Source: Streptomyces sp. CGMCC 4.7035 (lineage in GTDB: Bacteria > Actinomycetota > Actinomycetes > Streptomycetales > Streptomycetaceae). From it: a DNA stretch of 64,000 nucleotides. The number at the start of each line of letters is the position of its first letter. The first letter of the stretch is position 1. The notes under the pieces were generated by a model, which had not been told where the DNA came from, did no database searches, and saw nothing but the letters and a program-made list of their open reading frames with translations. The translations under genes were made by a program, and so were the position numbers. Where the stretch lies: positions 3,720,001-3,784,000 of the forward strand of contig NZ_CP134053.1 in assembly GCF_031583065.1 (NCBI RefSeq), read 5' to 3'. Shown one piece after another: positions 1 to 64,000 of the stretch.

Positions 1-3
1 AGT

Positions 4-30
4 TGTCACATAGGCAGGCTTGTTGTCACC
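4..30. repeat. Left-end repeat of unit 1 (27 bp)
   Basis: A 27-bp sequence that recurs at 582-608 with 26 of 27 bases identical. Both copies contain an inner TTGTCAC heptamer and sit at the start of a gene-bearing unit. A different 29-bp repeat closes each unit. This copy is at the window edge, so earlier units may lie upstream. Confidence 0.8.
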
Positions 31-415
31 TGCGAGGTTGGGCGCCGGACTCGGGGGTGTCGGCCGACTCCATGGTGGTGGATCGGCGTCCGCCGCAGCA
101 GGCCACCACTACTGTCGCCGTGGAGTTCAGGAAGATCAAGAACCAGGATGACCTGTCCACCGCGTCGATGGATCCGGTACGAAGCGGCTCTTCCCCGGCT
201 CGCAGAAGGATGTCGACGCTGTCGGCCAGGCCATCGATCGTGTGGCCACGCTTCAAGGAGTGGTGCATTCGACGCCGGAAGACGCCTGCGTGCCGGTTTG
301 CCGGGACCAGGCCGTCCCAGACGACGAAGTCAGCCCCGGCGATCAGGGCGTTACGTGCAGGCCCGCATGCCGGCGTCTGATCGCGGAGCATGGCGATGAG
401 GTCGTCGCGAGTCAC
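26..415 (-). CDS. Hypothetical protein, about 129 aa
   Basis: An open reading frame with plausible Streptomyces codon use, read from a GTG at 415 (start MTRDDLIAML). The frame stays open upstream to 556, but no better start is evident. The protein has no recognised domain, no signal peptide and no clear membrane segment; a short hydrophobic run (FLIFLNSTATVVVACC) lies in the second half. It sits between the left and right repeats of unit 1, as the DUF1963 gene does in unit 2, which suggests a passenger gene of a repeat-bounded unit. The ribosome-binding site is weak and function is unknown. A non-coding reading cannot be excluded. Confidence 0.5.
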   Translation of the reverse strand: MTRDDLIAMLRDQTPACGPARNALIAGADFVVWDGLVPANRHAGVFRRRMHHSLKRGHTIDGLADSVDILLRAGEEPLRTGSIDAVDRSSWFLIFLNSTATVVVACCGGRRSTTMESADTPESGAQPRR

Positions 416-528
416 ACTGCGCCCCGGCGACAGGAAGACCAGTGATCGGCTATGTGTGACAACTCCAGCGCCTCTCTGGTGACAGTCCGGCTGCTTCGAC
501 CTGGTTTCTGTGCAGCCTATGCGGTGCC

Positions 529-557
529 GTCGGTGACAACTACCGAGCCTCGGCACA
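529..557. repeat. Right-end repeat of unit 1 (29 bp)
   Basis: A 29-bp sequence that recurs at 1918-1946 with 27 of 29 bases identical. It contains GGTGACAA and the shared tail GAGCCTCGGCACA. With the left-end repeat it brackets a unit of about 550 bp. Confidence 0.8.
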
Positions 558-581
558 GTCGGTGAGCCGAAGCACGATAGG

Positions 582-608
582 TGTCACACAGGCAGGCTTG
601 TTGTCACC
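582..608. repeat. Left-end repeat of unit 2 (27 bp)
   Basis: Second copy of the 27-bp left-end repeat, differing from 4-30 at one base. Its inner part (590-607) is also an imperfect inverted match to 1844-1861, just downstream of the DUF1963 gene, so unit 2 has weak terminal inverted repeats. Confidence 0.8.
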
Positions 609-713
609 GTGGCCCAGTCTGCGTGCGTTGGACTTGACCAGCTGAGCACCGACGCCAACGACGCCGGTCAAGGCGGCAGCGGCCTGTCAGCGGCCGGTGG
701 CAAGATCGCCGGC

Positions 714-1780
714 ATGGTCTTCGTACGTACTACTCCGCCGCGGCCTGTCGACGTCACCGCGGTCTTTCCTGAGCTGGCTCCGTTGGCGCGTGCGGCGATT
801 CGGCTGCATCCACGTGCCGGGTCGCCCTCGGTACGGGACAGCTCTGTCGGTGGCCCGTTGCTGTGGCCCGCCGAGGAGCCGTGGCCGCACTGCGAAGCCG
901 GGCACCCGGCACCGGACGGAGCAAGTCGCCGGCAGACATACGCCTCGACAGGCGCCGACGAGCCCGACTCCACCGTGATCCCCAAGGTCCTCACTCCACG
1001 CCGGAGGAGACGGCGATCCAGCACCGCAACGACGCAACGTTCATGGAACGACTCGAAGCCGGCCCTCTCTGGCCCGCGGAGAGTCCGGTCCCCATGCTGC
1101 CCGTCGCCCAGCTGTACGTGGGCGATGTCCCTCTCCTGCGGCCGCCCGGGGAAGCCGACGTGCTCCAAGTGCTGTGGTGTCCCTACGACCACGAACCGTA
1201 TGCGAAGCCCGCGACTGCGCTGTTCTGGCGATCCGCGGCTGATGTCGACGATGTCCTGGCTCTGCCGCCGGACCCGTACGAGGCGGACTGGGACGGCTAC
1301 GTGCCGGAGCCCTGTCGACTGGCACCAGAAGCGATCACCGAGTATCCCCACAGCCTCGATCTCAGCCCGGAGATGCGGCTGATGGTGGGGGACTGGAGCA
1401 GATGGCAGGCCGCCGGCGCCGGCGTGGACAGCTCGTACGCGAGCTATCCGGCGGAGTTCTATGACTGCAATCTGGCAAACGCTCCCGGCTGGAAGGTCGG
1501 CGGCTGGCCCCCGTGGGGCCGCACTGACCCCAACCCTCGATTCTGCAGTGTCTGCGAGGTGCAGATGGTCCCGCTGCTGACCATTGCCTCCTTCGAATGG
1601 GACTACGGCAAGCGCGGCTGGGCGCCATACGAGGACGAAGCTGCCGCCTATGCCGCCGGTCATCGCGCCGGCCAGGACCCTGCGCAGCCGACCAACGTGG
1701 AAGTCGGCAGCACCGACAACATGCAGCTCTACGTCTGCCCGACCTCCCCCGAGCATCCGCACACCGACCTGATCCAATGA
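714..1780 (+). pseudogene. DUF1963 (YwqG-like) protein, frameshifted
   Basis: Two frames together encode one DUF1963-like protein. The frame from ATG 714 gives MVFVRTTPPRPVDVTAVFPE and a segment with GGPLLWPAEEPWPHC, the usual start of this family. After about position 1000 the homologous sequence continues in another frame (ERLEAGPLWPAESPVPMLPV, then VLQVLWCPYD) to the stop at 1780. The switch lies near 985-1010, close to a GC-rich CGCCGGAGGAG run. The family is found in bacterial toxin-immunity and regulatory contexts, but its biochemistry is poorly defined. Either the gene is broken or the assembly has an indel. It is the passenger of repeat-bounded unit 2. Confidence 0.65.
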
Positions 1781-1917
1781 GCTGTCGGGCCTGTCACACA
1801 CCGTCCCGTAGCCGGTGAAATAAATGCTGCCGCGTGAGGGTGTGTGACAAGCTGCTTGCCTCGCTTGTGCCAACCAGACAGCTCCGACCGATCCCACTCA
1901 CCACGTCATCCGGCTAC

Positions 1918-1946
1918 GTCGGTGACAAATACTGAGCCTCGGCACA
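1918..1946. repeat. Right-end repeat of unit 2 (29 bp)
   Basis: Second copy of the 29-bp right-end repeat (first at 529-557; two mismatches). No further left-end repeat follows, so the array of units ends here. Confidence 0.8.
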
Positions 1947-2061
1947 CGAGAGCATCCTGCAATGAGCAGCGGCGCCCGTGCCGTTCGCTGCTGGAGCGAT
2001 TGACGTGACGTCAGCGTAGGCATGGCGAGGGCCGTTGCCGCGGCTCGGCTAGCGTGGACGC

Positions 2062-3423
2062 ATGGTCAATCTCAAGCAGCCGCGGCTGTCCGGGCTGGGG
2101 CGGAACCCGGCCGCTCCGGCGGACGTCCTGGTGCGCCTGGCCACGCACAGGGCTGGCCGCCACGGGCTGGTGACGCGCAAGGGGCAGCTGCCGGACGCGG
2201 TGGTCGAGGCCCTGCTGACGCACGGCGGCAGGGATTCGGCGGTGCTCCTACACGGAGGCCGAATCTCCCCGGCGATGCGCCACCGGATCGCCGAGCATCC
2301 CGACCCGGCGATCCGCGACGCCCATGCGGACTTCATCCGGACCATGGTGGAGCGCGGGGTGCCGATTGGTATCGAAAATCTGGTCGAGGCCTACGGCCGG
2401 CCACCGGCGGAACTTGCTGCCGCCTCGGATCCCAAGCTGCGCGCGATGGTCGCGGAGGCCTGGCGGGACCGGCCGATGGCCGTGCAACTGGTGTTGCTCA
2501 CCGATCCGGACCCGGGGGTGCGGGCCGCGGCCACCAAGGCCGAGCACCCTGGGGTTCCTCCTGAGTACTACGCGCGCTGCCTCGCCGATCCGGCCGTCCA
2601 GGCCAACGTCGCGCGTCGTCTCCCGCTGACGCCGGACCAGTTCGCCCGGCTGCTGGAGGTCGGGGACGAAACCGTGCTGCATGCAGTGGCTGGCAACCCG
2701 AACCTGACCGCCGACATGGTGGTTCAGCTGCAGGACAGGGTGGACCCGTCTGTGCGCATCGCGGTGGCCTTCAGCCGCCACGTCACCCCCGAGACCCGGG
2801 ACCGGCTGCTCGCGCTGGTGGAGGCCGAGAAGGCGGCCGGCAGCGTCGACGCCTGTGTCGCCCTCGACTGGTCCCCGTACGAGCCGAACTGGCTCCGGGA
2901 CGCTCCGCTCGCCGAGCGGTTGACCTACCTCGACTGCTCGCACGCGGTGTTCCGCCGAGTTCTGGCAGCTGGCCGGGACCTACCGGACGAGGCCTGGCAG
3001 CGCCTTGACGACGACCCGGACGTGTCCGTCCGCCGTGCCGCCGCCCGCCGCCCCGACACACCGCCGCAGGTCCTGGTCCGGCTACTCCGCGCCCACGGCG
3101 AGGTCTTCCACATCCGACCGCTGCTGGTGGACCACCCCAACTTCCCGCGCCAGGCACTGCGCGGCTTCGTGGACGAGCCGGACCCGCGGGTGCGCGTCCT
3201 CGCTCTGGAGGACCCCGAGCTGCCCGTGTCGGTGCTGCGGCGGTTCGCAGACTCCGAGGAGGGGTTTCTGCGCGCGGGCGCGGCCCGGCATCCCAACGTC
3301 ACCGCGGAACTGCTGGAGCGGCTGCTGGCGGACCCGGAACCCAGGGTCGCCGACGACGCAGCGGCCAACCCCGTGCTGCCGCGGGCCCAGATGGACCGCA
3401 TCCTCACCGAGGCTGGCCTCTGA
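2062..3423 (+). CDS. HEAT/LRV-repeat protein
   Basis: A 453-aa protein built almost wholly of short alpha-helical repeats. The recurring pattern is of the type 'hP-LP..hL..LL.D.DP.VR.AAA..P..P', for example DPDVSVRRAAARRPDTPPQ and EPDPRVRVLALEDPELPVS. This matches the leucine-rich variant / HEAT-like solenoids common in Streptomyces, which act as protein-interaction scaffolds. There is no signal peptide or catalytic motif. The ATG at 2062 is the natural start. No operon partner is visible, and the gene lies between the repeat-bounded units and the debris before the xis-int pair. The molecular partner is unknown. Confidence 0.85.
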   Translation: MVNLKQPRLSGLGRNPAAPADVLVRLATHRAGRHGLVTRKGQLPDAVVEALLTHGGRDSAVLLHGGRISPAMRHRIAEHPDPAIRDAHADFIRTMVERGVPIGIENLVEAYGRPPAELAAASDPKLRAMVAEAWRDRPMAVQLVLLTDPDPGVRAAATKAEHPGVPPEYYARCLADPAVQANVARRLPLTPDQFARLLEVGDETVLHAVAGNPNLTADMVVQLQDRVDPSVRIAVAFSRHVTPETRDRLLALVEAEKAAGSVDACVALDWSPYEPNWLRDAPLAERLTYLDCSHAVFRRVLAAGRDLPDEAWQRLDDDPDVSVRRAAARRPDTPPQVLVRLLRAHGEVFHIRPLLVDHPNFPRQALRGFVDEPDPRVRVLALEDPELPVSVLRRFADSEEGFLRAGAARHPNVTAELLERLLADPEPRVADDAAANPVLPRAQMDRILTEAGL

Positions 3424-3560
3424 CGGCCGTGCGGGGTTACGCCTCGGGCAGTGGCCGGACAGCGAGGCGGTAGTCCTCCAGGATCCGGCCGTTGGTCCAG
3501 CAGACGCACGCGCCGCCGACGTGCGGCTCAGGTGGACCGGGCTGGCGCCGTCACCAGCAC
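3424..3560 (-). pseudogene. C-terminal remnant of an unidentified gene
   Basis: On the minus strand a short open stretch ends in GACVCWTNGRILEDYRLAVR and then PLPEA plus a stop at about 3437. It is closed upstream by an in-frame TGA near 3550. The composition looks protein-coding, but only about 37 codons remain and the family was not recognised. It is best read as the 3' end of a gene lost by rearrangement. Confidence 0.35.
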
Positions 3561-3579
3561 TGGCCGCGTCCACCGTCCC

Positions 3580-3655
3580 CATGGGGAATGGTGACCGCGA
3601 GGGTGGGGAATTACGTGACGCTCAAGCGGTCGGAAGTGGGGAATTACATGCCGCT
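3580..3655. repeat. GTGGGGAATTAC repeats, possible IS21-type end
   Basis: Two exact copies of GTGGGGAATTAC start at 3603 and 3636, 33 bp apart, with a degraded third version near 3580 (ATGGGGAATGGTGACC). Multiple terminal repeats of this kind are typical of IS21-family ends in Streptomyces. No IstA or IstB reading frame remains, so this would be a solo end or a deletion scar. Confidence 0.4.
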
Positions 3656-4621
3656 GACAGCAAAGGAGCCGAACGCTTCCTGCCTAGCTGACCAGAGGCC
3701 GTCCGCACACGATCAAGGGTGGGGCACAGGCATGCCACGCCGATCCGGGCCGCGCATCGAAGGAAGCCTGCGGAGGGACGCCGACTTCCGGCGCTACGCC
3801 CTTGGGCAGGGCATTTGCGTGACCAGACCGATAAGAATTGCACGCTCTCTGATGTAGCAGCCGATGTCGACGCTCACCCCGATTCGCCCACAGCAGACGA
3901 GAAAGAGGCCCAAAGGACTGGAACTTACCGCTGGGACCATGTCAACGTACAACGTCCCCAAAAACCACCAGGTCAGCGAAGAGGCACGGGCATTCGGGCC
4001 GTGGCGAACACAGCCGACGCCTGTGTCCTGATGCTGGCTGGCCTGCGCACCGAGCCTTGCCTCCCCTGAGGTCCGACCCAAGGAGCCCACCTGTCCGACG
4101 GCATGCTTCGGCTATACATCTCACGGTCCCGATCCGGTTCACCCTTCACGTCCTCAACGCCTGCACCGCCCAGCAACGCTAGGCCCACGTCGTCCTGGCC
4201 ACCGCGGCGTGTCTCTGTGGCTGCCCGACCGGACTCATTGCCGAAGACCTGGTGCAACGCGTCTACCGTCGCGCTGGCGCAGCTTTGACGCACATCGCCG
4301 CCTACCCGGTGCGGAGTTCTGGCAGGTCGTCAAGCTTGCTCCGGTTGAGCGCGTTGCAAAGCGTGACCTCAGACCGGCTCATCGATCAGGCATTCCTTGT
4401 CATGGTGACCGACGGCAGGACATTGGTTTTTCCGGGGTACCGCTTGGCACCCTGGCCGCCGTCGAGGTGCGCAATATAGGCGACGTTCCCCGGTTAGCGA
4501 AACCGGGAATCCTCCAGATCATTGTTGTCGTTCGCACTCGGCTGTGCTTGGCGGTGGGGCCGCGCGGACGCAGTGGATCGTGCCGCGTGCTATCGCGCGG
4601 CTGCATGCATCAGTGGAAGGA
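3656..4621. other. Gene-poor stretch before the xis-int pair
   Basis: About 960 bp with no reading frame that is convincing in either composition or similarity. Codon-position GC bias is irregular and the base composition is lower in GC than neighbouring genes, as expected for eroded accessory DNA. A plus-strand frame around 4290-4530 reads FSGVPLGTLAAVEVRNIGDV, which might be an old gene fragment, but no family was recognised. Confidence 0.4.
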
Positions 4622-4822
4622 ATGCCGCACGTGGCCGAACCCGTTGACGACCTGTTGACCATCACCGAAGTCCTGGCGCTCCTGGGCGGAAATATTCATC
4701 GATCGAGTTTTCACCGCTGGCGGGCAACTGGCCGTGGGCCGCAGACGATGCGACTTCCTAACGGGCAAGTTCGCATCCGGCGGAGTGACTTGAAGAACTG
4801 GTTTGACAGCCTAGAAAGCTGA
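4622..4822 (+). CDS. Excisionase-like helix-turn-helix protein
   Basis: A 66-aa protein starting at ATG 4622, with GAAGGA directly upstream. The order is a short acidic N-terminus, then LLTITEVLALLGG, SSFHRWRATGRGP and a basic MRLPNGQVRIRRSDLKNW. This is the layout of the MerR-like winged-helix excisionases (helix_turn_helix_17 type), in which the wing contacts the attachment-site DNA. Such proteins direct integrase towards excision. The gene lies about 70 bp before an integrase gene in the same direction, the usual xis-int order of actinomycete integrative elements. With the integrase broken, the excisionase probably has no partner here. Confidence 0.75.
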   Translation: MPHVAEPVDDLLTITEVLALLGGNIHRSSFHRWRATGRGPQTMRLPNGQVRIRRSDLKNWFDSLES

Positions 4823-4889
4823 GCGCTCGCCCCACGTGGACATAAGTCTCATGCTTGTGGACCTAACCCCTCTGTATTGATGGTGGAAG

Positions 4890-5596
4890 TTGCGAATCGC
4901 GAACGTCCAATTTTGGAAAACTCAAAATAGAAAGGGTCGGCCGAAGCCGTATCAGGTTCGTTGGGCTGTTGACGGAAAAGCCTTCTATGCCTCCTACCGC
5001 TCCTCTGCCCACGCCGAGCTCTTCCGTATCAATCTTGTCGCTGCTGCGAACCGTGGCGAGGTCTTCGATACCGAGACTGGGCTCCCTGTGTCGATGCAGC
5101 CGGAGACGGAGGCGCTGACGTGGTATCAATTGGCTTGCGCCTACGCACAGATGAAATGGTCGGGTGCGGCGGCAAATACGCGTAAGAATACGGCTTCCGC
5201 GCTGGCTCGTATAACAACTGAACTGCTTGTCGAGCCTAAAAGGGGTGTGGTGGCGCCGGACTCGCAAGTAGTGCGTCGGGCCCTGACTCACTGGGCCTTC
5301 CGGCTGACAGCGCGGAGTGAAGCACCGGAAGTCGACGTGGCAGCCGCGTTGGAGTGGGTCGCGCAACACTCGCGGCCGGTGGCGGATTTGAAGGACCTTG
5401 ATGTCGGTCGTCATGTCCTGCGGTCCATCAGCTTCCGTCTGGACGGAACGCCTGCGAGTCCCAGTCACTCACAACGGATCCGGGCTGTGTTTCACAACGC
5501 GCTCGAATACGCGGTGGAAAAGGGCGACCTACCGGAAAACCCTCTCAGCAGGATTGGCGGACGTGCTCCACGTCTCACTCGCCAGGTGGACCCACG
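4890..5596 (+). pseudogene. int: Integrase (tyrosine recombinase), N-terminal part, split by IS
   Basis: N-terminal half of a tyrosine site-specific recombinase, read from TTG 4890, the only start in frame after the TGA at 4878. It contains the arm/core-binding region: VQFWKTQNRKGRPKPYQVRW, a helical core-binding part around residues 80-140, and the linker HSQRIRAVFHNALEYAVEKG. The reading frame is cut at 5596 by the insertion sequence at 5597-6929. Removing the IS and one copy of the 8-bp duplication rejoins it in frame with 6938-7637, giving LTRQVDPRVVVSPRQA and a 468-aa protein of normal integrase length. The parent element was probably a pSAM2-like or phage-derived integrative element. 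Confidence 0.85.
5589..5596. repeat. Target-site duplication, left copy (GACCCACG)
   Basis: GACCCACG at 5589-5596 is repeated at 6930-6937 on the other side of the IS. An 8-bp duplication fits an ISAs1-family insertion and shows that the element entered by transposition rather than recombination. Confidence 0.85.
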
Positions 5597-6929
5597 CCAG
5601 GGTGGTTTCAAAGTCTGACTGTTCGCGCGTCTGTGCTGGTCAGCGGAGTCCGAGGAGTGCCAGGGGACGGGTGAACGGCTCGTAGGACATCTCGCGGAGT
5701 CCGGCGGCGATGTTGTGGTGCCCGGCGGCACGGAGGCAGTTGATCGCGTAGCTCCGCAAGGTGGCCATGTTCTCCGGGCCATGCTCGGTGTGCACCTTGG
5801 AGGCGTCCTCGCGGAAGGCAGTGTCCCTCACGAAGTGGAGCCGGTTTTCGATCACCCACTGCGAACGAATGATCTTCGCGAGCCGCTGTGGGGAGGCTTC
5901 CCGGCTGGTCAGATCGGTGATGACGTAAACCGTCTCGCGGCTGCGCCTGCCGGTCTTCAGGCAGGTGCGGTGGCGTACGACCCGGGCGACCTGTGTGGCG
6001 TGCGGGAAGTCGAGGTCATCGACGGTCAGGACCTGCACCACGCGGGTCTCCTTTCGGCCGTGCCCCTCGGTGCGGTCGTAGAACTTCGCGGTCACCTCCT
6101 TCCAGGGCAGCATGTGCAGCCGCTCGTAGAGACCGGCCTGGTTCTTCTTCACGCACAGCGCGTAGTGCGCCTTCTTCTCCTCGACGAGGAAGCGGGCGTG
6201 GCCGCGCTGGGCGTGCAGGGCATCGGCCGTCACGGTCACCCCGGTCAGGTCGAACGGGGCCAACAGGCTGGCGAAGCAGGTGATTTCATTCGTCTTGTCC
6301 GGGACTCGCAACTGCGTGACGGTCAGTCCGCCACCGGTCATGGCGGCGAGCAGATGCGCGGCTGGGGTGTCACCGTGGCGGGAGCCACGGGCGCTTTTGC
6401 CGTCCACGGCCAGGGTGTCGGCGCCGGACGGGTCGCTTCCCAGCAGGTCGGCGAGGCCACCTGGGCAGACTCGGTTGATGATCCGGCGGATCGTCGCCGT
6501 GCTCGGCGCGACGCACACGGTGAAGGCGGACACCGTCCGGGCGCCGAGCCGGGCCAGGGTGTCCTGCGGAGCGTTTCGCGCCCACTGCCCGATCGCCGCG
6601 AAGGACCGGGCCCCACACATGACGGCGGAGCAGGCCGTCAGCAGCACGCTCACGAACGGGTGACGCCTTCCGCGCCGGTCACGGGGATCGGGCAAGGTCG
6701 CCAGCCGGGACGGCAGGTCGCCGATCACGCGGTGCTGACGCGAGGGCGACTTGACCAGACACACGGTGGCAGACTGACGACACATCGAAGCTCCGGGCGA
6801 TACAGGCGACTTGGTAGGTCACCGGCATCAACCGGAGCTTCGTTGCATGCGTGGCGGCCCGCGACCCCATCGTCATGATGCCGTGACCAGCACGGATCCT
6901 TGATCCACAAGACTTTGAAACCGCCCTGG
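5597..6929 (-). mobile_element. ISAs1-family insertion sequence, complete
   Basis: A 1333-bp element with 19-bp terminal inverted repeats: CCAGGGTGGTTTCAAAGTC at 5597-5615, and the complement of 6911-6929, which differs at one base. It is flanked by the 8-bp direct repeat GACCCACG. It encodes one transposase on the minus strand. Intact ends, an intact gene and a perfect target duplication point to a recent insertion. The element interrupts the integrase gene. Confidence 0.9.
5640..6785 (-). CDS. ISAs1-family transposase
   Basis: A 381-aa DDE transposase starting at ATG 6785. The N-terminal region reads LPDPRDRRGRRHPFVSVLLT, the typical ISAs1 opening (DUF4338-like segment). The catalytic core shows LAVDGKSARGSR (first Asp), VTADALHAQRGHARFLVEE (second Asp) and a C-terminal RSQWVIENRLHFVRD block carrying the Glu. 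KAHYALCVKKNQ is the family's usual K-N-Q motif. It cuts and joins the ends of its own IS in the host chromosome. No frameshift or stop is present, so the enzyme may be active. Confidence 0.93.
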   Translation of the reverse strand: MCRQSATVCLVKSPSRQHRVIGDLPSRLATLPDPRDRRGRRHPFVSVLLTACSAVMCGARSFAAIGQWARNAPQDTLARLGARTVSAFTVCVAPSTATIRRIINRVCPGGLADLLGSDPSGADTLAVDGKSARGSRHGDTPAAHLLAAMTGGGLTVTQLRVPDKTNEITCFASLLAPFDLTGVTVTADALHAQRGHARFLVEEKKAHYALCVKKNQAGLYERLHMLPWKEVTAKFYDRTEGHGRKETRVVQVLTVDDLDFPHATQVARVVRHRTCLKTGRRSRETVYVITDLTSREASPQRLAKIIRSQWVIENRLHFVRDTAFREDASKVHTEHGPENMATLRSYAINCLRAAGHHNIAAGLREMSYEPFTRPLALLGLR

Positions 6930-6937
6930 GACCCACG

Positions 6938-7637
6938 CGTGGTGGTGAGTCCACGGCAGGCCAGAGAACTCTTGACCGCGGTCACCTACGTCGGCACCTG
7001 GGCGCACGGGCGAGGGCGACTCCTCATGCCGTTCTTCGCCACCTTGTACTTCGCGGCCCTGCGGCCGGAAGAGGCGGTCGAGCTGAGACTTCAGGATTGC
7101 CAGCTCCCGAAGAAGGGGCCGGGCCTCCTCACGCTGCACCAGGCCAGCACACGCGCCGGCTCCGCGTGGACGGATGACGGGCGAAAGCACGAGCGGCGAG
7201 GGCTCAAGCATCGGGCTCGCGGCGACGTACGTCTGGTACCGGTTTCCCCTGAACTGGTTCAGATACTGCGGGCGTACGTCGACGAGTTCGGGACGGCGGA
7301 GGACGGTCGGCTCTTCCGCAGTCCGAGCGGAGGCCGGTTGGACTCCACGCGATACCTCGATGTCTGGCACAAGGCGCGGCGCATTGCCTTCCCGCCACAT
7401 CTCGTGGACTCCCTCCTTGCGAGGAGGCCGTACGACCTGCTTCATGCCGCGGTCTCCCTGTGGCTGAACTCTGGTGTCCCCGCCGCCGAGGTGGCCGAGA
7501 TGGCGGGCCACAGCGTGGCGATCCTGATGGACACGTACTACAAGTGCATCCACGGTCAGCGGGAGCAGATGGTGCAGCGCATCATCGATGCCCTCAGTGA
7601 AGATCGGGAAGGCGGGGCGTCGGGCGAAGTGGACTAG
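6938..7637 (+). pseudogene. int: Integrase (tyrosine recombinase), catalytic part, split by IS
   Basis: C-terminal catalytic domain of the integrase begun at 4890. The first conserved Arg is in YFAALRPEEAVELRL, and the last box is MAGHSVAILMDTYYKC with the nucleophilic Tyr. The second box reads RPYDLLHAAVSLWLNSGV; related actinobacterial integrases have YDLRH here. The catalytic Arg is thus replaced by Leu (codon CTT at 7440-7442, one base from CGT). The gene is damaged twice: it is cut by the IS and it lacks an active-site residue. Transcription of this half could only begin from IS-borne or internal signals, and it lacks the DNA-binding N-terminus. Confidence 0.85.
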
Positions 7638-7761
7638 ACCATGCGTCTTCGCCGGCACACTATTGGCACAATCGCTGTGGGTTGCAACGAAACGCGATGA
7701 GACGCGGTGGGGTGCGCCTCAGGCCACGACCCGTGCTTCGTTCTCGGCAAGAACGTCGTAG

Positions 7762-7805
7762 CGACCGGCCCGCAGAGCGTCGCAAGACGTGACGCGGGCC
7801 GGTCG
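7762..7805. terminator. Hairpin between integrase and thioesterase genes
   Basis: A 12-bp perfect stem (CGACCGGCCCGC at 7762-7773 and its complement at 7794-7805) with a 20-nt loop lies between the convergent integrase remnant and thioesterase gene. It likely ends transcripts from both sides. Confidence 0.7.
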
Positions 7806-7825
7806 GCTATCGGTAAAACCCCAGG

Positions 7826-8695
7826 TCAGCCCAGTTTGCGGAACAGCCCCTCCTGCACCACGGACACGATCAGTTGCCCTTCGAGGTTGTAGATGCGGCC
7901 CCGGGCAAGGCCCCGGCCCCCCACCGCGATCGGCGACTCCTGGTCGTACAGGAACCACTCGTCCGCGCGGAACGGCCGGTGGAACCACATGGCGTGGTCC
8001 AGGGACGCCATGTCAAAGCCGCGCGGCCCCCACAGCGGTTCGACGGGGATGCGGACGGCGTCCAGGAGCGTCATGTCGCTCGCGTACGTGAGCGCGCAGG
8101 TGTGGACGAGCGGGTCGCTCCCGAGCGGACCCACAGCCCGCATCCACACCGCGCTGCGCGGCTCGGCGTCCTTGATCTCCTCGGCGCTCCAGCGCAGCCG
8201 GTCCACATAGCGGATGTCGAAGGGCTGACGCCGGGCCATTCGCTCCAGCGTCTCGGGCAGTGCGCCGAGATGCTCCCTGACCTCCTGCGCCACCGTCGGC
8301 AGCGACTCCGGGTCCGGCACCGTGCGGGCCGGCGGCAACTGGTGCTCGAAGCTCCCCTCCTCAGGCTTGTGGAAGGAGGCGGTCAGATTGAAGATCGTGC
8401 GGCCCCGCTGTACGGCGGTGACCCGGCGGGTCGTGAAGGACCGTCCGTCACGGACCCGTTCGACCTGGTACACGATGGGTACGCCCGGGATGCCCGGGCG
8501 CAGGAAGTACGCGTGCAACGAGTGCACCGGCCGTTCGCCGTCCGTGGTGCGGCCGGCGGCGACCAGTGCCTGGCCCGCCACCTGGCCGCCGAAGACCCTT
8601 TGCAGGGATTCCTGAGGGCTGCGGCCACGGAAGATGTTGACCTCGATCTGCTCCAGGTCGAGCAGGTCGACGAGCCTCTCGGCTGGGTTCGTCAT
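7826..8695 (-). CDS. tesB: Acyl-CoA thioesterase II (TesB family)
   Basis: A 289-aa double hot-dog protein of normal TesB length, starting MTNPAERLVDLLDLEQIEVN. The first hot-dog domain carries RVFGGQVAGQALVAAGRT and VHSLHAYFLRPG; the second contains GFDMASLDHAMWFHRPFRAD and the closing GLFRKLG typical of the family. TesB enzymes hydrolyse medium- and long-chain acyl-CoAs to free acid and CoA in the cytoplasm. The gene ends before a strong hairpin and lies just downstream of the helicase gene on the same strand (about 20 bp), so the two are probably cotranscribed. Confidence 0.93.
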   Translation of the reverse strand: MTNPAERLVDLLDLEQIEVNIFRGRSPQESLQRVFGGQVAGQALVAAGRTTDGERPVHSLHAYFLRPGIPGVPIVYQVERVRDGRSFTTRRVTAVQRGRTIFNLTASFHKPEEGSFEHQLPPARTVPDPESLPTVAQEVREHLGALPETLERMARRQPFDIRYVDRLRWSAEEIKDAEPRSAVWMRAVGPLGSDPLVHTCALTYASDMTLLDAVRIPVEPLWGPRGFDMASLDHAMWFHRPFRADEWFLYDQESPIAVGGRGLARGRIYNLEGQLIVSVVQEGLFRKLG

Positions 8696-8714
8696 CGGTG
8701 GGTTTCTCCTGTAC

Positions 8715-11228
8715 TCACAGCTGACCGACGTCGGTGACCCGGATGATGGCGCGGCCCTCCGCGTCGGAGGCCGTGAGATCGACTTCGGCGCTGATGCCCC
8801 AGTCGTGGTCGCCGTTGGGGTCGGCGAACGTCTGCCGGACGCGCCACAGCCCGTTCTCCGGCTCCTCCTCGATCATCAGGAGCTTCGGGCCGCGGGCGTC
8901 AGGGCCGGTGCCGAGTTCGTCGTACTCGTCCCAGTACTTGTCCATGGCAGCGCCCCAGGCCTCGGCGTCCCAGCCGGCCTCGCCGTCCATCTCGCCGAGT
9001 TCCTCGATCTGGTCGAGGGCGGCGAGCTCCACGCGGCGGAACATGGCGTTGCGGACCAGGACGCGGAAGGCGCGCGCGTTGGAGGTGACGGGCCTGACCT
9101 GGTCGGCCTTCTCCTGGGCCTCCTCGGCCGTCATCTCCTCCGGGTTGGCCAGCTGCTCCCACTCGTCCAGCAGGCTGGAGTCGACCTGGCGCACCATCTC
9201 GCCGAGCCAGGCGATCAGGTCCTCCAGGTCATCCGACTTCAGGTCGTCGGGGACGGTGTGATCGAGGGCCTTGTAGGCGCTGGCCAGGTAGCGCAGCACG
9301 ATGCCCTCGGTGCGGGCGAGCTCGTAGAAGGAGACGAACTCGGTGAAGGACAGCGCCCGTTCGTACATGTCGCGGATGACCGACTTCGGCGACAGCGGAT
9401 GGTCCCCGACCCACGGGTGGCTCTTGCGGTACGTGTTGTACGCCTGGAAGAGGAGCTCCTCCAGCGGCTTGGGGTACGTAACGTCCTGGAGGCGCTCCAT
9501 GCGCTCCTCGTACTCGACACCGTCCGCCTTCATCGCGGCCACGGCCTCGCCGCGCGCCTTGTTCTGCTGGGCGACCAGGATCTGTCGCGGATCGTCCAGC
9601 GTGGATTCGACGACGGAGACCATGTCGAGGGCGTAGGACGGGGACTCCGGGTCGAGGAGTTCGAACGCGGCGAGCGCGAAAGTCGACAGCGGCTGGTTGA
9701 GCGCGAAGTCCTGCTGGAGATCGACCGTCAGGCGCACGATGCGGCCGGTGGCATCAGGCTCGTCGAGCTTCTCGACGATGCCGCCGTCCAGCAGAGAGCG
9801 GTAGATCGCGATCGCGCGCCGGATGTGCCGCAGCTGCTGCTTGCGCGGCTCGTGGTTGTCCTCCAGCAGATGGCGCATCGCCTCGAAGGCGTTGCCCGGG
9901 CGGGCGATCACCGACAGCAGCATCGTGTGGGTGACCCGGAAGCGGGAGGTGAGCGGCTCCGGCTCGGAGGCGATCAGCTTCTCGAAGGTGTTCTCCGTCC
10001 AGCCGACGAAGCCCTCCGGTGCCTTCTTGCGCACCACCTTGCGGCGCTTCTTCGGATCGTCTCCGGCCTTGGCGAGCGCCTTCTCGTTCTCGATGACGTG
10101 CTCGGGCGCCTGCGCCACGACAAGGCCCGCCGTGTCGAAGCCCGCGCGCCCGGCGCGGCCCGCGATCTGGTGGAACTCACGGGCGCGCAGGGTGCGCACC
10201 CGGCTCCCGTCGTACTTGGTCAGCGCCGTGAACAGCACGGTGCGGATGGGGACGTTGACGCCGACGCCCAGGGTGTCCGTGCCGCAGATGACCTTCAGCA
10301 GACCGGCCTGGGCCAGCTTCTCCACCAGGCGGCGGTACTTGGGCAGCATGCCGGCGTGATGGACGCCGATGCCGTGCCGCACATAACGCGAGAGATTGCG
10401 CCCGAACTTGGTGGTGAAGCGGAAATTGCCGATCAGCTCCGCGATTTCGTCCTTCTCCTCGCGCGAGCACATGTTGATGCTCATCAGCGCCTGGGCCCGC
10501 TCCACGGCCTGTGCCTGGGTGAAGTGGACGATGTAGACGGGGGCCTGCCGGGTCTCCAGGAGTTCGGTGAGGGTCTCCGTGAGCGGGGTGAGCCGGTACT
10601 CGTAGGAGAGCGGCACCGGACGGGTCGCCGAGCGCACCACCGCCGTCGGGCGGCCGGTGCGACGGGTCAGGTCCTTCTCGAACATCGAGACGTCACCGAG
10701 AGTGGCCGACATCAGGATGAACTGCGCCTGCGGCAGCTCCAGGATCGGGATCTGCCAGGCCCACCCGCGGTCGCCCTCGGCGTAGAAGTGGAACTCGTCC
10801 ATCACGACCTGGCCGACGTCGGCCTGCCTGCCGTCGCGCAGCGCGATGGACGCCAGTACCTCGGCCGTGCAACAGATCACCGGGGCGTCGGCATTGACGG
10901 AGGCGTCGCCGGTGAGCATGCCGACGTTCTCAGTGCCGAAGAGCTTGCACAGCTCGAAGAACTTCTCCGATACGAGCGCCTTGATCGGCGCGGTGTAGAA
11001 GGTGACCTCGTCCCGGGCGAGCGCCGCGAAATGCGCGCCCGCGGCGATCATGCTCTTGCCGGAGCCGGTGGGGGTCGAAACGATCACGTTCGCTCCCGAG
11101 ACCACCTCGATCAGCGCCTCCTCCTGGTGCGGATAGAGGGTGAGGCCGCGCTCCCCGGCCCACGACTCGAAGGCTTCGTAGAGGGCGTCGGGGTCTGCGG
11201 TCTGCGGGAGCTGATCGATAAGGGTCAC
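8715..11228 (-). CDS. DEAD/DEAH-box helicase, DUF3516 type
   Basis: An 837-aa superfamily 2 helicase from GTG 11228 (MTLIDQLPQTADPDALYEAF), chosen because homology begins there. The motifs in order are Walker A TPTGSGKS (near residue 54), YTAPIKALVSEKF, DEFHFYAEGDRG as motif II (DEFH variant), SATLGD as motif III, and QIAGRAGRAGFDTAGLVV as motif VI. The C-terminal 350 residues match the actinobacterial DUF3516 helicase tail. The family resembles Ski2/Mtr4 RNA helicases and probably unwinds RNA, but its substrate in Streptomyces is not established. It is followed closely by tesB. Confidence 0.92.
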   Translation of the reverse strand: MTLIDQLPQTADPDALYEAFESWAGERGLTLYPHQEEALIEVVSGANVIVSTPTGSGKSMIAAGAHFAALARDEVTFYTAPIKALVSEKFFELCKLFGTENVGMLTGDASVNADAPVICCTAEVLASIALRDGRQADVGQVVMDEFHFYAEGDRGWAWQIPILELPQAQFILMSATLGDVSMFEKDLTRRTGRPTAVVRSATRPVPLSYEYRLTPLTETLTELLETRQAPVYIVHFTQAQAVERAQALMSINMCSREEKDEIAELIGNFRFTTKFGRNLSRYVRHGIGVHHAGMLPKYRRLVEKLAQAGLLKVICGTDTLGVGVNVPIRTVLFTALTKYDGSRVRTLRAREFHQIAGRAGRAGFDTAGLVVAQAPEHVIENEKALAKAGDDPKKRRKVVRKKAPEGFVGWTENTFEKLIASEPEPLTSRFRVTHTMLLSVIARPGNAFEAMRHLLEDNHEPRKQQLRHIRRAIAIYRSLLDGGIVEKLDEPDATGRIVRLTVDLQQDFALNQPLSTFALAAFELLDPESPSYALDMVSVVESTLDDPRQILVAQQNKARGEAVAAMKADGVEYEERMERLQDVTYPKPLEELLFQAYNTYRKSHPWVGDHPLSPKSVIRDMYERALSFTEFVSFYELARTEGIVLRYLASAYKALDHTVPDDLKSDDLEDLIAWLGEMVRQVDSSLLDEWEQLANPEEMTAEEAQEKADQVRPVTSNARAFRVLVRNAMFRRVELAALDQIEELGEMDGEAGWDAEAWGAAMDKYWDEYDELGTGPDARGPKLLMIEEEPENGLWRVRQTFADPNGDHDWGISAEVDLTASDAEGRAIIRVTDVGQL

Positions 11229-11373
11229 GCCCCCATCTTGCCTGTTCGCGCCCCCGATGGGGGAATCGGATGCAAGTCCGAAGATCACGAACGCTACGCT
11301 GTGGCGCCGGCCAAGTGCCGGCGCACCTTGACAACCGGGCACCACTACAAGAGGAATGGGGCGGGAAGCGGCC

Positions 11374-12168
11374 ATGATGGGACCAGCACACTCATTGTCG
11401 GGGGCCGCTGCCTGGCTCGGGGTCGGGGCGGCCGCGGCCGCCGCGGGTCACCCGATGCCCTGGCCGGTCCTCCTCGTCGGCGCGCTGATCTGCGCGGGTG
11501 CCGCGCTGGCCCCGGACCTGGACCACAAGGCGGCCACCATCTCGCGGGCCTTCGGCCCCCTGTCCCGCTGGCTGTGCGAGGTCGTCGACAAGTTGTCGTA
11601 CGCCGTCTACAAGGCGACCAGGAAGCCGGGCGACGCGCGCCGGTCGGGTGGTCACCGTACGCTGACGCACACCTGGCTGTGGGCGGTGCTGATCGGTGCG
11701 GGTACGTCCGTGGTGGCCATCACGGGGGGCCGCTGGGCGGTGCTGGCCATTCTCTTCGTGCATATGGTGCTGGCCATCGAGGGCCTGCTGTGGCGGGCGG
11801 CGCGTGGTTCGAGCAGCGACGTGCTGGTGTGGCTGCTGGCCGCGACGAGCGCATGGATCCTCGCCGGCATATTGGACAAGCCGGGCAATGGCTCGGACTG
11901 GCTGTTCACCGCGCCGGGCCAGGAGTACCTGTGGCTCGGACTCCCGATCGTCCTGGGCGCCGTGGTGCACGACATCGGGGACGCGCTGACCGTCTCGGGC
12001 TGCCCGATCCTGTGGCCGATACCCGTGGGCCGCAAGCGCTGGTACCCGCTGGGCCCGCCGAAGGCGATGCGGTTCCGGGCGGGGAGCTGGGTCGAGCTGA
12101 AGGTGCTGATGCCGGTGTTCATGGTGCTCGGCGGGGTGGGCTGCGCGGCGGCGCTCAACTTCATCTGA
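11374..12168 (+). CDS. Membrane-bound metal-dependent hydrolase (YdjM/DUF457 family)
   Basis: A 264-aa polytopic membrane protein from ATG 11374, preceded by GGGAAG at a good distance. The signature residues are MMGPAHSLSGAAAW near the start, LAPDLDHKAATISRAFGP, and GGHRTLTHTWLW, a His/Asp-rich set that is the supposed metal site of the family. Five or more hydrophobic helices follow. The substrate is unknown; E. coli YdjM is linked to the SOS response, but no LexA box is evident here. The gene diverges from the helicase gene. Confidence 0.88.
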   Translation: MMGPAHSLSGAAAWLGVGAAAAAAGHPMPWPVLLVGALICAGAALAPDLDHKAATISRAFGPLSRWLCEVVDKLSYAVYKATRKPGDARRSGGHRTLTHTWLWAVLIGAGTSVVAITGGRWAVLAILFVHMVLAIEGLLWRAARGSSSDVLVWLLAATSAWILAGILDKPGNGSDWLFTAPGQEYLWLGLPIVLGAVVHDIGDALTVSGCPILWPIPVGRKRWYPLGPPKAMRFRAGSWVELKVLMPVFMVLGGVGCAAALNFI

Positions 12169-12183
12169 GCGCGCGACTTGACC

Positions 12184-12208
12184 TGAGCACGCTCCTGGAG
12201 CGTGCTCA
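12184..12208. terminator. Perfect 11-bp hairpin after the hydrolase gene
   Basis: TGAGCACGCTC at 12184-12194 pairs fully with 12198-12208 across a 3-nt loop, 15 bp after the stop codon. It probably serves as a factor-independent terminator of the U-poor type common in Streptomyces. Confidence 0.75.
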
Positions 12209-12388
12209 GGACGGCGCCATCCAAGCGTGCTCCTGGGACGAACCCGTTCGGAGCGTGCTCGTGGCCCCGCGGTTCACGAGGCCGCCCGGACTCCAGCCGT
12301 TCATCTGTGCGCCCCGGATGCACCCCCGATGCGGCAGCGGCAGCCGCCAGGTGCCGTGCGGCCGGGGCCCTAGGTCCCGTCGGCCGGT

Positions 12389-12664
12389 TCAGGCCGCCCC
12401 GCCCCCGCCGGCCTCCTGCCCCGCACTGCCGTACCGCCGCTCGAACTGGGCGATGCGCCCCTCGGAGTCCACCGTCCGTGCCTTGCCCGTGTAGAAGGGG
12501 TGGCTCTCGGAGGAGATCTCGACGTCCACGACCGGGTACGTCTCGCCGTCGTCCCACTCGATGGTCTGGTCGCTGGTCGCGGTGGACCGTGTGAGGAAGG
12601 CGTAACCGGCGGCCCGGTCGCGGAAGACGACGGGGTGATAGTCGGGGTGCTGGTCCTGCTGCAT
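12389..12664 (-). CDS. rpmE2: 50S ribosomal protein L31 type B
   Basis: A 91-aa protein from ATG 12664 ([20 protein letters not shown]). It has the L31 core ending in [20 protein letters not shown] and FERRYG, but no CxxC zinc pair, so it is the zinc-independent (type B, C-minus) paralogue. In streptomycetes such copies replace zinc-binding L31 on the ribosome under zinc limitation and are repressed by Zur. A Zur box was not identified with confidence. The C-terminal [11 protein letters not shown] extension is unusually Gly/Ala-rich. Confidence 0.93.
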
Positions 12665-12698
12665 GGCTGCTCCTTGGGTGGCGCGGGGACGGGCGGCG

Positions 12699-13169
12699 TC
12701 AGCCGAACAGGGTGTCCTCGTCGACGATGTGCACGGCCGCCTCCTCGGCCGAGGCCGCCGCGCCGTCGATGCCGACATCGCTGGCGATCAGGCCGTTCTC
12801 CTCGTCCTCGTGCGCCCCTTCGTCGGGGGCGACGAGTCGGCCGGAGCGGGCGTCCCCCACTTCGTTGTCCAAGGGCTCGCCATCACCGTCGGCGTAGTCT
12901 CCGATGCCGTCGCCGTCCGGGACGCCGACGTCCGGGAGTTCCTCGGCCAGGCGCTCGTCCAGCGTTTCGCCGCGGTGCCTCTCGGCAGCCGTCACGCCCA
13001 CGTGCTCCACCGCCCAGGGGCGCTCCGGTGGTGACCAGCCCCGATCGAGCGGGTCACTGACCCCGTCGGAGAGCAGGGTGTCCTCGGCGTCGAGCAGCCC
13101 CGCGTCGTCCTGCACCTCGGATCCATCGGGCTGGTAGACGTCGTCTCCCCATCCCTCGGTGCTGTCCAC
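12699..13169 (-). CDS. DUF5709 domain protein
   Basis: A 156-aa very acidic protein from GTG 13169, preceded by GGAGG five bases upstream. It contains the DUF5709 landmarks: [55 protein letters not shown] and [18 protein letters not shown]. There is no membrane segment or signal peptide. The family is restricted to actinobacteria and its function is unknown. It lies 34 bp upstream of the L31B gene on the same strand, so cotranscription is possible. Confidence 0.88.
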
Positions 13170-13406
13170 GGGTACCTCCAGGTGGTGGGACGGAACCCGG
13201 GTGCCGCCTGCACGACGGCACACATCGGGACCGTCCGGTGCGGGCTGTGCCTGCCCGAAACGGATGGTTACGGCACGTCCCCCGCGTCGGTGCCACATCC
13301 AGCCTTCCATCCCCCTTCGGCACTGCGCAACGGCAGCGGGGGCAGCGGTCCGGGAGAGGCAATCAACTGTGCGCTCTCGGACCACTGCCCAGGGTGCCGG
13401 CCGGCA

Positions 13407-15224
13407 TCACCCGTGCCAGGACCGCCACAGCGCCGCGTACGCCCCGTCCGCGGCGACCAGCTCGTCGTGGCTGCCCAGCTCGCTGATCCGCCCGTTCTCG
13501 ACGACGGCGATGACGTCGGCGTCGTGGGCGGTGTGCAGTCGGTGGGCGATGGCGACGACCGTGCGGCCGTCCAGGACACGGGCCAGCGAGCGCTCCAGAT
13601 GGCGGGCCGCGCGCGGGTCGAGGAGCGAGGTCGCCTCGTCCAGGACCAGCGTGTGCGGGTCGGCGAGCACCAGCCGGGCCAGCGCGATCTGCTGCGCCTG
13701 AGCCGGGGTGAGCGCCAGACCGCCGGAGCCCACCTCGGTGTCCAGCCCGTCGTCCAGGGCGCGCGCCCAGCCGTCCGCGTCGACCGCGCCGAGCGCCGCC
13801 CACAGCTCGGCGTCGACGGCGCTCGTGGGGGTCCCCCCGCTCGGGCGAAGCCGAGAGTGGGGGACGGCCAGCAGCAGGTTGTCGCGCAGCGAGCCGACGA
13901 AGACGTGGTGCTCCTGGTTGACCAGGGCCACGTGCGCGCGGACCCGCTCGGCGGGCATCCGGGACAGTTCCGCGCCGCCGAGGGTGATCCGGCCGTCCCG
14001 GGGCGCGTAGATCCCGGCGAGGAGCCGGCCCAGCGTGGACTTGCCGGCGCCGGACGGCCCGACCAGGGCGAGCCGGGTGCCGGGCGCCACCTCCAGGGAC
14101 ACCTTGCGCAGCACGTCGACGCCCGCGCGGTAGCCGAAGTGCACCTTGTCGGCGTGGACGTCGCGCCCGTCGGGCGTCACCGATGCGTCGCCCGCCTCCG
14201 GCTCGATGTCGCGGACGCCGACCAGCCGGGCCAGCGACACCTGGGCGACCTGCAGCTCGTCGTACCAGCGCAGGATCAGGCCCACCGGGTCGACGAGCAT
14301 CTGCGCGATGAGCGCGCCCGTCGTCAGCTGGCCGATGCCGATCCAGCCCTGAAGGACGAACGCGCCGCCGATCATCAGGACCGAGGACAGGACCGTGACA
14401 TGCGTGATGTTGATGACCGGGAAGAGCACCGACCGCAGCCACAGCGTGTACCGCTCCCATGCGGTCCACTCCCTGACCCTCCGGTCGGACAGCTCGATGC
14501 GCCGGTCGCCGAGGCGGTGGGACTCGATGGTCCGCCCCGCGTCCACTGTCTCGGCGAGGACGGCGGCCACCGCGGCGTACCCGGCGGCCTCGGAGCGGTA
14601 GGCGGACGGGGCGCGCTTGAAGTACCACCGGCAGCCGATCACCAGCAGCGGCACCGCCACGAGCACGGCCGGTGCGAGTGGCGGGGCCGTCACGGTCAGA
14701 CCGCCGAGCAGCAGCAGCGCCCACACCACACCGATGGCGAGCTGGGGCACGGCCTCCCGCATCGCGTTGGCGAGCCGGTCGATGTCGGTGGTGATCCGGG
14801 ACAGCAGGTCACCGGTCCCGGCCCGCTCCAGGACGCCCGGCGGCAGGCCCACGGAGCGCACGAGGAAGTCCTCGCGCAGGTCGGCCAGCATGCGCTCGCC
14901 GAGCACGGCGCCGTGCAGCCGCACCAGCCGTACGAACACGGCCTGCACGACGAGCGCGAGGACGAAGAGTGCGGCGGTGCGTTCCAGATGGAGTTCCCGT
15001 GCGCCGTCCGATACGCGTTCCACGAGGCCGCCCAGCAGGTACGGGCCCGCCATCGAGGCGACGACGGAGACCGTGTTCACGGCGATGAGCAGCAGGAACG
15101 CCCGGCGGTGCCGGCGGAACAGTTCGGTCACGTAGGCGCGTACGGTCGCGGGGGCGCCGATGGGCAGCGTGTTCGCCGCCGTCGGGGCCGCCGGGTCGTA
15201 CGCCGGTGGCACCACGCCGATCAT
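13407..15224 (-). CDS. ABC exporter half-transporter, degenerate signature
   Basis: A 605-aa fused permease-ATPase from ATG 15224 (MIGVVPPAYDPAAPTAANTL). About six transmembrane helices cover residues 40-320 and the ATPase follows. Walker A is intact (GPSGAGKST), Walker B is TLVLDEATSLLD and the H-loop is AIAHRLHTAHDAD. The signature LSGGQ is replaced by ALTPAQAQQIALARL. Its start overlaps the stop of the upstream gene by four bases (ATGA), so the two are translationally coupled and almost certainly form a heterodimer. With the partner's degenerate Walker A, one nucleotide site is competent and the other is not. The exported substrate is unknown. Confidence 0.93.
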   Translation of the reverse strand: MIGVVPPAYDPAAPTAANTLPIGAPATVRAYVTELFRRHRRAFLLLIAVNTVSVVASMAGPYLLGGLVERVSDGARELHLERTAALFVLALVVQAVFVRLVRLHGAVLGERMLADLREDFLVRSVGLPPGVLERAGTGDLLSRITTDIDRLANAMREAVPQLAIGVVWALLLLGGLTVTAPPLAPAVLVAVPLLVIGCRWYFKRAPSAYRSEAAGYAAVAAVLAETVDAGRTIESHRLGDRRIELSDRRVREWTAWERYTLWLRSVLFPVINITHVTVLSSVLMIGGAFVLQGWIGIGQLTTGALIAQMLVDPVGLILRWYDELQVAQVSLARLVGVRDIEPEAGDASVTPDGRDVHADKVHFGYRAGVDVLRKVSLEVAPGTRLALVGPSGAGKSTLGRLLAGIYAPRDGRITLGGAELSRMPAERVRAHVALVNQEHHVFVGSLRDNLLLAVPHSRLRPSGGTPTSAVDAELWAALGAVDADGWARALDDGLDTEVGSGGLALTPAQAQQIALARLVLADPHTLVLDEATSLLDPRAARHLERSLARVLDGRTVVAIAHRLHTAHDADVIAVVENGRISELGSHDELVAADGAYAALWRSWHG

Positions 15225-17071
15225 GCGCTCTCCTCGATCTCTTCCAGCTCGGCCAGCACGTCCTCGGCCAGCACGTCCTCGGCCAGTACGGTTTCGGTTG
15301 GTGCCTCTTCGACCGGTGTGTCGCTGCGTGCGGTGGCCTCTTCGTCGGTCTCGCGGGTCACGACCGCGCGGTACCGGGGCTCGCTGTGCACCAGTTCGCG
15401 ATGCAGGCCCACCGCCGCGACCTCGCCCTCGTGCAGCAGCACGACCCGGTCGGCGAGGTCCAGGAGCAGGGGTGACGATGTGAACACGACGGTCGTACGG
15501 CCCGCCCGCAGATGCCGGACCCCCTCGGCGATCCGTGCCTCCGTGTGCGAGTCGACAGCGGACGTCGGCTCGTCCAGGACCAGCACCTCCGGATCCGTGA
15601 TCAGCGACCGGGCCAGGGCGAGCCGCTGGCGCTGGCCGCCGGACAGGGACCGGCCGCGCTCGGTGATCCGGGCGTCCATCGGGTCCTGGGCATCCAAGGA
15701 CGCCTGCGCCAGCGCGTCCAGAACGTCGCCGCACTGCGCCGCGGTCAACGCCTCCTCCACGCTGACCGCACCGGAGGCGGGCACGTCGAGCAACTCGCGC
15801 AGCGAGCCGGACAGCAGTACGGGGTCCTTGTCCTGGACGAGGACGGCGGTACGGGCGGAGTCCAGCGGCAGTTCGTCCAGCGGGACGCCGCCCAGGAGCA
15901 CCGAGGTGCTCTTCTCGGCGGGGTGCCCGCCCAGCCGTTCGGCCAGCACGCCTGCCGCATCCGGGTCGCCGCAGACCACGGCGGTGAGCTGCCCGGCGGG
16001 AACGAGCAGTCCGGTCCGGGGGTCGTACAGATCCCCGGCCGGTGCGCACGCCTCGCGGGAGCCCTCGGAGTCCGTGGCCCGGTCCAGCGAGAGCACCCGG
16101 GCCGCGCGCCGTGCGGACGGCCGCGAGAAGGAGTACGCCATGGCGATCTCCTCGAAGTGCCGCAGCGGATAGGTGAGCAGCATGACCGCGCTGTACACGG
16201 TGACCAGTTCGCCGACGGCGATCCGGCCCTCGTGGGCCAGCTGCACTCCACGCCAGACGACCGCGATCATCAGCAGCCCCGGCAGCAGCACCTGGATCGC
16301 CGAGATGATCGACCACATCCGGGCGCTGCGCACGGCGGCTGTGCGGACCTCCTGCGAGGCCCTGCGGTAGCGGTCCAGGAACAGCTCCTCGCCGCCGATG
16401 CCGCGCAGCACCCGCAGGCCCGCGACGGTGTCGGAGGCCAGCTCGGTGGCTCGGCCCGCCTTCTCGCGCTGGGTGTCCGCGCGTCGGGTCGCCCGGGGCA
16501 GCAGCGGCAGCACGGCGAGCGCCAGTACCGGCACGCCGACGGCCACGATGATGCCGAGGGCGGGCTGGTACACGACGAGCCCGACGCAGACCGCCACGAT
16601 GGTGAGCGCGGCCGCGGTGAAGCGCGAGACGGCCTCCACGAACCAGCCGATCTTCTCGACGTCGCCGGTGGAGACCGCGACGACCTCACCGGCGGCGACC
16701 CGCCGGGTCAGGGCGGAGCCGAGCAGGGCCGTCCTGCGGGCGAGGAGCTGTTGGACCCGTGCGGCCGCGGTGATCCAGTTGGTGACCGCGGCGCGGTGCA
16801 GCATGGTGTCGCCCAGTGCGATGCCCGCCCCGCACAGCAGAAGCAGTCCGCCCGTCTGGACGAGCCGCGCGCCCGAGCGGTCGACGACGGCCTGGACGGC
16901 GAGGCCGACGCAGAACGGCAGCCCGCAGACGGACAGGAAGTGCAGCAGCCCCCAGGCGAGGGACCTGAGCTGTCCGCCCAGCTGACCGCGGCCGAGCCAC
17001 CACAGGAATCGGGGACCCGAGCGAGCGTCCGGCACGCCCGGGTCGGGATACGGAAGGTCTTGAATCTGCAT
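15221..17071 (-). CDS. ABC exporter half-transporter, degenerate Walker A
   Basis: A 616-aa permease-ATPase from ATG 17071 (MQIQDLPYPDPGVPDARSG). The membrane domain spans about residues 35-310. In the ATPase, the P-loop position reads AVVCGDPDAAGVLAERLGG, lacking the GxGKS lysine, while signature RSLSGGQRQRLALARSL and Walker B VLVLDEPTSAVD are intact. This complements the defect in the downstream partner, the classic asymmetric heterodimer pattern (TM287/288, BmrCD). The C-terminus carries a short duplicated motif, LAEDVLAEDVLAE. It is the first gene of the coupled pair. The substrate cannot be deduced. Confidence 0.93.
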   Translation of the reverse strand: MQIQDLPYPDPGVPDARSGPRFLWWLGRGQLGGQLRSLAWGLLHFLSVCGLPFCVGLAVQAVVDRSGARLVQTGGLLLLCGAGIALGDTMLHRAAVTNWITAAARVQQLLARRTALLGSALTRRVAAGEVVAVSTGDVEKIGWFVEAVSRFTAAALTIVAVCVGLVVYQPALGIIVAVGVPVLALAVLPLLPRATRRADTQREKAGRATELASDTVAGLRVLRGIGGEELFLDRYRRASQEVRTAAVRSARMWSIISAIQVLLPGLLMIAVVWRGVQLAHEGRIAVGELVTVYSAVMLLTYPLRHFEEIAMAYSFSRPSARRAARVLSLDRATDSEGSREACAPAGDLYDPRTGLLVPAGQLTAVVCGDPDAAGVLAERLGGHPAEKSTSVLLGGVPLDELPLDSARTAVLVQDKDPVLLSGSLRELLDVPASGAVSVEEALTAAQCGDVLDALAQASLDAQDPMDARITERGRSLSGGQRQRLALARSLITDPEVLVLDEPTSAVDSHTEARIAEGVRHLRAGRTTVVFTSSPLLLDLADRVVLLHEGEVAAVGLHRELVHSEPRYRAVVTRETDEEATARSDTPVEEAPTETVLAEDVLAEDVLAELEEIEESA

Positions 17072-17406
17072 GACGATCCAGTGGCTCGTTTCAGGGACTC
17101 GGGGATGGACTCGGGGCCGGGGCGGGGAGGCGAGCCGAGGCAACGTCTCCGGCGCCCGGGAAGGCACACAACAAACCGTGAAAGGTTCGCGTCGGGATGT
17201 GGCCGGACGCAAACGGTTTTCCGCCCCGGACGGCGACATCCGGCCTGCCTCGACGCGTGACCGAAGAATGGTGGTGTGCGCTTGGTCGCCGGGAAGACGG
17301 CGCGACGACAGGTGGTGCGAGGGGACGGTCCGAGTGCTGCGGCACCCTTCGGGTCCGGACGAGGGCTCATTGCGGCGCGGCCCGACTCCCCGTAGAAACA
17401 CGGGAC

Positions 17407-19092
17407 ATGAGAAGTCGGATCATCATGTCCATGCTCACCGGGGCGACCCTCGCGGTGAGCGTCCTCCTCGGGGCGGGCCCCGCACCGGCGGCAGCCTCGT
17501 CGGCCGTCACCGCCTCGTTCGCGACGTCCTCCGCCGGGGCGGCCTCGCCCGCGGCCTCGTTCCCCGCGCGTTCGGCCGCCGCCGCCGACACTCCGCCCGC
17601 CGTGTTCGGCACCGACTGGCACGATCCGCTGACCGCCGCCCCGCCCGTCACCCGGCCGGACACCAGGTCCTGTCAGGTCACGCTCGCCGAGGCGCAGTTC
17701 CGCGACTTCACGCCCTACCGAGGCATGTACACGCCTCCGAGAGGCTGCGGCGACCACTGGAGCAAGGTCGTGCTGCGCCTCGACGGCAAGGTCAAGGGGC
17801 GGCAGTTCGACCGCCTCGGGTATCTGCACGTCGGCGGGGTCGAGATCTTCCGTACGTCCACGCCGGAACCCTCGCCGGACGGCATCGAGTGGTCCGTCGA
17901 GAAGGACGTCACCCGTTACAGCGACACGTTCCGGCAGAGCCGTGACGTCGAGATGCTCATCGGCAATGTCGTCGACGACACGTACACCGGGGTCATCGAC
18001 GTCAAGGTCACGCTGACGTTCTACACGGGCACGCCCGCGCGTACCCCCGACCGCGTCCTCACCCTGCGGGACGGGACGCTGACGGTGCCCCGCAACAGCG
18101 AACGCATCGTCGCCGAGGTGTACGCCACCGGCTCGGGCGGCGGCTGCGAGGAGTACTGGTATCTGACCGTGCCCGATTCCGCCCCGTACTCCTGCAAGGC
18201 GGCGGATGGCCCCTACCGCGAGGTGCAGATCACGGTCGACGGTCAACTCGCCGGAATCGCCGCGCCCTTCCCGACCGTATGGACCGGAGGCTGGTCCAAT
18301 CCCTTCCTCTGGTACGTGATTCCAGGGCCGCGCGCCTTCGACATCAAGCCGATCGAATACGACCTGACCCCCTTTGCCGGGATCCTCGACGACGGCCGCC
18401 CGCACCGCGTCGAGGTCTCCGTCGTCGGTGTCCCCGCGGGGCAGACCGGCTGGAGCACCCCCGTGAACGTGCTCGTCCGGCAGGACACGAAGAGTGCCCG
18501 AGTCACCGGGAAGCTCACGGCCCCCCAGGTGGGCGAGCTCGCCAACTCCACGGTGTTCACGCCCGGTTCCGAGAACCGCCTGGACACCCGGGGCGGTCAC
18601 CGGCTGACCGTCGCCGGATACGTCGACACCTCGCACGGCCGGGTGAGGACCACCGTCGTCCGGACGTTGGCGAACACTTCCGTGCACCGCTGGACCGACG
18701 GCGAGAACATGGACGGGCTCGACGCCACCTGGACGGACGACGAGTCGGTCACCGTCGAGGGGCGCGGCGCTGCCCGCACGACGCGCACGCAGCGTACGTA
18801 CACGATGGACGGCACGACGACGCTCGGCACGGACGACCGGCTGCGTACCGTCCTGACCCTCGGCGACCGGGCCGCGGTCGTCGAGATTCACGACGGCCGT
18901 CGCGCCGCCTGGTCACGCCGCGACGACGCCTACACTGGCGACGCCACCTACTCGGCCAACGTGCCACGCGACCAGCGGCACGCGGTCGGCACCACGAGCG
19001 AGCGTTATCGGATGTACGGCTCGGACGGCTGCTACGACCGGCGGTTGACGACCGTTCAAGGAGTGCTCACCGAGGATCGCGCCGACTGCTGA
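17407..19092 (+). CDS. Secreted PNGase A-like peptide:N-glycan amidase
   Basis: A 561-aa protein from ATG 17407. A signal peptide (MRSRIIMSMLTGATLAVSVL, cleavage after an Ala-rich stretch) precedes a low-complexity Ala/Ser linker. The mature part matches peptide-N4-(N-acetyl-beta-glucosaminyl)asparagine amidase A: VTLAEAQFRDFTPYRGMYTP, GCGDHWSKVVLRLDG, GREVQ-type PYREVQITVDGQLAG and AFDIKPIEYDLTPFAG. Enzymes of this family remove N-linked glycans from glycoproteins outside the cell. Several Cys pairs suggest disulphides. It stands alone and diverges from the ABC pair across a 335-bp intergenic region in which no confident operator was seen. Confidence 0.87.
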   Translation: MRSRIIMSMLTGATLAVSVLLGAGPAPAAASSAVTASFATSSAGAASPAASFPARSAAAADTPPAVFGTDWHDPLTAAPPVTRPDTRSCQVTLAEAQFRDFTPYRGMYTPPRGCGDHWSKVVLRLDGKVKGRQFDRLGYLHVGGVEIFRTSTPEPSPDGIEWSVEKDVTRYSDTFRQSRDVEMLIGNVVDDTYTGVIDVKVTLTFYTGTPARTPDRVLTLRDGTLTVPRNSERIVAEVYATGSGGGCEEYWYLTVPDSAPYSCKAADGPYREVQITVDGQLAGIAAPFPTVWTGGWSNPFLWYVIPGPRAFDIKPIEYDLTPFAGILDDGRPHRVEVSVVGVPAGQTGWSTPVNVLVRQDTKSARVTGKLTAPQVGELANSTVFTPGSENRLDTRGGHRLTVAGYVDTSHGRVRTTVVRTLANTSVHRWTDGENMDGLDATWTDDESVTVEGRGAARTTRTQRTYTMDGTTTLGTDDRLRTVLTLGDRAAVVEIHDGRRAAWSRRDDAYTGDATYSANVPRDQRHAVGTTSERYRMYGSDGCYDRRLTTVQGVLTEDRADC

Positions 19093-19322
19093 ACCGGTTC
19101 GAGCACATTGCCGGACGGCGAGACCGCGTTCGTGCCGGAGGCCGAGGAGCGGGCCACCGCGCCCGAGGTGCCCGCCCGGTCGGCCAAGGAGCCGGCGCCC
19201 GAGGCCGGTCGGCGGGATGCCCCGGGCGGGCCGCGTGCTCCCGCTCCAGTGGTACGGAGCGGTGGCCGCGGCCCGTCGCCCGCGACGGCGACGCGGTTGT
19301 GCGACGTCCCGCGCATCGAAGA

Positions 19323-19793
19323 TCAGCAGCGGCGCTCACCGTCAGGGACGGCGGGGATGTCACCACCGTCGATCAGCGTGTTGAGCAGACCGCCGAGCAC
19401 CGCGCGCTGTTCGTCCGCCAAGGGGGCCAGGATCTCCTCCGCCGCGGATCTGCGTGCGTCGCGCAGTTCGCGCAGCGCCTTGCGGCCCTCGTCCGTGACC
19501 TCGATCCGGATCACCCGCCGGTTGGTCGGGTCGGGGACCCGGCGGACCTTGCCGCTCGTCTCCAGCCCGTCGACCAGAGTCGTCACCGCCCGCGGCACCA
19601 CCTCCAGACGCTCGGCGAGATCCGCCATGCGGGGCGGCGAGCCGAAATGCGCGAGGGTGCGCAGCAGCCGGGACTGGGCCGGCGTGATGCCCAGGGCGCG
19701 CTGCTCAAGGTGGCGCTTCTGGATGCGGTGCACTCGGCGGGTGAGCCTCAGCAGCTGCTCGGCGAGCAGGCCGTCGGGATCGGGGGTGGTCAT
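19323..19793 (-). CDS. MarR-family transcriptional regulator
   Basis: A 156-aa winged-helix protein from ATG 19793. The DNA-binding part reads ALGITPAQSRLLRTLAHFGS then MADLAERLEVVPRAVTTLVD and the wing VRRVPDPTNRRVIRIEVTDE. The family binds palindromes as dimers and is usually released by small phenolic or drug-like ligands. It diverges from an ABC exporter gene over 93 bp that contain a 7-bp inverted repeat (19818-19842), so it most likely represses the exporter and itself. Confidence 0.92.
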   Translation of the reverse strand: MTTPDPDGLLAEQLLRLTRRVHRIQKRHLEQRALGITPAQSRLLRTLAHFGSPPRMADLAERLEVVPRAVTTLVDGLETSGKVRRVPDPTNRRVIRIEVTDEGRKALRELRDARRSAAEEILAPLADEQRAVLGGLLNTLIDGGDIPAVPDGERRC

Positions 19794-19817
19794 GCGGGAA
19801 CAATATCAGGATCTCGT

Positions 19818-19842
19818 TCATTGTGAGTATAGGTAACAATGA
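19818..19842. promoter_or_regulatory. Likely MarR operator
   Basis: TCATTGT at 19818-19824 and its exact complement ACAATGA at 19836-19842 form a palindrome with an 11-bp centre, between the divergent MarR and ABC genes. A TATACT box on the minus strand overlaps it, so binding would block marR transcription and probably the exporter as well. Confidence 0.6.
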
Positions 19843-19886
19843 GCTAGCATCCGTCAATCGCCGCACACTCACCTCCGTAGGAGCCC

Positions 19887-21689
19887 ATGCATCCCGATCG
19901 ATCCACGTGGACCCCGTCACCTGGCGGCTCGCAGGAGCAGCCGCGCCAGGTGCGCCGCATCCTGACGCTCTTCAGGCCGTACCGCGGCCGGCTGGCCATC
20001 GTCGGCCTGCTGGTCGGCGCCGCGTCGCTGGTCTCCGTCGCCACGCCGTTCCTGCTAAAGGAGACCCTGGACGTCGCCATCCCGCAGGGCCGCACCGGCC
20101 TGCTGAGTCTGCTCGCGCTCGGCATGATCCTGAGCGCCGTCGTCACCAGCGTCTTCGGTGTGCTGCAGACCCTGATCTCCACGACGGTCGGCCAGCGGGT
20201 CATGCACGACCTGCGCACCGCCGTCTACGGCCGGCTGCAGCGCATGTCGCTCGCCTTCTTCACCCGGACCCGCACGGGCGAGGTCCAGTCCCGCATCGCC
20301 AACGACATCGGCGGCATGCAGGCGACGGTCACCTCCACCGCCACCTCCCTGGTCTCCAACCTCACCAGCGTGGTCGCCACGATCGTCGCGATGGTCGCCC
20401 TCGACTGGCGGCTCACCGTCGTCTCGCTGCTCCTGCTGCCGCTGTTCGTATGGATCAGCCGGCGTGTCGGCAACGAACGCAAGAAGATTGCGACCCAGCG
20501 CCAGAAGCAGATGGCCGCGATGGCTGCCACGGTCACCGAGTCGCTCTCCGTCAGCGGCATCCTGCTCGGCCGCACGATGGGCCGGGCCGACTCGCTCACC
20601 AAGTCCTTCGAGAGCGAGTCCGAGAGTCTCGTGGACCTCGAGGTGAAGTCGAACATGGCCGGCCGCTGGCGCATGGCCGTCATCACCATCGTCATGGCCG
20701 CCATGCCGGCCGTCATCTACTGGAGTGCGGGAATGGCCCTCCAACTCGGCGGCCCGTCCATCTCCATCGGCACGCTCGTCGCGTTCGTCTCGCTCCAGCA
20801 GGGCTTGTTCCGGCCGACGGTCAGCCTGCTGTCCACCGGCGTCCAGATCCAGACCTCGCTCGCGCTGTTCCAGCGCATCTTCGAGTACCTCGACCTGCCC
20901 ATCGACATCACCGAGCCCGACGAGCCGGTCCATCTCGACGGGGTCAAGGGCGAGATCCGGTTCGAGGGTGTGGAGTTCCACTACGACGGCAAGAGCGGTC
21001 CGATCCTCAGGGACATCGACATCACCGTCCCACCGGGTGGCAGCCTCGCGGTGGTCGGTCCCACCGGCTCCGGCAAGTCCACGCTCAGCTATCTGGTGCC
21101 ACGGCTGTACGACGTGACGGGCGGACGGGTCACGCTCGACGGCGTCGACGTACGCGACCTCGACTTCGACACGCTCGCCCGCGCGGTCGGCGTCGTCTCC
21201 CAGGAGACATACCTCTTCCACGCCTCGGTCGCCGACAACCTGCGGTTCGCCAAGCCGGACGCCACCGACGAGGAACTGTACGCGGCGGCGAAGGCGGCCC
21301 AGATCCACGACCACATCGCGTCGCTGCCCGACGGGTACGACACGATCGTCGGTGAGCGCGGCCACCGCTTCTCGGGCGGTGAGAAGCAGCGGCTCGCCAT
21401 CGCGCGCACCATCCTGCGCGACCCTCCGGTCCTCATCCTCGACGAGGCGACCAGTGCGCTCGACACGCGGACCGAGCACGCGGTCCAGGAGGCCATCGAT
21501 GCCCTCTCGGCCAACCGCACGACACTCACCATCGCCCACCGGCTGTCCACCATCCGTGGTGCCGACCAGATCGTCGTCCTCGACTCCGGGCGAGCCGTAG
21601 AACGGGGCACGCACGAGGAGCTGTTGGAACTGGGCGGCCGGTATGCGGCCCTGGTCCGGCGGGACGCCCGTCTGGAGCCGACAAGCTGA
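19887..21689 (+). CDS. ABC exporter, fused permease-ATPase
   Basis: A 600-aa half-transporter from ATG 19887. The membrane domain is at about residues 30-320 and the ATPase at 340-590 with all motifs intact: Walker A GPTGSGKSTL, signature RFSGGEKQRLAIARTIL, Walker B VLILDEATSALD and H-loop IAHRLSTIRGAD. It resembles MsbA/LmrA-like multidrug or lipid exporters that work as homodimers. Divergence from a MarR repressor supports a drug-efflux role, an inference from context. Confidence 0.92.
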   Translation: MHPDRSTWTPSPGGSQEQPRQVRRILTLFRPYRGRLAIVGLLVGAASLVSVATPFLLKETLDVAIPQGRTGLLSLLALGMILSAVVTSVFGVLQTLISTTVGQRVMHDLRTAVYGRLQRMSLAFFTRTRTGEVQSRIANDIGGMQATVTSTATSLVSNLTSVVATIVAMVALDWRLTVVSLLLLPLFVWISRRVGNERKKIATQRQKQMAAMAATVTESLSVSGILLGRTMGRADSLTKSFESESESLVDLEVKSNMAGRWRMAVITIVMAAMPAVIYWSAGMALQLGGPSISIGTLVAFVSLQQGLFRPTVSLLSTGVQIQTSLALFQRIFEYLDLPIDITEPDEPVHLDGVKGEIRFEGVEFHYDGKSGPILRDIDITVPPGGSLAVVGPTGSGKSTLSYLVPRLYDVTGGRVTLDGVDVRDLDFDTLARAVGVVSQETYLFHASVADNLRFAKPDATDEELYAAAKAAQIHDHIASLPDGYDTIVGERGHRFSGGEKQRLAIARTILRDPPVLILDEATSALDTRTEHAVQEAIDALSANRTTLTIAHRLSTIRGADQIVVLDSGRAVERGTHEELLELGGRYAALVRRDARLEPTS

Positions 21690-21732
21690 CGATATGCCGG
21701 GTTTGTTGTGATCTGCGGGCTACGGTGCCCCC

Positions 21733-22566
21733 ATGCAGACGAACACTCCGCCACGGAAGCCGATTCGACTGACGCGCCGGGGCCGGGTCGCCCTCGTCAT
21801 GGGCGGAGCCGTCGTGGCGGCCACCGCCGTGGCGGTGCCGCTGCTGATCCTTATGAGCGGCGAGGGAACCCGGCGCGCCTCGCTCGTCATCCCGGAGGGC
21901 CGACGCGCCGGCCAGGTCTACGAGGCCGTCGACAAGGCCCTCCGACTGCCGCCGGGGTCGACGCAGAAGTCGTTGGCCAAGGCCCACCTCAGGCTGCCGA
22001 GCGAGGCCCGGGGCAACCCCGAGGGCTACCTCTTCCCGGCCACGTATCCGGTCGACAAGGAGGCGACCCCGGAGTCCCTGCTGCGGTACATGGTCGACAC
22101 CGCGAACGAGAGGTTCAGCCGCCGTACGATCGCCGCAGGCGCCCAGCGCAACGCGATGAGCGTCTATCAGGCCGTCACCATGGCGAGCATCGTGCAGGCC
22201 GAGGCGGCCACCAGGGTCGATATGGGCAAGGTGGCCCGGGTCATCTTCAACCGTCTGGAGCGGGGCATGCCTCTGCAGATGGATTCGACCCTCAACTACG
22301 CGATGAACCGTTCCACGCTGAACACCACCGTGGCCGACACGGAGATCGACAGCCCCTACAACTCGTACCGGCGCAGCGGGCTGCCTCCGACACCGATCGC
22401 CAACCCGGGCGAGGACGCGATGCACGCCGTGCTCACCCCGACGCCGGGTGACTGGCTGTACTTCGTCACGGTCAAGCCGGGGGACACCCGGTTCACGGCG
22501 AGTTACGAGGAGCAGCAGCGCAATGTGGCCGAGTTCAATCGGCTGCGCGGCAACAGTTCGCCCTAG
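21733..22566 (+). CDS. MltG-like endolytic transglycosylase (YceG family)
   Basis: A 277-aa protein from ATG 21733. An Arg-rich N-terminus and one membrane helix (VALVMGGAVVAATAVAVPLL) are followed by a YceG domain: GNPEGYLFPATYPV, MASIVQAEAATRVDMGKVAR with VIFNRLERGMPLQMDSTLNY, and DSPYNSYRRSGLPPTPIANP. MltG enzymes cut nascent peptidoglycan glycan strands at the outer face of the membrane. At 277 aa this is shorter than the housekeeping Streptomyces MltG, which sits near aroC/aroK, so it is likely a second copy. A hydrolytic role is inferred from the family. Confidence 0.88.
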   Translation: MQTNTPPRKPIRLTRRGRVALVMGGAVVAATAVAVPLLILMSGEGTRRASLVIPEGRRAGQVYEAVDKALRLPPGSTQKSLAKAHLRLPSEARGNPEGYLFPATYPVDKEATPESLLRYMVDTANERFSRRTIAAGAQRNAMSVYQAVTMASIVQAEAATRVDMGKVARVIFNRLERGMPLQMDSTLNYAMNRSTLNTTVADTEIDSPYNSYRRSGLPPTPIANPGEDAMHAVLTPTPGDWLYFVTVKPGDTRFTASYEEQQRNVAEFNRLRGNSSP

Positions 22567-22650
22567 GTGGCGTCGTCGCCATCGTGCCGTGCGCACGAGG
22601 ACGACGTACGGCCCCGGGGTGCCCCGTGGTGACGGCGGTGCCACCGGGCC

Positions 22651-23736
22651 TCACGCGATCGCGAGCGTTTCCCCCGCCAGCAGCCGCCTGATGTCCCGCA
22701 CCGCCGCACGTCCCGCACGGTTGGCGCCGACCGTGCTGGCCGATGGGCCGTAGCCGACCAGGTGGATGCGCGGGTCGGAGACCACGCGAGTGCCCTCGAC
22801 CCGGATGCCTCCGCCCGGCCCGCGCAGCCGCAGCGGGGCGAGATGGTCGATCGCGGCCCGGAAGCCCGTCGCCCAGAGGATCACGTCGGCGTCCACGTGC
22901 CGCCCGTCGTCCCACTCCACGCCGTCCGGCACGATCCGGTCGAACATCGGCTGCCGGTCCAGGACACCGTCCGCGACTGCCTGCCGGATCGCGTCGTTGA
23001 GCGGCAGCCCGGTCACGGACACCACGCTCCTCGGCGGCAGCCCCTGCCGCACCCGCTCCTCCACGAGCGCCACGGCGGCCCGCCCCACCTCCTCGGAGAA
23101 CGGACCCTCGCGGAAGACCGGCGGACGCCGGGTCACCCATGTGGTCGCGGTGGCGTACGGAGCGATCTCCATCAGATGCTGGGTGCCGGAGGCGCCGCCG
23201 CCGACGACGACCACCCGCTGTCCGGCGAACTCCTCGGGCCCCGAGTACTGGGCCGTGTGCAGTTGCCGGCCCCGGAAGGTCTCCTGACCGGGATAGCGCG
23301 GCCAGAACGGCCGGTCCCATGTGCCCGTGGCGTTGATCAGCGCCCGCGTCGACCACGTCCCGGCCGACGTCTCGACAAGCAGCCGCCCGTCCGTTCCCTC
23401 ACGCACGGCCCGTACGCCGACCGGCCGCCGTACGCGCAGGTCGAAGGTCCGCTCGTAGGTGCCGAAGTACTCGGCGATGACCTCGGACGAGGGACGTGTG
23501 GGATCCGCGTCCGTCAGCTCCATGCCCGGAAGCGCGTGCATTCCGTGCACCTTGCCGTACGTCAGGGAGGGCCAGCGGAACTGCCAGGCGCCACCCGGAG
23601 CGGGGGAGCGGTCGAGCACCACGAAGTCGCGGTCCGGCTCGAAACCGGTGCGCCGCAGGTGATAGGCGCTGGACAGACCGGCCTGACCAGCGCCTATGAC
23701 GACTACCTCGACTCCATGTACCCCGGTGTTGTTCAC
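22651..23736 (-). CDS. FAD-dependent NAD(P)H monooxygenase-like oxidoreductase
   Basis: A 361-aa flavoprotein. The start is taken at GTG 23736 because GGTGGA lies just before it; GTG 23751 is an alternative. The FAD-binding Rossmann motif is [19 protein letters not shown], the NAD(P) motif is [15 protein letters not shown], and an ATGF-type motif ([15 protein letters not shown]) sits near residue 300. This is the layout of the YUCCA/CzcO-like flavin monooxygenases. The substrate is unknown. It is convergent with the mltG-like gene. Confidence 0.87.
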
Positions 23737-23778
23737 GTTTCCACCAACCACGCCGGGTGTGAGGATCTTCCCGAGCGC

Positions 23779-24110
23779 TCAGCGTCTGTTCGCGACGAGG
23801 ACCGGTCCTGTGACGACTCGGGGGGACGCAGAGCGCAGCTCGGCCAACCGTGGGTCGGTGATGTCGCGCGGGGATCCGGCCGCCCGTCGTCTCGTGGACG
23901 ATGGCCCTGCCGTCCATCACCAGGACGCGGTCGGCGAGCAGCACCGCTTCCTCGACGTCGTGCGTGACCAGGAACGCGGCACGGCCGGGGCGCCGCCACA
24001 CTTCGCCGACGAGCCGCTGGGCCTTGACGCGAGTGAGCGCGCGCAGTGCGCCGAACGGCTTGTCGAGCAGCAGCAGCAGATCGGGCTTGTCGCACCAGGG
24101 CCCGGGCCGG
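23779..24110 (-). pseudogene. Remnant of SsuB/TauB-type ABC ATPase
   Basis: The C-terminal third of a nitrate/sulfonate/taurine ABC ATPase. [20 protein letters not shown] corresponds to Walker B and the D-loop, normally LLLDEPFGALDALTR; the catalytic Glu is Lys and the D-loop Asp is Arg. [20 protein letters not shown] is the intact H-loop. After GRAIVHE the frame shifts, and the natural C-terminus ([20 protein letters not shown]) continues in another frame to a stop at 23779. The N-terminal half is missing. The gene is dead by truncation, frameshift and active-site loss. Confidence 0.75.
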
Positions 24111-24232
24111 GGACGCCCGTTGTAGCCAGATGCCCGCGTGCGGTCAATGGCCCCTCGCGGGATGAACCTTCGGTGCCACCGGACGGACCATCGTTCCGGC
24201 GTGGAGCCGGTCGCATGGGCGAGGATGGAGAC

Positions 24233-24655
24233 ATGTCCGATGCCTTCAGTACCCGCGTCCTGAATGTCGCCTCCGGCTCGTCGGAGGCGCTCGTCGACCT
24301 CACCCGAGACTGCGAGGCCTTCCTCCGGGAGATGGCGGGCGGCCGGGACGGCCTCCTGAACGTCTTCGTGCCGCACGCCACGGCCGGTGTGGCGATCATC
24401 GAGACGGGCTCCGGCAGCGACGACGACCTCCTCGCCGTGCTCCACACACTGCTCCCGGCGGACGACCGCTGGCAGCACCGCCACGGCAGCCCCGGCCACG
24501 GCCGCGACCACGTCCTCCCGGCCCTCGTTCCGCCCCACGCGACACTGCCGGTCATCGCGGGCCGCCTGGAGCTGGGGACATGGCAGTCGGTGTGCCTCGT
24601 GGACACAAACAGAGACAATCCCAACCGTCAGGTGCGGCTGAGCTTCCTGGGCTGA
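24233..24655 (+). CDS. YjbQ/UPF0047 family protein
   Basis: A 140-aa protein from ATG 24233 with GGATGGAGAC upstream. It has the YjbQ fold signature: [55 protein letters not shown] and VRLSFLG. Some members show weak thiamine-phosphate synthase activity, but the physiological role is unsettled. Conserved His residues probably bind a metal. It is the only intact gene in a stretch of remnants. Confidence 0.9.
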
Positions 24656-24789
24656 TGCACGTGAGGGGAGTGTAGCGGCGGATTCCGGCCGCACCGAGAA
24701 TCCTTTGGCTCGTGCGTGCTCCGCCCGTGAGCGCCAATTGTGCTCCTCCAGGACCTGTGGTTCCACCCGGTCGAGGGTGTCGTGTTCGA

Positions 24790-25191
24790 AAGACGTCGTG
24801 TCCGAAGGCGGTTGGTGGTCGTGCGGGCCCGGATCGCCGTGGAACGGGCCGCGTGTCCGGCGTGCGGGACGCTGTCGGCCATGTCGTCTTCGTCGACGGC
24901 TGTATAGGTCGCCCACCACTGCGCGAGGAGGACGGCAGGGTCGTGGTTTGCCGGGGAGGACATCTGCTCGGGGAAGACTTCCCCGGATCCCTATGGGCGG
25001 AATTCGCCGTCGTTCGGATCCAGCGAATCGAGCAGCAGCGGCCACAGGCCGGAACGTGTGTGTTCGGCGTGCAGCCGCGTCCAGGGCTCGGCTGTGGCCG
25101 GCCTGTCACTGAGCCACAGGGGCTGTGCGTCTCCGTCGCCTTCGTCGGATGTGACCATCCGACCGGGCGGGAGGAGGCCCTCAAGGCTCAA
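24790..25191 (-). pseudogene. DUF4253 protein remnant with in-frame TAG
   Basis: The minus-strand frame from about 25191 reads [38 protein letters not shown] and [20 protein letters not shown], then TAG. It then continues in the same frame with [20 protein letters not shown] and [16 protein letters not shown]. The two parts together match the N-terminal half of DUF4253 proteins, where the TAG position normally encodes Trp or another residue. Similarity fades after about 24800 and the C-terminal half is missing. It is thus a truncated pseudogene with a nonsense mutation. Confidence 0.6.
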
Positions 25192-25198
25192 ACAGGCT

Positions 25199-25417
25199 TC
25201 AAGAGGGTCCGACCACTCGATCGCGGAACTGCTGGAAAGAGTTCCAGCCCGACGATTGCCCCGGAGTGATCAGGTCCCCTTCGGCGCAGTCGAGTACCTT
25301 GCACTGCAGAGACTCGGCCAGACGGAAGACGGGTGTCAGCGCGTCGTCGTCGGAGCCGCGGCTGTGGAGCATGATTGAGTCGACCGAGTCTTCTGAGCCT
25401 ATTTTGTGCTCGATGGA
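25199..25417 (-). pseudogene. C-terminal fragment of unidentified protein
   Basis: A 72-codon open stretch on the minus strand, from just after an in-frame TGA (25418-25420) to a stop at 25199. It reads IEHKIGSEDSVDSIMLHSRG, then DDDALTPVFRLAESLQCKVL and DCAEGDLITPGQSSGW. Codon use looks coding, and the sequence resembles the tail of a cytosolic protein, but no family name could be assigned. The N-terminal part is missing, so this is probably another remnant beside the DUF4253 pseudogene. Confidence 0.45.
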
Positions 25418-25420
25418 TCA

Positions 25421-25718
25421 AGCGGGGCCCTCGTCATCGAGTCCCCGGGGGTTCCCCGGCCGGGTAGCGCCGGATCGGTGACAGGTTGTCACCGACAACA
25501 GGTCCGGTACGCATGCACGACGCGGTGCGGGTCGCGGCCACCGTGAGAAGCGGCCGCTTGGCCGCGGTCTGTTCATCGCGACCGAACGCTGTGGCCTGGA
25601 CCGCCTGGCCGACGAGGGTGGCCAGGGCGAAGGCGGCCACGACTGTCCCACCTCCGCACAGCTGACGGCCGTTGCCTCGGGGCCCGGCAAGCTCGTTTTC
25701 TGGCCGGGCCCGCTGTGT
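25421..25718. other. Spacer between remnants and ThuA-lectin gene
   Basis: About 300 bp with no convincing gene. A minus-strand frame (about 25434-25700) reads VVAAFALATLVGQAVQATAF but has no proper start or ribosome-binding site, and was not accepted as a gene. Confidence 0.4.
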
Positions 25719-26963
25719 TCAGGAGGGCAGGGTCCAGCTCTGGTTGGCCGCTCCGGTGCACGACCAGATCTGCAGCCGGGTGCCGTTGGCCGAACTGGGC
25801 CCGGTCGCATCCAGGCACTTGCCCGACTGCGGATTGACCAGGGAGCCGCCCGCTCCGGGTTGCCAGAGCTGTGAACCGGTGCCGTTGCAGTCGTACAGCC
25901 GCACCTTGGTGCCGTCGGCGGTGCCGGCCGAGGTCACGTCCATGCACTTGCCGAGTGCGGTGAGCGTGCCGGCGCTGCCCACGGTCCAGTTCTGCGCGGC
26001 GGTGCCGTTGCAGTCGTAGAGCTGGACGGCCGTGCCGTTGGCGGTGTTCGCGCCCGCGACGTCGACGCACTTGCCGCCGTATCCGTGGATGGGACCGGTG
26101 GCGCCGGTGGGCGGTGTGACCGGGCCGGTCTGCCCGGCCGCCCACTTGATCTCCTGCAGGAGCAGCTGGTTCTGCTGGGCGCTCGCGAACGTCGAGGACA
26201 GCGTGGTGTTGGTCGAGTAGTCCATCGCGTTGTGGCCGAAGTTGTTGTAGACCATCCGGTAGTGGCGGTTGGACCACACGATCGGGTAATAGCCGCTGTA
26301 CCACGTCTGGTTGGGGTCGGTGCCGACCGGAAAGGTGGACGGGTCCAGCGAGGCCAGGATGTCGATGTCCGGGTTCTGCCGCAGGTCGTTCTGCCAGCTG
26401 TACCACTCGCTGACCGAAGACGCGATCGTGGCGGGCAGACCTGCGGTGGCCGAGTGGCCGGCATCCTCGATCCGGAGCGTCTCGGAGGTCGGCCCCCAGG
26501 AGTTGCTCCGGAACGTCCCGGTGCCGAGGAACGTGTTGTGGTACCAGGGCCAGTCACTCGTGTCGTCGTTGTACGCCGAGACGTGGAAGCCGATGAAGCC
26601 GCCGCCGTTGGTGATGTACGTCTGGAAGGCGGACTGCTGTGCGGCGGTGTGCGGGTAGTCGTCGAGGAACATGACGACCTGGTAGTTGGCCAGGTTCGCG
26701 GTGTTCAGCTGGCTCCAGTCGGTTGTCGCGGTGTAGGTGAACCCGTTCTGCGCGCCGGCTTGCGGGAACCACGCGTTGGCCTCGTGGTCGAAGCTGATGT
26801 GCGCCGCGTCGTAGGTGCCGTCGTAGAAGGCGATCACCTTGAAGGGCGTGGCGGCGTGGGCGCTGTACGCAGGTGCGGCCTGGACGCCGAGGAGTACCGC
26901 GAACAGGGCGAGCAGTCTCAAGAGGACGCAATGCAAGGGAGCTTGGGTGCGGGAGGGCATCAT
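25719..26963 (-). CDS. Secreted ThuA-domain protein with ricin-type lectin
   Basis: A 414-aa secreted protein from ATG 26963, preceded by GAGGAAGGT. After a signal peptide (LLALFAVLLGVQAAPAYSAHA) comes a ThuA-like class I glutamine amidotransferase fold: FKVIAFYDGTYDAAHISFDH, NYQVVMFLDDYPHTAAQQSA, NGGGFIGFHVSAYN and MVYNNFGHNAMDYS. A CBM13 ricin-B trefoil follows from about residue 285, with three repeats ending in QNWTVG, QLWQPG and QSWTLPS. The lectin should bind extracellular polysaccharide; the ThuA part is of uncertain activity. A DasR-type palindrome lies about 85 bp upstream, suggesting induction with amino-sugar metabolism. Confidence 0.9.
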   Translation of the reverse strand: MMPSRTQAPLHCVLLRLLALFAVLLGVQAAPAYSAHAATPFKVIAFYDGTYDAAHISFDHEANAWFPQAGAQNGFTYTATTDWSQLNTANLANYQVVMFLDDYPHTAAQQSAFQTYITNGGGFIGFHVSAYNDDTSDWPWYHNTFLGTGTFRSNSWGPTSETLRIEDAGHSATAGLPATIASSVSEWYSWQNDLRQNPDIDILASLDPSTFPVGTDPNQTWYSGYYPIVWSNRHYRMVYNNFGHNAMDYSTNTTLSSTFASAQQNQLLLQEIKWAAGQTGPVTPPTGATGPIHGYGGKCVDVAGANTANGTAVQLYDCNGTAAQNWTVGSAGTLTALGKCMDVTSAGTADGTKVRLYDCNGTGSQLWQPGAGGSLVNPQSGKCLDATGPSSANGTRLQIWSCTGAANQSWTLPS

Positions 26964-27046
26964 GCGGGGACCTTCCTCGGGCGCGACCGTGGGGAGCCGT
27001 GCTGTGGTGTGCCGCAGTGCGAAATGTTGAGAGCGTACATGCCAAC

Positions 27047-27062
27047 TCTGGTCTAGGCCAAG
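27047..27062. promoter_or_regulatory. dre-like DasR site before the ThuA-lectin gene
   Basis: TCTGGTCTAGGCCAAG matches the DasR consensus core TGGTCTAGACCA with one mismatch inside the core. It lies 84 bp upstream of the start at 26963, a normal promoter position. Confidence 0.65.
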
Positions 27063-27256
27063 CGTCTTCGGACGTGTCACACTCGGCCACCGGCCGCGGC
27101 ATTCCCTCACTGTCCGTGTTCACCGAGCGATCGGCTGGTGTGGGCGAAGCGACCCCCGGTGTTATTCAATGAGGTGTGCGGTCAGGGTCTCGGGGCCCCG
27201 TCGCACGGGTCCGAATACGGCCTCGGCGTTGCGCCGGGGATTGCTGAGAGAGCCGC

Positions 27257-29419
27257 ATGGACTCCACTCCCTCCCCCTCGTCCTCTTCGCCGTTCGACCT
27301 GGTCAGCAGCGCCCTGGGGCGTTACATCCCGCGCGGAGGAGCGGCGGCGGCCGCCGGTCCTGCCGACGAGCAGGGCGACCGCCCCACCCGCCAACCCGTA
27401 CCCGACAACCCTGCAGCCGGCGGTCAGGATCAGATTCTCGGCGTGATCAACCTGGACAGGGATCTGAGAATCACCCGCTGCAATCTGGCCGCCCCCGTAT
27501 TCGTGGGTCTGGACGCCGAGGCCGGGAGTCCCTTCGTCGATCTCCTGCCCCCCGGGGACGTACCGACGGTCACACGGCGGTTGCGGCAGGTCCTGGAGAC
27601 CGGTGAGGCGCACGTCGCCCGGATCCAGCGCTTGCGACGCGGCGACGGGTCGGAACTCGTGGTCTCGCTCAGCATCCTGCCCGCCGCGGTGCCTCAGGAG
27701 GGCTTGACCGTCTCCGTGATCGCCATGGCCACGAGGCTGCACCTGTACGCTGCCGAGACCGCGATCGGCACCTCGCTGGACATCGGCGAGACCGCGCAGT
27801 CGCTGGCGCAGTCCCTGCTGGCGTGGGGAGATGTGGCCGCCGTCGACCTCGACTTCGCCGTGTGGACGGGCGAGGGAGTCACCGGGCAGGGGCAGGGGCG
27901 CATCCGGCTGCGGCGGGCGGCCCTGGTGCCGGACCGCGCGTGGCCCGAGGGCTACGTGACTCCGGGCGACGATCTTCCCAGCGACGCGAGTCGCCTGCTG
28001 GCGCAGGCGATACGGCGGGACGATGCCCCGCAGGCCATCGTCATACCCGACCGGGAGGCGGTCGAGCGGGTACTCGGCAGTCCGCGAGTGATGCATGCTC
28101 TGGTGCCCGGTGACCGGTCGGCGGGTGTGGCGTGCATACCCCTGGTCCTGGACGGCCCGCCGCCTGTCGTGCTGGGCCTGGCGGAGGTCTGGCGGCGGGC
28201 GGACTGTCCCTTCCGCGACAGCGAGCTGGTCGACCTGCAGGAACTGGTGGCCAGGACCGCCCATCACGTCGACCTGGCACGTCAGCACCAGCGCGAGCAC
28301 ACGCAGGTACTGGCGTTGCAGCGCCGCCTGCTGCCCCGGACCGGCGGCGACACCATCGAGATCGCCAGCGTCTACCAGCCCGCCACGCCCGACAGCGCGG
28401 GCGTCGGCGGCGACTGGGTGAACAGCTTTCCGCTGCCGGACGGCCGTACCGCGCTGGTGGTCGGTGACGTCGTCGGGCACGGCCTGGGAGCCGCGGCAAC
28501 CATGGGCCAGCTGAGCATGGAGGCCCGCGCGCTGCTGTCCGCGGGGCTGGCACCCGACGAGGTGCTGGAGCACCTGGACGAGACCGTGACGCTGCTGGAC
28601 GACGCGGAGTCCGGGCTGGCCGCCGGCTACAGCGCCCTCGGGTCGACCTGCTGCATCGCCCTCTACGACCCGGTCAGCCACCATGTGGCGCTGTCCAGCG
28701 CCGGCCACCTCCCTCCGGTCCTGGTGTCCCCGGACGGGCACGCGGACCCGCTCGCGGTTCGCCCTCATCCCGGCCTGGGCGCCGAGTTCGCGCTGCGGGA
28801 GCCGTTCGGCGTGCACACGTTCGGCGCACCCCCGGGTTCCCTGCTCGCCCTCTACACCGACGGCCTGGTGGAGAATCCGGCCGAGTCGATCGACGAGGGC
28901 ATCGGCAGGCTGGCGGATGCCGTGTCCAGGGTGCACCCCTGGGACGCCCTCCAGCAGGCCGCACGGCGCGTCGTCTCCGCGCTGGCGCCCGTGCACCAGC
29001 GCGACGATGTGACCCTGCTGCTCGCGCGGGTGATCGGCTACCGCAAGGGGGACACCGCGACCTGGCGGCTGCCCGCCCGCGACGACGCCCCCGCCCGTGC
29101 CCGCGCGCAGGTCTCCGCGCTGCTGCGGCAATGGCGTACCAGGGACGACACCCGGGACAACGTACTGCTGCTGGTCAGCGAGCTGGTCACGAACGCCGTG
29201 CGTTTCGCCGCCGGTCCCATCACGGTACGGCTGATCAGGGGCGGTCACGGTCTGCTGTGTGAGGTGGGCGACACCGGCAACGGCAGGCCACGTCTGAGCC
29301 GGGGCGGCCTCTTCGACGACGGCGGTCGTGGCCTGCACATCGTGCACAGGCTCACCAGCCGATGGGGGGTGCGGTGGACGGACACCGGCAAGGTGATCTG
29401 GGCTGAAGTCGCGAGGTGA
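27257..29419 (+). CDS. PAS-GAF-SpoIIE phosphatase with HATPase domain
   Basis: A 720-aa cytosolic multi-domain regulator from ATG 27257. After a disordered N-terminus come a PAS-like domain (about residues 58-165), a GAF-like domain (about 170-345), and a SpoIIE/PP2C phosphatase (about 375-590) with SAGVGGDWVNSFPLPDGRTA, VVGDVVGHGLGAAATMGQL and LLALYTDGLVE. An HATPase_c anti-sigma-kinase domain at the C-terminus carries DNVLLLVSELVTNAVRFAAG and GGRGLHIVHRL. Such proteins phosphorylate or dephosphorylate anti-anti-sigma factors in partner-switching circuits. The PP2C metal-binding Asp residues are present. No cognate sigma factor is nearby. Confidence 0.92.
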   Translation: MDSTPSPSSSSPFDLVSSALGRYIPRGGAAAAAGPADEQGDRPTRQPVPDNPAAGGQDQILGVINLDRDLRITRCNLAAPVFVGLDAEAGSPFVDLLPPGDVPTVTRRLRQVLETGEAHVARIQRLRRGDGSELVVSLSILPAAVPQEGLTVSVIAMATRLHLYAAETAIGTSLDIGETAQSLAQSLLAWGDVAAVDLDFAVWTGEGVTGQGQGRIRLRRAALVPDRAWPEGYVTPGDDLPSDASRLLAQAIRRDDAPQAIVIPDREAVERVLGSPRVMHALVPGDRSAGVACIPLVLDGPPPVVLGLAEVWRRADCPFRDSELVDLQELVARTAHHVDLARQHQREHTQVLALQRRLLPRTGGDTIEIASVYQPATPDSAGVGGDWVNSFPLPDGRTALVVGDVVGHGLGAAATMGQLSMEARALLSAGLAPDEVLEHLDETVTLLDDAESGLAAGYSALGSTCCIALYDPVSHHVALSSAGHLPPVLVSPDGHADPLAVRPHPGLGAEFALREPFGVHTFGAPPGSLLALYTDGLVENPAESIDEGIGRLADAVSRVHPWDALQQAARRVVSALAPVHQRDDVTLLLARVIGYRKGDTATWRLPARDDAPARARAQVSALLRQWRTRDDTRDNVLLLVSELVTNAVRFAAGPITVRLIRGGHGLLCEVGDTGNGRPRLSRGGLFDDGGRGLHIVHRLTSRWGVRWTDTGKVIWAEVAR

Positions 29420-29541
29420 CGCGGGGGCGGGGGCGCGGCCGCGTAGGGGAGCGCGGCGAGGGTAGGGGCGCGCGGCGAGGGCAGGGGCGACGTACGCGTC
29501 ACCCGGCGTCACCGACGGTAGGGACGGTGCCCTCAGCGGTA

Positions 29542-29569
29542 CCGGTGGCGTCACTGGTGACGCCACCGG
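29542..29569. terminator. 13-bp perfect hairpin between convergent genes
   Basis: CCGGTGGCGTCAC at 29542-29554 pairs perfectly with 29557-29569 across a 2-nt loop. It lies between the convergent phosphatase and type III PKS genes and can end transcription from both sides. Confidence 0.8.
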
Positions 29570-29602
29570 CCCGTTTGCTGGTGCTGGTGGCGCGGGCTCG
29601 TA

Positions 29603-30787
29603 CTACAGCCACTCCCCTTCCAGGGCGGTGGCGGTGAGGCCCGGTGCCGCCGCGTACAGGACGGCACGGTCGCCCGGTTTCTGCCCGGCGTCGTGCGCCC
29701 GCCGCATGATGTCGAACACGGCGGCGCCTCCGCGGTTGCCGCTGGTGTAGCTTTCCCGGCTGTAGTCCAGCAGCCCCGACGGCCACGCGTCGGGCATCGT
29801 CTGCTCCATGTACTCCAGCACCCGGGTCCCGCCGGGGTGCGCGAGCAGCACGTCGGGGTGCCAGGCGTCGGGGTGGTCCTGGTAACGGACGCGCAGCCAC
29901 TCCCACATCGCGGTGACCGTCTCCTGTACGGCACGCGGCCCGCGCCGGTCCATCACGAAGTGGGTGCCGTCCGACCGCGTCTCCAGGCGGTGCAGGTCTT
30001 GGGTGCCGGGCAGGGTGTGGTGCCAGGCGGCGTCCAGCCGCAGCACCGACTCGCGCCTCGGGCGGCCCGTGACCACCACGGCGACCGCGGTGTCCGCGAA
30101 CAGCAACCGGACGATCAGGGACTCGAGAGTGTCGTCCGCGGGCTGGTAGGTCGTGCTCAGCGCCTCCGCGATCACGACCAGGACCACCCGGTCGGGATCC
30201 GCGGCCACGAGATCCGCCGCCAGCGCCAGGGAGCGGGTCCCCGCTGTACAGGCCCACTGCGTGGCCGGCACCAGCATCACGTCGTTGCGGAGCGGGAGCT
30301 TGTTGGCCAGGGCGATGTCCAGACCCGGCAGTGCCGGGGTGGTGGAGTGACTGGTGATCAGGCAGTCGATGTCCGCGGCGTCCAGCCCGGCGATCTGCAG
30401 GGCCCCACGCGCCGCACGCTCCCCGTAGGACTGCACGGCCTCCCAGGCCGGCGCGGTGCGCTCCTGGACGGTCTGCGGCGCGGGTATCGCCTCTAGCGCG
30501 GCGATCACGCGGTCCACGTCCTGCTGGGTGAACCCGTCGCGTGCCAACGCCTCTTGGGCCGGCCCGATGCCGACAGCCCGCAGGCCGCCGCCGTTGCCGG
30601 GCGCGACGGCGGCCTCCAGCGGCAGCATCCACCCGCGGGTTTCGATGCCCGTGTTGGCCGCGATGCCGTCGATCCGCGGCGCCCACGCCGCGTGCGGATG
30701 CCGGTCGTGCACCTCCGCCACGATCTGGCTGGTCTCCACGGTGTGCTCGCCGTGTATCACGGCAGGAGGACAGAGGTAAGCGGCCAT
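29603..30787 (-). CDS. Type III polyketide synthase
   Basis: A 394-aa thiolase-fold enzyme from ATG 30787. The catalytic triad of chalcone-synthase-like enzymes is visible: Cys180 in PATQWACTAGTRSLALAAD, His317 in VLLAHPGGTRVLEYM and Asn351 in SYTSGNRGGAAVFDI. The match to RppA/germicidin-synthase-type bacterial type III PKSs extends over the whole length. It should condense malonyl-CoA or alkylmalonyl-CoA extender units onto a CoA starter to give a resorcinol, pyrone or naphthalene. No P450, methyltransferase or oxidase gene is adjacent, so it may act alone or with distant tailoring enzymes. A KAS III assignment was considered, but the CHN spacing fits type III PKS better. Confidence 0.82.
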   Translation of the reverse strand: MAAYLCPPAVIHGEHTVETSQIVAEVHDRHPHAAWAPRIDGIAANTGIETRGWMLPLEAAVAPGNGGGLRAVGIGPAQEALARDGFTQQDVDRVIAALEAIPAPQTVQERTAPAWEAVQSYGERAARGALQIAGLDAADIDCLITSHSTTPALPGLDIALANKLPLRNDVMLVPATQWACTAGTRSLALAADLVAADPDRVVLVVIAEALSTTYQPADDTLESLIVRLLFADTAVAVVVTGRPRRESVLRLDAAWHHTLPGTQDLHRLETRSDGTHFVMDRRGPRAVQETVTAMWEWLRVRYQDHPDAWHPDVLLAHPGGTRVLEYMEQTMPDAWPSGLLDYSRESYTSGNRGGAAVFDIMRRAHDAGQKPGDRAVLYAAAPGLTATALEGEWL

Positions 30788-31330
30788 AATGGGGCACCTT
30801 TCCTGGGAAACAGGCGGGAATGTCGCGAAAGCTGTGTCATGGGTCACTTTGGGAATTCGTGCCCAAGGCGTTGCCGATAAGCTCCACTTCGGGAGTTGGT
30901 GTCCGTTTCGAGCATGGACGATAAATGGACATTCACGCTGTGATGCGGACAACTTGGACGGCCTGTGGAGTGTGTGACACGGGACACACTGCTGAAACAG
31001 GGCCCTCAGAGCGGTCCGCAAGGTTTGCTTGACTTCCCGTCAGTCAGGAGGCCGCCTGGTCACTGCCGCCGAAGCCGGGCGACATCCCCTGGCGGCACGG
31101 GCCACTCGACCACAGAGACCTCTGCGACCGGGAAGAGATGCGCCGCGATCGGCAAGCTGTCCGACGCGATGGGCGATGGCGGATGGCGTCCCGTCGAGTG
31201 ATGTGGTCGCTGGTCGAGCTGATGCGGTTTCGGCTGTGGTGGAAGCCGGCGGGCGTCCGAGGCGCGTTGCGTCGTGAGGAGTTCGGTCGTGGAGGCTTCG
31301 GAGAGGTCAGGCCCCTCGGCGGGCGCGGTC
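30788..31330. other. Non-coding stretch upstream of the type III PKS
   Basis: About 540 bp. The part nearest the PKS (30800-30960) is clearly lower in GC than its surroundings and probably contains the PKS promoter; AGGAAAGGTG precedes its start. The rest contains no reading frame that could be supported. Confidence 0.5.
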
Positions 31331-31510
31331 ACCACGATGGAGCATCACGTGCTGCAGGTGCACGCCGCCGACACGTACGCCACCGCCGCCGAAATCGCTG
31401 CCCGCGACGGGCGCGTGATCATGTTTCTGGACACCCAGCACGCTGTCGACCAGTTCACCAAGCACCTGCTGAGCAGCGGCGTAAAGGCCGCGGCGCTGCA
31501 CGGTGGCGGG
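31331..31510 (+). pseudogene. Fragment of DEAD-box RNA helicase
   Basis: About 58 codons match the start of the C-terminal helicase domain of actinobacterial DEAD-box proteins: MEHHVLQVHAADTYATAAEI and ARDGRVIMFLDTQHAVDQFT, then KHLLSSGVKAAALHGG. Both the N-terminal ATPase domain and the remaining C-terminal motifs are missing. It breaks off directly at the methyltransferase-derived repeat at 31522, so it marks a recombination junction. Confidence 0.75.
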
Positions 31511-31521
31511 TGCGTGACTCG

Positions 31522-31723
31522 GGCCGGTTTGCGCCACACGGGGATGTGCTTCGCGGAGTTCTGGGTGAAGGGCGCCCCGTTCCAGTCCGCGACACGCCGT
31601 TCCAGCTCGATCCCCGCGATCCGTGCCATCAGGTCGAGCTCCGCCGGCCACGCGTAGCGGTGCCGGGAGCTGCCTCGGCGGTAGGAGCCGTCGTCGCCGC
31701 GGGTGAGGTGGTGCGAGACGAGA
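31522..31723 (-). repeat. Direct repeat, partial copy of the methyltransferase gene
   Basis: This 202-bp sequence matches 34306-34510 with about 10 substitutions and one 3-bp gap (about 95% identity). It encodes the last 60 or so residues of the methyltransferase at 34303-35043 (DLMARIAGIELERRVADWNG, then APFTQNSAKHIPVWRKPA) and is not preceded by the rest of that gene. Both copies point the same way and bracket the rpoA segment. Confidence 0.9.
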
Positions 31724-31786
31724 GTCCAGTGCGGTCTGACTTGCCGGTCTACTGATCACCGGTCCGGCTGACCAGCGGGAATGAAG

Positions 31787-31824
31787 AAGCCCACGGCTCT
31801 GAACTGCTCAGCTGCCGTGGGTTT
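31787..31824. terminator. Intrinsic terminator
   Basis: CCCACGGC at 31790-31797 pairs with GCCGTGGG at 31814-31821, and AAG/TTT extends the stem at its base. A short T run follows, giving a conventional factor-independent terminator. No intact gene upstream uses it now. Confidence 0.75.
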
Positions 31825-31878
31825 CTGGCGTTGTTGGTTGGCGTCGGCCGGCCTTGGACGGCCAGGGGACGGCCCAGG

Positions 31879-31908
31879 AGCACCCCATCACTGTGTTGAT
31901 GGGGTGCT
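31879..31908. terminator. Strong 12-bp hairpin
   Basis: AGCACCCCATCA at 31879-31890 pairs perfectly with 31897-31908 across a 6-nt loop. There is no T-rich tail and no adjacent intact gene, so its role is uncertain. Confidence 0.5.
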
Positions 31909-32094
31909 GGGCTGTGCGCAGGGGCGTTCACCTGCGTTCGTGGGCGGCTTTCCTACGGAAGGGCCCGGCAGATGGTCCCGGCTGAACGCCGTTGACCGTC
32001 GCCGAATGAGGCGGGAATCGAGACGGCTGCACTCCTGGCCGCAGTACCGGAGACGGCCCGCGGCCAGCTGTCGAGACCATCGCGAGCGTGGGAG

Positions 32095-32337
32095 CTAAGC
32101 CGCCTTGGACTGTGCCGCACGCGTGCCCGAGGCGGGCCCCTGTACCTCCTCCGGCAGGAAGGTTTCGTCTTCCCCGAAGTCCGGGGCTTGGAAGGGGTTG
32201 GTCGTCGGAGGCGGCGATGCTGCGGCGGAACCGCGGGGTTGCCCTTCCGGGGCGGAGAACAGCGACGTCAGATCGATGAGAGGTCTCCCTTTCGTTACAG
32301 GTCCCTGAGGGGGCCTGGTGGTGCCGTGACCGGGCAC
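32095..32337 (-). CDS. Small hypothetical protein, about 80 aa
   Basis: A small open reading frame whose likely core is LIDLTSLFSAPEGQPRGSAA, then PFQAPDFGEDETFLPEEVQG. It has a Pro/Ala-rich middle and an acidic C-terminal half with no Cys. The GTG at 32337 gives 80 aa. AAGGGAGA lies close to RPLIDL, which hints at a shorter product, but no standard start codon follows it. It is just downstream of the gene at 32344-32565 (7 bp away) and may share its transcript. No family was recognised. Confidence 0.4.
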   Translation of the reverse strand: MPGHGTTRPPQGPVTKGRPLIDLTSLFSAPEGQPRGSAAASPPPTTNPFQAPDFGEDETFLPEEVQGPASGTRAAQSKAA

Positions 32338-32343
32338 GCGGTC

Positions 32344-32565
32344 CTACAGCTTGGTCATCTTGGCGTACGGGCTCAAGATCCGCATTTGCGCCGAGCCGAA
32401 ATCCACGAGTGCCGCGATTCCATCCTCGATGCCGATCACCCGGCCGAGGCCGTACACGTCGTGTGTGACCTGGTCGCCCACGGCGAAATGCTTGGGGGCG
32501 GGCGTGACCGGGGCCTTGAAGGGGCTGGTGGGCAGATGACGCTTCGGTGCAACAGGCTTTGTCAT
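32344..32565 (-). CDS. CarD-like small protein
   Basis: A 73-aa basic protein from ATG 32565. After a Pro/Lys-rich leader (MTKPVAPKRHLPTSPFKAPV) it contains FAVGDQVTHDVYGLGRVIGI and EDGIAALVDFGSAQMRILSP. This is the Tudor-like fold of the N-terminal RNA-polymerase-interacting domain of CarD/TRCF proteins, without the CarD DNA-binding half. It may bind RNA polymerase beta or simply share the fold. Its position next to a divergent rpoA gene is suggestive but not proof of a link. Confidence 0.75.
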   Translation of the reverse strand: MTKPVAPKRHLPTSPFKAPVTPAPKHFAVGDQVTHDVYGLGRVIGIEDGIAALVDFGSAQMRILSPYAKMTKL

Positions 32566-32783
32566 TGCCCCCAGTATGCGCCTACGAACTGTGCTGGTGG
32601 TTGACTTTCAGGGGCAGGAGTGGGTGAACGTTGGACTCCACTCCAGCATGCGCTGAGTCTGCCGACCGGTCGGCAGACGGACGGGGTCGGGCGGTTCGGC
32701 CTCATAGGCGGCCGAACCGCCCGTACCCTTCATAGTGTCTACGGCGTCACAGAGCGGGCGCCAAACACTGGAGGCAATACCTC

Positions 32784-33800
32784 GTGCTGATCGCTCAGCG
32801 TCCGTCACTGACCGAAGAGGTCGTCGACGAGTTCCGCTCCCGGTTCGTGATCGAGCCGCTGGAGCCGGGCTTCGGCTACACCCTCGGCAACTCCCTCCGC
32901 CGTACCCTCCTGTCGTCGATCCCCGGCGCTGCTGTCACCAGCATCCGCATCGACGGTGTCCTGCACGAGTTCACCACCGTGCCGGGCGTCAAGGAGGACG
33001 TCACCGACCTGATCCTCAACATCAAGCAGCTGGTCGTCTCCTCGGAGCACGACGAGCCGGTCGTGATGTACCTGCGCAAGCAGGGCCCGGGTCTGGTCAC
33101 CGCCGCCGACATCGCGCCCCCGGCCGGTGTCGAGGTGCACAACCCCTACCTCGTCCTCGCCACGCTCAACGGCAAGGGCAAGCTGGAGATGGAGCTGACC
33201 GTCGAGCGCGGTCGCGGTTACGTCTCCGCCGTGCAGAACAAGCAGGTGGGCCAGGAGATCGGCCGCGTCCCGGTCGACTCCATCTACAGCCCTGTGCTGA
33301 AGGTCACGTACAAGGTCGAGGCCACGCGTGTCGAGCAGCGCACCGACTTCGACAAGCTGATCGTCGACATCGAGACCAAGCAGGCCATGCGTCCGCGTGA
33401 CGCCATGGCGTCCGCCGGTAAGACCCTGGTGGAGCTGTTCGGTCTCGCCCGTGAGCTGAACATCGACGCCGAGGGCATCGACATGGGCCCGTCCCCGACG
33501 GACGCCGCCCTCGCCGCCGACCTCGCGCTGCCGATCGAGGAGCTGGAGCTCACGGTCCGCTCCTACAACTGCCTCAAGCGTGAGGGCGTCCACTCGGTGG
33601 GTGAGCTCCTGGCGCGCTCCGAGGCGGACCTCCTGGACATCCGCAACTTCGGTGCGAAGTCGATCGACGAGGTCAAGGCGAAGCTGGCCGGCCTGGGCCT
33701 GGCACTCAAGGACAGCCCGCCCGGATTCGACCCGACCGCCGCTGCCTTCGACGCGGACGACAACGGGAGCACGGGTTTCATGGAGAACGAGCAGTACTGA
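32784..33800 (+). CDS. rpoA: RNA polymerase alpha subunit, isolated copy
   Basis: A 338-aa full-length alpha subunit from GTG 32784 ([20 protein letters not shown]), with GGAGG nine bases upstream. The N-terminal dimerisation domain ([20 protein letters not shown]) and the C-terminal domain with its two HhH motifs ([40 protein letters not shown]) are intact. Streptomyces rpoA normally follows rpsM-rpsK-rpsD and precedes rplQ; none of these genes is present here. Neighbours are a CarD-like gene and gene fragments. It is therefore most likely a second rpoA. The protein is highly conserved except in the last 20 residues ([17 protein letters not shown]), where it departs from the usual tail. Confidence 0.93.
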
Positions 33801-33837
33801 ACGCCGCGTCAGGTCTTGGGGGAGCCAGGAAGGCAGA

Positions 33838-33876
33838 GGAGCCGGCGATGAGCACCGGCCGATCACGCCCGGCTCC
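33838..33876. terminator. Hairpin after rpoA
   Basis: GGAGCCGG at 33838-33845 pairs with CCGGCTCC at 33869-33876 across a 23-nt loop, about 40 bp after the rpoA stop. It suggests a monocistronic rpoA transcript, unlike the usual rpoA-rplQ operon. Confidence 0.5.
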
Positions 33877-33914
33877 CCGAGGGCCCGGCCCACCGCGTTT
33901 CCGTTGACAAGACG

Positions 33915-34263
33915 CCGATGGGATCATCCGTGTGCTGTGCCGCACCCTCGTCGACGCCGGCCGGGCCGACGAAGCCCTTGCCACGTCGATGACTACTTCG
34001 CCCGCCACGGCGGCAGCCCCCACGAACGGGTCCTCGCGCGCGCCGATGTCCTCAAGCGCTGCGGTCACGCCGAGAAGGCCGAGACGGAACTCGCCCCTTT
34101 CGCCACACCCGTCGAAGCACTCGCCCACAACGGCACGGTGAGCGGCGCTGTCGCGGTGGCGGAACGCCTCGTCCGCCAGGGCGAGCCGGAGAAGGCCGCC
34201 ACCTGCCTCCGGGAGCGTCTCGACCGGGCGAAGGTGACGCTATCCAGGGAGGACCTGGTATGA
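33915..34263 (+). pseudogene. TPR-like protein remnant, frameshifted
   Basis: One frame reads DGIIRVLCRTLVDAGRADEA and the next continues HVDDYFARHGGSPHERVLAR, then ADVLKRCGHAEKAETELAPF and LVRQGEPEKAATCLRERLDR to a stop at 34263. The switch at about 33985 corresponds to loss of one base (CTTGCCACG where CTTGCCCACG would restore the frame). The helical repeats resemble a tetratricopeptide protein. No start is present, so this is the broken 3' part of a gene. Confidence 0.6.
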
Positions 34264-34302
34264 CCGAGCTTTCCGGTCCATGCAGCAGAAGCGGATGTGG
34301 CC

Positions 34303-35043
34303 TCAGGCCGGCTTGCGCCACACGGAGATGTGCTTCGCGGAGTCCTGGGTGAACGGCGCACCGTTCCAGTCCGCGACACGCCGTTCCAGCTCGAGCCCCG
34401 CGATCCGTGCCATCAGGTCGAGCTCCGCCGGCCACGCGTAGCGGTGCCGGGAGCTGCCCCGGCGGTAGCGGCCGTCGTCGCCGTCGCGGGTGAGATGGTG
34501 CGAGACGAGAATCTGCTCGACCAGGTCGAAGGTGTCGAAGCCGAGGTGCCGCTCGGAGACGTCGAACGGCACCGCGACCTGCCCGGGCGGCAGGAACCGC
34601 AGCGGCGGCACGCCCAGTTCGATGACGAATCGGCCGCCGGGTGCCAGGTGACGTGCGGCGTTGCGGAAGCACTCGACCTGTTCGTCCTGCGTGAGCAGGT
34701 TCGTGATGGTGTTGTAGACGAGATAGACCAGGGTGAACTCGCCCGGTACGACGGTCGTGGCCATGTCGCCGATGGTGACGGGAAGTGTGTCCTCGTCGAT
34801 CTTGCACCGGAGGACCGCTGCCATGTGCTCGGACAGTTCGATTCCCTCTACGGGCACGCCGCGTTCCCGGAGCGGGACGCCCACTCGTCCGGTTCCGATG
34901 GCGAACTCCAGTGCTCGGCCGTCTCCGGCGAGTTCGGCGAGGAAGGCGACAGTCGGTCCGAGAACGGCAGCCGAGGACATCTCGGTCTCCTCGGCGTCGT
35001 AGCGGTCGGCGGTCGCCCGGGTCCACAGCTCACTGCTCGTCAC
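34303..35043 (-). CDS. SAM-dependent methyltransferase, class I
   Basis: A 246-aa methyltransferase from GTG 35043 (MTSSELWTRATADRYDAEET). The SAM-binding motif I is ALEFAIGTGRVGVPLRERGV, followed by acidic motif VEGIELSEHM, motif II-like VTIGDMATTVVPGEFTLVYL and NTITNLLTQDEQVECFRNAA. The C-terminal beta-rich domain is typical of the Methyltransf_25/31 group. The substrate is unknown. A partial copy of its 3' end lies at 31522-31723. Confidence 0.88.
   Translation of the reverse strand: MTSSELWTRATADRYDAEETEMSSAAVLGPTVAFLAELAGDGRALEFAIGTGRVGVPLRERGVPVEGIELSEHMAAVLRCKIDEDTLPVTIGDMATTVVPGEFTLVYLVYNTITNLLTQDEQVECFRNAARHLAPGGRFVIELGVPPLRFLPPGQVAVPFDVSERHLGFDTFDLVEQILVSHHLTRDGDDGRYRRGSSRHRYAWPAELDLMARIAGLELERRVADWNGAPFTQDSAKHISVWRKPA
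34306..34510 (-). repeat. Direct repeat, parent copy within the methyltransferase gene
   Basis: The 3' end of the methyltransferase gene, repeated in the same orientation at 31522-31723 with about 95% identity. The two copies lie 2.6 kb apart and enclose rpoA, the CarD-like gene and the TPR remnant. Confidence 0.9.
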
Positions 35044-35128
35044 GGGCGGCCACTTTGCCGGGGCGGCGGGGCGCTGTCGACCTATTTACCTTCCACCGGC
35101 CCTGAGCACCCGGTCCACGGGCCGTACT

Positions 35129-35959
35129 TCACTTCTGGGCCTTGCTGCGCTGATGGTGCGACGCGGAGGGCGTGGGGACCAGACCCATCTGCTGGGCGCG
35201 GAGCACCGTACTGATGCGATCGCGTGTGCCCAGTTTGCGGTAGATGTTCTCGATGTGCTTGTGCACCGTGCGCTCGGAGATGCCGAGGCGGCGGCCTATG
35301 GCGGTGGCAGTCAGGGCATCGGTGAGCAGGAGCAGGACCGTCGTCTCCCGGGGCGTCAGATCACAGGCCGCGGCCCGCTCGTCAGCGGTGCTCGGGGCAG
35401 CGTTCGGAACGACCAGTCGCTGCCATCGTTCCAGGAGTTGCCGCTGTTGGTCGACGGCTGCCAGCAGCGGCTGCAGGAGTTGCGCCATGCGGACGTGGTC
35501 GTCGGTGAAGTCCGTACCGGAGCGGTAGATGAGACATCCGGTGATGGGCGTGGCCCTCTGGGGCAGCGGAATCCCCAATACGTGATCCGCGTCCATGATG
35601 TCGCCGATCAGACTCGCGGTCGGGCTCGCGGACCATGCGGGGCCCGCCGCCCTACGCGCTGTGACGGGAGCTCTGTCGTACCCCTTCGCGTAATGATCCG
35701 CGAAGGGGTATCCCGCACGCAGGAGACCCATGGCCTCCTCCCCGAGCAGGGCGAATTCCGCGGCGACGCCGGGCGAGAGACCGACCGTGCCCCCGCTCTC
35801 GGTCCATTCGTCCAGTTTGTAGATGAGGGCCTCGCCGCCGCACACCTCAGGCAGGGTGCCGGCCAGCAGCGGCCACAGCCGCTCGGGTTCACGTTCGTGG
35901 AGCGCCGCCACGGCCACTGACAACATGCGTTCGTAGGCCTTGCCCAGCCCGTGTGCCAC
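35129..35959 (-). CDS. LuxR-family regulator
   Basis: A 276-aa regulator from GTG 35959, chosen because GGAGAAG lies five bases before it; ATG 36007 is possible but has no good ribosome-binding site. The first 190 residues form a poorly conserved sensor-like domain (GLSPGVAAEFALLGEEAMGL, FTDDHVRMAQLLQPLLAAVD). The C-terminal GerE helix-turn-helix reads CDLTPRETTVLLLLTDALTA and GRRLGISERTVHKHIENIYR. There is no receiver domain with a phosphorylatable Asp. The ligand and targets are unknown. It diverges from a DUF429 gene. Confidence 0.88.
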   Translation of the reverse strand: MAHGLGKAYERMLSVAVAALHEREPERLWPLLAGTLPEVCGGEALIYKLDEWTESGGTVGLSPGVAAEFALLGEEAMGLLRAGYPFADHYAKGYDRAPVTARRAAGPAWSASPTASLIGDIMDADHVLGIPLPQRATPITGCLIYRSGTDFTDDHVRMAQLLQPLLAAVDQQRQLLERWQRLVVPNAAPSTADERAAACDLTPRETTVLLLLTDALTATAIGRRLGISERTVHKHIENIYRKLGTRDRISTVLRAQQMGLVPTPSASHHQRSKAQK

Positions 35960-36167
35960 GTGTTCTTCTCCGCTCCTCCGGCCGACCGGATACGCAGTTG
36001 TACCCATACCGGCGCGGCCCCCGGCTGTTCCACACTCCAACCGAGCCCATCGAGGTTCTTGAACTACTCCAGCACATCCGCGCTCCGGCGGCCGTAGCCG
36101 GCTCCGGCACGGCCCAGCAGGATACGTGCGGGCCGCCGGCACAGGGGAGCGGCGGCCCGCACGGTGT

Positions 36168-36335
36168 CGTGGCCCGCGACGGGTGGGGCCGGGGGTGTCG
36201 TGCGTCGCGGCTCGCGACGGGTGGGGCCCGGGTGTCGTGCGTCGTGTCCCGCAGGGCGGTCCGGGCTACCGTGCGTCGTGGCCCGCAGGGCGGATCCCGG
36301 CTACCGTGCGTCGCGGCCGGGCAGTGGGCGGCGTG
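36168..36335. repeat. Degenerate tandem repeat, about 36-bp unit
   Basis: Four consecutive units, each beginning TCGYGGCCCGC or a near variant and ending GTGCG. The first two share CGCGACGGGTGGGGCC and GGTGTCGTGCG; the last two share CCCGCAGGGCGG and GGCTACCGTGCG. They lie in the 439-bp gap between the divergent LuxR and DUF429 genes. Confidence 0.7.
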
Positions 36336-36398
36336 CCGCGCCGAGTCCGCGCTCCCGGTGCGGTGGGCCTGTCCGGCCCGGTGCGGGAGGATCCCGGC

Positions 36399-37190
36399 AT
36401 GAGGCAACGACAGACGGTGACCGTCGGCGTCGATCTGGCTGCGAGCGCACGGCGTACCGCTGTGTGCCGGGTGGTCTGGGGTGACGGGGACGGCTTGACG
36501 GCGGAGTTCCTGGTGCCCGAGGGGGACCAGGAACTGCTGGCGGCCGTCCGGGCCGCCGACAAGACCGGCCTCGACTGTCCTCTCGGCTGGCCGTCGAGCT
36601 TCGTAGCCACGGTGCTGGCCCACCACCGGGGTGTGCGGTTGCCGCCCCCGGTCCGGTTCGAGGAGCGCGCGGACGGCAGGCCCGGGCTGGACGCGTTGCG
36701 GTTCCGGCTGACCGACGACGTCACCTGGAAGGCGACCTCGATGCGGCCACCGCTGTCGGTGTCCACCGATCTCCTGGGTGTCGTGGCGCTGCGAGCGGCC
36801 TATCTGCTGGATGCCCTCGCGGCGACGGGTGTCTCCGTGCCCCGGGACGGGTCCGGACCGGTCGCCGAGGTCTATCCCGCCGCCGCACTGCGGCGGTGGG
36901 GGATCCGTCTCACCCACAGTTACAAGAGCGCCACACCCGAGGCACGCGCCCTCAGGGAGCACATCGTCCGCTCGGTGGAGGAGGGCTTGGGGCTGGCCCT
37001 CCCCGATTCGGTGCGCGCGCGGTGTGCCGACAGCCACGACCATCTCGACGCCCTGGTGTGTGCCCTGGTCGCCCGGGCTGTCCTGATCGGCGACACCCTC
37101 CGGCCACGTTCACCGGACGAGCGCGAGGCCGCCCGCCAGGAGGGCTGGATCCACCTGCCTGGCACCGATCTCGCCGCCCTCCGCCGTTGA
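36399..37190 (+). CDS. DUF429 domain protein
   Basis: A 263-aa protein from ATG 36399 with GGGAGG nine bases upstream. It begins with the RNase H-like strand TVTVGVDLAASARRTAVCRV and includes KTGLDCPLGWPSSFVATVLA, RFRLTDDVTW, VAEVYPAAALRRWGIR and DSHDHLDALVCALVARAVLI. The Asp residues in the first strand and in the HDHLDA motif are those expected for a DUF429 nuclease-like active site. The biochemical role of the family is unknown. Confidence 0.88.
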   Translation: MRQRQTVTVGVDLAASARRTAVCRVVWGDGDGLTAEFLVPEGDQELLAAVRAADKTGLDCPLGWPSSFVATVLAHHRGVRLPPPVRFEERADGRPGLDALRFRLTDDVTWKATSMRPPLSVSTDLLGVVALRAAYLLDALAATGVSVPRDGSGPVAEVYPAAALRRWGIRLTHSYKSATPEARALREHIVRSVEEGLGLALPDSVRARCADSHDHLDALVCALVARAVLIGDTLRPRSPDEREAARQEGWIHLPGTDLAALRR

Positions 37191-37271
37191 GGCGCCCGGA
37201 CGGAGGGCCGGTTGGCCGATCGGTGCCGGGGTAGGGGACGGTGGACCGAGCCCGAGCGGTGTGCGCGACGC

Positions 37272-39338
37272 CTACTGGGCCCGGGCGGCGAGGAGGGCGA
37301 CGTCGTCGTGGTCGTCGGGGTGGCGCAGACCGTTCAGCAGGAGGTCGCACGTGTCCTCCAGGGGCCGGTGGGGCTCGTCGAGGAGGCTGAGGAGAACGTT
37401 GAGACGGTCGTCGATGGGGTGGTGCCGGGTCTCGACGAGGCCGTCCGTGTAGAGGATCAGCAGATCGCCGGGGCCGAGTTCGGCGGTGGAGATCTCGAAG
37501 GGGATGCCACCGACGCCGAGCGGGGCTCCGGTGGGCAGGTCGAGCAGTACGGGGGCGTGGCCCGGGCGGGCCAGCGCGGGCGGCATGTGCCCCGCGTTGG
37601 CGATGCGGCACTGCCTGTCGTGGGGGTCGTACACCGCGTAGAGGCACGTGACGATGTAGTGCTCCAGATCGCAGGTGATCTTGTCGAGGTGCTGGAGCAC
37701 CACGTCGGGGGGAAGGTCGAGATCCGCGTAGGCACAGGTGGCGGTGCGCAGCCGGCCCATGGTGGCGGCGGCGTCGATACCGTTGCCCATGACATCGCCG
37801 ACGACCAGTGCGGTCTTGTCGTGGGTCAGGGGGATGACGTCGTACCAGTCGCCGCCGACTTCGCTGGTGGCCTGGGCGGGCTGGTAGCGGGTGGCGACTT
37901 CCAGGCCGGTCTGGTGCGGGGGGTGGTGGGGCAGCAGGCTGCGCTGGAGGGTGAGGGCGGTGTTGCGCACGCTCTCGTACCAGCGGGCGTTGTCGATGGC
38001 CACGGCGGCGCGGCCGGCCAGCTCACAGGCCAGGATGACGTCGTCGTCGTCGAACGGGACCGGGTTACGGGTGCGTTTGAGGTCGAGGGCGCCGATCACC
38101 TCGCCGTGGGCGATCAGCGGTACCGCCAGATAGGAGTGGACGCCGGCGCGGGCCAGGAGCGTGGTCGCCGCGGGGTCGCGGGCGATGCGCTGTAGATCCT
38201 TGTCGGACACATGCCGCACCAGGACCGGCCGACCGGTGTGGACGCACAGGGTGACCAAGCGGTCGCCGTCGTAGGTGGCGAGATCACCGGGAGGATCGGC
38301 CGCGCGTAGGGCCACGGTGGGATGGGCCGCCTTGAGTGCAAGGGAGCGGAAGAGTTCCGGGCCGCTGCTCGGTTTGCCGGTGCGGCGGCAGGCGAGGGCG
38401 GAGTCGAGGACGTCGACGGCGACCACGTCGGCGAGCTCGGGGGCCGCGATCTCGGCCAGTTCCCGAGCCGTCCGGTCCACCTCCAGGGTGGTACCGACGC
38501 GGGCGGAGGCGTCGGCGATGAGGGCCAGGCGACGCCGGGCCCGGTCGGCCTCGGTGGCCGCGCGGTGGCGCTCGGTGACGTCGACGACCGAGGTCGCCGC
38601 ACCGAGGACACGCCCGCCGGGGTCCTCCAGCCGGTAGAAGGAGAGGGACCAGGCGTGGTCGTGGTCAGGGTCGGCGGGGGTCCGGCCCACGTGATACTGG
38701 TCCAGCAGGGGGGTGCCGGTGGTCAGCACCTGGTGCAGGGCGGACTCGATGGTGTCGATGTCGGGGAAGCGCAGGGTCTCCCGCAGATGGCGCCCGATGT
38801 GTTCATCGGCGGGTATGCCGTCGATGCGCTCCAGCGCCGGGTTGACCAGGAGACAGCGCAGGTCGGGGTCCATCAGGGCCAGGCCGATCGGGGACTGGTT
38901 GACCAGCCGTTCGCACAGGGCCAGGTCGGTCTCGACGCGCTGGAGAACGGTGTGGTCGGCCGCGATGCCCAGGGCGTAGACCTCCCCGAGGTCGTTCAGC
39001 AGCCGCATGTTGCGGAACTCCATCACACGCGTGCTGCCGTCCTTGTGGCGGATGGGGAAGGCACCGGACCAGCTCCGGCCGGTCTCCATCACCTCGGAGA
39101 ACAGACTCAGGACGGCCTGTAGGTGTTCCGGGTGGACCATGAGCCGTGCCGCGTACTTGCCCAGGGCCTCTTGGGCGGTGTAGCCGAAGAGGTCCTCGGC
39201 CTGCGGGCTCCAGAACACGATCCGTCCGCCGGTGTCCAGCACCACCGCGGCGACGCTGAGCATGTCCAGCAGGCCGGTCGACCGGGGCTCTCCTGGGCCG
39301 GGCTGGTCACCGTTGGGCTGGAAGGTTTCGGCTGTCAT
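37272..39338 (-). CDS. PAS-PAS-GAF-SpoIIE serine phosphatase
   Basis: A 688-aa regulator from ATG 39338, preceded by GGAGGAAG. The order is PAS 1 (about 20-140, VLDTGGRIVFWSPQAEDLFG), PAS 2 (about 145-270, NQSPIGLALMDPDLRCLLVN), GAF (about 290-450, LARAGVHSYLAVPLIAHGEV) and SpoIIE/PP2C (about 470-688) with SEVGGDWYDVIPLTHDKTAL, VVGDVMGNGIDAAATMGRL and LLILYTDGLVETRHH. Unlike the protein at 27257 it has no HATPase domain, so it would dephosphorylate an anti-anti-sigma factor phosphorylated elsewhere. The PAS domains may bind haem, flavin or small ligands. Confidence 0.93.
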   Translation of the reverse strand: MTAETFQPNGDQPGPGEPRSTGLLDMLSVAAVVLDTGGRIVFWSPQAEDLFGYTAQEALGKYAARLMVHPEHLQAVLSLFSEVMETGRSWSGAFPIRHKDGSTRVMEFRNMRLLNDLGEVYALGIAADHTVLQRVETDLALCERLVNQSPIGLALMDPDLRCLLVNPALERIDGIPADEHIGRHLRETLRFPDIDTIESALHQVLTTGTPLLDQYHVGRTPADPDHDHAWSLSFYRLEDPGGRVLGAATSVVDVTERHRAATEADRARRRLALIADASARVGTTLEVDRTARELAEIAAPELADVVAVDVLDSALACRRTGKPSSGPELFRSLALKAAHPTVALRAADPPGDLATYDGDRLVTLCVHTGRPVLVRHVSDKDLQRIARDPAATTLLARAGVHSYLAVPLIAHGEVIGALDLKRTRNPVPFDDDDVILACELAGRAAVAIDNARWYESVRNTALTLQRSLLPHHPPHQTGLEVATRYQPAQATSEVGGDWYDVIPLTHDKTALVVGDVMGNGIDAAATMGRLRTATCAYADLDLPPDVVLQHLDKITCDLEHYIVTCLYAVYDPHDRQCRIANAGHMPPALARPGHAPVLLDLPTGAPLGVGGIPFEISTAELGPGDLLILYTDGLVETRHHPIDDRLNVLLSLLDEPHRPLEDTCDLLLNGLRHPDDHDDVALLAARAQ

Positions 39339-39591
39339 CCCAGATCTTCCTCCGCCCGCCGGCGCGCTGTGCGCTCCCGCGCGCCGGCATCGCTTCACGC
39401 CTGGGTCCTGGCTTCCGGTACTTCCATGCTGCCTCTGGCCGGGTGACCTGCCCAGCCCAGAGGACGCCGCGTCGCCACGCACGGGCAGAGCGTGACGGAA
39501 ACGGCCTTGGGCATGCGCCAGGGAACCATTCGGCCGGGGTCTGGATTCCAACCGTACGAGGGCCCGCGCTGTGGGTGTTGGGGGGAAGTCC

Positions 39592-40485
39592 ATGCTTCAG
39601 GAGACGGATTGGCGTCCCGGCAGTGCCGGGGGCGACCGTGCGCGCGGCAGCGTCCCGGGAGCCGACGGGCCTTCGTCCGGCACGTCCGGTGGCGGGCGCC
39701 TGCGTGTCGTGGCCGTCCGGGGCGCGATGTTCCTCGGCGGCACGCTGCGGGGCGAGTGGTATGGCATCGTCGTCGATCCGGTGCGGCAACTGCTGCGTCG
39801 TGGGCTGTCCGGGCTCGCGCTGGCGTTCGTGGCCGCCTTCGGCGTCATCTTCTTCCACTCGTTGGCGCAGCGGCCTACCGGCGCGGTGGTGGTACGGCTT
39901 CTCGGTGGCGTCACGGCTGACCTGCCGCTGTGGCTGGCCCTGCTGCGCACTCCGGTGTCGCTGTATGTCCCGGCGCTGGACCTGCCGGTGTGGGCGGGCA
40001 TCACACAACTGTTCCTCGCGTTCGCTCTGGCCGAACTCGCGCTCGGCCGGGCCAGAACACTGGCCATCGCCTATGCGACCACGCTGGCCGGCACCCTCAG
40101 CGTGCGGGTGATGATCGCGTTCGGGCCGGGCTGGTGGGGGCTCGGGCTGTCGCGCGAGATCGGGCAGGTGCTGGACACCGGACCGTCCGCCGCGGTGGTG
40201 GGCCTGTTCACCTATCTCTCCGTGGTCCGGCGTGCCCCGGTCGTGTTCACCCTCACGGGTGGGTCGATGGTGTGGGAGTCGATCGCCGTGCCCAATCTGG
40301 CCGGCCGTGAGCACCTGATCGCGGCGGGTGCCGCGATCGTGCTGGGGCTGCTCCACGGACGCGGGCGCGGGCGCGGGTTGCGGCCGAGATGGGTGATTTC
40401 GCTGGTCGAGCGGTGGGGGCGGCGTCGGAGTGGGAGACGGGCGGGGGCGGCCGCGGTGGTGGTCGGGCCTCGCAGGCTGCCGTAG
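39592..40485 (+). CDS. Rhomboid-like membrane protein
   Basis: A 297-aa integral membrane protein from ATG 39592, with GGGGGAAG just upstream; GTG 39571 is an alternative. It has about six helices, including LALAFVAAFGVIFFHSLAQR, PVWAGITQLFLAFALAELAL and LIAAGAAIVLGLLHG. The layout matches the actinobacterial rhomboid-like (Rhomboid_2) family. A GxSx active-site serine is not obvious; the GGSMVWESIAVPNL segment is in the expected place. Proteolysis is therefore not assured. The C-terminus is Arg/Gly-rich. Confidence 0.7.
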   Translation: MLQETDWRPGSAGGDRARGSVPGADGPSSGTSGGGRLRVVAVRGAMFLGGTLRGEWYGIVVDPVRQLLRRGLSGLALAFVAAFGVIFFHSLAQRPTGAVVVRLLGGVTADLPLWLALLRTPVSLYVPALDLPVWAGITQLFLAFALAELALGRARTLAIAYATTLAGTLSVRVMIAFGPGWWGLGLSREIGQVLDTGPSAAVVGLFTYLSVVRRAPVVFTLTGGSMVWESIAVPNLAGREHLIAAGAAIVLGLLHGRGRGRGLRPRWVISLVERWGRRRSGRRAGAAAVVVGPRRLP

Positions 40486-40629
40486 GCCGGGTGAGCCGCA
40501 GGGTGTTTCGCCCCCGCCGCCCAGGGGGAACACCGGACGGGCCGATTCATCATCCGGGCTCAATCACGGCCCCACGTGTCGCTCACGCACTGCGGGGGAC
40601 TCGGTGCGTGTCTTCGCACGGAGGAGCCG

Positions 40630-41307
40630 ATGACCGTCGTAACCCGCTGTTCGCCGCCTCGGTCGGCCCCGTGGACCCCGCCGGGTGTGTACGAGCCGCA
40701 GGAGGACACCTGGCTCCTGACCCGGGCCATGCGCCGTGAGGACATCGTCCCGGGGACGGACGTCCTCGACCTGGGCACCGGCAGCGGAGCCCTCGCGCTG
40801 GAGGCCGCACGGCTCGGCGCGCGCGTCACCGCGGTCGACATCTCCTGGCGGGCCGTGCTCACCGCCCGCATGAACGCGCTGCTCAGCCGGCAGTACATCA
40901 GCGTGCGCCACGGCGACCTCGCATCGGCCGTGCCCGGATGCTCCTTCGACCTGGTGATCAGCAACCCGCCGTATGTGCCGTCCCCCGGTCACGGGTCCCC
41001 GCGGGGCGCCGCCCGGGCCTGGGACGCGGGCCTGGACGGGCGACTTCTGCTGGACCGCATCTGTGACACGGCGACCGCCCTGCTACGCCCCCAAGGCGCC
41101 CTCCTGGTCGTGCACTCCGCGCTGTGCGGGGTGGAGGACACCCTGTCCCGTCTCGCCGCGGTGGGGCTCAGCGCCGCCGTCACGGATCGCCTGAGGGTCC
41201 CCTTCGGCCGGGTGCTGCGGTCCCGGCTCGCCTGGCTGCGGGAGCGGGGTCTGCCGGCCGACGACCTGGTGGAAGAGCTGGTGGTGGTCCGTGCCGTACG
41301 AGCGTGA
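40630..41307 (+). CDS. HemK2/MTQ2-type methyltransferase
   Basis: A 225-aa methyltransferase from ATG 40630 with GAGGAG upstream. SAM motif I is DVLDLGTGSGALALEAARLG, the acidic loop is VTAVDISWRAVLTARMN, and the substrate motif is VISNPPYVPSPG. NPPY marks enzymes that methylate planar amides or exocyclic amines, such as Gln in release factors. The Arg/His-rich C-terminus and short length fit the eukaryote-like HemK2/MTQ2 branch. The gene overlaps the next one by 17 bp, and that one overlaps a third by 4 bp, so the three form a tightly coupled operon. Confidence 0.87.
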   Translation: MTVVTRCSPPRSAPWTPPGVYEPQEDTWLLTRAMRREDIVPGTDVLDLGTGSGALALEAARLGARVTAVDISWRAVLTARMNALLSRQYISVRHGDLASAVPGCSFDLVISNPPYVPSPGHGSPRGAARAWDAGLDGRLLLDRICDTATALLRPQGALLVVHSALCGVEDTLSRLAAVGLSAAVTDRLRVPFGRVLRSRLAWLRERGLPADDLVEELVVVRAVRA

Positions 41308-41530
41308 ACGCGTCTGCCGCATCCGTGCCGACCGCGACGGTCCGCTGCTGGTCGAGGGGCCGGTGGAGGTCATCGGCCCGGACGGCGAAGCCGTCGTGAG
41401 CCGACGGTTCGTCGTGGCGATCTGCACCTGCCGACGCAGCCGTGCCTACCCCTGGTGCGACACCAGCCATCGTCGCCGCGGGAAGGTGCCGGACGAACAC
41501 GAACCTGCCCGAGGGGAGACGCGCGAGTGA
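41291..41530 (+). CDS. CDGSH-type iron-sulfur protein
   Basis: A 79-aa protein from GTG 41291. The metal motif CTCRRSRAYPWCDTSH fits the CDGSH pattern of mitoNEET-like proteins, with three Cys and one His as 2Fe-2S ligands and Thr replacing the Gly of CDGS. It is cytosolic, with no membrane anchor. Such proteins store or transfer 2Fe-2S clusters and can pass electrons. It starts inside the upstream methyltransferase gene and its stop overlaps the GTG of the next gene (GTGA), so it is probably expressed in fixed ratio with the haem-oxygenase-like protein. Confidence 0.85.
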   Translation: MPYERERVCRIRADRDGPLLVEGPVEVIGPDGEAVVSRRFVVAICTCRRSRAYPWCDTSHRRRGKVPDEHEPARGETRE

Positions 41531-42543
41531 CGAGCGGCCGAGCGGAACCGCGCCTGTCGAGCCCGCCCCTGCCGCTCGCCAGGGGCCCGCTCTCGCACGC
41601 CGTGGTCAGCGCGCTGCGCGAGAGGGGCAGCCCGCTGTCGCTCGCCTCCCTGGCGGACAGCGATCCCTACGGCGACGATCTGCAGCTGGCGTTGTACGTG
41701 CTGTACGAACTGCACTACCAGGGGTTCGACGGGGTCGACGACGACCATGAATGGGATCCCGCCCTCCTCGCCTTCCGCCGCGCCCTTGAGGATCGTTTCC
41801 TCGGCGCCCTGCGGGCCGACGTCCCCGTCGGCGTCGGCGCGCAGCAGGCTCTGGACGAGCTCCAGGTCGAACCGGTCGGTGACGACGGCACCGGCGTCAC
41901 CTACTTCCTTCGCGACCACGGCGAGTCGGGCCACCTGCGGGAGTACGCGGCGCTGCGGTCGCTGTACCACCTCAAGGAGGCGGACCCGCACGCCTGGGTG
42001 ATCCCCCGGCTGCACGGGCGGGCCAAGGCGGCCATGGCGGCCGTGGAGTTCGACGAGTTCGGGGCGGGACGGGCCGAGGAGATCCACGCGGGTCTCTTCG
42101 CCGACCTGATGACGGACCTGGGGCTCACCACGGCCTACGGGTACTACCTGGAGGCCGCGCCCGCGGAGATGCTCGCCACCGTCAACCTGATGTCGCTGTT
42201 CGGTCTGCACCGCCGTCTGCGCGGGGCCCTGACGGGGCATTTCGCGGCAGTGGAGGTCACCTCGTCGCCGGGCTCCCGCCGACTGGCCGAGGCACTGCGC
42301 CGGGTGGGCGCGGGGGAGGCCGCCACGCGCTTCTACGACGAGCACGTGGTCGCCGACGCCGTCCACGAGCAAGTCGTACGCCACGACGTGATCGGCGGCC
42401 TGCTGGAGAGCGAACCCGGTCTGGAGGCGGACGTCGTTTTCGGCATCCGGGCCACCGGATATCTCGAGGACCGGCTCGGCACCCGTCTCCTGAAGGCCTG
42501 GCGCAGTGGACACTCCGTCCTGCGGACCGGCGCAGCGCTCTGA
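41527..42543 (+). CDS. Iron-containing haem-oxygenase-like protein
   Basis: A 338-aa protein from GTG 41527. The all-helical Haem_oxygenas_2 fold is supported by QLALYVLYELHYQGFDGVDD, EEIHAGLFADLMTDLGL, ATRFYDEHVVADAVHEQVVR and HDVIGGLLESEPGLEADVVF. The Glu/His/Asp residues in these segments match the carboxylate-His ligands of haem-oxygenase-like dimetal oxidases (HDOs). The reaction is not predictable from sequence. HDOs include N-oxygenases, C-C lyases and desaturases. The adjacent CDGSH protein is a plausible electron donor. Confidence 0.85.
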   Translation: MTSGRAEPRLSSPPLPLARGPLSHAVVSALRERGSPLSLASLADSDPYGDDLQLALYVLYELHYQGFDGVDDDHEWDPALLAFRRALEDRFLGALRADVPVGVGAQQALDELQVEPVGDDGTGVTYFLRDHGESGHLREYAALRSLYHLKEADPHAWVIPRLHGRAKAAMAAVEFDEFGAGRAEEIHAGLFADLMTDLGLTTAYGYYLEAAPAEMLATVNLMSLFGLHRRLRGALTGHFAAVEVTSSPGSRRLAEALRRVGAGEAATRFYDEHVVADAVHEQVVRHDVIGGLLESEPGLEADVVFGIRATGYLEDRLGTRLLKAWRSGHSVLRTGAAL

Positions 42544-42845
42544 GCGGGTTCGGCGAAGTCCGGTGCGGTTCGGTAGCGCACCACGCGGGGAACTGCGCGA
42601 GCGACGCACTCGCAGGTGGCACACCGGACCTCCAGCGGAACGCTCAGGCTCCTTGCCGGGCCGGCACACACATCCGAACGGGTGCACTCTCCCGGGCGCG
42701 CGAGTGTTTCGCGGTGACGGGGTACTCACCCGCCGACCCGGACGGCAATGCATCGCATGGAGCAGCCGGCGAGAGGCGGCAGAAGGAGGCGTTCCGTGGA
42801 CCGGGACCGGTGTGAGGGGCCCGCCGACTACGACATGGACACCAC
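42544..42845. other. Intergenic stretch before cytochrome b
   Basis: About 300 bp. No gene is supported. It should hold the cytochrome b promoter, but no consensus -35/-10 pair was recognised. Confidence 0.5.
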
Positions 42846-44384
42846 GTGAGCGGGGAGCCTCGGCCACCGGCCCCGCAGCCGACGGCCGGGGCCCGCAGCG
42901 CCGGGGAGCGGTTCGCCGATGCGGCCGACGGGCGGCTGCCCGTGCTTGATGGCGGCGGAGGACTGCTGCGCAAGGCCTTCCCCCATCACTGGTCGTTCTT
43001 CCTCGGTGAACTCGCGCTCTACAGCTTGGTCGTCCTCATCCTGACCGGTGTGTGGCTGACGTTCTTCTTCAAGCCGGAGATGCGGGAAGTCGCCTACGTC
43101 GGACCGTACGCACCGCTGCGCGGTGTGCTCATGTCGGAGGCCTTCGACTCGACCCTGCACATCAGCTTCGACGTGCGCGGCGGACTGCTCATGCGGCAGA
43201 TGCACCACTGGGCGGCCCTGGTGTTCGTCGGCGCGATCGGCCTGCACATGCTGCGGATCTTCTTCACCGGTGCCTTCCGCAGGCCCCGGGAGATCAACTG
43301 GGTCATCGGCGTCACCCTTTTCATGATCGCGTTGGCCGAGGGCTTCGCGGGCTACTCGCTCCCCGACGACCTGCTCTCCGGCACGGGGCTGCGCATCGCG
43401 CAGGGCATCATGCTGTCCCTTCCGGTCGTGGGGACGTATGTGAGCATGTTCGTGTTCGGGTCCCAGTTCCCCGGCGAGGACATCGTGGCCCGCCTGTACG
43501 GCCTGCACATCCTGCTGCTGCCCGGCGCGCTGATCGCCCTGGTCACGGTGCACCTCATGCTGGTTTTCCACCTGAAGCACACGCAGTGGCGAGGCCCCGG
43601 CAGGACCAATCGAAACGTCGTGGGCAAACCCCTGTTCCCGCAGTTCACGGCGTCCTCGACAGGACTGTCCCTCATGGTCTTCGGCGTGCTGGCGCTGCTC
43701 GGAGGCATCGCCCAGATCAACCCGGTGTGGGTGTACGGGCCCTACCGGCCGGACCTGGCGTCGACCGGCTCTCAGCCCGACTGGTACGTCGGCTTTCTGG
43801 AGGGCGCGCTGCGGCTCGTACCGCCCTGGGAGACGAACGTCGCCGGCCACACGATCATGTGGAACGTCCTGCTGCCGGCGGTCGTCCTGCCGGGGCTGCT
43901 CTTCCTCGTGCTGTACGCATATCCGTTCGTCGAACAGCGGCTCACCGGCGAGTGGCGCGAGGAACAGCACCTGTGCGACCGGCCCCGGGAACGGCCCGTG
44001 CGCACCGGTCTCGGCGCCGCCGGGATCACGTTCTACGGCGTCCTGCTGCTGGCCGGCGGCAATGACATCCTGGCGTTCAGCTTCCGGATCTCCGTGAACG
44101 CCCTGACGTGGATCCTGCGCATCACCCTGGTGGTGGGGCCGGTCATCGCCTTCCTGCTGACCCGGCGGCTGTGCCGCGCCGTGCTGGAGGCGGAGCAGAA
44201 ACGTCTTGTCGAGGGGGAGGAGACCGGGGAGGTGCGGCAGACCGTGGAGGGTGGCTACGAGAGCGACCACCGGCCCGTGACGCGGTTCCCGCCGGGAGCG
44301 CCCAGGAAGCCGCTCAGTCCGGGCGATTCACGTACTGGAACGCCATCCCCAGAACCCCCCGAGCCAGCACCCCGACGCCCATGA
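42846..44384 (+). CDS. qcrB: Cytochrome b of a bc1-type complex, isolated copy
   Basis: A 512-aa integral membrane protein from GTG 42846. The haem b ligands are visible in RQMHHWAALVFVGAIGLHML and LYGLHILLLPGALIALVTVH. The Qo-site motif is QPDWYVGFLEGALRL (PDWY, the actinobacterial form of PEWY). Eight or more helices are present, and the C-terminal 60 residues are polar. Streptomyces normally encodes qcrC-qcrA-qcrB together downstream of ctaE; neither qcrC nor qcrA is present here. It faces a ctaF-ctaD pair, suggesting a second partial bc1-aa3 module. Its 3' end overlaps ctaF by 71 bp on the opposite strand. Confidence 0.92.
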   Translation: MSGEPRPPAPQPTAGARSAGERFADAADGRLPVLDGGGGLLRKAFPHHWSFFLGELALYSLVVLILTGVWLTFFFKPEMREVAYVGPYAPLRGVLMSEAFDSTLHISFDVRGGLLMRQMHHWAALVFVGAIGLHMLRIFFTGAFRRPREINWVIGVTLFMIALAEGFAGYSLPDDLLSGTGLRIAQGIMLSLPVVGTYVSMFVFGSQFPGEDIVARLYGLHILLLPGALIALVTVHLMLVFHLKHTQWRGPGRTNRNVVGKPLFPQFTASSTGLSLMVFGVLALLGGIAQINPVWVYGPYRPDLASTGSQPDWYVGFLEGALRLVPPWETNVAGHTIMWNVLLPAVVLPGLLFLVLYAYPFVEQRLTGEWREEQHLCDRPRERPVRTGLGAAGITFYGVLLLAGGNDILAFSFRISVNALTWILRITLVVGPVIAFLLTRRLCRAVLEAEQKRLVEGEETGEVRQTVEGGYESDHRPVTRFPPGAPRKPLSPGDSRTGTPSPEPPEPAPRRP

Positions 44385-44703
44385 GGAACAGCCACAGCCC
44401 GTAGATCACGCCCAGGGCGGCGACGGCGAAACCCAGCGCCGTGATCACGGGCCACGCGCTGTGCGGAGGGAAGAACTCCAGGGAACCCGCCGCGTCCACC
44501 ACTTCGGCGTCCGTGCGGTCCTGGGGACGGGATCCCCGGCGCCGGTACTGGATCAGGCAGAAGAAGGCGACCAGGCCGGCCATTCCGAAGGCGATGATCA
44601 GCACCGCAGTACCCGCCGGTTCCCCCGACCACGCGCCGTACAGCGCGGCGGAGCCCGCGAAGAACAGGGCGACGCCGCCGAAGAGCAGTGCCTCGACCTT
44701 CAT
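44314..44703 (-). CDS. ctaF: Cytochrome c oxidase subunit IV (CtaF type)
   Basis: A 129-aa protein with four predicted helices from ATG 44703: [60 protein letters not shown] and [20 protein letters not shown]. This is the actinobacterial subunit IV. Its start overlaps the stop of ctaD (ATGA), so it is translationally coupled to it. It stabilises the aa3 oxidase of the bcc-aa3 supercomplex. The gene ends inside the convergent cytochrome b gene. Confidence 0.9.
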
Positions 44704-46367
44704 CGCAGTCCCTCCTCCAGGGCCTGCCGGACGACCTCGGGGTGGTGCAGGTCGAAGGCGGGTGACTCGGACCGCACGCGTGGCAGGGCCAGAAAGTTGT
44801 GGCGCGGCGGCGGACAGGACGTCGCCCATTCGAGCCCGCGGCCGTATCCCCACGGGTCGTCCTCCGTGACCCGTTCGCCGTGCCGGGCGGTGTACCAGAC
44901 GTTGTACAGGAACGGCAGCGTGGACACGCCGAGCAGGAACGCCCCGATCGAGGACAGCGTGTTGAGCAGAGTGAAGCCGTCGGCCGGCAGATAGTCGGCG
45001 TAGCGGCGCGGCATGCCCTCCGCGCCGAGCCAGTGCTGCACCAGGAAAGTCAGCTGGAAACCGGGGAACAGCAGCCAGAACTGCAGTTTGCCCAGCCGCT
45101 CGTCCAGCATCTTCCCGGTGAACTTGGGCCACCAGAAGTAGAAGCCCCCGAACATCGCGAAGACCACGGTGCCGAAGAGCACGTAGTGCAGGTGCGCCAC
45201 GATGAAGTACGAGTCGGTGACGTGGAAGTCGAGTGGCGGGGACGCGATCAGCACGCCGCTGAGGCCGCCCAGCAGGAACGACACCATGAACCCGAGCGCC
45301 CACAGCATCGGCGTCTCGAACGACAGCGACCCCCGGTGCATCGTGCCGATCCACGCGAAGAACTTGATCCCGGTGGGCACCGCGATCAGGAACGACATCA
45401 GGGAGAAGAACGGCAGCAGCACGGCGCCGGTGGCGAACATATGGTGCGCCCACACGATGGCGGAGAGCATGGTGATCGCGATCGTCGCGCCGATCATCGG
45501 CAGATAGCCCCACAAGGGCTTGCGGGAGAACACCGGAATGATCTCCGAGACGACCCCGAAGAACGGCAGCGCGACGATGTAGACCTCCGGGTGGCCGAAG
45601 AACCAGAACAGGTGCTGCCACAGGAGGGCGCCGCCGTTCGTCGCGTCGAACACGTGTGCCCCGAACTTTCGGTCCGCCTCCAGGGCCAGCAGTGTGGCGG
45701 TGAGCGCGGGGAACGCCGGCAGCACCAGGATCGAGGTGAACAGGGTGTTCCAGGTGAAAATCGGCATCCGGAACATGGTCATGCCGGGGGCCCGCAGACA
45801 CATGATCGTGGCGATGAAGTTGACCGCGTTGAGGGTCGTCGACACGCCCGTCACCACCAGGCCCATGACCCACAGATCGCCGCCGGCGCCGGGGGAGTAG
45901 TACGCGCTGTTCAGCGGGGCGTACGCGAACCAGCCGAATGCCGCCGCACCACCGGGCACCATGAACGCCGACACGACCATCAGGCCGCCGAAGAGGTACA
46001 TCCAGTACGACAGCGCGTTCAGGCGCGGGAAGGCCACATCGGGGGCGCCGATCTGCAGGGGCATCACCGAGTTGGCGAACCCGGCGAACATGGGTGTGGC
46101 GAAGAGCAGCATCATCACCGTGCCGTGCACCGTGAAGAGCTGGTTGTAGACGTCGTAGGACATGAACTGCAGCCCGGGACGGGCGAGTTCGGCCCGCATG
46201 CCCATGGCGAGCAGACCGGCGAACAGGAAGAAGCAGAAGGCTGTGACCATGTACAGACGACCGATCACCTTGTGATCGGTCGTCGTGGCCCAGCGCAGCA
46301 GCGTCCGGCCGAGAGACGACGTGGGGGAGGCCTTCGGCTCGGCGCCGCGTTCCGACAGTTCCGTCAT
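44700..46367 (-). CDS. ctaD: Cytochrome c oxidase subunit I, second copy
   Basis: A 555-aa haem-copper oxidase subunit I from ATG 46367 ([20 protein letters not shown]). Copper and haem ligands are present: [12 protein letters not shown] (haem a His), [14 protein letters not shown] (CuB His with cross-linked Tyr), WAHHMFATG (CuB HH pair) and [16 protein letters not shown] (haem a3/a His). It reduces O2 to water and pumps protons in the membrane. The companion genes ctaC and ctaE are absent; in Streptomyces the main copy sits in ctaCDFE. This is therefore probably an alternative CtaD/CtaF pair using subunits II and III from the main locus. Confidence 0.93.
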
Positions 46368-46710
46368 CGTCCTCCTCCACGGGCCGCCGCCCCCGCGGCG
46401 TCGCCCCCGTCGCGTGGGCCGAACAGCGCACGGGCGCGTCGCGGGTGCCCCGGTCGCGTCGGCGGAAACCGGTCGGGGTGAAGAAGCGGCCACGGCGGGG
46501 CCCATGCCTGTATCGGCCCGCGGTGCGACCGCCGGTCCGGATCATGACCGTTCGTCGCGACGCTATCGCCGCAGCCGAGTGGACGAGGTCGCGCCACGCC
46601 CGCTGTGTCGGTGTTCGCCATGGCCGACCGAGCCCAAGGCAGACGGTGGCGGGGGCGCACGCCGGATGTCGGCGGTGTGTTCATGTGCCCGGCAGGGGTA
46701 CCTGGGCCAC
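46368..46710. other. Intergenic region between ctaD and the DUF6479 gene
   Basis: About 340 bp between divergent genes, with no supported reading frame. It must contain the ctaD promoter. No known operator was recognised. Confidence 0.5.
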
Positions 46711-47079
46711 ATGAATACGATCTCACTTGAAATGGCTGCCTCGGATGCCGCGTGGGGCATGATCGGCGCCTTCCTCGGCGGCCTCGTCATCGCGGGTGCC
46801 CTGGTGTGGTCCATCAGGCTCGGCACCAAGGTGCGCCGCCGGGAACCGGGACCGCCGCGGCCGTCCGACCAGCCGAACCCGCCGCCGTCGGGACCCGTCA
46901 TGGAATCCCGGGAGATGAGGGAGCCGGACGAGGTGCCGCACGCCGAGGACGAAGGCGAACGCCTCACCCCGCACGAGATGCACCCCTCGGGGAGCAAACG
47001 CAGCGAGGATCAGAAACGGCCCCGCTGGCGCCCGGGCTCCAGCGGCTCCTTCGGCAGCGCTGGCTCCGGCGCGAGCTGA
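46711..47079 (+). CDS. DUF6479-like single-pass membrane protein
   Basis: A 122-aa protein from ATG 46711. One N-terminal transmembrane helix (WGMIGAFLGGLVIAGALVWS) is followed by a long hydrophilic, Pro/Glu/Arg-rich cytoplasmic tail ending in a Ser/Gly-rich stretch. This matches the short DUF6479 proteins of Streptomyces. Function is unknown. Confidence 0.65.
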   Translation: MNTISLEMAASDAAWGMIGAFLGGLVIAGALVWSIRLGTKVRRREPGPPRPSDQPNPPPSGPVMESREMREPDEVPHAEDEGERLTPHEMHPSGSKRSEDQKRPRWRPGSSGSFGSAGSGAS

Positions 47080-47098
47080 TCGACGGGCGGTCGTCGCC

Positions 47099-47153
47099 GA
47101 CGAAGGACTGACGAAGGGCTGACGAAGGGCTGACGAAGGACTGACGAAGGATC
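47099..47153. repeat. 11-bp tandem repeat, five units
   Basis: Five head-to-tail copies of GACGAAGG(A/G)CT; the last ends in ATC. They fill the space between the convergent DUF6479 and DUF5997 genes. No function is evident. Confidence 0.85.
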
Positions 47154-47157
47154 GAGG

Positions 47158-47562
47158 TCAGGAACGCGGCTCGCGGGTCTCCTCCGCGCGTTCGGCGTTC
47201 CTCTTCTTGATGCGTGCCGCTTCCTTGCGGACCTCGGCCTGGGTGGCGCGCTCCTTCTCCAGCCACTCGGGCCGGTCGTTCTTCAGCGCCTCGATCTGCT
47301 CGGTCGTGAGGGCCTCGGTGACGCCGCCGCGCGCGAGGCCGGCGATGGAGACGCCCAGCTTCGCCGCGACCACCGGGCGCGGGTGCGGGCCGCTCAGTCG
47401 CAGCTCCCGCAGCCACTCGGGCGGATTGGCCTGGAGCTCGTTCAGTTCGGCGCGCGAGACGACACCCTCCTGGAACTCGGCGGGGGTGGCAGGGAGGTAC
47501 ACACCCAGCTTCTTCGCCGCGGTCGCCGGCTTCATCGTCTGGGTGGTCTGGTGCGACTTCAT
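47158..47562 (-). CDS. DUF5997 family protein
   Basis: A 134-aa protein from ATG 47562 (MKSHQTTQTMKPATAAKKLG). The conserved core is VYLPATPAEFQEGVVSRAEL, PPEWLRELRLSGPHPRPVVA and LGVSIAGLARGGVTEALTTE, and the C-terminus is basic. The family is actinobacterial and uncharacterised. It is divergent from the LysR-type effector-domain gene 58 bp away; this pairing recurs in actinomycetes and suggests a functional link. Confidence 0.87.
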   Translation of the reverse strand: MKSHQTTQTMKPATAAKKLGVYLPATPAEFQEGVVSRAELNELQANPPEWLRELRLSGPHPRPVVAAKLGVSIAGLARGGVTEALTTEQIEALKNDRPEWLEKERATQAEVRKEAARIKKRNAERAEETREPRS

Positions 47563-47620
47563 GGTGTCCAGACTATCGGCCCCGTACGAGACCTCCGACC
47601 ACGCCCGGTAACCTGGCGGG

Positions 47621-48397
47621 GTGACAAGCTCGGAAGAATCCCCCTCGTTCCGGCTCGCGTACGTCCCCGGGGCGACACCCGCCAAGTGGGTGCGGATCTG
47701 GAACGAGCGCCTACCCGATGTCCCCTTGACCCTCGTCCAGGTGTCGGCGGCCGAGGCATCCGATGTGATGCGCGGCGGCGAAGCGGACGCGGGGATCGTA
47801 CGGCTGCCGGTCGACCGTACGGTCTTCAGCGCGATCCCCCTTTACACCGAGACGACGGTGGTCGTGGTCCCCAAGGACCATGTCGTGACAGCGGCGGACG
47901 AGGTGTCCGTCGACGACCTCGCCGACGAGGTGGTCTTCCACCCCCTCGACGACGTCCTCGGCTGGGAGCAGCCGCCCGGAGAGCCCGCCTTCGAGCGCCC
48001 CGCCACCACGGCGGACGCCATCGAACTCGTGGCGGCGGGCGTCGGACTCCTCCTCGTACCGCAGTCGCTGGCGCGTCTGCACCACCGCAGGGATCTCACA
48101 TACCGGCCCGTTGTGGACGCCCCCCAGTCGAGCGTCGCGCTGTCGTGGCCCGAGGACGCGACCACCGACCTCGTCGAGGACTTCATCGGGATCGTCCGAG
48201 GACGGACGGTCAACAGCACCCGGGGGCGTACGGCGCCCCAGGCCCAGGCGAAGCGCAAGCAGCCCGACGCGGCCGCCGGGCGCCAGAAGCCCGCGGGGAA
48301 GAAGCCCGCGGCGAAGAAGTCCACCGGCCGGAACCCACGAAGCGGCTCCGGCGGCCCCAAGGGCACCGGGCGCGGCAAGCCCCGTCGCCGCTCGTAG
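47621..48397 (+). CDS. LysR effector-domain protein with histone-like tail
   Basis: A 258-aa protein from GTG 47621. Residues 10-195 form a periplasmic-binding-protein-like LysR substrate domain (FRLAYVPGATPAKWVRIWNE, ADAGIVRLPVD, LYTETTVVVVPKDHVV, VAAGVGLLLVPQSLARLH), but the usual N-terminal LysR helix-turn-helix is absent. The last 50 residues are Lys/Arg/Ala/Pro-rich (AQAKRKQPDAAAGRQKPAGK, KKPAAKKSTGRNPRS), like a histone H1 tail. It could bind DNA through this tail, or act as a ligand sensor with the divergent DUF5997 protein. Both ideas are inference. Confidence 0.85.
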   Translation: MTSSEESPSFRLAYVPGATPAKWVRIWNERLPDVPLTLVQVSAAEASDVMRGGEADAGIVRLPVDRTVFSAIPLYTETTVVVVPKDHVVTAADEVSVDDLADEVVFHPLDDVLGWEQPPGEPAFERPATTADAIELVAAGVGLLLVPQSLARLHHRRDLTYRPVVDAPQSSVALSWPEDATTDLVEDFIGIVRGRTVNSTRGRTAPQAQAKRKQPDAAAGRQKPAGKKPAAKKSTGRNPRSGSGGPKGTGRGKPRRRS

Positions 48398-48489
48398 GTC
48401 GCCGTCGCGCGCTCACCAGGGGTCGGCCAAGGTGCGGCGTGGCTTGCCGTCGCGGGCCTCCCACCCCTCCAGCGCCGCGAGGATCCACC

Positions 48490-48740
48490 GGGATGGCGTG
48501 CCGCAGCAGCCGCTGGTCCCACTACCGTGCCGATGAGGCTCGCGCTGAGACAGCCGCCGAACGCGACCGCGTACAGCGAGAGTCCGTCGAGGCCTTGACC
48601 GCGACGGGCATCGCGGTGCCCAGTGCCAGGGCGGCGAAGGCGACGTGCAGGAACGTGGCGGCGAACGCGACGCTCGGGCCCGTGGCGGGGCTGTCGAGAA
48701 GGCTTCCGTAGGGGGCGCCGACGACGCGGATGGCACCCGG
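48490..48740 (-). pseudogene. Membrane transporter remnant, frameshifted
   Basis: A minus-strand frame reads VVGAPYGSLLDSPATGPSVA and HVAFAALALGTAMPVAVKAS, after which the neighbouring frame continues GLDGLSLYAVAFGGCLSASL. Together they look like two or three helices of an MFS- or DMT-like transporter broken by an indel near 48600. No start or complete domain is present. A further downstream piece, ILAALEGWEARDGKPRRTLA, may belong to a different lost gene. Confidence 0.4.
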
Positions 48741-48769
48741 TCGGCACGGACGGGTGCGATGGCGTGAGG

Positions 48770-49534
48770 TCAGTCCGCCGGGCGCGTCAGGTTGGCGACG
48801 AACTTGTAGCGGGAACCGCGGTACACCGAGCGGACCCATTCCACGGGCTTGCCCTCGGCGTCTCGTGAGTGGCGGGACAGCAGCAGCATCGGCAGGCCCA
48901 CGTCGGTACCGAGGAGCCCGGCCTCCCGTGGATTCGCCAGGGATGTCTCGATGGTCTCGTCGGCCTCCGCCAGATGTACGCCGTACACCTCGGCGAGCGC
49001 CGTGTACAGCGAGGTGTACTCGGTCAGGGACTGCCGCAGCTCGGGGAAGCGCTGTGCGGACAGGTGCGTCGTCTCGATCGCCATGGGCTCGCCGCCGGCC
49101 AGCCGCAGCCGCTCGATGCGCAACACGCGTTCGTCGACATCCGTGTCGAGCAGGACGGACAGCTTCTCGCCCGCCGTGATGTAGCCGATGTCGAGCACCT
49201 GCGAGGCGGGCTCGAGACCCTGGGCCCGCATGTCCTCGGTGTGGGAGGTCAGATGGAGGGTCCGGTACACCTTCGGCAACGCGACGAACGTGCCCTTCCC
49301 CTGCACGCGGTTCAGCCGGCCCTCGCCCACCAGCTCCTGCACCGCCTTGCGGACCGTGGTGCGCGAGGTGAGGAACTCGACGGCGAGCGAGCGCTCGGGC
49401 GGCATGAGCGAGCCGGGTGTGAGTGCCTCCGCCATCTCGAGTAACTGTTTCTTGATGCGGTAGTACTTGGGCACTCGCGCGGTATGGCCGGGCGCTGCCT
49501 GCTCGTCCTGGGCGCTGCTGACGTCGGTGGTCAT
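48770..49534 (-). CDS. dasR: GntR/HutC-family regulator, DasR type
   Basis: A 254-aa regulator from ATG 49534. The N-terminal GntR winged helix covers about residues 22-90 ([33 protein letters not shown]), followed by a UTRA effector domain with [20 protein letters not shown] and [24 protein letters not shown] segments up to [14 protein letters not shown]. It resembles Streptomyces DasR throughout and has the same length, but differs at many positions, so it may be a paralogue rather than the main DasR. DasR represses amino-sugar genes and is released by GlcN-6-P or GlcNAc-6-P. It diverges from dasABC, and a palindrome upstream suggests autoregulation. Confidence 0.87.
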
Positions 49535-49658
49535 GACCTGCCTTTCCGGCTCCGGTGCCCGATGCGGCCGGCCCGCACCGGGTCGTGGCTCGTTCTGTCG
49601 CACGGCCGAGGTTCGGGCGCCGTGCGCTCGGCGGTCCCGTTATAGCCTCAGACCGTCA

Positions 49659-49674
49659 AATGGTCTAGTCCAAA
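49659..49674. promoter_or_regulatory. dre site upstream of dasR
   Basis: AATGGTCTAGTCCAAA matches the DasR palindrome with one mismatch in the 12-bp core. It lies 125 bp before the dasR start and could mediate autoregulation. Confidence 0.75.
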
Positions 49675-49785
49675 GGTCAATGAGCCCTGGTCCGAGGGGA
49701 GTTCGGCGGAAGAGTGCGCATTGATGACCGGAAGGTCGCCTGGTGTCTTTCTGGTAACGGACGGCATCAGCTTGTCGAACCGGCC

Positions 49786-49812
49786 TTGACACCCCCATAG
49801 GTCTAGGCCAAG
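49786..49812 (+). promoter_or_regulatory. das operon promoter with overlapping dre
   Basis: TTGACA at 49786-49791 is followed after 8 bp by GGTCTAGGCC, the core of a dre site at 49797-49812. With a 17-bp spacer the -10 hexamer would be CAAGCT (49809-49814). The operator thus fills the spacer and overlaps the -10 box, a clear repression layout. Confidence 0.75.
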
Positions 49813-49820
49813 CTCACCGT

Positions 49821-49836
49821 GCTGGTCTACACCATT
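49821..49836. promoter_or_regulatory. Second dre site in the das leader
   Basis: GCTGGTCTACACCATT has the TGGTCTANACCA core with one change. It lies 24 bp downstream of the first site, so two DasR dimers may bind on the same or nearly the same helix face. Confidence 0.7.
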
Positions 49837-49928
49837 AGAGGCCGGGTCCCAGCCCGACGGGCCGTAGCGCCGTACGCAGGTAACCGCCGGGGGCGTGGGG
49901 GGTTTGTGGCATCCCTGAGGAGGGTGGC

Positions 49929-51206
49929 GTGAAGCGCAAGCTGATAGCCGCGATTGGCATCGCAGGCATGATGGTTTCGGTCGCGGCGTGCGGCGGGGAC
50001 GACGGCGACAGCGGCAAGAAGACGGGGGCGGACGGCTTCAAGGGCCAGACCCTGGTGGTCTGGACGATGGACGGTTCCGCGCCGCCCGCTTGGAGCAAGG
50101 ACCTGCAGGCCGCGTTCGAGAAGAAGACCGGCGCAAAGCTGAAGTTCGAGATCCAGAAGTGGGACGGCATTCAGCAGAAGGTCACGACGGCCCTCTCCGA
50201 ATCGAACCCGCCGGATGTCCTTGAGGTCGGCAACACCCAGACCCCGGCCTACGCCGCCACCGGTGGCCTTGCCGACCTGGGCGATCTGAAGAAGGAGATC
50301 GGCGCCGACTGGACGCCGTCCGTCTCCCAGTCCTCCGTCTACGAGGGCAAGCAGTACGCCGCACCCTGGTACTTCGCCAACCGCGTCGTCATCTACAACA
50401 AGAAGATCTGGGCCAAGGCGGGGATCAAGAGCACCCCGAAGACACGGGACGAGTTCTTCAAGGACCTCGACACCATCGGCAAGAAGACCGACGCCGAGCC
50501 GCTCTACATGCCCGGCCAGAACTGGTACTTCTTCGACGGCCTGACCATCGGCCAGGGCGCGGACCTGGTCAAGAAGGAGGGCGACAAGTACGTCTCCAAC
50601 CTCGCCGACCCCAAGGTCGCCCAGGCCATGGAGATCTACAAGAAGTACGCCTCCTACTCCAAGGCCCCCAAGGACAAGGACGAGGCCACCCCGCAGCAGG
50701 CCGAGGTGTTCGCCAAGGGCAAGACCGGCGCCTTCATCGGCATGGGCTGGGAGGCCGGCACCGCCGTCACCGCCAACAAGGCGATCGAGAAGGACCTCGG
50801 CTACTTCACCATCCCCGGTGCGACGGCCGACAAGCCCGAGGGGGTCTTCCTCGGAGGCTCGAACCTGGCCGTGGCCGCGGGCAGCAAGAAGCAGGAGCTG
50901 GCCAAGGAGTTCCTGAAGCTGGCCCTCTCCGACGAGTTCGAGGGCTCCCTGGCGAAGACGAACGGCGTCATCCCGAACAAGCAGTCCCTGGAGACCAACC
51001 TCAAGGGCAACGTCGTGGCCGAGGCCGCAGCCCCGGGGGCCGCGGTGGGTGGCACCACCCCGTTGATCCCCGAGTGGGCCGCGGTGGAGAACACCCCGAA
51101 CCCGATCAAGTCCTACATGACCGCGGTGCTGAACGGTAAGTCCCCCGCGGACGCCGCCAAGCAGGTCGAGGGCGAGATCAACAAGCGCCTGGCGCAGAAG
51201 AACTGA
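49929..51206 (+). CDS. dasA: Chitobiose-type ABC transporter, substrate-binding lipoprotein
   Basis: A 425-aa lipoprotein from GTG 49929 with GGAGGG just upstream. The signal peptide ends in VSVAAC with Cys21 as the lipid-bearing residue. The mature protein is a family 1 extracellular solute-binding protein: VVWTMDGSAPPAWSKDLQAA, WDGIQQKVTTALSESNPPDV, APWYFANRVVIYNKKIW and TPLIPEWAAVENTPNPIKSY. These agree with Streptomyces DasA, which binds (GlcNAc)2 outside the membrane. Position and order match dasR-dasABCD. The transporter needs an ATPase encoded elsewhere, usually MsiK. Confidence 0.92.
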   Translation: MKRKLIAAIGIAGMMVSVAACGGDDGDSGKKTGADGFKGQTLVVWTMDGSAPPAWSKDLQAAFEKKTGAKLKFEIQKWDGIQQKVTTALSESNPPDVLEVGNTQTPAYAATGGLADLGDLKKEIGADWTPSVSQSSVYEGKQYAAPWYFANRVVIYNKKIWAKAGIKSTPKTRDEFFKDLDTIGKKTDAEPLYMPGQNWYFFDGLTIGQGADLVKKEGDKYVSNLADPKVAQAMEIYKKYASYSKAPKDKDEATPQQAEVFAKGKTGAFIGMGWEAGTAVTANKAIEKDLGYFTIPGATADKPEGVFLGGSNLAVAAGSKKQELAKEFLKLALSDEFEGSLAKTNGVIPNKQSLETNLKGNVVAEAAAPGAAVGGTTPLIPEWAAVENTPNPIKSYMTAVLNGKSPADAAKQVEGEINKRLAQKN

Positions 51207-51215
51207 CGAGTCTGA

Positions 51216-51243
51216 GCCGGGGGCGCCGCACTCCGCCCCCGGC
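51216..51243 (+). terminator. Intercistronic hairpin dasA-dasB
   Basis: GCCGGGGGCG at 51216-51225 pairs with 51234-51243 across an 8-nt loop, directly after dasA. Hairpins here commonly stabilise the binding-protein message or attenuate transcription into the permease genes. Confidence 0.7.
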
Positions 51244-51285
51244 ACAGGTGTGTTGATCGTACGGCCACGGAAGAGATGACACGTC

Positions 51286-52284
51286 ATGTCAGTGCAGACC
51301 GAAGGCACGGACACGGCCGGGGAGCCCGTTGTCCACAAGGCCGGGGCACCCTCGCCTCCGCGTGACGAGGCACGCGAGACCAAGACCTCACACGCCCGGC
51401 GTTCCGCCGCCCCCTATCTGCTCCTGCTGCCCGCACTGCTGGCCACCCTGGTCCTGCTCGGCTGGCCCCTGGTGAAGAACGGCATGCTGTCGTTCCAGAA
51501 CCTCAACCCGCGGCAGCTCATCCTGCACCTCACCGAGTGGAACGGGGTCGACAACTACAAGGAAGTTCTGACCGGCTCGGACTTCTGGCACGTCGTCGAG
51601 CGCTCCATCGTCTTCACCGCGGCCAACGTCGTGCTGACCATGGTGTTCGGCACCCTGACCGGCCTCCTGCTGGCCCGTCTGGGCAGGAAGATGCGACTGC
51701 TGCTCATGCTGGGCCTGGTGCTCGCCTGGGCCATGCCCACCGTCGCGGCCACCACCGTCTACCAGTGGCTGTTCGCGCAGCGCTTCGGCGTCGTCAACTG
51801 GGTTCTGGACAAGCTCGGCTGGCACTCCATGGCCGACCACAACTGGCTCGGCACGCAGTTCTCGACCTTCTCCGTGGTCACCCTGTTGATCGTCTGGCAG
51901 TCGATCCCGTTCGTGGCGATCAACCTCTACGCCGCGACCACGACCATCCCGAAGGAGCTGTACGAGGCCGCGTCCCTGGACGGTGCCGGCGCGTGGAAGA
52001 GCTTCACCTCGGTGACGTTCCCGTTCCTCAGGCCGTTCCTGTACGCCACCACGTTCCTCGAGGTCATCTGGATCTTCAAGGCGTTCACACAGATCTTCGC
52101 GATGAACGAGGGCGGACCCGACCGGCTCACCGAGACCCTGCCGATCTACGCCTTCGTCGAGGGCGTGGGCAACCAGCACTTCGGCATGGGTGCCGCCATC
52201 TCCTTCCTGACCATCCTGGTGCTGCTCGTCATCACCTCGTACTACCTGCGCATGGTGCTCAAGCAAGAGGAGGACGAGCTGTGA
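51286..52284 (+). CDS. dasB: ABC sugar permease DasB
   Basis: A 332-aa permease from ATG 51286. Six helices are predicted, beginning with YLLLLPALLATLVLLGWPLV. The MalF-type EAA loop is ELYEAASLDGAGAWKSFTSV followed by TFPFLRPFLYATTFLE, which contacts the ATPase. It forms the channel with DasC and takes sugar from DasA. Its stop overlaps the start of dasC by 4 bp (GTGA). Confidence 0.93.
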   Translation: MSVQTEGTDTAGEPVVHKAGAPSPPRDEARETKTSHARRSAAPYLLLLPALLATLVLLGWPLVKNGMLSFQNLNPRQLILHLTEWNGVDNYKEVLTGSDFWHVVERSIVFTAANVVLTMVFGTLTGLLLARLGRKMRLLLMLGLVLAWAMPTVAATTVYQWLFAQRFGVVNWVLDKLGWHSMADHNWLGTQFSTFSVVTLLIVWQSIPFVAINLYAATTTIPKELYEAASLDGAGAWKSFTSVTFPFLRPFLYATTFLEVIWIFKAFTQIFAMNEGGPDRLTETLPIYAFVEGVGNQHFGMGAAISFLTILVLLVITSYYLRMVLKQEEDEL

Positions 52285-53111
52285 AGCGCTCACTCTTCGG
52301 CCGCTTCTGGCCCAACGCGACCGCCGTCATCCTCTTCGTCGGCTTCGCGTTCCCCGTCTACTGGATGTTCGCCACGGCCTTCAAACCGACGGGCGACATC
52401 ATCGCGGAGAACCCGGTGTGGGTCCCCACGGACATCACCCTCGCGCACTTCGACAAGGCGGTGCACGCGGACCACTTCTGGACCCTGGTCGCGAACTCCG
52501 TCACCGTCACCGTTCTCGCGGTGCTCCTGTCGCTCGTCATCGCGCTCTTCGCGTCGTTCGCTCTCGCCCGGATGCGGTTCGCCGGGCGCCGCGGCTTCAT
52601 CGTGACCTTCATGCTCGCGCAGATGGCCCCCTGGGAGGTCATGGTCATCGCCATCTACATGCTGATGCGCGACAGCGACATGCTCGACAGCCTCGTCCCG
52701 CTCACCGTCTTCTACATGATGATGGTGCTGCCCCTGACCATCCTGACGCTGCGCGGCTACGTGGCCGCCGTGCCCAAGGAGCTGGAAGAGTCCGCGATGG
52801 TCGACGGCTGCACCCGCACCCAGGCCTTCATCAAGGTGATCTTCCCGCTGCTGGCGCCCGGCCTCATGGCCACCTCGCTGTTCGGATTCATCACCGCCTG
52901 GAACGAGTTCCCGCTCGTCCTCATCCTCAACAAGAGCATCGAGAAGCAGACACTGCCGCTTTGGATCTCCCAGTTCCGCACTGCCTTCGGCGACGACTGG
53001 GGCGCGACGATGGCGGCCTCCTCGCTGTTCGCGCTCCCCATCCTGGTCCTCTTTGTCTTCCTGCAGCGCAAGGCCGTCAGCGGCCTGACCGACGGCGCCG
53101 TGAAGGGGTGA
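52281..53111 (+). CDS. dasC: ABC sugar permease DasC
   Basis: A 276-aa MalG-type permease from GTG 52281, coupled to dasB. It has six helices. The EAA loop reads ELEESAMVDGCTRTQAFIKV and IFPLLAPGLMATSLFGFI follows. The C-terminus (AVSGLTDGAVKG) is typical of MalG-type permeases. It pairs with DasB in the cytoplasmic membrane. Confidence 0.93.
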   Translation: MKRSLFGRFWPNATAVILFVGFAFPVYWMFATAFKPTGDIIAENPVWVPTDITLAHFDKAVHADHFWTLVANSVTVTVLAVLLSLVIALFASFALARMRFAGRRGFIVTFMLAQMAPWEVMVIAIYMLMRDSDMLDSLVPLTVFYMMMVLPLTILTLRGYVAAVPKELEESAMVDGCTRTQAFIKVIFPLLAPGLMATSLFGFITAWNEFPLVLILNKSIEKQTLPLWISQFRTAFGDDWGATMAASSLFALPILVLFVFLQRKAVSGLTDGAVKG

Positions 53112-53118
53112 CACACTG

Positions 53119-54609
53119 ATGACGACATTCGTCACGGGCACTGACGCCCTCACCCGCGACGCCCTCGCAGTGCTGCAGCCGGGCTTCGCCGGCACCACCG
53201 CGCCCGACTGGGTGCGCCGCCGCCTCGGTGAAGGCCTCGCCTCGGTCGCCCTGTTCGGCCGCAACGTCGAAGACGCCGCACAGGTCACCGCCCTCACCGC
53301 TCAGTTGCGGGCGGAGCGGGACGACCTCCTGGTGGCCATCGACGAGGAGAGCGGCGACGTCACCCGCATCGAGGTCCGGACGGGCTCCTCGTTCCCCGGC
53401 AACCACGCGCTCGGCGCCGTCGACGACACCGGCCTCACCCGGGGCGTCGCGCGCGAACTGGGCCGCCGCCTCGCCGGGTGCGGCGTCAACTTCGACTGGG
53501 CGCCGTCGGCCGACGTCAACGTCAACCCCGACAACCCGGTCATCGGTGTGCGCTCCTTCGGCGCCGACACCGACCTCGTGGCCCGGCACACCGCCGCCTA
53601 TGTCGAGGGTCTGCAGTCCATGGGCGTCGCCGCGTGCACCAAGCACTTCCCCGGCCACGGCGACACCAGCGTCGACTCGCACCACGCGATACCGCGCATC
53701 GACGTCGACACGGCCACGCTGTACGAGCGCGAACTGCCCCCCTTCCGGGCGGCGATCGCGGCAGGCACCCGGGCACTGATGAGCGCGCACATCCTGGTGC
53801 CGGCCCTCGACCCGGAGCGCCCGGCGACACTCTCGCACCGCATTCTGACCGAGATGGTGCGCGGCGAACTCGGCTACGAGGGTCTGATCGTCACGGACGG
53901 CATGGAGATGCGTGCCATCTCCGGTACGTACGGCCTCGAGCGTGGGGTCGTCCTGGCGATCGCGGCGGGCGCTGACGCGATCTGTGTCGGCGGCGGGCTG
54001 TGCGACGAGGGCACCGTGCTGAGTCTGCGCGACGCGCTCGTCACCGCGGTCCGCTCCGGTGAACTGCCCGAGGAGCGTCTGGCCGATGCCGCCGCCCGGG
54101 TGCGGGACCTGGCGCGGTGGACCGCCGAGGCGGCCCGCGACGCGGAGGCGGCGGGCGCGTCCGACCCGGAGATCGGCCTCGTCGCGGCCCGGCGCGCGGT
54201 CACCGTGACCCGTACGGCGGCCCCGGCGCCGGTCACCGAGCCGGTGTACGTCGCCACGTTCGACCCGGTCGCCAACATCGCCGTCGGAGACGAAACCCCC
54301 TGGGGTGTCGGCGCCGAGCTGGAGCGGCTGCTGCCCGGCACCACGACCGGCTCCTTCACCGGCACCGACGCGGGCAGTACCGCGCTCGCGGCGGCGGGAG
54401 ACCGGCGCATCGTCGCGGTCGTCCGTGACGAGCACCGGCACGAGTGGATGCGGTCCGCCCTCGACATGCTGCTCGCCGCCCGCCCCGACACGATCGTGGT
54501 CGAGATGGGCGTCCCGCAGTCCCCGCCACGCGGCGCCCTGCACCTCGCCACGTACGGCGCGGCCCGGGTCTGCGGCGTGGCCGCGGCGGAGAGGATCGTG
54601 GCCGGCTGA
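53119..54609 (+). CDS. dasD: GH3 beta-N-acetylglucosaminidase (DasD type)
   Basis: A 496-aa cytoplasmic glycosidase from ATG 53119, 7 bp after dasC. It has the GH3 NagZ-like barrel with the dyad motif CTKHFPGHGDTSVDSHHAIP, in which the His assists catalysis, and the nucleophile in GLIVTDGMEMRAISGTYGLE. The second domain covers about residues 350-496. There is no signal peptide. It should split imported (GlcNAc)2 to GlcNAc inside the cell. Gene order dasA-B-C-D matches S. coelicolor. Confidence 0.92.
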   Translation: MTTFVTGTDALTRDALAVLQPGFAGTTAPDWVRRRLGEGLASVALFGRNVEDAAQVTALTAQLRAERDDLLVAIDEESGDVTRIEVRTGSSFPGNHALGAVDDTGLTRGVARELGRRLAGCGVNFDWAPSADVNVNPDNPVIGVRSFGADTDLVARHTAAYVEGLQSMGVAACTKHFPGHGDTSVDSHHAIPRIDVDTATLYERELPPFRAAIAAGTRALMSAHILVPALDPERPATLSHRILTEMVRGELGYEGLIVTDGMEMRAISGTYGLERGVVLAIAAGADAICVGGGLCDEGTVLSLRDALVTAVRSGELPEERLADAAARVRDLARWTAEAARDAEAAGASDPEIGLVAARRAVTVTRTAAPAPVTEPVYVATFDPVANIAVGDETPWGVGAELERLLPGTTTGSFTGTDAGSTALAAAGDRRIVAVVRDEHRHEWMRSALDMLLAARPDTIVVEMGVPQSPPRGALHLATYGAARVCGVAAAERIVAG

Positions 54610-54676
54610 CACCGCGTCGTGTCAGCGGCTCGGTGCGGTTCGGCGGGGCGGGGGACGGACTCTCCCCCCCGGCATG

Positions 54677-54708
54677 GGGATGTCCCGGGCGGTGTCCCGG
54701 GACATCCC
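54677..54708 (+). terminator. 13-bp perfect hairpin ending the das operon
   Basis: GGGATGTCCCGGG at 54677-54689 pairs perfectly with 54696-54708 across a 6-nt loop, 70 bp after the dasD stop. The next gene has its own dre-controlled promoter. Confidence 0.8.
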
Positions 54709-54819
54709 GCCGACCCGTGCACACAGGCCGCATCGCCCGTGCCGACGTCCCTGCCCGTCCGGGCTGGGGAAGCTGAAGAATCGCTGACCGCACAGCCGAT
54801 CGCCGGGGAAAGCGGTTTC

Positions 54820-54848
54820 TTGACAGCCCGATTGGTCTGGTCCAACAT
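54820..54848 (+). promoter_or_regulatory. Promoter with overlapping dre before second GH3 gene
   Basis: TTGACA at 54820-54825, then 8 bp, then GGTCTGGTCC, the core of a dre-like site at 54831-54846. A 17-bp spacer puts CAACAT (54843-54848) at the -10 position. The arrangement matches the das operon promoter exactly. Confidence 0.75.
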
Positions 54849-54926
54849 CCGCCTGCTGTGTCATGTCGTCGCCGGGGTCTTCCGATCCATCGGCTCCGCA
54901 CTCCACTTCCCTCGGAGGTCCCCTCC

Positions 54927-56441
54927 ATGTCAGAGAGCAGCCACCTGGAACTCATGCGGCTGGCCAACTCCGTGCTCCAGCCGGGGTTCGTGGGTACCAC
55001 TGCGCCGGACTGGCTGCGTCGTCGGATCTCCGAAGGGCTCGGCTCCGTTGTCCTGTTCGGGCGCAACATCGAGAGCCCGGAACAGGTCGCCGCGCTCACC
55101 GCGTCCCTGCGCGCCGAGAACCCCGACCTCGTCGTCGCCATCGACGAGGAGGCCGGTGACGTCACCCGCCTCGAAGCGCGCACCGGGGCCTCCCGTCCAG
55201 GAAACCTCGCCCTGGGCGTCATCGACGACATCGACCTCACCGAGCAGGTCGCCCACGACATCGGCCGCGAACTGCGCTCCGTCGGCGTCACGTTGAACTA
55301 CGCGCCCAGCGCCGACGTCAACTCCAACCCCAGGAACCCCGTCATCGGCGTGCGCTCCTTCGGCGCGCGCACCGATGTCGTCGCCCGCCACACCGCCGCC
55401 TGGATCCGCGGCCTCCAGGCCGCCGGTGTGGCCGCCTGCGCCAAGCACTTCCCCGGCCATGGCGACACCTATGTCGATTCCCACCATGGACTGCCGCAGG
55501 TTTCGGCCGACGCCGACACGATCGCACGCACGGCGCTGCCGCCGTTCATCGCAGCCATGGACGCGGGCGTGCGCAGCGTCATGACCGCCCACATGCTCAT
55601 CCCTGCCTACGACGACCGGATGCCGGCGACCCTCAGCCACCGGATCATCAACGACCTGCTGCGCGGCGAGCTGGGCTTCACCGGTCTTGTCGTCACCGAC
55701 GCCATCGAGATGGGCGCCGTCGCCGACCGGTACGGTGCCGCCGGCGCGGCCGTCAGGGCCGTGGCCGCCGGAGTCGACGCGGTGTGCGTCGGCGGCGAGC
55801 ACGCCGAGGAGTCCATCACCGTCGAACTGGCCGACGCCCTCGTGCGGGCCGTGCTCGACGGCACCTTGCCGGAGGAGCGGCTTGTCGAAGCTGCGACCCG
55901 CGTGGCGGAGTTCGCCTCTTGGGCCGCCGGGCTGCGGAAGGGAGCGACCCCCGGTTCCGACGCCTCCGACATCGGTCTGGTGGCGGCCCGCCGCGCAGTG
56001 CGCGTCCACCGCAAGCCCGACGCCGGCACCGAGTTCCCGCTGGTCGGCGATCCGCACGTGGTCGAGCTGTCTCCGACGACGAACCTCGCGATCGACAACA
56101 GCACCCCCTGGGGCGTGGCCGACCCGTTGAAGGTCCTGCGCCCAGGCACGACATCCGTACGGTTCGGTGAGTCCGAACTGGCCGACGTGGAGGACACGTT
56201 GGACCGTGTGGCGCTGGAGTCGGCCGCCGGGCGCGCACTGGTCGTCGTCGTCCGGGACGCGGCGCGCTACCGCTGGATGTCGCAGGCCCTGGCGGGCCTG
56301 GTGCGCCGCCGCCCCGATGCCCTGGTCGTGGAGATGGGCGTGCCCTCGGGGGACCGTCCCGGAGCCGTCCACCTGACCACGCACGGGGCGACGCGCGTGT
56401 CGGGCATCGCCGCGGCCGAGGTGTTGGTCGGGGCTGTCTGA
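54927..56441 (+). CDS. Second GH3 beta-N-acetylhexosaminidase
   Basis: A 504-aa paralogue of the preceding enzyme from ATG 54927 with CGGAGGT upstream. The dyad motif is CAKHFPGHGDTYVDSHHGLP and the nucleophile motif is GLVVTDAIEMGAVADRYGA. N- and C-terminal domains align with DasD over the full length. There is no signal peptide. Both enzymes being cytoplasmic suggests different substrate preferences, such as chitobiose versus muropeptide-derived or modified oligosaccharides, an inference. It has its own promoter and dre site. Confidence 0.92.
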   Translation: MSESSHLELMRLANSVLQPGFVGTTAPDWLRRRISEGLGSVVLFGRNIESPEQVAALTASLRAENPDLVVAIDEEAGDVTRLEARTGASRPGNLALGVIDDIDLTEQVAHDIGRELRSVGVTLNYAPSADVNSNPRNPVIGVRSFGARTDVVARHTAAWIRGLQAAGVAACAKHFPGHGDTYVDSHHGLPQVSADADTIARTALPPFIAAMDAGVRSVMTAHMLIPAYDDRMPATLSHRIINDLLRGELGFTGLVVTDAIEMGAVADRYGAAGAAVRAVAAGVDAVCVGGEHAEESITVELADALVRAVLDGTLPEERLVEAATRVAEFASWAAGLRKGATPGSDASDIGLVAARRAVRVHRKPDAGTEFPLVGDPHVVELSPTTNLAIDNSTPWGVADPLKVLRPGTTSVRFGESELADVEDTLDRVALESAAGRALVVVVRDAARYRWMSQALAGLVRRRPDALVVEMGVPSGDRPGAVHLTTHGATRVSGIAAAEVLVGAV

Positions 56442-56530
56442 CGGGCATCGGCCGCCCGACGACCGTCTGACGAAGACTCAAATCCTCAACGGCAGCGACG
56501 GCTTGAGGGCGAAGCGGATCACCGCGAGGG

Positions 56531-56564
56531 TTGACATCTCAAGTGGTCTACTCCAATGTATAGG
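56531..56564 (+). promoter_or_regulatory. Promoter with overlapping dre before the biosynthetic operon
   Basis: TTGACA at 56531-56536, then 8 bp, then GGTCTACTCC, the core of dre site AAGTGGTCTACTCCAA at 56541-56556. A 17-bp spacer gives CAATGT as -10; TATAGG at 56559-56564 is an alternative. It lies 173-206 bp before the first gene, leaving a long untranslated leader. Confidence 0.75.
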
Positions 56565-56736
56565 AACGTCAGTTCGATGATTAACCCCGTCTGTCCGGAG
56601 CGCACATGGTGTTCCGGCGACGGTGCCGCCGTCTGTGCCGGCCGCGGTGCGGCTTGCTTCGTACGCGAAGGGCCGCGGGAGCGGTCCACGTGCTCGGCCA
56701 CTCGGCCACAGAAAAGATCAAGTTCGGAGTGATTGC

Positions 56737-57768
56737 ATGTCGACCCCCGACCCCTACCTGTACCGAGCGGCATCGGACCGCCCCTATTTCAGTGCGGACG
56801 GGGAGACCTACCTCGCGCAGACGCCGCTGAGGGACGTCCGGAAGTTACGGCCGCTGCGGGTGCTGTCCGAGGAGGACTTCGCCTTCTGGCAGACCTACGG
56901 TTACGTGGTGGTCAAGGAGGCGATCTCCCCGGCCGCGGCCAAGAGTCTGCTGGAGTTCACCTGGGACTTCCAGGGACTCGACCCGGACCGCCCCGAAACC
57001 TGGTACGCCCCGCGGGAGTTCCGCTCCGACCTGGATCGTGACCTGCATGTCTACGGCTTCGTGGAGGCGTACCACCACCAGCTCATCTGGGACAGCCGCC
57101 AGACCCGGCGGGTCTACGACGCCTTCGCCGACGTGTGGGACTGTGAAGAGCTCTGGGTGACCCTGGACCGGCTCAATCTCAACCCGCCCAACGTCAAGAA
57201 CCGCTCCCGCTCCTTGATCGAACCCACCGAGCGGGGCTTCGACATCGACCTGCACTGGGACGTGGACACCACCCTCGGCGTGCTGCCCCAGCGGGTCCAG
57301 GGCATCATCGCGCTCAACGACACCCAGCCCGACCTGGGCGGATTCCAGTGTTCGCCGGAGCTGTTCCGGCGGTTCGAGGAGTGGAAGATCGCCCAGCCCG
57401 CGGACCGCGACCCGATCAGGCCCGCGATCGACCGCTCCGAGTTCCCCGTCGTCCGGCCCGAACTCCAGGCCGGTGACCTGCTGATCTTCAACGGCCTGCT
57501 GGCTCACGGCGTGGCACCCAACACCTCCGCGGGCGGTGTCCGCGTGGTCCAGTACCTCTCGATGATGCCCGCGCTGGAGGAGCACGAGGACCTGCGGTGC
57601 TCCCGCATCGACTCCTGGGCCACCCTGAGCACGCCGGACTGGAACGGGACGCTGCTCGGCGACCGAACCAGACACGAGTCCCTCAGGTACGGCCCCGCCA
57701 CGCTGAACAACCTCGGCAAGAAGCTGCTGGGACTCGAGTCCTGGAGCGGACAAGAGCCCGCACGGTGA
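56737..57768 (+). CDS. PhyH-family Fe(II)/2-oxoglutarate dioxygenase
   Basis: A 343-aa non-haem iron oxygenase from ATG 56737 with GGAG upstream. The jelly-roll core has the iron triad His173-x-Asp175 (DLHWDVDTTLGVLPQRVQGI) and His257 (LLIFNGLLAHGVAPNTSAGG), with Arg269 placed to bind 2-oxoglutarate. IIALNDTQPDLGGFQCSPEL is the usual PhyH loop. It should hydroxylate or otherwise oxidise a small molecule using O2, as in many actinobacterial natural-product pathways. It is the first gene of a coupled operon; the next gene starts a few bases after its stop. Confidence 0.9.
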   Translation: MSTPDPYLYRAASDRPYFSADGETYLAQTPLRDVRKLRPLRVLSEEDFAFWQTYGYVVVKEAISPAAAKSLLEFTWDFQGLDPDRPETWYAPREFRSDLDRDLHVYGFVEAYHHQLIWDSRQTRRVYDAFADVWDCEELWVTLDRLNLNPPNVKNRSRSLIEPTERGFDIDLHWDVDTTLGVLPQRVQGIIALNDTQPDLGGFQCSPELFRRFEEWKIAQPADRDPIRPAIDRSEFPVVRPELQAGDLLIFNGLLAHGVAPNTSAGGVRVVQYLSMMPALEEHEDLRCSRIDSWATLSTPDWNGTLLGDRTRHESLRYGPATLNNLGKKLLGLESWSGQEPAR

Positions 57769-57782
57769 ACCGGAGAACCGGC

Positions 57783-59096
57783 ATGCCCAGGATCTGTCTG
57801 ACCCTTCCCACGAACAGAGAGTGCTCCGCGACGATTTCCGCCATCGGCGAGGAGGCGGCCTACGCGGCCCGCCACTTCGATGTCGAGGTGCACCTGCTGA
57901 TCCTCGACTCCTCCGACGAGCGGACCCGCGCCGCACACGCCGGGGCCGTCGCCGGACTGCCACCGACGCCGAACGTGACGGTCCACCACCTCGACGAGGC
58001 GCTCCAGCGCGACTTCCTGCGACGCGTGATCGACCGGGCCGGCGTCGCCAAACCGGACCTGATGCTCGACCTCATGCTGCCGTCCGACGTCTCCTACGGA
58101 GCCTGCACCAACCGCGCCTTCCTGATCGCCGCGGCGCTCGGCTGCCGGTCGGTGCACCGCAGGGACTCGGACAGCACCTACCAGTTCGTGGACGGCGAAC
58201 CGGTCTTCCCCGTCCACCATGAACTCACGTCGCTGGGCAGACGGGCCGCCGACGCGTCGGCCGCCGTGACCGAGACGGACCTCGACCCCGCCTACGCCCA
58301 CCGCCCGGTGTCGATGGTGGGCAGCTCCTTCATCGGCGAACTGTCTGTCGACATCGGCGAGATCCGACGGCTCGACGAGGACGTCTACCACGACGTCGTC
58401 GGTCTGTGGGCGCCCGGCCACTGGTCCGAGGAGCGGAAGCGGGAGCTGGTCGAGGAGTCCTTCACGGGGGCCGGCCACGCCCCGTTCACCAGGGACCGCT
58501 CGACGCTCACCCTGGTCGACCCCATGCGGGTCGACATGTGCAACATCAGCTTCCACCAGGAGGTGTACGAGCGGGTGCCGCTGCCGCCCGCGACCAGCAC
58601 CATCGGCAGCGACTACTTCCTCATCCACCTCGTCCACGACGCCACGCTTCCCGGCGTCCTGCACAACCGCAACATCGAGAACTTCTACACCCCGGAACGA
58701 CGCACCGACGCCGGGTTCGTGGCCTACCAGACGCGGTTCGTGAAGTTCCTCCTGTCCATGCTCTACTTCAACTTCGTCTACGACAGGATGGGCGCGGCGG
58801 GCGCCTCGCTCCTCGACGACCGGCAGCGCGTGCGCGCCGCCACCCTCGTCGCGTTCCTGCGTGAGAGCACCGAGCTGGACCGCACCGAGAACGTGCTCCG
58901 GCTGGACAGCGTCGATGGTTCCTACCGCAAGCTCGGTGGCAGGTACGCGCAGTTCGCCGACCTGCTCGCCGCGCGCCGCGGGCGATTGCTCGACGAGGCC
59001 CGGCAGGACATTGAGGACTTCGCGCTGCTGATCGAGGCCTGGGATCCGCTGGTGCGCGCGAGCCGGGACACCGAACTCGGGAGAACAGGCCCGTGA
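57783..59096 (+). CDS. DUF6271 family protein
   Basis: A 437-aa protein from ATG 57783, with GGAGAA five bases upstream; GTG 57765 overlapping the previous stop is an alternative. The N-terminal 200 residues look like a nucleotide-sugar glycosyltransferase-type alpha/beta fold (MPRICLTLPTNRECSATISA, FDVEVHLLILDSSDERTRAA, DLMLDLMLPSDVSYGACTNR). The middle has VGSSFIGELSVDIGEIRRLD and MRVDMCNISFHQEVYERVPL. DUF6271 is found in actinobacterial gene clusters and its activity is undetermined. It may modify or transfer onto the product of the operon. It overlaps the downstream decarboxylase gene by 4 bp. Confidence 0.75.
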   Translation: MPRICLTLPTNRECSATISAIGEEAAYAARHFDVEVHLLILDSSDERTRAAHAGAVAGLPPTPNVTVHHLDEALQRDFLRRVIDRAGVAKPDLMLDLMLPSDVSYGACTNRAFLIAAALGCRSVHRRDSDSTYQFVDGEPVFPVHHELTSLGRRAADASAAVTETDLDPAYAHRPVSMVGSSFIGELSVDIGEIRRLDEDVYHDVVGLWAPGHWSEERKRELVEESFTGAGHAPFTRDRSTLTLVDPMRVDMCNISFHQEVYERVPLPPATSTIGSDYFLIHLVHDATLPGVLHNRNIENFYTPERRTDAGFVAYQTRFVKFLLSMLYFNFVYDRMGAAGASLLDDRQRVRAATLVAFLRESTELDRTENVLRLDSVDGSYRKLGGRYAQFADLLAARRGRLLDEARQDIEDFALLIEAWDPLVRASRDTELGRTGP

Positions 59097-60346
59097 ACAG
59101 GCACGTGAGCAGGCCCGCGCACAGCAACCCGAACGCGCGGCTGCACGCCGCACTGACGGCCGCGTCGCAGGACCGCATCGTCTTCGACCTCACCGGGATC
59201 GAAGCCCAATACGCGGCACTGTGCAGGGAGTTACCCGACATCGCCGTGCGCTTCGCCATGAAGGCGTGCCCCGTCGACGACGTGCTGGCGTCTCTCGCGC
59301 ACCAGGGCGCCGGCTTCGATGCGGCGGGCCCGGAGGAAATCCTTCAGGCACTGAGGACCGGCGTGCCCGTGGACCGGATCCACTACGGCAACACCATCAA
59401 GTCCGACGCGAACATCGCCGAGGCCTACCGGCTCGGCGTCCGGGACTTCGCGACCGACAGCGTCCAGGACGTGGAGGCGATCGCCGCGCATGCCCCCGGT
59501 TCACGGGTGTTCTGCCGACTCGCCACCAGCGGACACGGGGCACTTTGGGGGCTGAGCCGGAAGTTCGGGTGCTCGGGGGACGACGCCGTGGATGTGCTGG
59601 ACGCGGCCCGCGCGGCGGGCCTGACCCCGGCGGGCCTCTCGGTCCACGTCGGCTCGCAGCAGATGACCGCCGAGGCCTGGCGGCAGGCCGTCGACACACT
59701 GGCCGAGGTGCTCGTGGCGCTGCACGGACGGGGGATCGTGCCCGAGTACGTCAACCTCGGCGGCGGCCTGCCGGCACTGGGCTACCTCGACCGATGGGGC
59801 AGGAGGCTCGAACCCCCGCTGGACAAGATCTTCGCGGTGATCCGCGAGGGCATGCAGCAGCTGAGGGACCTCTCCCCGACCCCCCTGGACTTCCTCATGG
59901 AGCCGGGGCGCCACCTGGTCGCCGACCACGGCGCGATCCGGGCGCACGTGTCCCGGCTGACCACGCGACGGCAGCCGGACGGTGAGCGCGCGTACTGGCT
60001 GTACTTGAGCTGCGGGAAGTTCAACGGCCTCTACGAGACGGACCAGTTGCAGTACCGGCTCGTCTTTCCCACCCACACCGAAGGGGACGGCCGGGGGGAC
60101 ACGGAGTACGTGCCCGCCGTCGTCGCGGGCCCCACCTGCGACAGCGACGACGCCTACGCCCACGAGGGCCGGCGTGTGCTCGTGCCCAGGGCCGCCGCGT
60201 CCGGCGACCCGGTCTGGATCCTGTCCGCCGGCGCGTACTCCACCAGCTACCAGACACAGGGGTTCAACGGCTTCCGTCCGCTTCCGTACGCGTGTACCAG
60301 CGGCGCCCGCTACGGCCTGGAAGCGGCCACGGAAGGGCCGGTGTAG
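59093..60346 (+). CDS. Type III PLP-dependent amino acid decarboxylase
   Basis: A 417-aa fold-type III PLP enzyme from GTG 59093, overlapping the previous stop (GTGA). The PLP lysine is Lys57 in IAVRFAMKACPVDDVLASL. Other landmarks are FDAAGPEEILQALRTG, HYGNTIKSDANIAEAYRLGV, LSVHVGSQQMTAEAWR, FLMEPGRHLVADHGAI and the active-site Cys in VAGPTCDSDDAYAHE. This is the ornithine/diaminopimelate/arginine decarboxylase family; secondary-metabolite members such as BtrK decarboxylate carrier-bound or modified amino acids. The substrate here is not predictable. It supplies an amine to the pathway. Confidence 0.9.
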   Translation: MNRHVSRPAHSNPNARLHAALTAASQDRIVFDLTGIEAQYAALCRELPDIAVRFAMKACPVDDVLASLAHQGAGFDAAGPEEILQALRTGVPVDRIHYGNTIKSDANIAEAYRLGVRDFATDSVQDVEAIAAHAPGSRVFCRLATSGHGALWGLSRKFGCSGDDAVDVLDAARAAGLTPAGLSVHVGSQQMTAEAWRQAVDTLAEVLVALHGRGIVPEYVNLGGGLPALGYLDRWGRRLEPPLDKIFAVIREGMQQLRDLSPTPLDFLMEPGRHLVADHGAIRAHVSRLTTRRQPDGERAYWLYLSCGKFNGLYETDQLQYRLVFPTHTEGDGRGDTEYVPAVVAGPTCDSDDAYAHEGRRVLVPRAAASGDPVWILSAGAYSTSYQTQGFNGFRPLPYACTSGARYGLEAATEGPV

Positions 60347-60859
60347 ATGCACCACGACGTACGCATCCGGAACATCTCCGACGCCGACTGGCCGGGCGTA
60401 GCGGCCCTGGAGGCCGGCGTGTACACGGACAGTTCGCTGTCGGAGGGGCAGACCGCACTGGAGTCCAGGGGCCGTGCGTCCCCGACCACCTGCTTCGTCC
60501 TGGAGTTCGGCGACAGGATCGCGGGCTACGTGCTCGCACTGCCCTACCCGATGTTCCGCTTCCCGGATCTGACCCGGCCGGAAGTGGTCGTCTTCCAATC
60601 GCGCAATCTCCACCTGCACGACCTGGTCATCGCCGAGAGCCTGCGCGGCAGGGGACTGGGGAGACGACTTCTGCGCCATCTCACGTCCACGGCCAGGGCG
60701 GCGGAGTACGAGCGGATGTCCCTGATCGCGGTCGGAGGAATGGAGACCTTCTGGGCGGCGAACGGATACCGGGCTCATCGCGAGGTCCGACTCCCGCTGA
60801 GCTACGGCAGCACCGCGGTCTACATGTCCACCACGGTGCGGACAGGCCCGAACCAATGA
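60347..60859 (+). CDS. GNAT-family N-acetyltransferase
   Basis: A 170-aa acetyltransferase from ATG 60347, immediately after the stop of the decarboxylase. The acetyl-CoA motif A is DLVIAESLRGRGLGRRLLRH, preceded by ITFRF-like AGYVLALPYPMFRFPDLTRP. N-acetylation of the amine made by the upstream decarboxylase is plausible, either as a biosynthetic step or as self-protection. The stop overlaps the MFS gene by 4 bp. Confidence 0.87.
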   Translation: MHHDVRIRNISDADWPGVAALEAGVYTDSSLSEGQTALESRGRASPTTCFVLEFGDRIAGYVLALPYPMFRFPDLTRPEVVVFQSRNLHLHDLVIAESLRGRGLGRRLLRHLTSTARAAEYERMSLIAVGGMETFWAANGYRAHREVRLPLSYGSTAVYMSTTVRTGPNQ

Positions 60860-60876
60860 TGCCGAAGGAGGGGCTG

Positions 60877-62124
60877 ATGCCGGTGCTCGGCGTCCGCGAC
60901 GATTTCCGCCGCGCGCAGTTGGCCATCGCCGCGCTGTTCTGTTTTCTGGGATTCCAGTACGCCACCTGGGCCGCTCGGCTGCCCACGCTGAAGACACGAC
61001 TCGGCCTGAGCGCGGAGGAGCTGGGCCTGCTGCTGATGGTCTGCGGCGCGGGCGCGGCGGCCTCCTTCCCCCTTGTCGCACACCTGATGAAGCGGCTGGG
61101 CTCCGGGCGGCTGGCGTTCGTCTCGGCCCTGAGCCTGGCAGCCCTCCTGCCGGCGCTGTCCGTGGCGCCGAACTACCCGGTCGCGTTGTTGATCATCTGC
61201 TGTGACGGCGTCGCCGTGGGGTGTCTGAACGTCGCCATGAACGCGCAGGGTGCCGCACTGGAGGCCAAGTACCGGCGCACCGCCATGGCTCAGCTGCACG
61301 CGACGTTCAGCGGCGGCTCGTTGGGCGCGGCACTCCTGGCGTCCGGCATGAACGGCCTGACCTCGGCCCTCACGGCGCACTTCGCGGTGGCCGCCGTACT
61401 CCTGTTGCTGCTGCTCTGTGTTGCCCGGCCGCACCTGCTGCCCGACGAGCAGCACGGGGCCGCGCAGGACGACGGCCAGGACAGCGAGGGGACGACGGAT
61501 CAAAGGGAGAGCGAGAAGGCGCGGCCGAGTCAGAAGGCGGGCCGTCGCGGGCTGACGCTGCCGTCGCGGATGACGCTGTGGATGGGCTGCGCCATGGCGT
61601 TCGGCACCGTCACCGAGGGGGCCATGAACGACTGGTCGGCGCTCTACATGAAGGACGTCGTCAAGGCGTCGGCCCAGCTGGCGCCGATGGGTATCGCCGT
61701 CGTCTCGGTCATGATGGTGCTGGCGCGCGTCTTCGCCGACGGCTGGCGCAGCCGCTGGGGCGACGCCCGTGTCGTCCGGCTCGGCAGCGCCCTCGCGGGC
61801 ACCGGGCTGGCCCTCGCCCTGCCGGCCGGTGGCCTGGTGCCCACACTGATCGGGTTCGCCTGCGTCGGCCTGGGAGTCGCGGCGGTCACTCCGTGCGTGT
61901 ACGTGGCCGCCGCCGCGAAGGGCTCGGACGCCCTGGCCCTGGTCGCCGCGATGGGAACCACGGGGCTGTTGGCCGGCCCGGCGTTGATCGGCTTCATCGC
62001 CGGCGCCGGCGGCCTGGTGTGGGGGATGGCGGCCGTCGCGGGCTCGGCTCTGATCGTGTCCCTGTGCGCCACGCAGATCCGCTGGAAGGCCCTCGCCGGT
62101 GAACCCGTGGAGGCAGTGAACTGA
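60877..62124 (+). CDS. MFS transporter, probable exporter of the operon product
   Basis: A 415-aa major facilitator from ATG 60877, chosen because AGGAGG lies five bases before it; ATG 60856, which overlaps the previous stop, is the coupled alternative. It has about 12 helices with a charged loop (QHGAAQDDGQDSEGTTDQRE) between halves. Helix 1 contains FCFLGFQYATWAARLPTLKT, as in YbjJ-like MFS members. It is the last gene of the operon and probably exports the product. Confidence 0.9.
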   Translation: MPVLGVRDDFRRAQLAIAALFCFLGFQYATWAARLPTLKTRLGLSAEELGLLLMVCGAGAAASFPLVAHLMKRLGSGRLAFVSALSLAALLPALSVAPNYPVALLIICCDGVAVGCLNVAMNAQGAALEAKYRRTAMAQLHATFSGGSLGAALLASGMNGLTSALTAHFAVAAVLLLLLLCVARPHLLPDEQHGAAQDDGQDSEGTTDQRESEKARPSQKAGRRGLTLPSRMTLWMGCAMAFGTVTEGAMNDWSALYMKDVVKASAQLAPMGIAVVSVMMVLARVFADGWRSRWGDARVVRLGSALAGTGLALALPAGGLVPTLIGFACVGLGVAAVTPCVYVAAAAKGSDALALVAAMGTTGLLAGPALIGFIAGAGGLVWGMAAVAGSALIVSLCATQIRWKALAGEPVEAVN

Positions 62125-62172
62125 GCACGGTCTGCGGCCTTCCGGGGCATGCGGCCCGGGGAGCCCGGGCCG

Positions 62173-62290
62173 TGCCGCGGAGACGGGCGCGGGGCGGTGC
62201 CGCGGAGACGGGCGCGGGGCGGTGCCGCGGAGACGGGCGCGGGGCGGTGCCGCGGAGACGGGCGCGGGGCGGTGCCGCGGAGACGGGCGC
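62173..62290. repeat. 25-bp tandem repeat, four full units and a partial fifth
   Basis: TGCCGCGGAGACGGGCGCGG plus GGCGG is repeated exactly at 62173, 62198, 62223 and 62248. A fifth copy at 62273 diverges after 18 bases. The array lies between the MFS gene and the lactonase gene. Each unit can form a GC-rich hairpin. Confidence 0.95.
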
Positions 62291-62538
62291 CGGCGCCGGG
62301 GATCGATCCCGCGGTCGCGCTCGTCCTGCCGGCCACCCCGCAGACGGTCACCGACCAGTGGGTGCACCGGGCCACGTGGCCGCGCATGGCAGCGCGCGGG
62401 CGACCCGCGGGCGGACCTCGCGTCCTGTACGGCGGAGCTCACAGCACTTCTGGGGCGCGTAGGGTCGGCGGTCGCGCCGTCGGCGCATCCAGGCGGGCGC
62501 GGGATCTCGCCACCGGCGGATGCGCGACGAGATGGCCT

Positions 62539-62554
62539 TTTGGTCTAGACCTGC
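62539..62554. promoter_or_regulatory. dre-like site before the lactonase gene
   Basis: TTTGGTCTAGACCTGC carries the perfect 10-bp centre GGTCTAGACC, with one mismatch in the outer core. It lies 43 bp before the start at 62597. No TTGACA is placed as at the other three promoters. Confidence 0.65.
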
Positions 62555-62596
62555 TGCTACCGTCGCCCCGTGAGGCGTCGGCGAGAGGGGACGGCA

Positions 62597-63625
62597 ATGG
62601 CGGACGGCGGCGGGCGGCGACGGCGGGCGTACATCGGCTCGTTCACGGCGGCGGGAGGGCGCGGCGTCCTCACGGCGGCCGTGGACCCGGACAGCGGCGC
62701 GCTGACCGTCCTGAACGCCGTGGACGGGGTGCCCGACCCGTCCTACCTGGCGCTCTGCGGGGACATGCTCTACGCGGTCAGCGAGACCGCCGACGGCGCC
62801 GTCGCCGCGTACCGCGTCGATGGTGACAAGCCCGAGCTCACCGGTCCGCCCGTCCCTGTGGGCGGCAGCGGGCCCACGCACCTGTGCCTGCACGCCGGTC
62901 ACGTCCTGACCGCCAACTACGGCTCCGGCAGCGTCACCGCCGTCCCGCTGCGCGGCGACGGCACCTTGGCGAAGGCGGCGTCCGCCGTGCTTCAGCACCA
63001 GGGCTCGGGGCCGGTCCCGCAACGGCAGCAGGGACCGCACGCCCATCAGGTGCAGCCCGACCCGAGCGGCCGCTGGATCGTCGGCGTCGACCTCGGCACG
63101 GATTCCGTCCGTGTGTGCGTGCTGAAGGGCGGCGCGCTGACCCCGCACCGCGAGACCGCGCTGCGTCCCGGGTCCGGGCCGCGTCATCTGGCCTTCCATC
63201 CGGACGGGGGCCGCGCGTACGTCCTCAACGAGCTGACGCCGACCGTCACCGTCTGCCGCTGGGACGCCGAGGACGGTGTCCTGAAGCCCGTCGCCGAGAC
63301 ACCGGTGCTGCACGACGTGCCCGCCGGTGACGCCTACCCGTCGGGCATCGTCGTGTCGCCCGACGGACGCTTCGTGTGGACCGCGACACGCGGGCAGGAC
63401 GTGTTGTCCGTGCTCGCCGTCGAGGGCGACGGACTCAGGCGGGTGGCGACGGTGCCGTGCGGGGGCGTCTGGCCGCGCGCGATCGCCCTGTCGGAGGGGT
63501 TCCTGTACGTCGCCAACGAGCGGTCCGGGGACGTGACCTGGTTCGCGCCGGACCCGGAGACGGGGGTACCGCGGCGAGGCGGCTCGGTGGATGCGCCGGC
63601 GGCTTCCTGCGTCGTCCTCGGCTGA
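62597..63625 (+). CDS. Lactonase (6-phosphogluconolactonase-type beta-propeller)
   Basis: A 342-aa seven-bladed propeller from ATG 62597 with GAGAGGGG six bases before it. The family signature includes YIGSFTAAGGRGVLTAAVDP, PSYLALCGDMLYAVSE, GPHAHQVQPDPSGRWIVGVD, PGSGPRHLAFHPDGGRAYVL and DAYPSGIVVSPDGRFVWTAT. It resembles YbhE/Pgl lactonases, which hydrolyse 6-phosphogluconolactone or other lactones in the cytoplasm. The dre-like site suggests regulation with amino sugars. Confidence 0.9.
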   Translation: MADGGGRRRRAYIGSFTAAGGRGVLTAAVDPDSGALTVLNAVDGVPDPSYLALCGDMLYAVSETADGAVAAYRVDGDKPELTGPPVPVGGSGPTHLCLHAGHVLTANYGSGSVTAVPLRGDGTLAKAASAVLQHQGSGPVPQRQQGPHAHQVQPDPSGRWIVGVDLGTDSVRVCVLKGGALTPHRETALRPGSGPRHLAFHPDGGRAYVLNELTPTVTVCRWDAEDGVLKPVAETPVLHDVPAGDAYPSGIVVSPDGRFVWTATRGQDVLSVLAVEGDGLRRVATVPCGGVWPRAIALSEGFLYVANERSGDVTWFAPDPETGVPRRGGSVDAPAASCVVLG

Positions 63626-63741
63626 TCCAGACGGATTCCGCGTCCGGCCTGGTACACCGGCTACACCGGCCTGGTACGGGCTCCGGGGGCCGTCCCCTGG
63701 CGGGCGGGCGGCGGGACCGGTTCGCGCGACCGGCAAGGCGA

Positions 63742-63771
63742 AGGCCCCGCTTCCATGGGGGAGCGGGCCCT
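63742..63771. terminator. Hairpin 1 of a duplicated pair
   Basis: AGGCCCCGCTTCC at 63742-63754 pairs with 63759-63771 with one mismatch and one wobble, loop of 4. The surrounding GGCAAGGCGAAGG...GGGCCCTGGG recurs at 63875-63915. Confidence 0.65.
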
Positions 63772-63883
63772 GGGGCATGGCTGGCGGGGGCTCCGGGTCG
63801 TCTGCCGGCGGGCGGGTGCCGGGGTCGGCTTGCGACCGGCTTCTCGATGCCGTGGAGAACCGTTGGCTTGTCAGGCAAGGCGA

Positions 63884-63913
63884 AGGGCCCGCTCCATGGG
63901 TGGAGCGGGCCCT
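63884..63913. terminator. Hairpin 2 of a duplicated pair
   Basis: AGGGCCCGCTCC at 63884-63895 pairs perfectly with 63902-63913, loop of 6. It lies just after the end of the gene that enters from the right edge and probably terminates it and the lactonase transcript. Confidence 0.75.
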
Positions 63914-63941
63914 GGGTCGTACAGGGTGATCCGGGTGGGGC

Positions 63942-64000
63942 TCAGCGGACCGGCGCGCCCTGCGGCTGCTGCGGTGAGATGCCCAGTGCCGTCGTGTACT
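63942..64000 (-). CDS. C-terminal end of a gene running in from the right edge
   Basis: The minus strand encodes YTTALGISPQQPQGAPVR and a stop at 63942, 28 bp before hairpin 2. Only 19 codons are inside the window, so the product is unknown. Confidence 0.5.
   Translation of the reverse strand, partial: YTTALGISPQQPQGAPVR

Follow-up and report, generated by a model that had tools for sequence, protein, structure and literature searches.

In Streptomyces coelicolor, the das locus includes the GH3 protein DasD (PMC6167110, available sections), and the dre element reads A(G/C)TGGTCTAGACCA(G/C)T in the accessible part of PMC4398421. The stretch of DNA analysed here, hereafter the window, covers 64,000 nt of Streptomyces sp. 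CGMCC 4.7035 (NZ_CP134053.1, positions 3,720,001-3,784,000; coordinates below are window positions). The window has a GntR/HutC regulator, a chitobiose ABC importer, a DasD-type GH3 and dre-like sites arranged as in the S. coelicolor locus. Our best guess is that a five-gene operon beside these genes belongs to a cassette making an exported, N-acylated and probably glycosylated amine when chitin sugars arrive. Taken as a whole, this picture of a chitin/GlcNAc-switched specialised-metabolite cassette, with the chemistry proposed below, is one we hold with slightly better than even confidence. New in this analysis are a putative cassette GH3, a predicted GT-A fold for DUF6271 and an apparent second das locus.

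A five-gene operon and its relatives

Five plus-strand genes occupy positions 56737-62124 with gaps of -4 to +14 bp, starts and gaps being those of a simple purpose-made gene caller. They encode a PhyH-type Fe(II)/2-oxoglutarate dioxygenase (56737-57768; PF05721, 5.4e-11), a DUF6271 protein predicted to be a GT-A sugar-transfer enzyme (57783-59096; PF19787, 5.8e-242), a fold-III PLP decarboxylase akin to lysine/ornithine decarboxylases (59093-60346; PF02784, 1.4e-40; 2plj, 7.7e-39), a GNAT N-acyltransferase (60347-60859; PF00583, 4.3e-12) and an MFS exporter (60856-62124; PF07690, 1.4e-22). The decarboxylase start overlaps the DUF6271 gene by 4 bp, the GNAT gene follows the decarboxylase with a 0-bp gap and overlaps the MFS gene by 4 bp, and an alternative DUF6271 start (GTG at 57765) overlaps PhyH by 4 bp. 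Open reading frames and family matches bear out the 4-bp overlaps and near-zero gaps that the initial annotation had claimed for these genes, while gap sizes and a gene order kept elsewhere support its single tight operon as a reading of the sequence. Scans of 54500-62700 gave no terminator match (1.7 expected in shuffles) and no sigma-70 match (0.2 expected), a silence that says little, and an Rfam scan of 48000-64000 gave none. The operon probably makes and exports a small molecule.

Related loci were collected from genome contigs and plasmid records. Four duplicates (L056, L070, L102, L110) among 105 loci were dropped to leave 101 distinct ones, although they are still counted in the GH3, decarboxylase and PhyH rows and in the gap counts. 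The 80 genome-contig loci, all type A as defined below, are the best 80 of 328 and so lean to close relatives; 23 plasmid records had a match, four of which were read, and L140-L148 stand outside the counts. Ninety-three distinct loci belong to type A, in which the full PhyH-DUF6271-decarboxylase-GNAT-MFS order is kept in all but one (92/93), across many differing genomic contexts. The PhyH-DUF6271 gap has a median of -4 and is at most 60 bp in 104/104 pairs, the decarboxylase is fused to the GNAT in 7/93 type A loci, and DUF6271 is fused to a condensation domain in one locus. The remaining eight loci form a sister type B, which keeps PhyH-DUF6271 and has a condensation domain, an amino acid:carrier-protein ligase, an ACP and a PPTase instead of the rest. 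In the type B locus L054, the ligase matches the amino acid:[carrier protein] ligase 3mey at 1.3e-21, the condensation domain match is 1.9e-21, and the ACP- and PPTase-like genes score below the Pfam cut-off; such genes adjoin the ligase in 8/8 type B loci. Ligase homology to 3mey together with an adjacent carrier protein is a feature of type B only.

Leaving aside the genome of the window, 20 of 60 sampled same-genus genomes carry DUF6271, in one case as a distant homologue only. The window operon appears to represent a specialised-metabolite cassette that is widespread in Streptomycetaceae, and the neighbourhood conservation proposed as a check is found in many genomes. The proposed lack of a PKS or NRPS core holds for the window version and fails for the sister type B, with its NRPS-type condensation domain. 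We found no open-access paper naming DUF6271, and open-access searches for the gene set, for GlcNAcase-inhibitor clusters, for ligase plus condensation domain, for DasR with cryptic clusters and for a second DasR returned no described pathway, in line with the initial annotation, which had recognised none; the accessible part of PMC12161575 names neither PhyH nor a DUF. Because type A is small and has no PKS/NRPS core, it may escape cluster finders.

The fate of the product can be read in another way: it might be stored or catabolic, e.g. a compatible solute or an N-acetylated diamine serving detoxification, not a secreted signal or antibiotic. That the MFS gene ends 92 of the 93 type A operons argues against this, as does the carrier-protein peptide chemistry of type B, typical of specialised metabolites, and we consider it rather unlikely.

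The das genes, the cassette GH3 and the dre-like sites

Near the operon lie a minus-strand gene for a GntR/HutC-type regulator, here DasR2 (48770-49534; 77% identity to the second DasR of this genome), and plus-strand genes for a DasA-like chitobiose-binding protein (49929-51206; a gene call whose homologues elsewhere take the matching place in canonical das loci), DasB-like and DasC-like ABC permeases (51286-52284 and 52281-53111; homologues in canonical das loci of other genomes) and a DasD-like GH3 (53119-54609; PF00933, 2.6e-68), which groups with other cassette-linked DasD proteins. The names DasA, DasB and DasC are taken from S. coelicolor. The second DasR (G000:C1:1496770-1497522), which is of the canonical type, sits beside a gene that we take to be NagB-like. 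DasR2 falls outside the canonical DasR clade (FastTree, local support; a 37%-identical DasR-like protein of L094 was left out) and is not the canonical orthologue beside nagB; the DasR tree and the separate canonical dasR led us to drop the reading of these genes as the canonical das locus. Since a DasC tree was unreliable, with wrong frames apparently chosen by the gene caller in several loci, only the DasR and DasD trees were used. By these comparisons of protein sequences, the window's dasR-dasABCD is most simply a second, cassette-linked copy. The "DasR2" strings in PMC11076491 are citation superscripts and no match.

The survey of DasR comprised 35 genomes hand-picked from 61, with canonical dasR loci read in 19 of the 35. 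No dasABCD adjoins the canonical dasR of the window's genome. Across the canonical loci read, dasABCD is missing in 6/6 genomes found with a cassette-linked das copy and kept in 13/13 others. Among 13 type A genomes searched, 7 have a single DasR, which shows that the cassette does not always include the second das locus. It is conceivable, though we lean against it, that the biosynthetic operon travelled as a self-contained module together with the DasR2 sensor, the importer for chitobiose and the hydrolases that release GlcNAc, and that wherever the module carried its own dasABCD this replaced the host's chitobiose uptake operon. On this view DUF6271, a GT-A family without an earlier assignment, and the 2OG oxygenase form a core shared by two exported products of different chemistry, both made from imported chitin sugars. 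The swap of the uptake operon, if confirmed, would be unusual in that a nutrient-uptake system would have been taken over by a biosynthetic cluster.

A second beta-N-acetylglucosaminidase homologue, the cassette-type GH3 (54927-56441, plus strand; PF00933, 1.4e-72), had been missed in the earlier reading and appears to be a dedicated part of the cassette; no signal peptide was seen by eye. Its 36 rows, duplicates included, form a tree clade apart from DasD (support 100/100). KHFPGHG-type and DSH (Asp-His dyad) motifs of GH3 beta-N-acetylglucosaminidases are kept in 36/36 rows and the nucleophile pattern (TD) in 28/36, the window copy among them. With a cut of 64% identity, which was set after viewing the list and leaves out partial matches at 60-63%, the gene is present in 7/13 type A genomes vs 2/48 other same-genus genomes. 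Conceivably, the product inhibits beta-N-acetylglucosaminidases or chitinases, and the cassette GH3 protects the cell as a spare, resistant version of the target DasD, the MFS protein exporting the inhibitor. Consistent with this are the separate clade of the gene, its DasD-type neighbour in the window, the intact motifs, the way the gene follows the cassette into different and unrelated contexts, and the many type A loci without a cassette GH3 that adjoin a DasD-type gene. However, two of 61 genomes (G044 and G060) keep the GH3 without the cassette, and neither GH3 nor DasR was seen in 20/93 type A loci (3 of the 20 end at a contig edge). Self-protection is in our view improbable, and we retain a switched cassette with a dedicated GH3. 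All 8 type B loci also show neither GH3 nor DasR.

Upstream of the operon, the dre-like operator AGTGGTCTACTCCAAT (56542-56557; no strand is assigned to these sites) matches AGTGGTCTAGACCACT at 13/16 bases. Two further sites lie between dasR2 and dasA, AATGGTCTAGTCCAAA (49659-49674; 12/16) and GCTGGTCTACACCATT (49821-49836; 12/16 to AGTGG... and 13/16 to ACTGG...), and a weaker one, ATTGGTCTGGTCCAAC (54831-54846; 11/16), precedes the cassette GH3. A genome scan with ACTGGTCTAGACCACT at up to 3 mismatches yielded 18 + 16 strand matches vs 9 + 4 with a reversed control, and a looser cassette-type pattern 54 + 50 vs 41 + 34; with so many background matches, a lone window site was dropped as sufficient evidence. 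The window site is convincing because of the comparative data: a site of at least 12/16 lies upstream of PhyH in 61/101 distinct loci vs 10/436 of the remaining intergenic regions in these loci (Fisher 2e-42, not a true probability because the loci share kinship). No own site reaches this threshold in 40/101 loci, and for 13/93 type A loci the 6 kb upstream hold no site at all. Unlike the S. coelicolor element, many sites of the cassettes read TGGTCTAGTCCA; position 11 is T in 41 of the 63 sites of a consensus that still includes the four duplicate loci. Match and enrichment support the DasR-type site claimed in the initial annotation, and by sequence match the promoter region of the operon holds a dre site, as expected for the DasR regulon. 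The best explanation would include switching of the cassette by chitin/GlcNAc through a DasR-type repressor, and the GlcNAc link suggests a practical means of inducing it.

Alternatively, the GH3/das neighbourhood could be a landing site or a shared-regulator convenience, chitin sugars mattering for timing only. Type B fits such a view, having no GH3/das genes yet a dre-like site in 8/8 loci. Against it, the cassette is found beside two GH3 clades, beside the second das locus and, in L120, the canonical das locus; the DUF6271 tree shows several context changes, and dedicated GH3 copies accompany the cassette to unrelated contexts. We regard a mere landing site as unlikely and favour a functional tie to chitin sugars.

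Predicted chemistry

The HxD...H triad and 2OG arginine of Fe(II)/2OG dioxygenases are present in PhyH (H173, D175, H257 and R269, kept in 104/104 rows); its structure model (pLDDT 34, from a shallow alignment) was set aside. In the decarboxylase, K57, H185, E270, C349 and D350, which include the PLP lysine and the catalytic Cys/Asp motif of fold III, are kept in 90/90 rows (four duplicate loci included). Position 307 is C in 66, V in 13, A in 7, S in 2 and T in 2 of these rows and never Asp; the acidic residue expected to bind a free distal amine thus seems absent here. In ODC, the side-chain-binding Asp is D332, which we take to be the counterpart of position 307. The position aligns with the Asp of 2plj, next to a 3-residue gap. 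With Asp in none of the 90 rows at the position that would face a basic side chain, it is doubtful that the substrate is a plain basic amino acid.

The predicted structure of DUF6271 has a GT-A fold, nearest in fold to the mutase MtdL. With MtdL, Hyg20 and plant UAM (GT75), as described in the accessible part of PMC9937993, the model has in common overall topology, a DxD motif and a C-terminal H-x-R. A rival reading takes DUF6271 for a mutase like MtdL/UAM that interconverts pyranose and furanose forms of NDP-sugars and so provides an uncommon furanosyl donor. Three differences stand against this: judged from sequence, no arginine after the DxD, from residue 131 to 295, is kept in at least 98 of the 101 cassette proteins, whereas the catalytic arginine of MtdL is Arg159 (PMC9937993, same part); hhalign gives a probability of 1.1% against four bacterial RGP-family proteins; and no further glycosyltransferase that could draw on this donor is encoded in the operon. 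A plain GT75 mutase was dropped on the arginine and profile evidence, and we judge a mutase role very unlikely. Because the conserved catalytic arginine is absent, DUF6271 is more likely a glycosyltransferase. Its profile found four weak, chance-like matches among PDB sequences (best E 0.036), and no relative turned up when viral contigs were scanned with a Paenibacillus DUF6271. In G037, the distant DUF6271 has only an ABC transporter beside it and is uninformative on function.

In the proposed pathway, PhyH would hydroxylate a small amino-acid-like substrate, DUF6271 would add a sugar to it, the decarboxylase would take off the carboxylate, the GNAT would acylate the amine left behind, and the MFS protein would export the product; the order of steps is a guess from gene order and fusions. 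The sugar may be GlcNAc, because the GH3 and das linkage recurs, but GlcNAc in the product is not required, because the type A and type B loci noted above show no GH3/DasR. The cassette GH3, probably cytoplasmic, could free GlcNAc from chitobiose or strip the sugar from product kept in the cell. Type B would start from the same PhyH/DUF6271 product, but there the condensation domain, fed by the carrier protein, would aminoacylate it. Comparing the two cassette types should help to work out the core chemistry that they share.

Comparison with known systems

Relative to the S. coelicolor das locus, the das genes of the window form a separate, second lineage that has a DasR of its own and is coupled to a biosynthetic operon. 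The decarboxylase has the PLP lysine and the HVGSQ, EPGR and GPTCD motifs in common with fold-III lysine/ornithine decarboxylases (PDB 2plj, 5gjm), which differ in using Asp for the side chain where the cassette enzyme has C, V, A, S or T. Amino acid:[carrier protein] ligases (PDB 3mey, 4h2s) have a homologue in type B, beside the ACP, PPTase and condensation domain, and none in type A as it stands in the window. Mycothiol-type pathways combine a glycosyltransferase, an aaRS-like ligase and a GNAT. By analogy, what the cassettes may have in common with them is the logic only, of sugar transfer, aminoacylation and N-acetylation.

A conserved exporter-containing cassette in two versions

The operon belongs to a conserved, dre-linked biosynthetic cassette that includes an exporter and comes in two versions differing in chemistry. 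The cassette often has a GH3 gene of its own alongside and, in some lineages, a das locus of its own. Family scans placed PhyH at 56737-57768, DUF6271 at 57783 or 57765-59096, a fold-III PLP decarboxylase at 59093-60346, GNAT at 60347-60859 and an MFS exporter at 60856-62124, with intergenic gaps of -4 to +14 bp. Directly 3′ of the MFS gene, a 25-bp GC-rich unit is repeated five times in tandem (62167-62290, 98% matching).

We compared 105 neighbourhoods (the window, 4 plasmid loci, 20 genome loci and the best 80 of 328 contig loci), calling genes with a simple codon model built for this analysis; 4 were duplicates, leaving 101 distinct loci. Ninety-three of these were type A, the version found in the window, and the complete gene order of the window recurred in 92 of the 93, which shows the conserved neighbourhood for which the initial annotation had proposed a genome search. 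Cassette genes were close-packed across the loci compared; decarboxylase and GNAT formed a single protein in 7 type A loci, and the MFS gene of one (L123) was called on the opposite strand. In the type A cassette of genome G162, the decarboxylase was called as 109 aa (L148, 10435-10764) and may be truncated; the other genes look whole.

The remaining 8 of 101 loci were type B, in which genes for PPTase-, ACP- and aaRS-like ligase proteins diverge from PhyH-DUF6271-condensation domain-MFS. The ligase matched the amino acid:[carrier protein] ligase 3mey (E 1.3e-21); DUF6271 and the condensation domain were fused in L044, and MFS was not called in L049. On a DUF6271 tree (FastTree, local support only), type B formed a single clade, and das context, divergent GH3 and same-direction GH3 required 6, 6 and 4 changes, respectively. 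The Streptomyces clavuligerus type B cassette is followed by two genes annotated as transketolase (L031, 17001-18644; 223 and 301 aa).

PF19787 was detected in 22 of 100 relatives; among 396 genomes sampled across the phylum, 5 carried it, all from the same genus (own genome counted in both). A solitary, distant DUF6271 homologue was seen in a same-genus genome (L135, 9432-10796), and further relatives carry the names Paenibacillus and Clostridium.

The PhyH metal triad and 2OG arginine were kept in 104/104 rows, and the decarboxylase catalytic residues were invariant (90/90). Its closest PDB entry was the lysine/ornithine decarboxylase 2plj (7.7e-39), but a free basic amino acid is a doubtful substrate, since the residue lying opposite the side-chain amine is C, V, A, S or T in 90/90 rows. 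Literature searches of open-access papers found no described pathway for the cassette, in agreement with the earlier view that the combination is not a recognised one.

DasR-type sites and the GH3 link

The DasR consensus is reported as A(G/C)TGGTCTAGACCA(G/C)T (PMC4398421), and AGTGGTCTACTCCAAT (56542-56557) matches 13/16 bases of one consensus form. A lone dre-like site proves little, because the genome yielded 34 strand matches to the other form (at most 3 mismatches) vs 13 in a reversed control, and 104 vs 75 for a looser cassette-type pattern. Across loci, the interval separating PhyH from the next gene upstream contained a site of at least 12/16 in 53/93 type A and 8/8 type B loci, vs 10/436 other intergenic regions of at least 100 bp in the same loci (mean length 323 vs 450 bp for PhyH-upstream regions). 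Among 400-bp upstream stretches, duplicates included, 42/97 type A and 8/8 type B reached 12/16, vs 0/97 and 1/8 in the reversed control. Many type A loci without their own site are co-directional and downstream of a das operon or GH3 gene preceded by one; when sites within 6 kb are also counted, the tally rises to 80/93, and 13 still lack one. TGGTCTAGTCCA is common among cassette sites; position 11 is T in 41/63. Elsewhere in the window, TTTGGTCTAGACCTGC (62539-62554, 11/16), shortly 5′ of a seven-bladed lactonase-family gene (62597-63625), might be an additional DasR-type target, and CATGGTCTAGTCCACT lies at the far end (7628-7643, at most 3 mismatches to the dre consensus).

A GH3 gene was present in 68/93 type A loci. 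GH3 proteins formed two clades, DasD-type (38 rows) and cassette-type (36 rows), the latter comprising every divergent copy (27) along with 9 in the same direction, including that of the window (54927-56441). S. coelicolor DasD is described as an N-acetyl-beta-D-glucosaminidase acting on chitobiose (PMC6167110). At a cut-off of at least 64% identity, cassette-type GH3 occurred in 9/61 same-genus genomes, adjoining the cassette in 7/13 type A genomes and standing solo in 2/48 others (Fisher 1e-4). The solo genes (L143, 8589-10058; L144, 8692-10188), in genomes without DUF6271, are possibly leftovers of a lost cassette.

We infer that the product is an oxidised, glycosylated, decarboxylated, N-acylated amine, made upon chitin-sugar uptake. 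The strongest facts against GlcNAc in the product are the loci that show neither GH3 nor DasR: a GH3 gene or a DasR homologue was found in 73/93 type A and 0/8 type B loci, leaving 20 type A loci (3 ending at a contig edge) and 8 type B loci.

A second das locus

The genome encodes two close DasR proteins (77% identical), one in the window (48770-49534, minus strand) and one at 1.497 Mb, which lacks adjacent dasABCD and adjoins a gene that we take to be NagB-like. Two DasR at E 1e-60 were found in 8 of 35 hand-picked same-genus genomes, the second adjoining the cassette in 6 of the 8; a single DasR was found in 7/13 type A genomes. In a tree of 61 DasR, canonical proteins formed one clade of 20 that included one cassette-linked member (L120); of the 40 cassette-linked DasR, all 39 others fell outside it, that of the window adjacent to it (local support 83). 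In a DasD tree, 29/30 cassette-linked DasD, together with copies from G027 and G003 (L197 and L199), separated from 13 canonical ones plus L120; both of these genomes have a second das locus, no cassette, and a canonical dasR without dasABCD. Wrong gene calls made the DasC tree unreliable. Among 19 canonical dasR loci compared, dasABCD was kept in 13 and absent in 6, and these 6 genomes are exactly the owners of a second das operon (4 with the cassette, 2 without). On this evidence, the das genes of the window, which extend to 54609, are a cassette-linked second locus predicted to stand in for the canonical operon.
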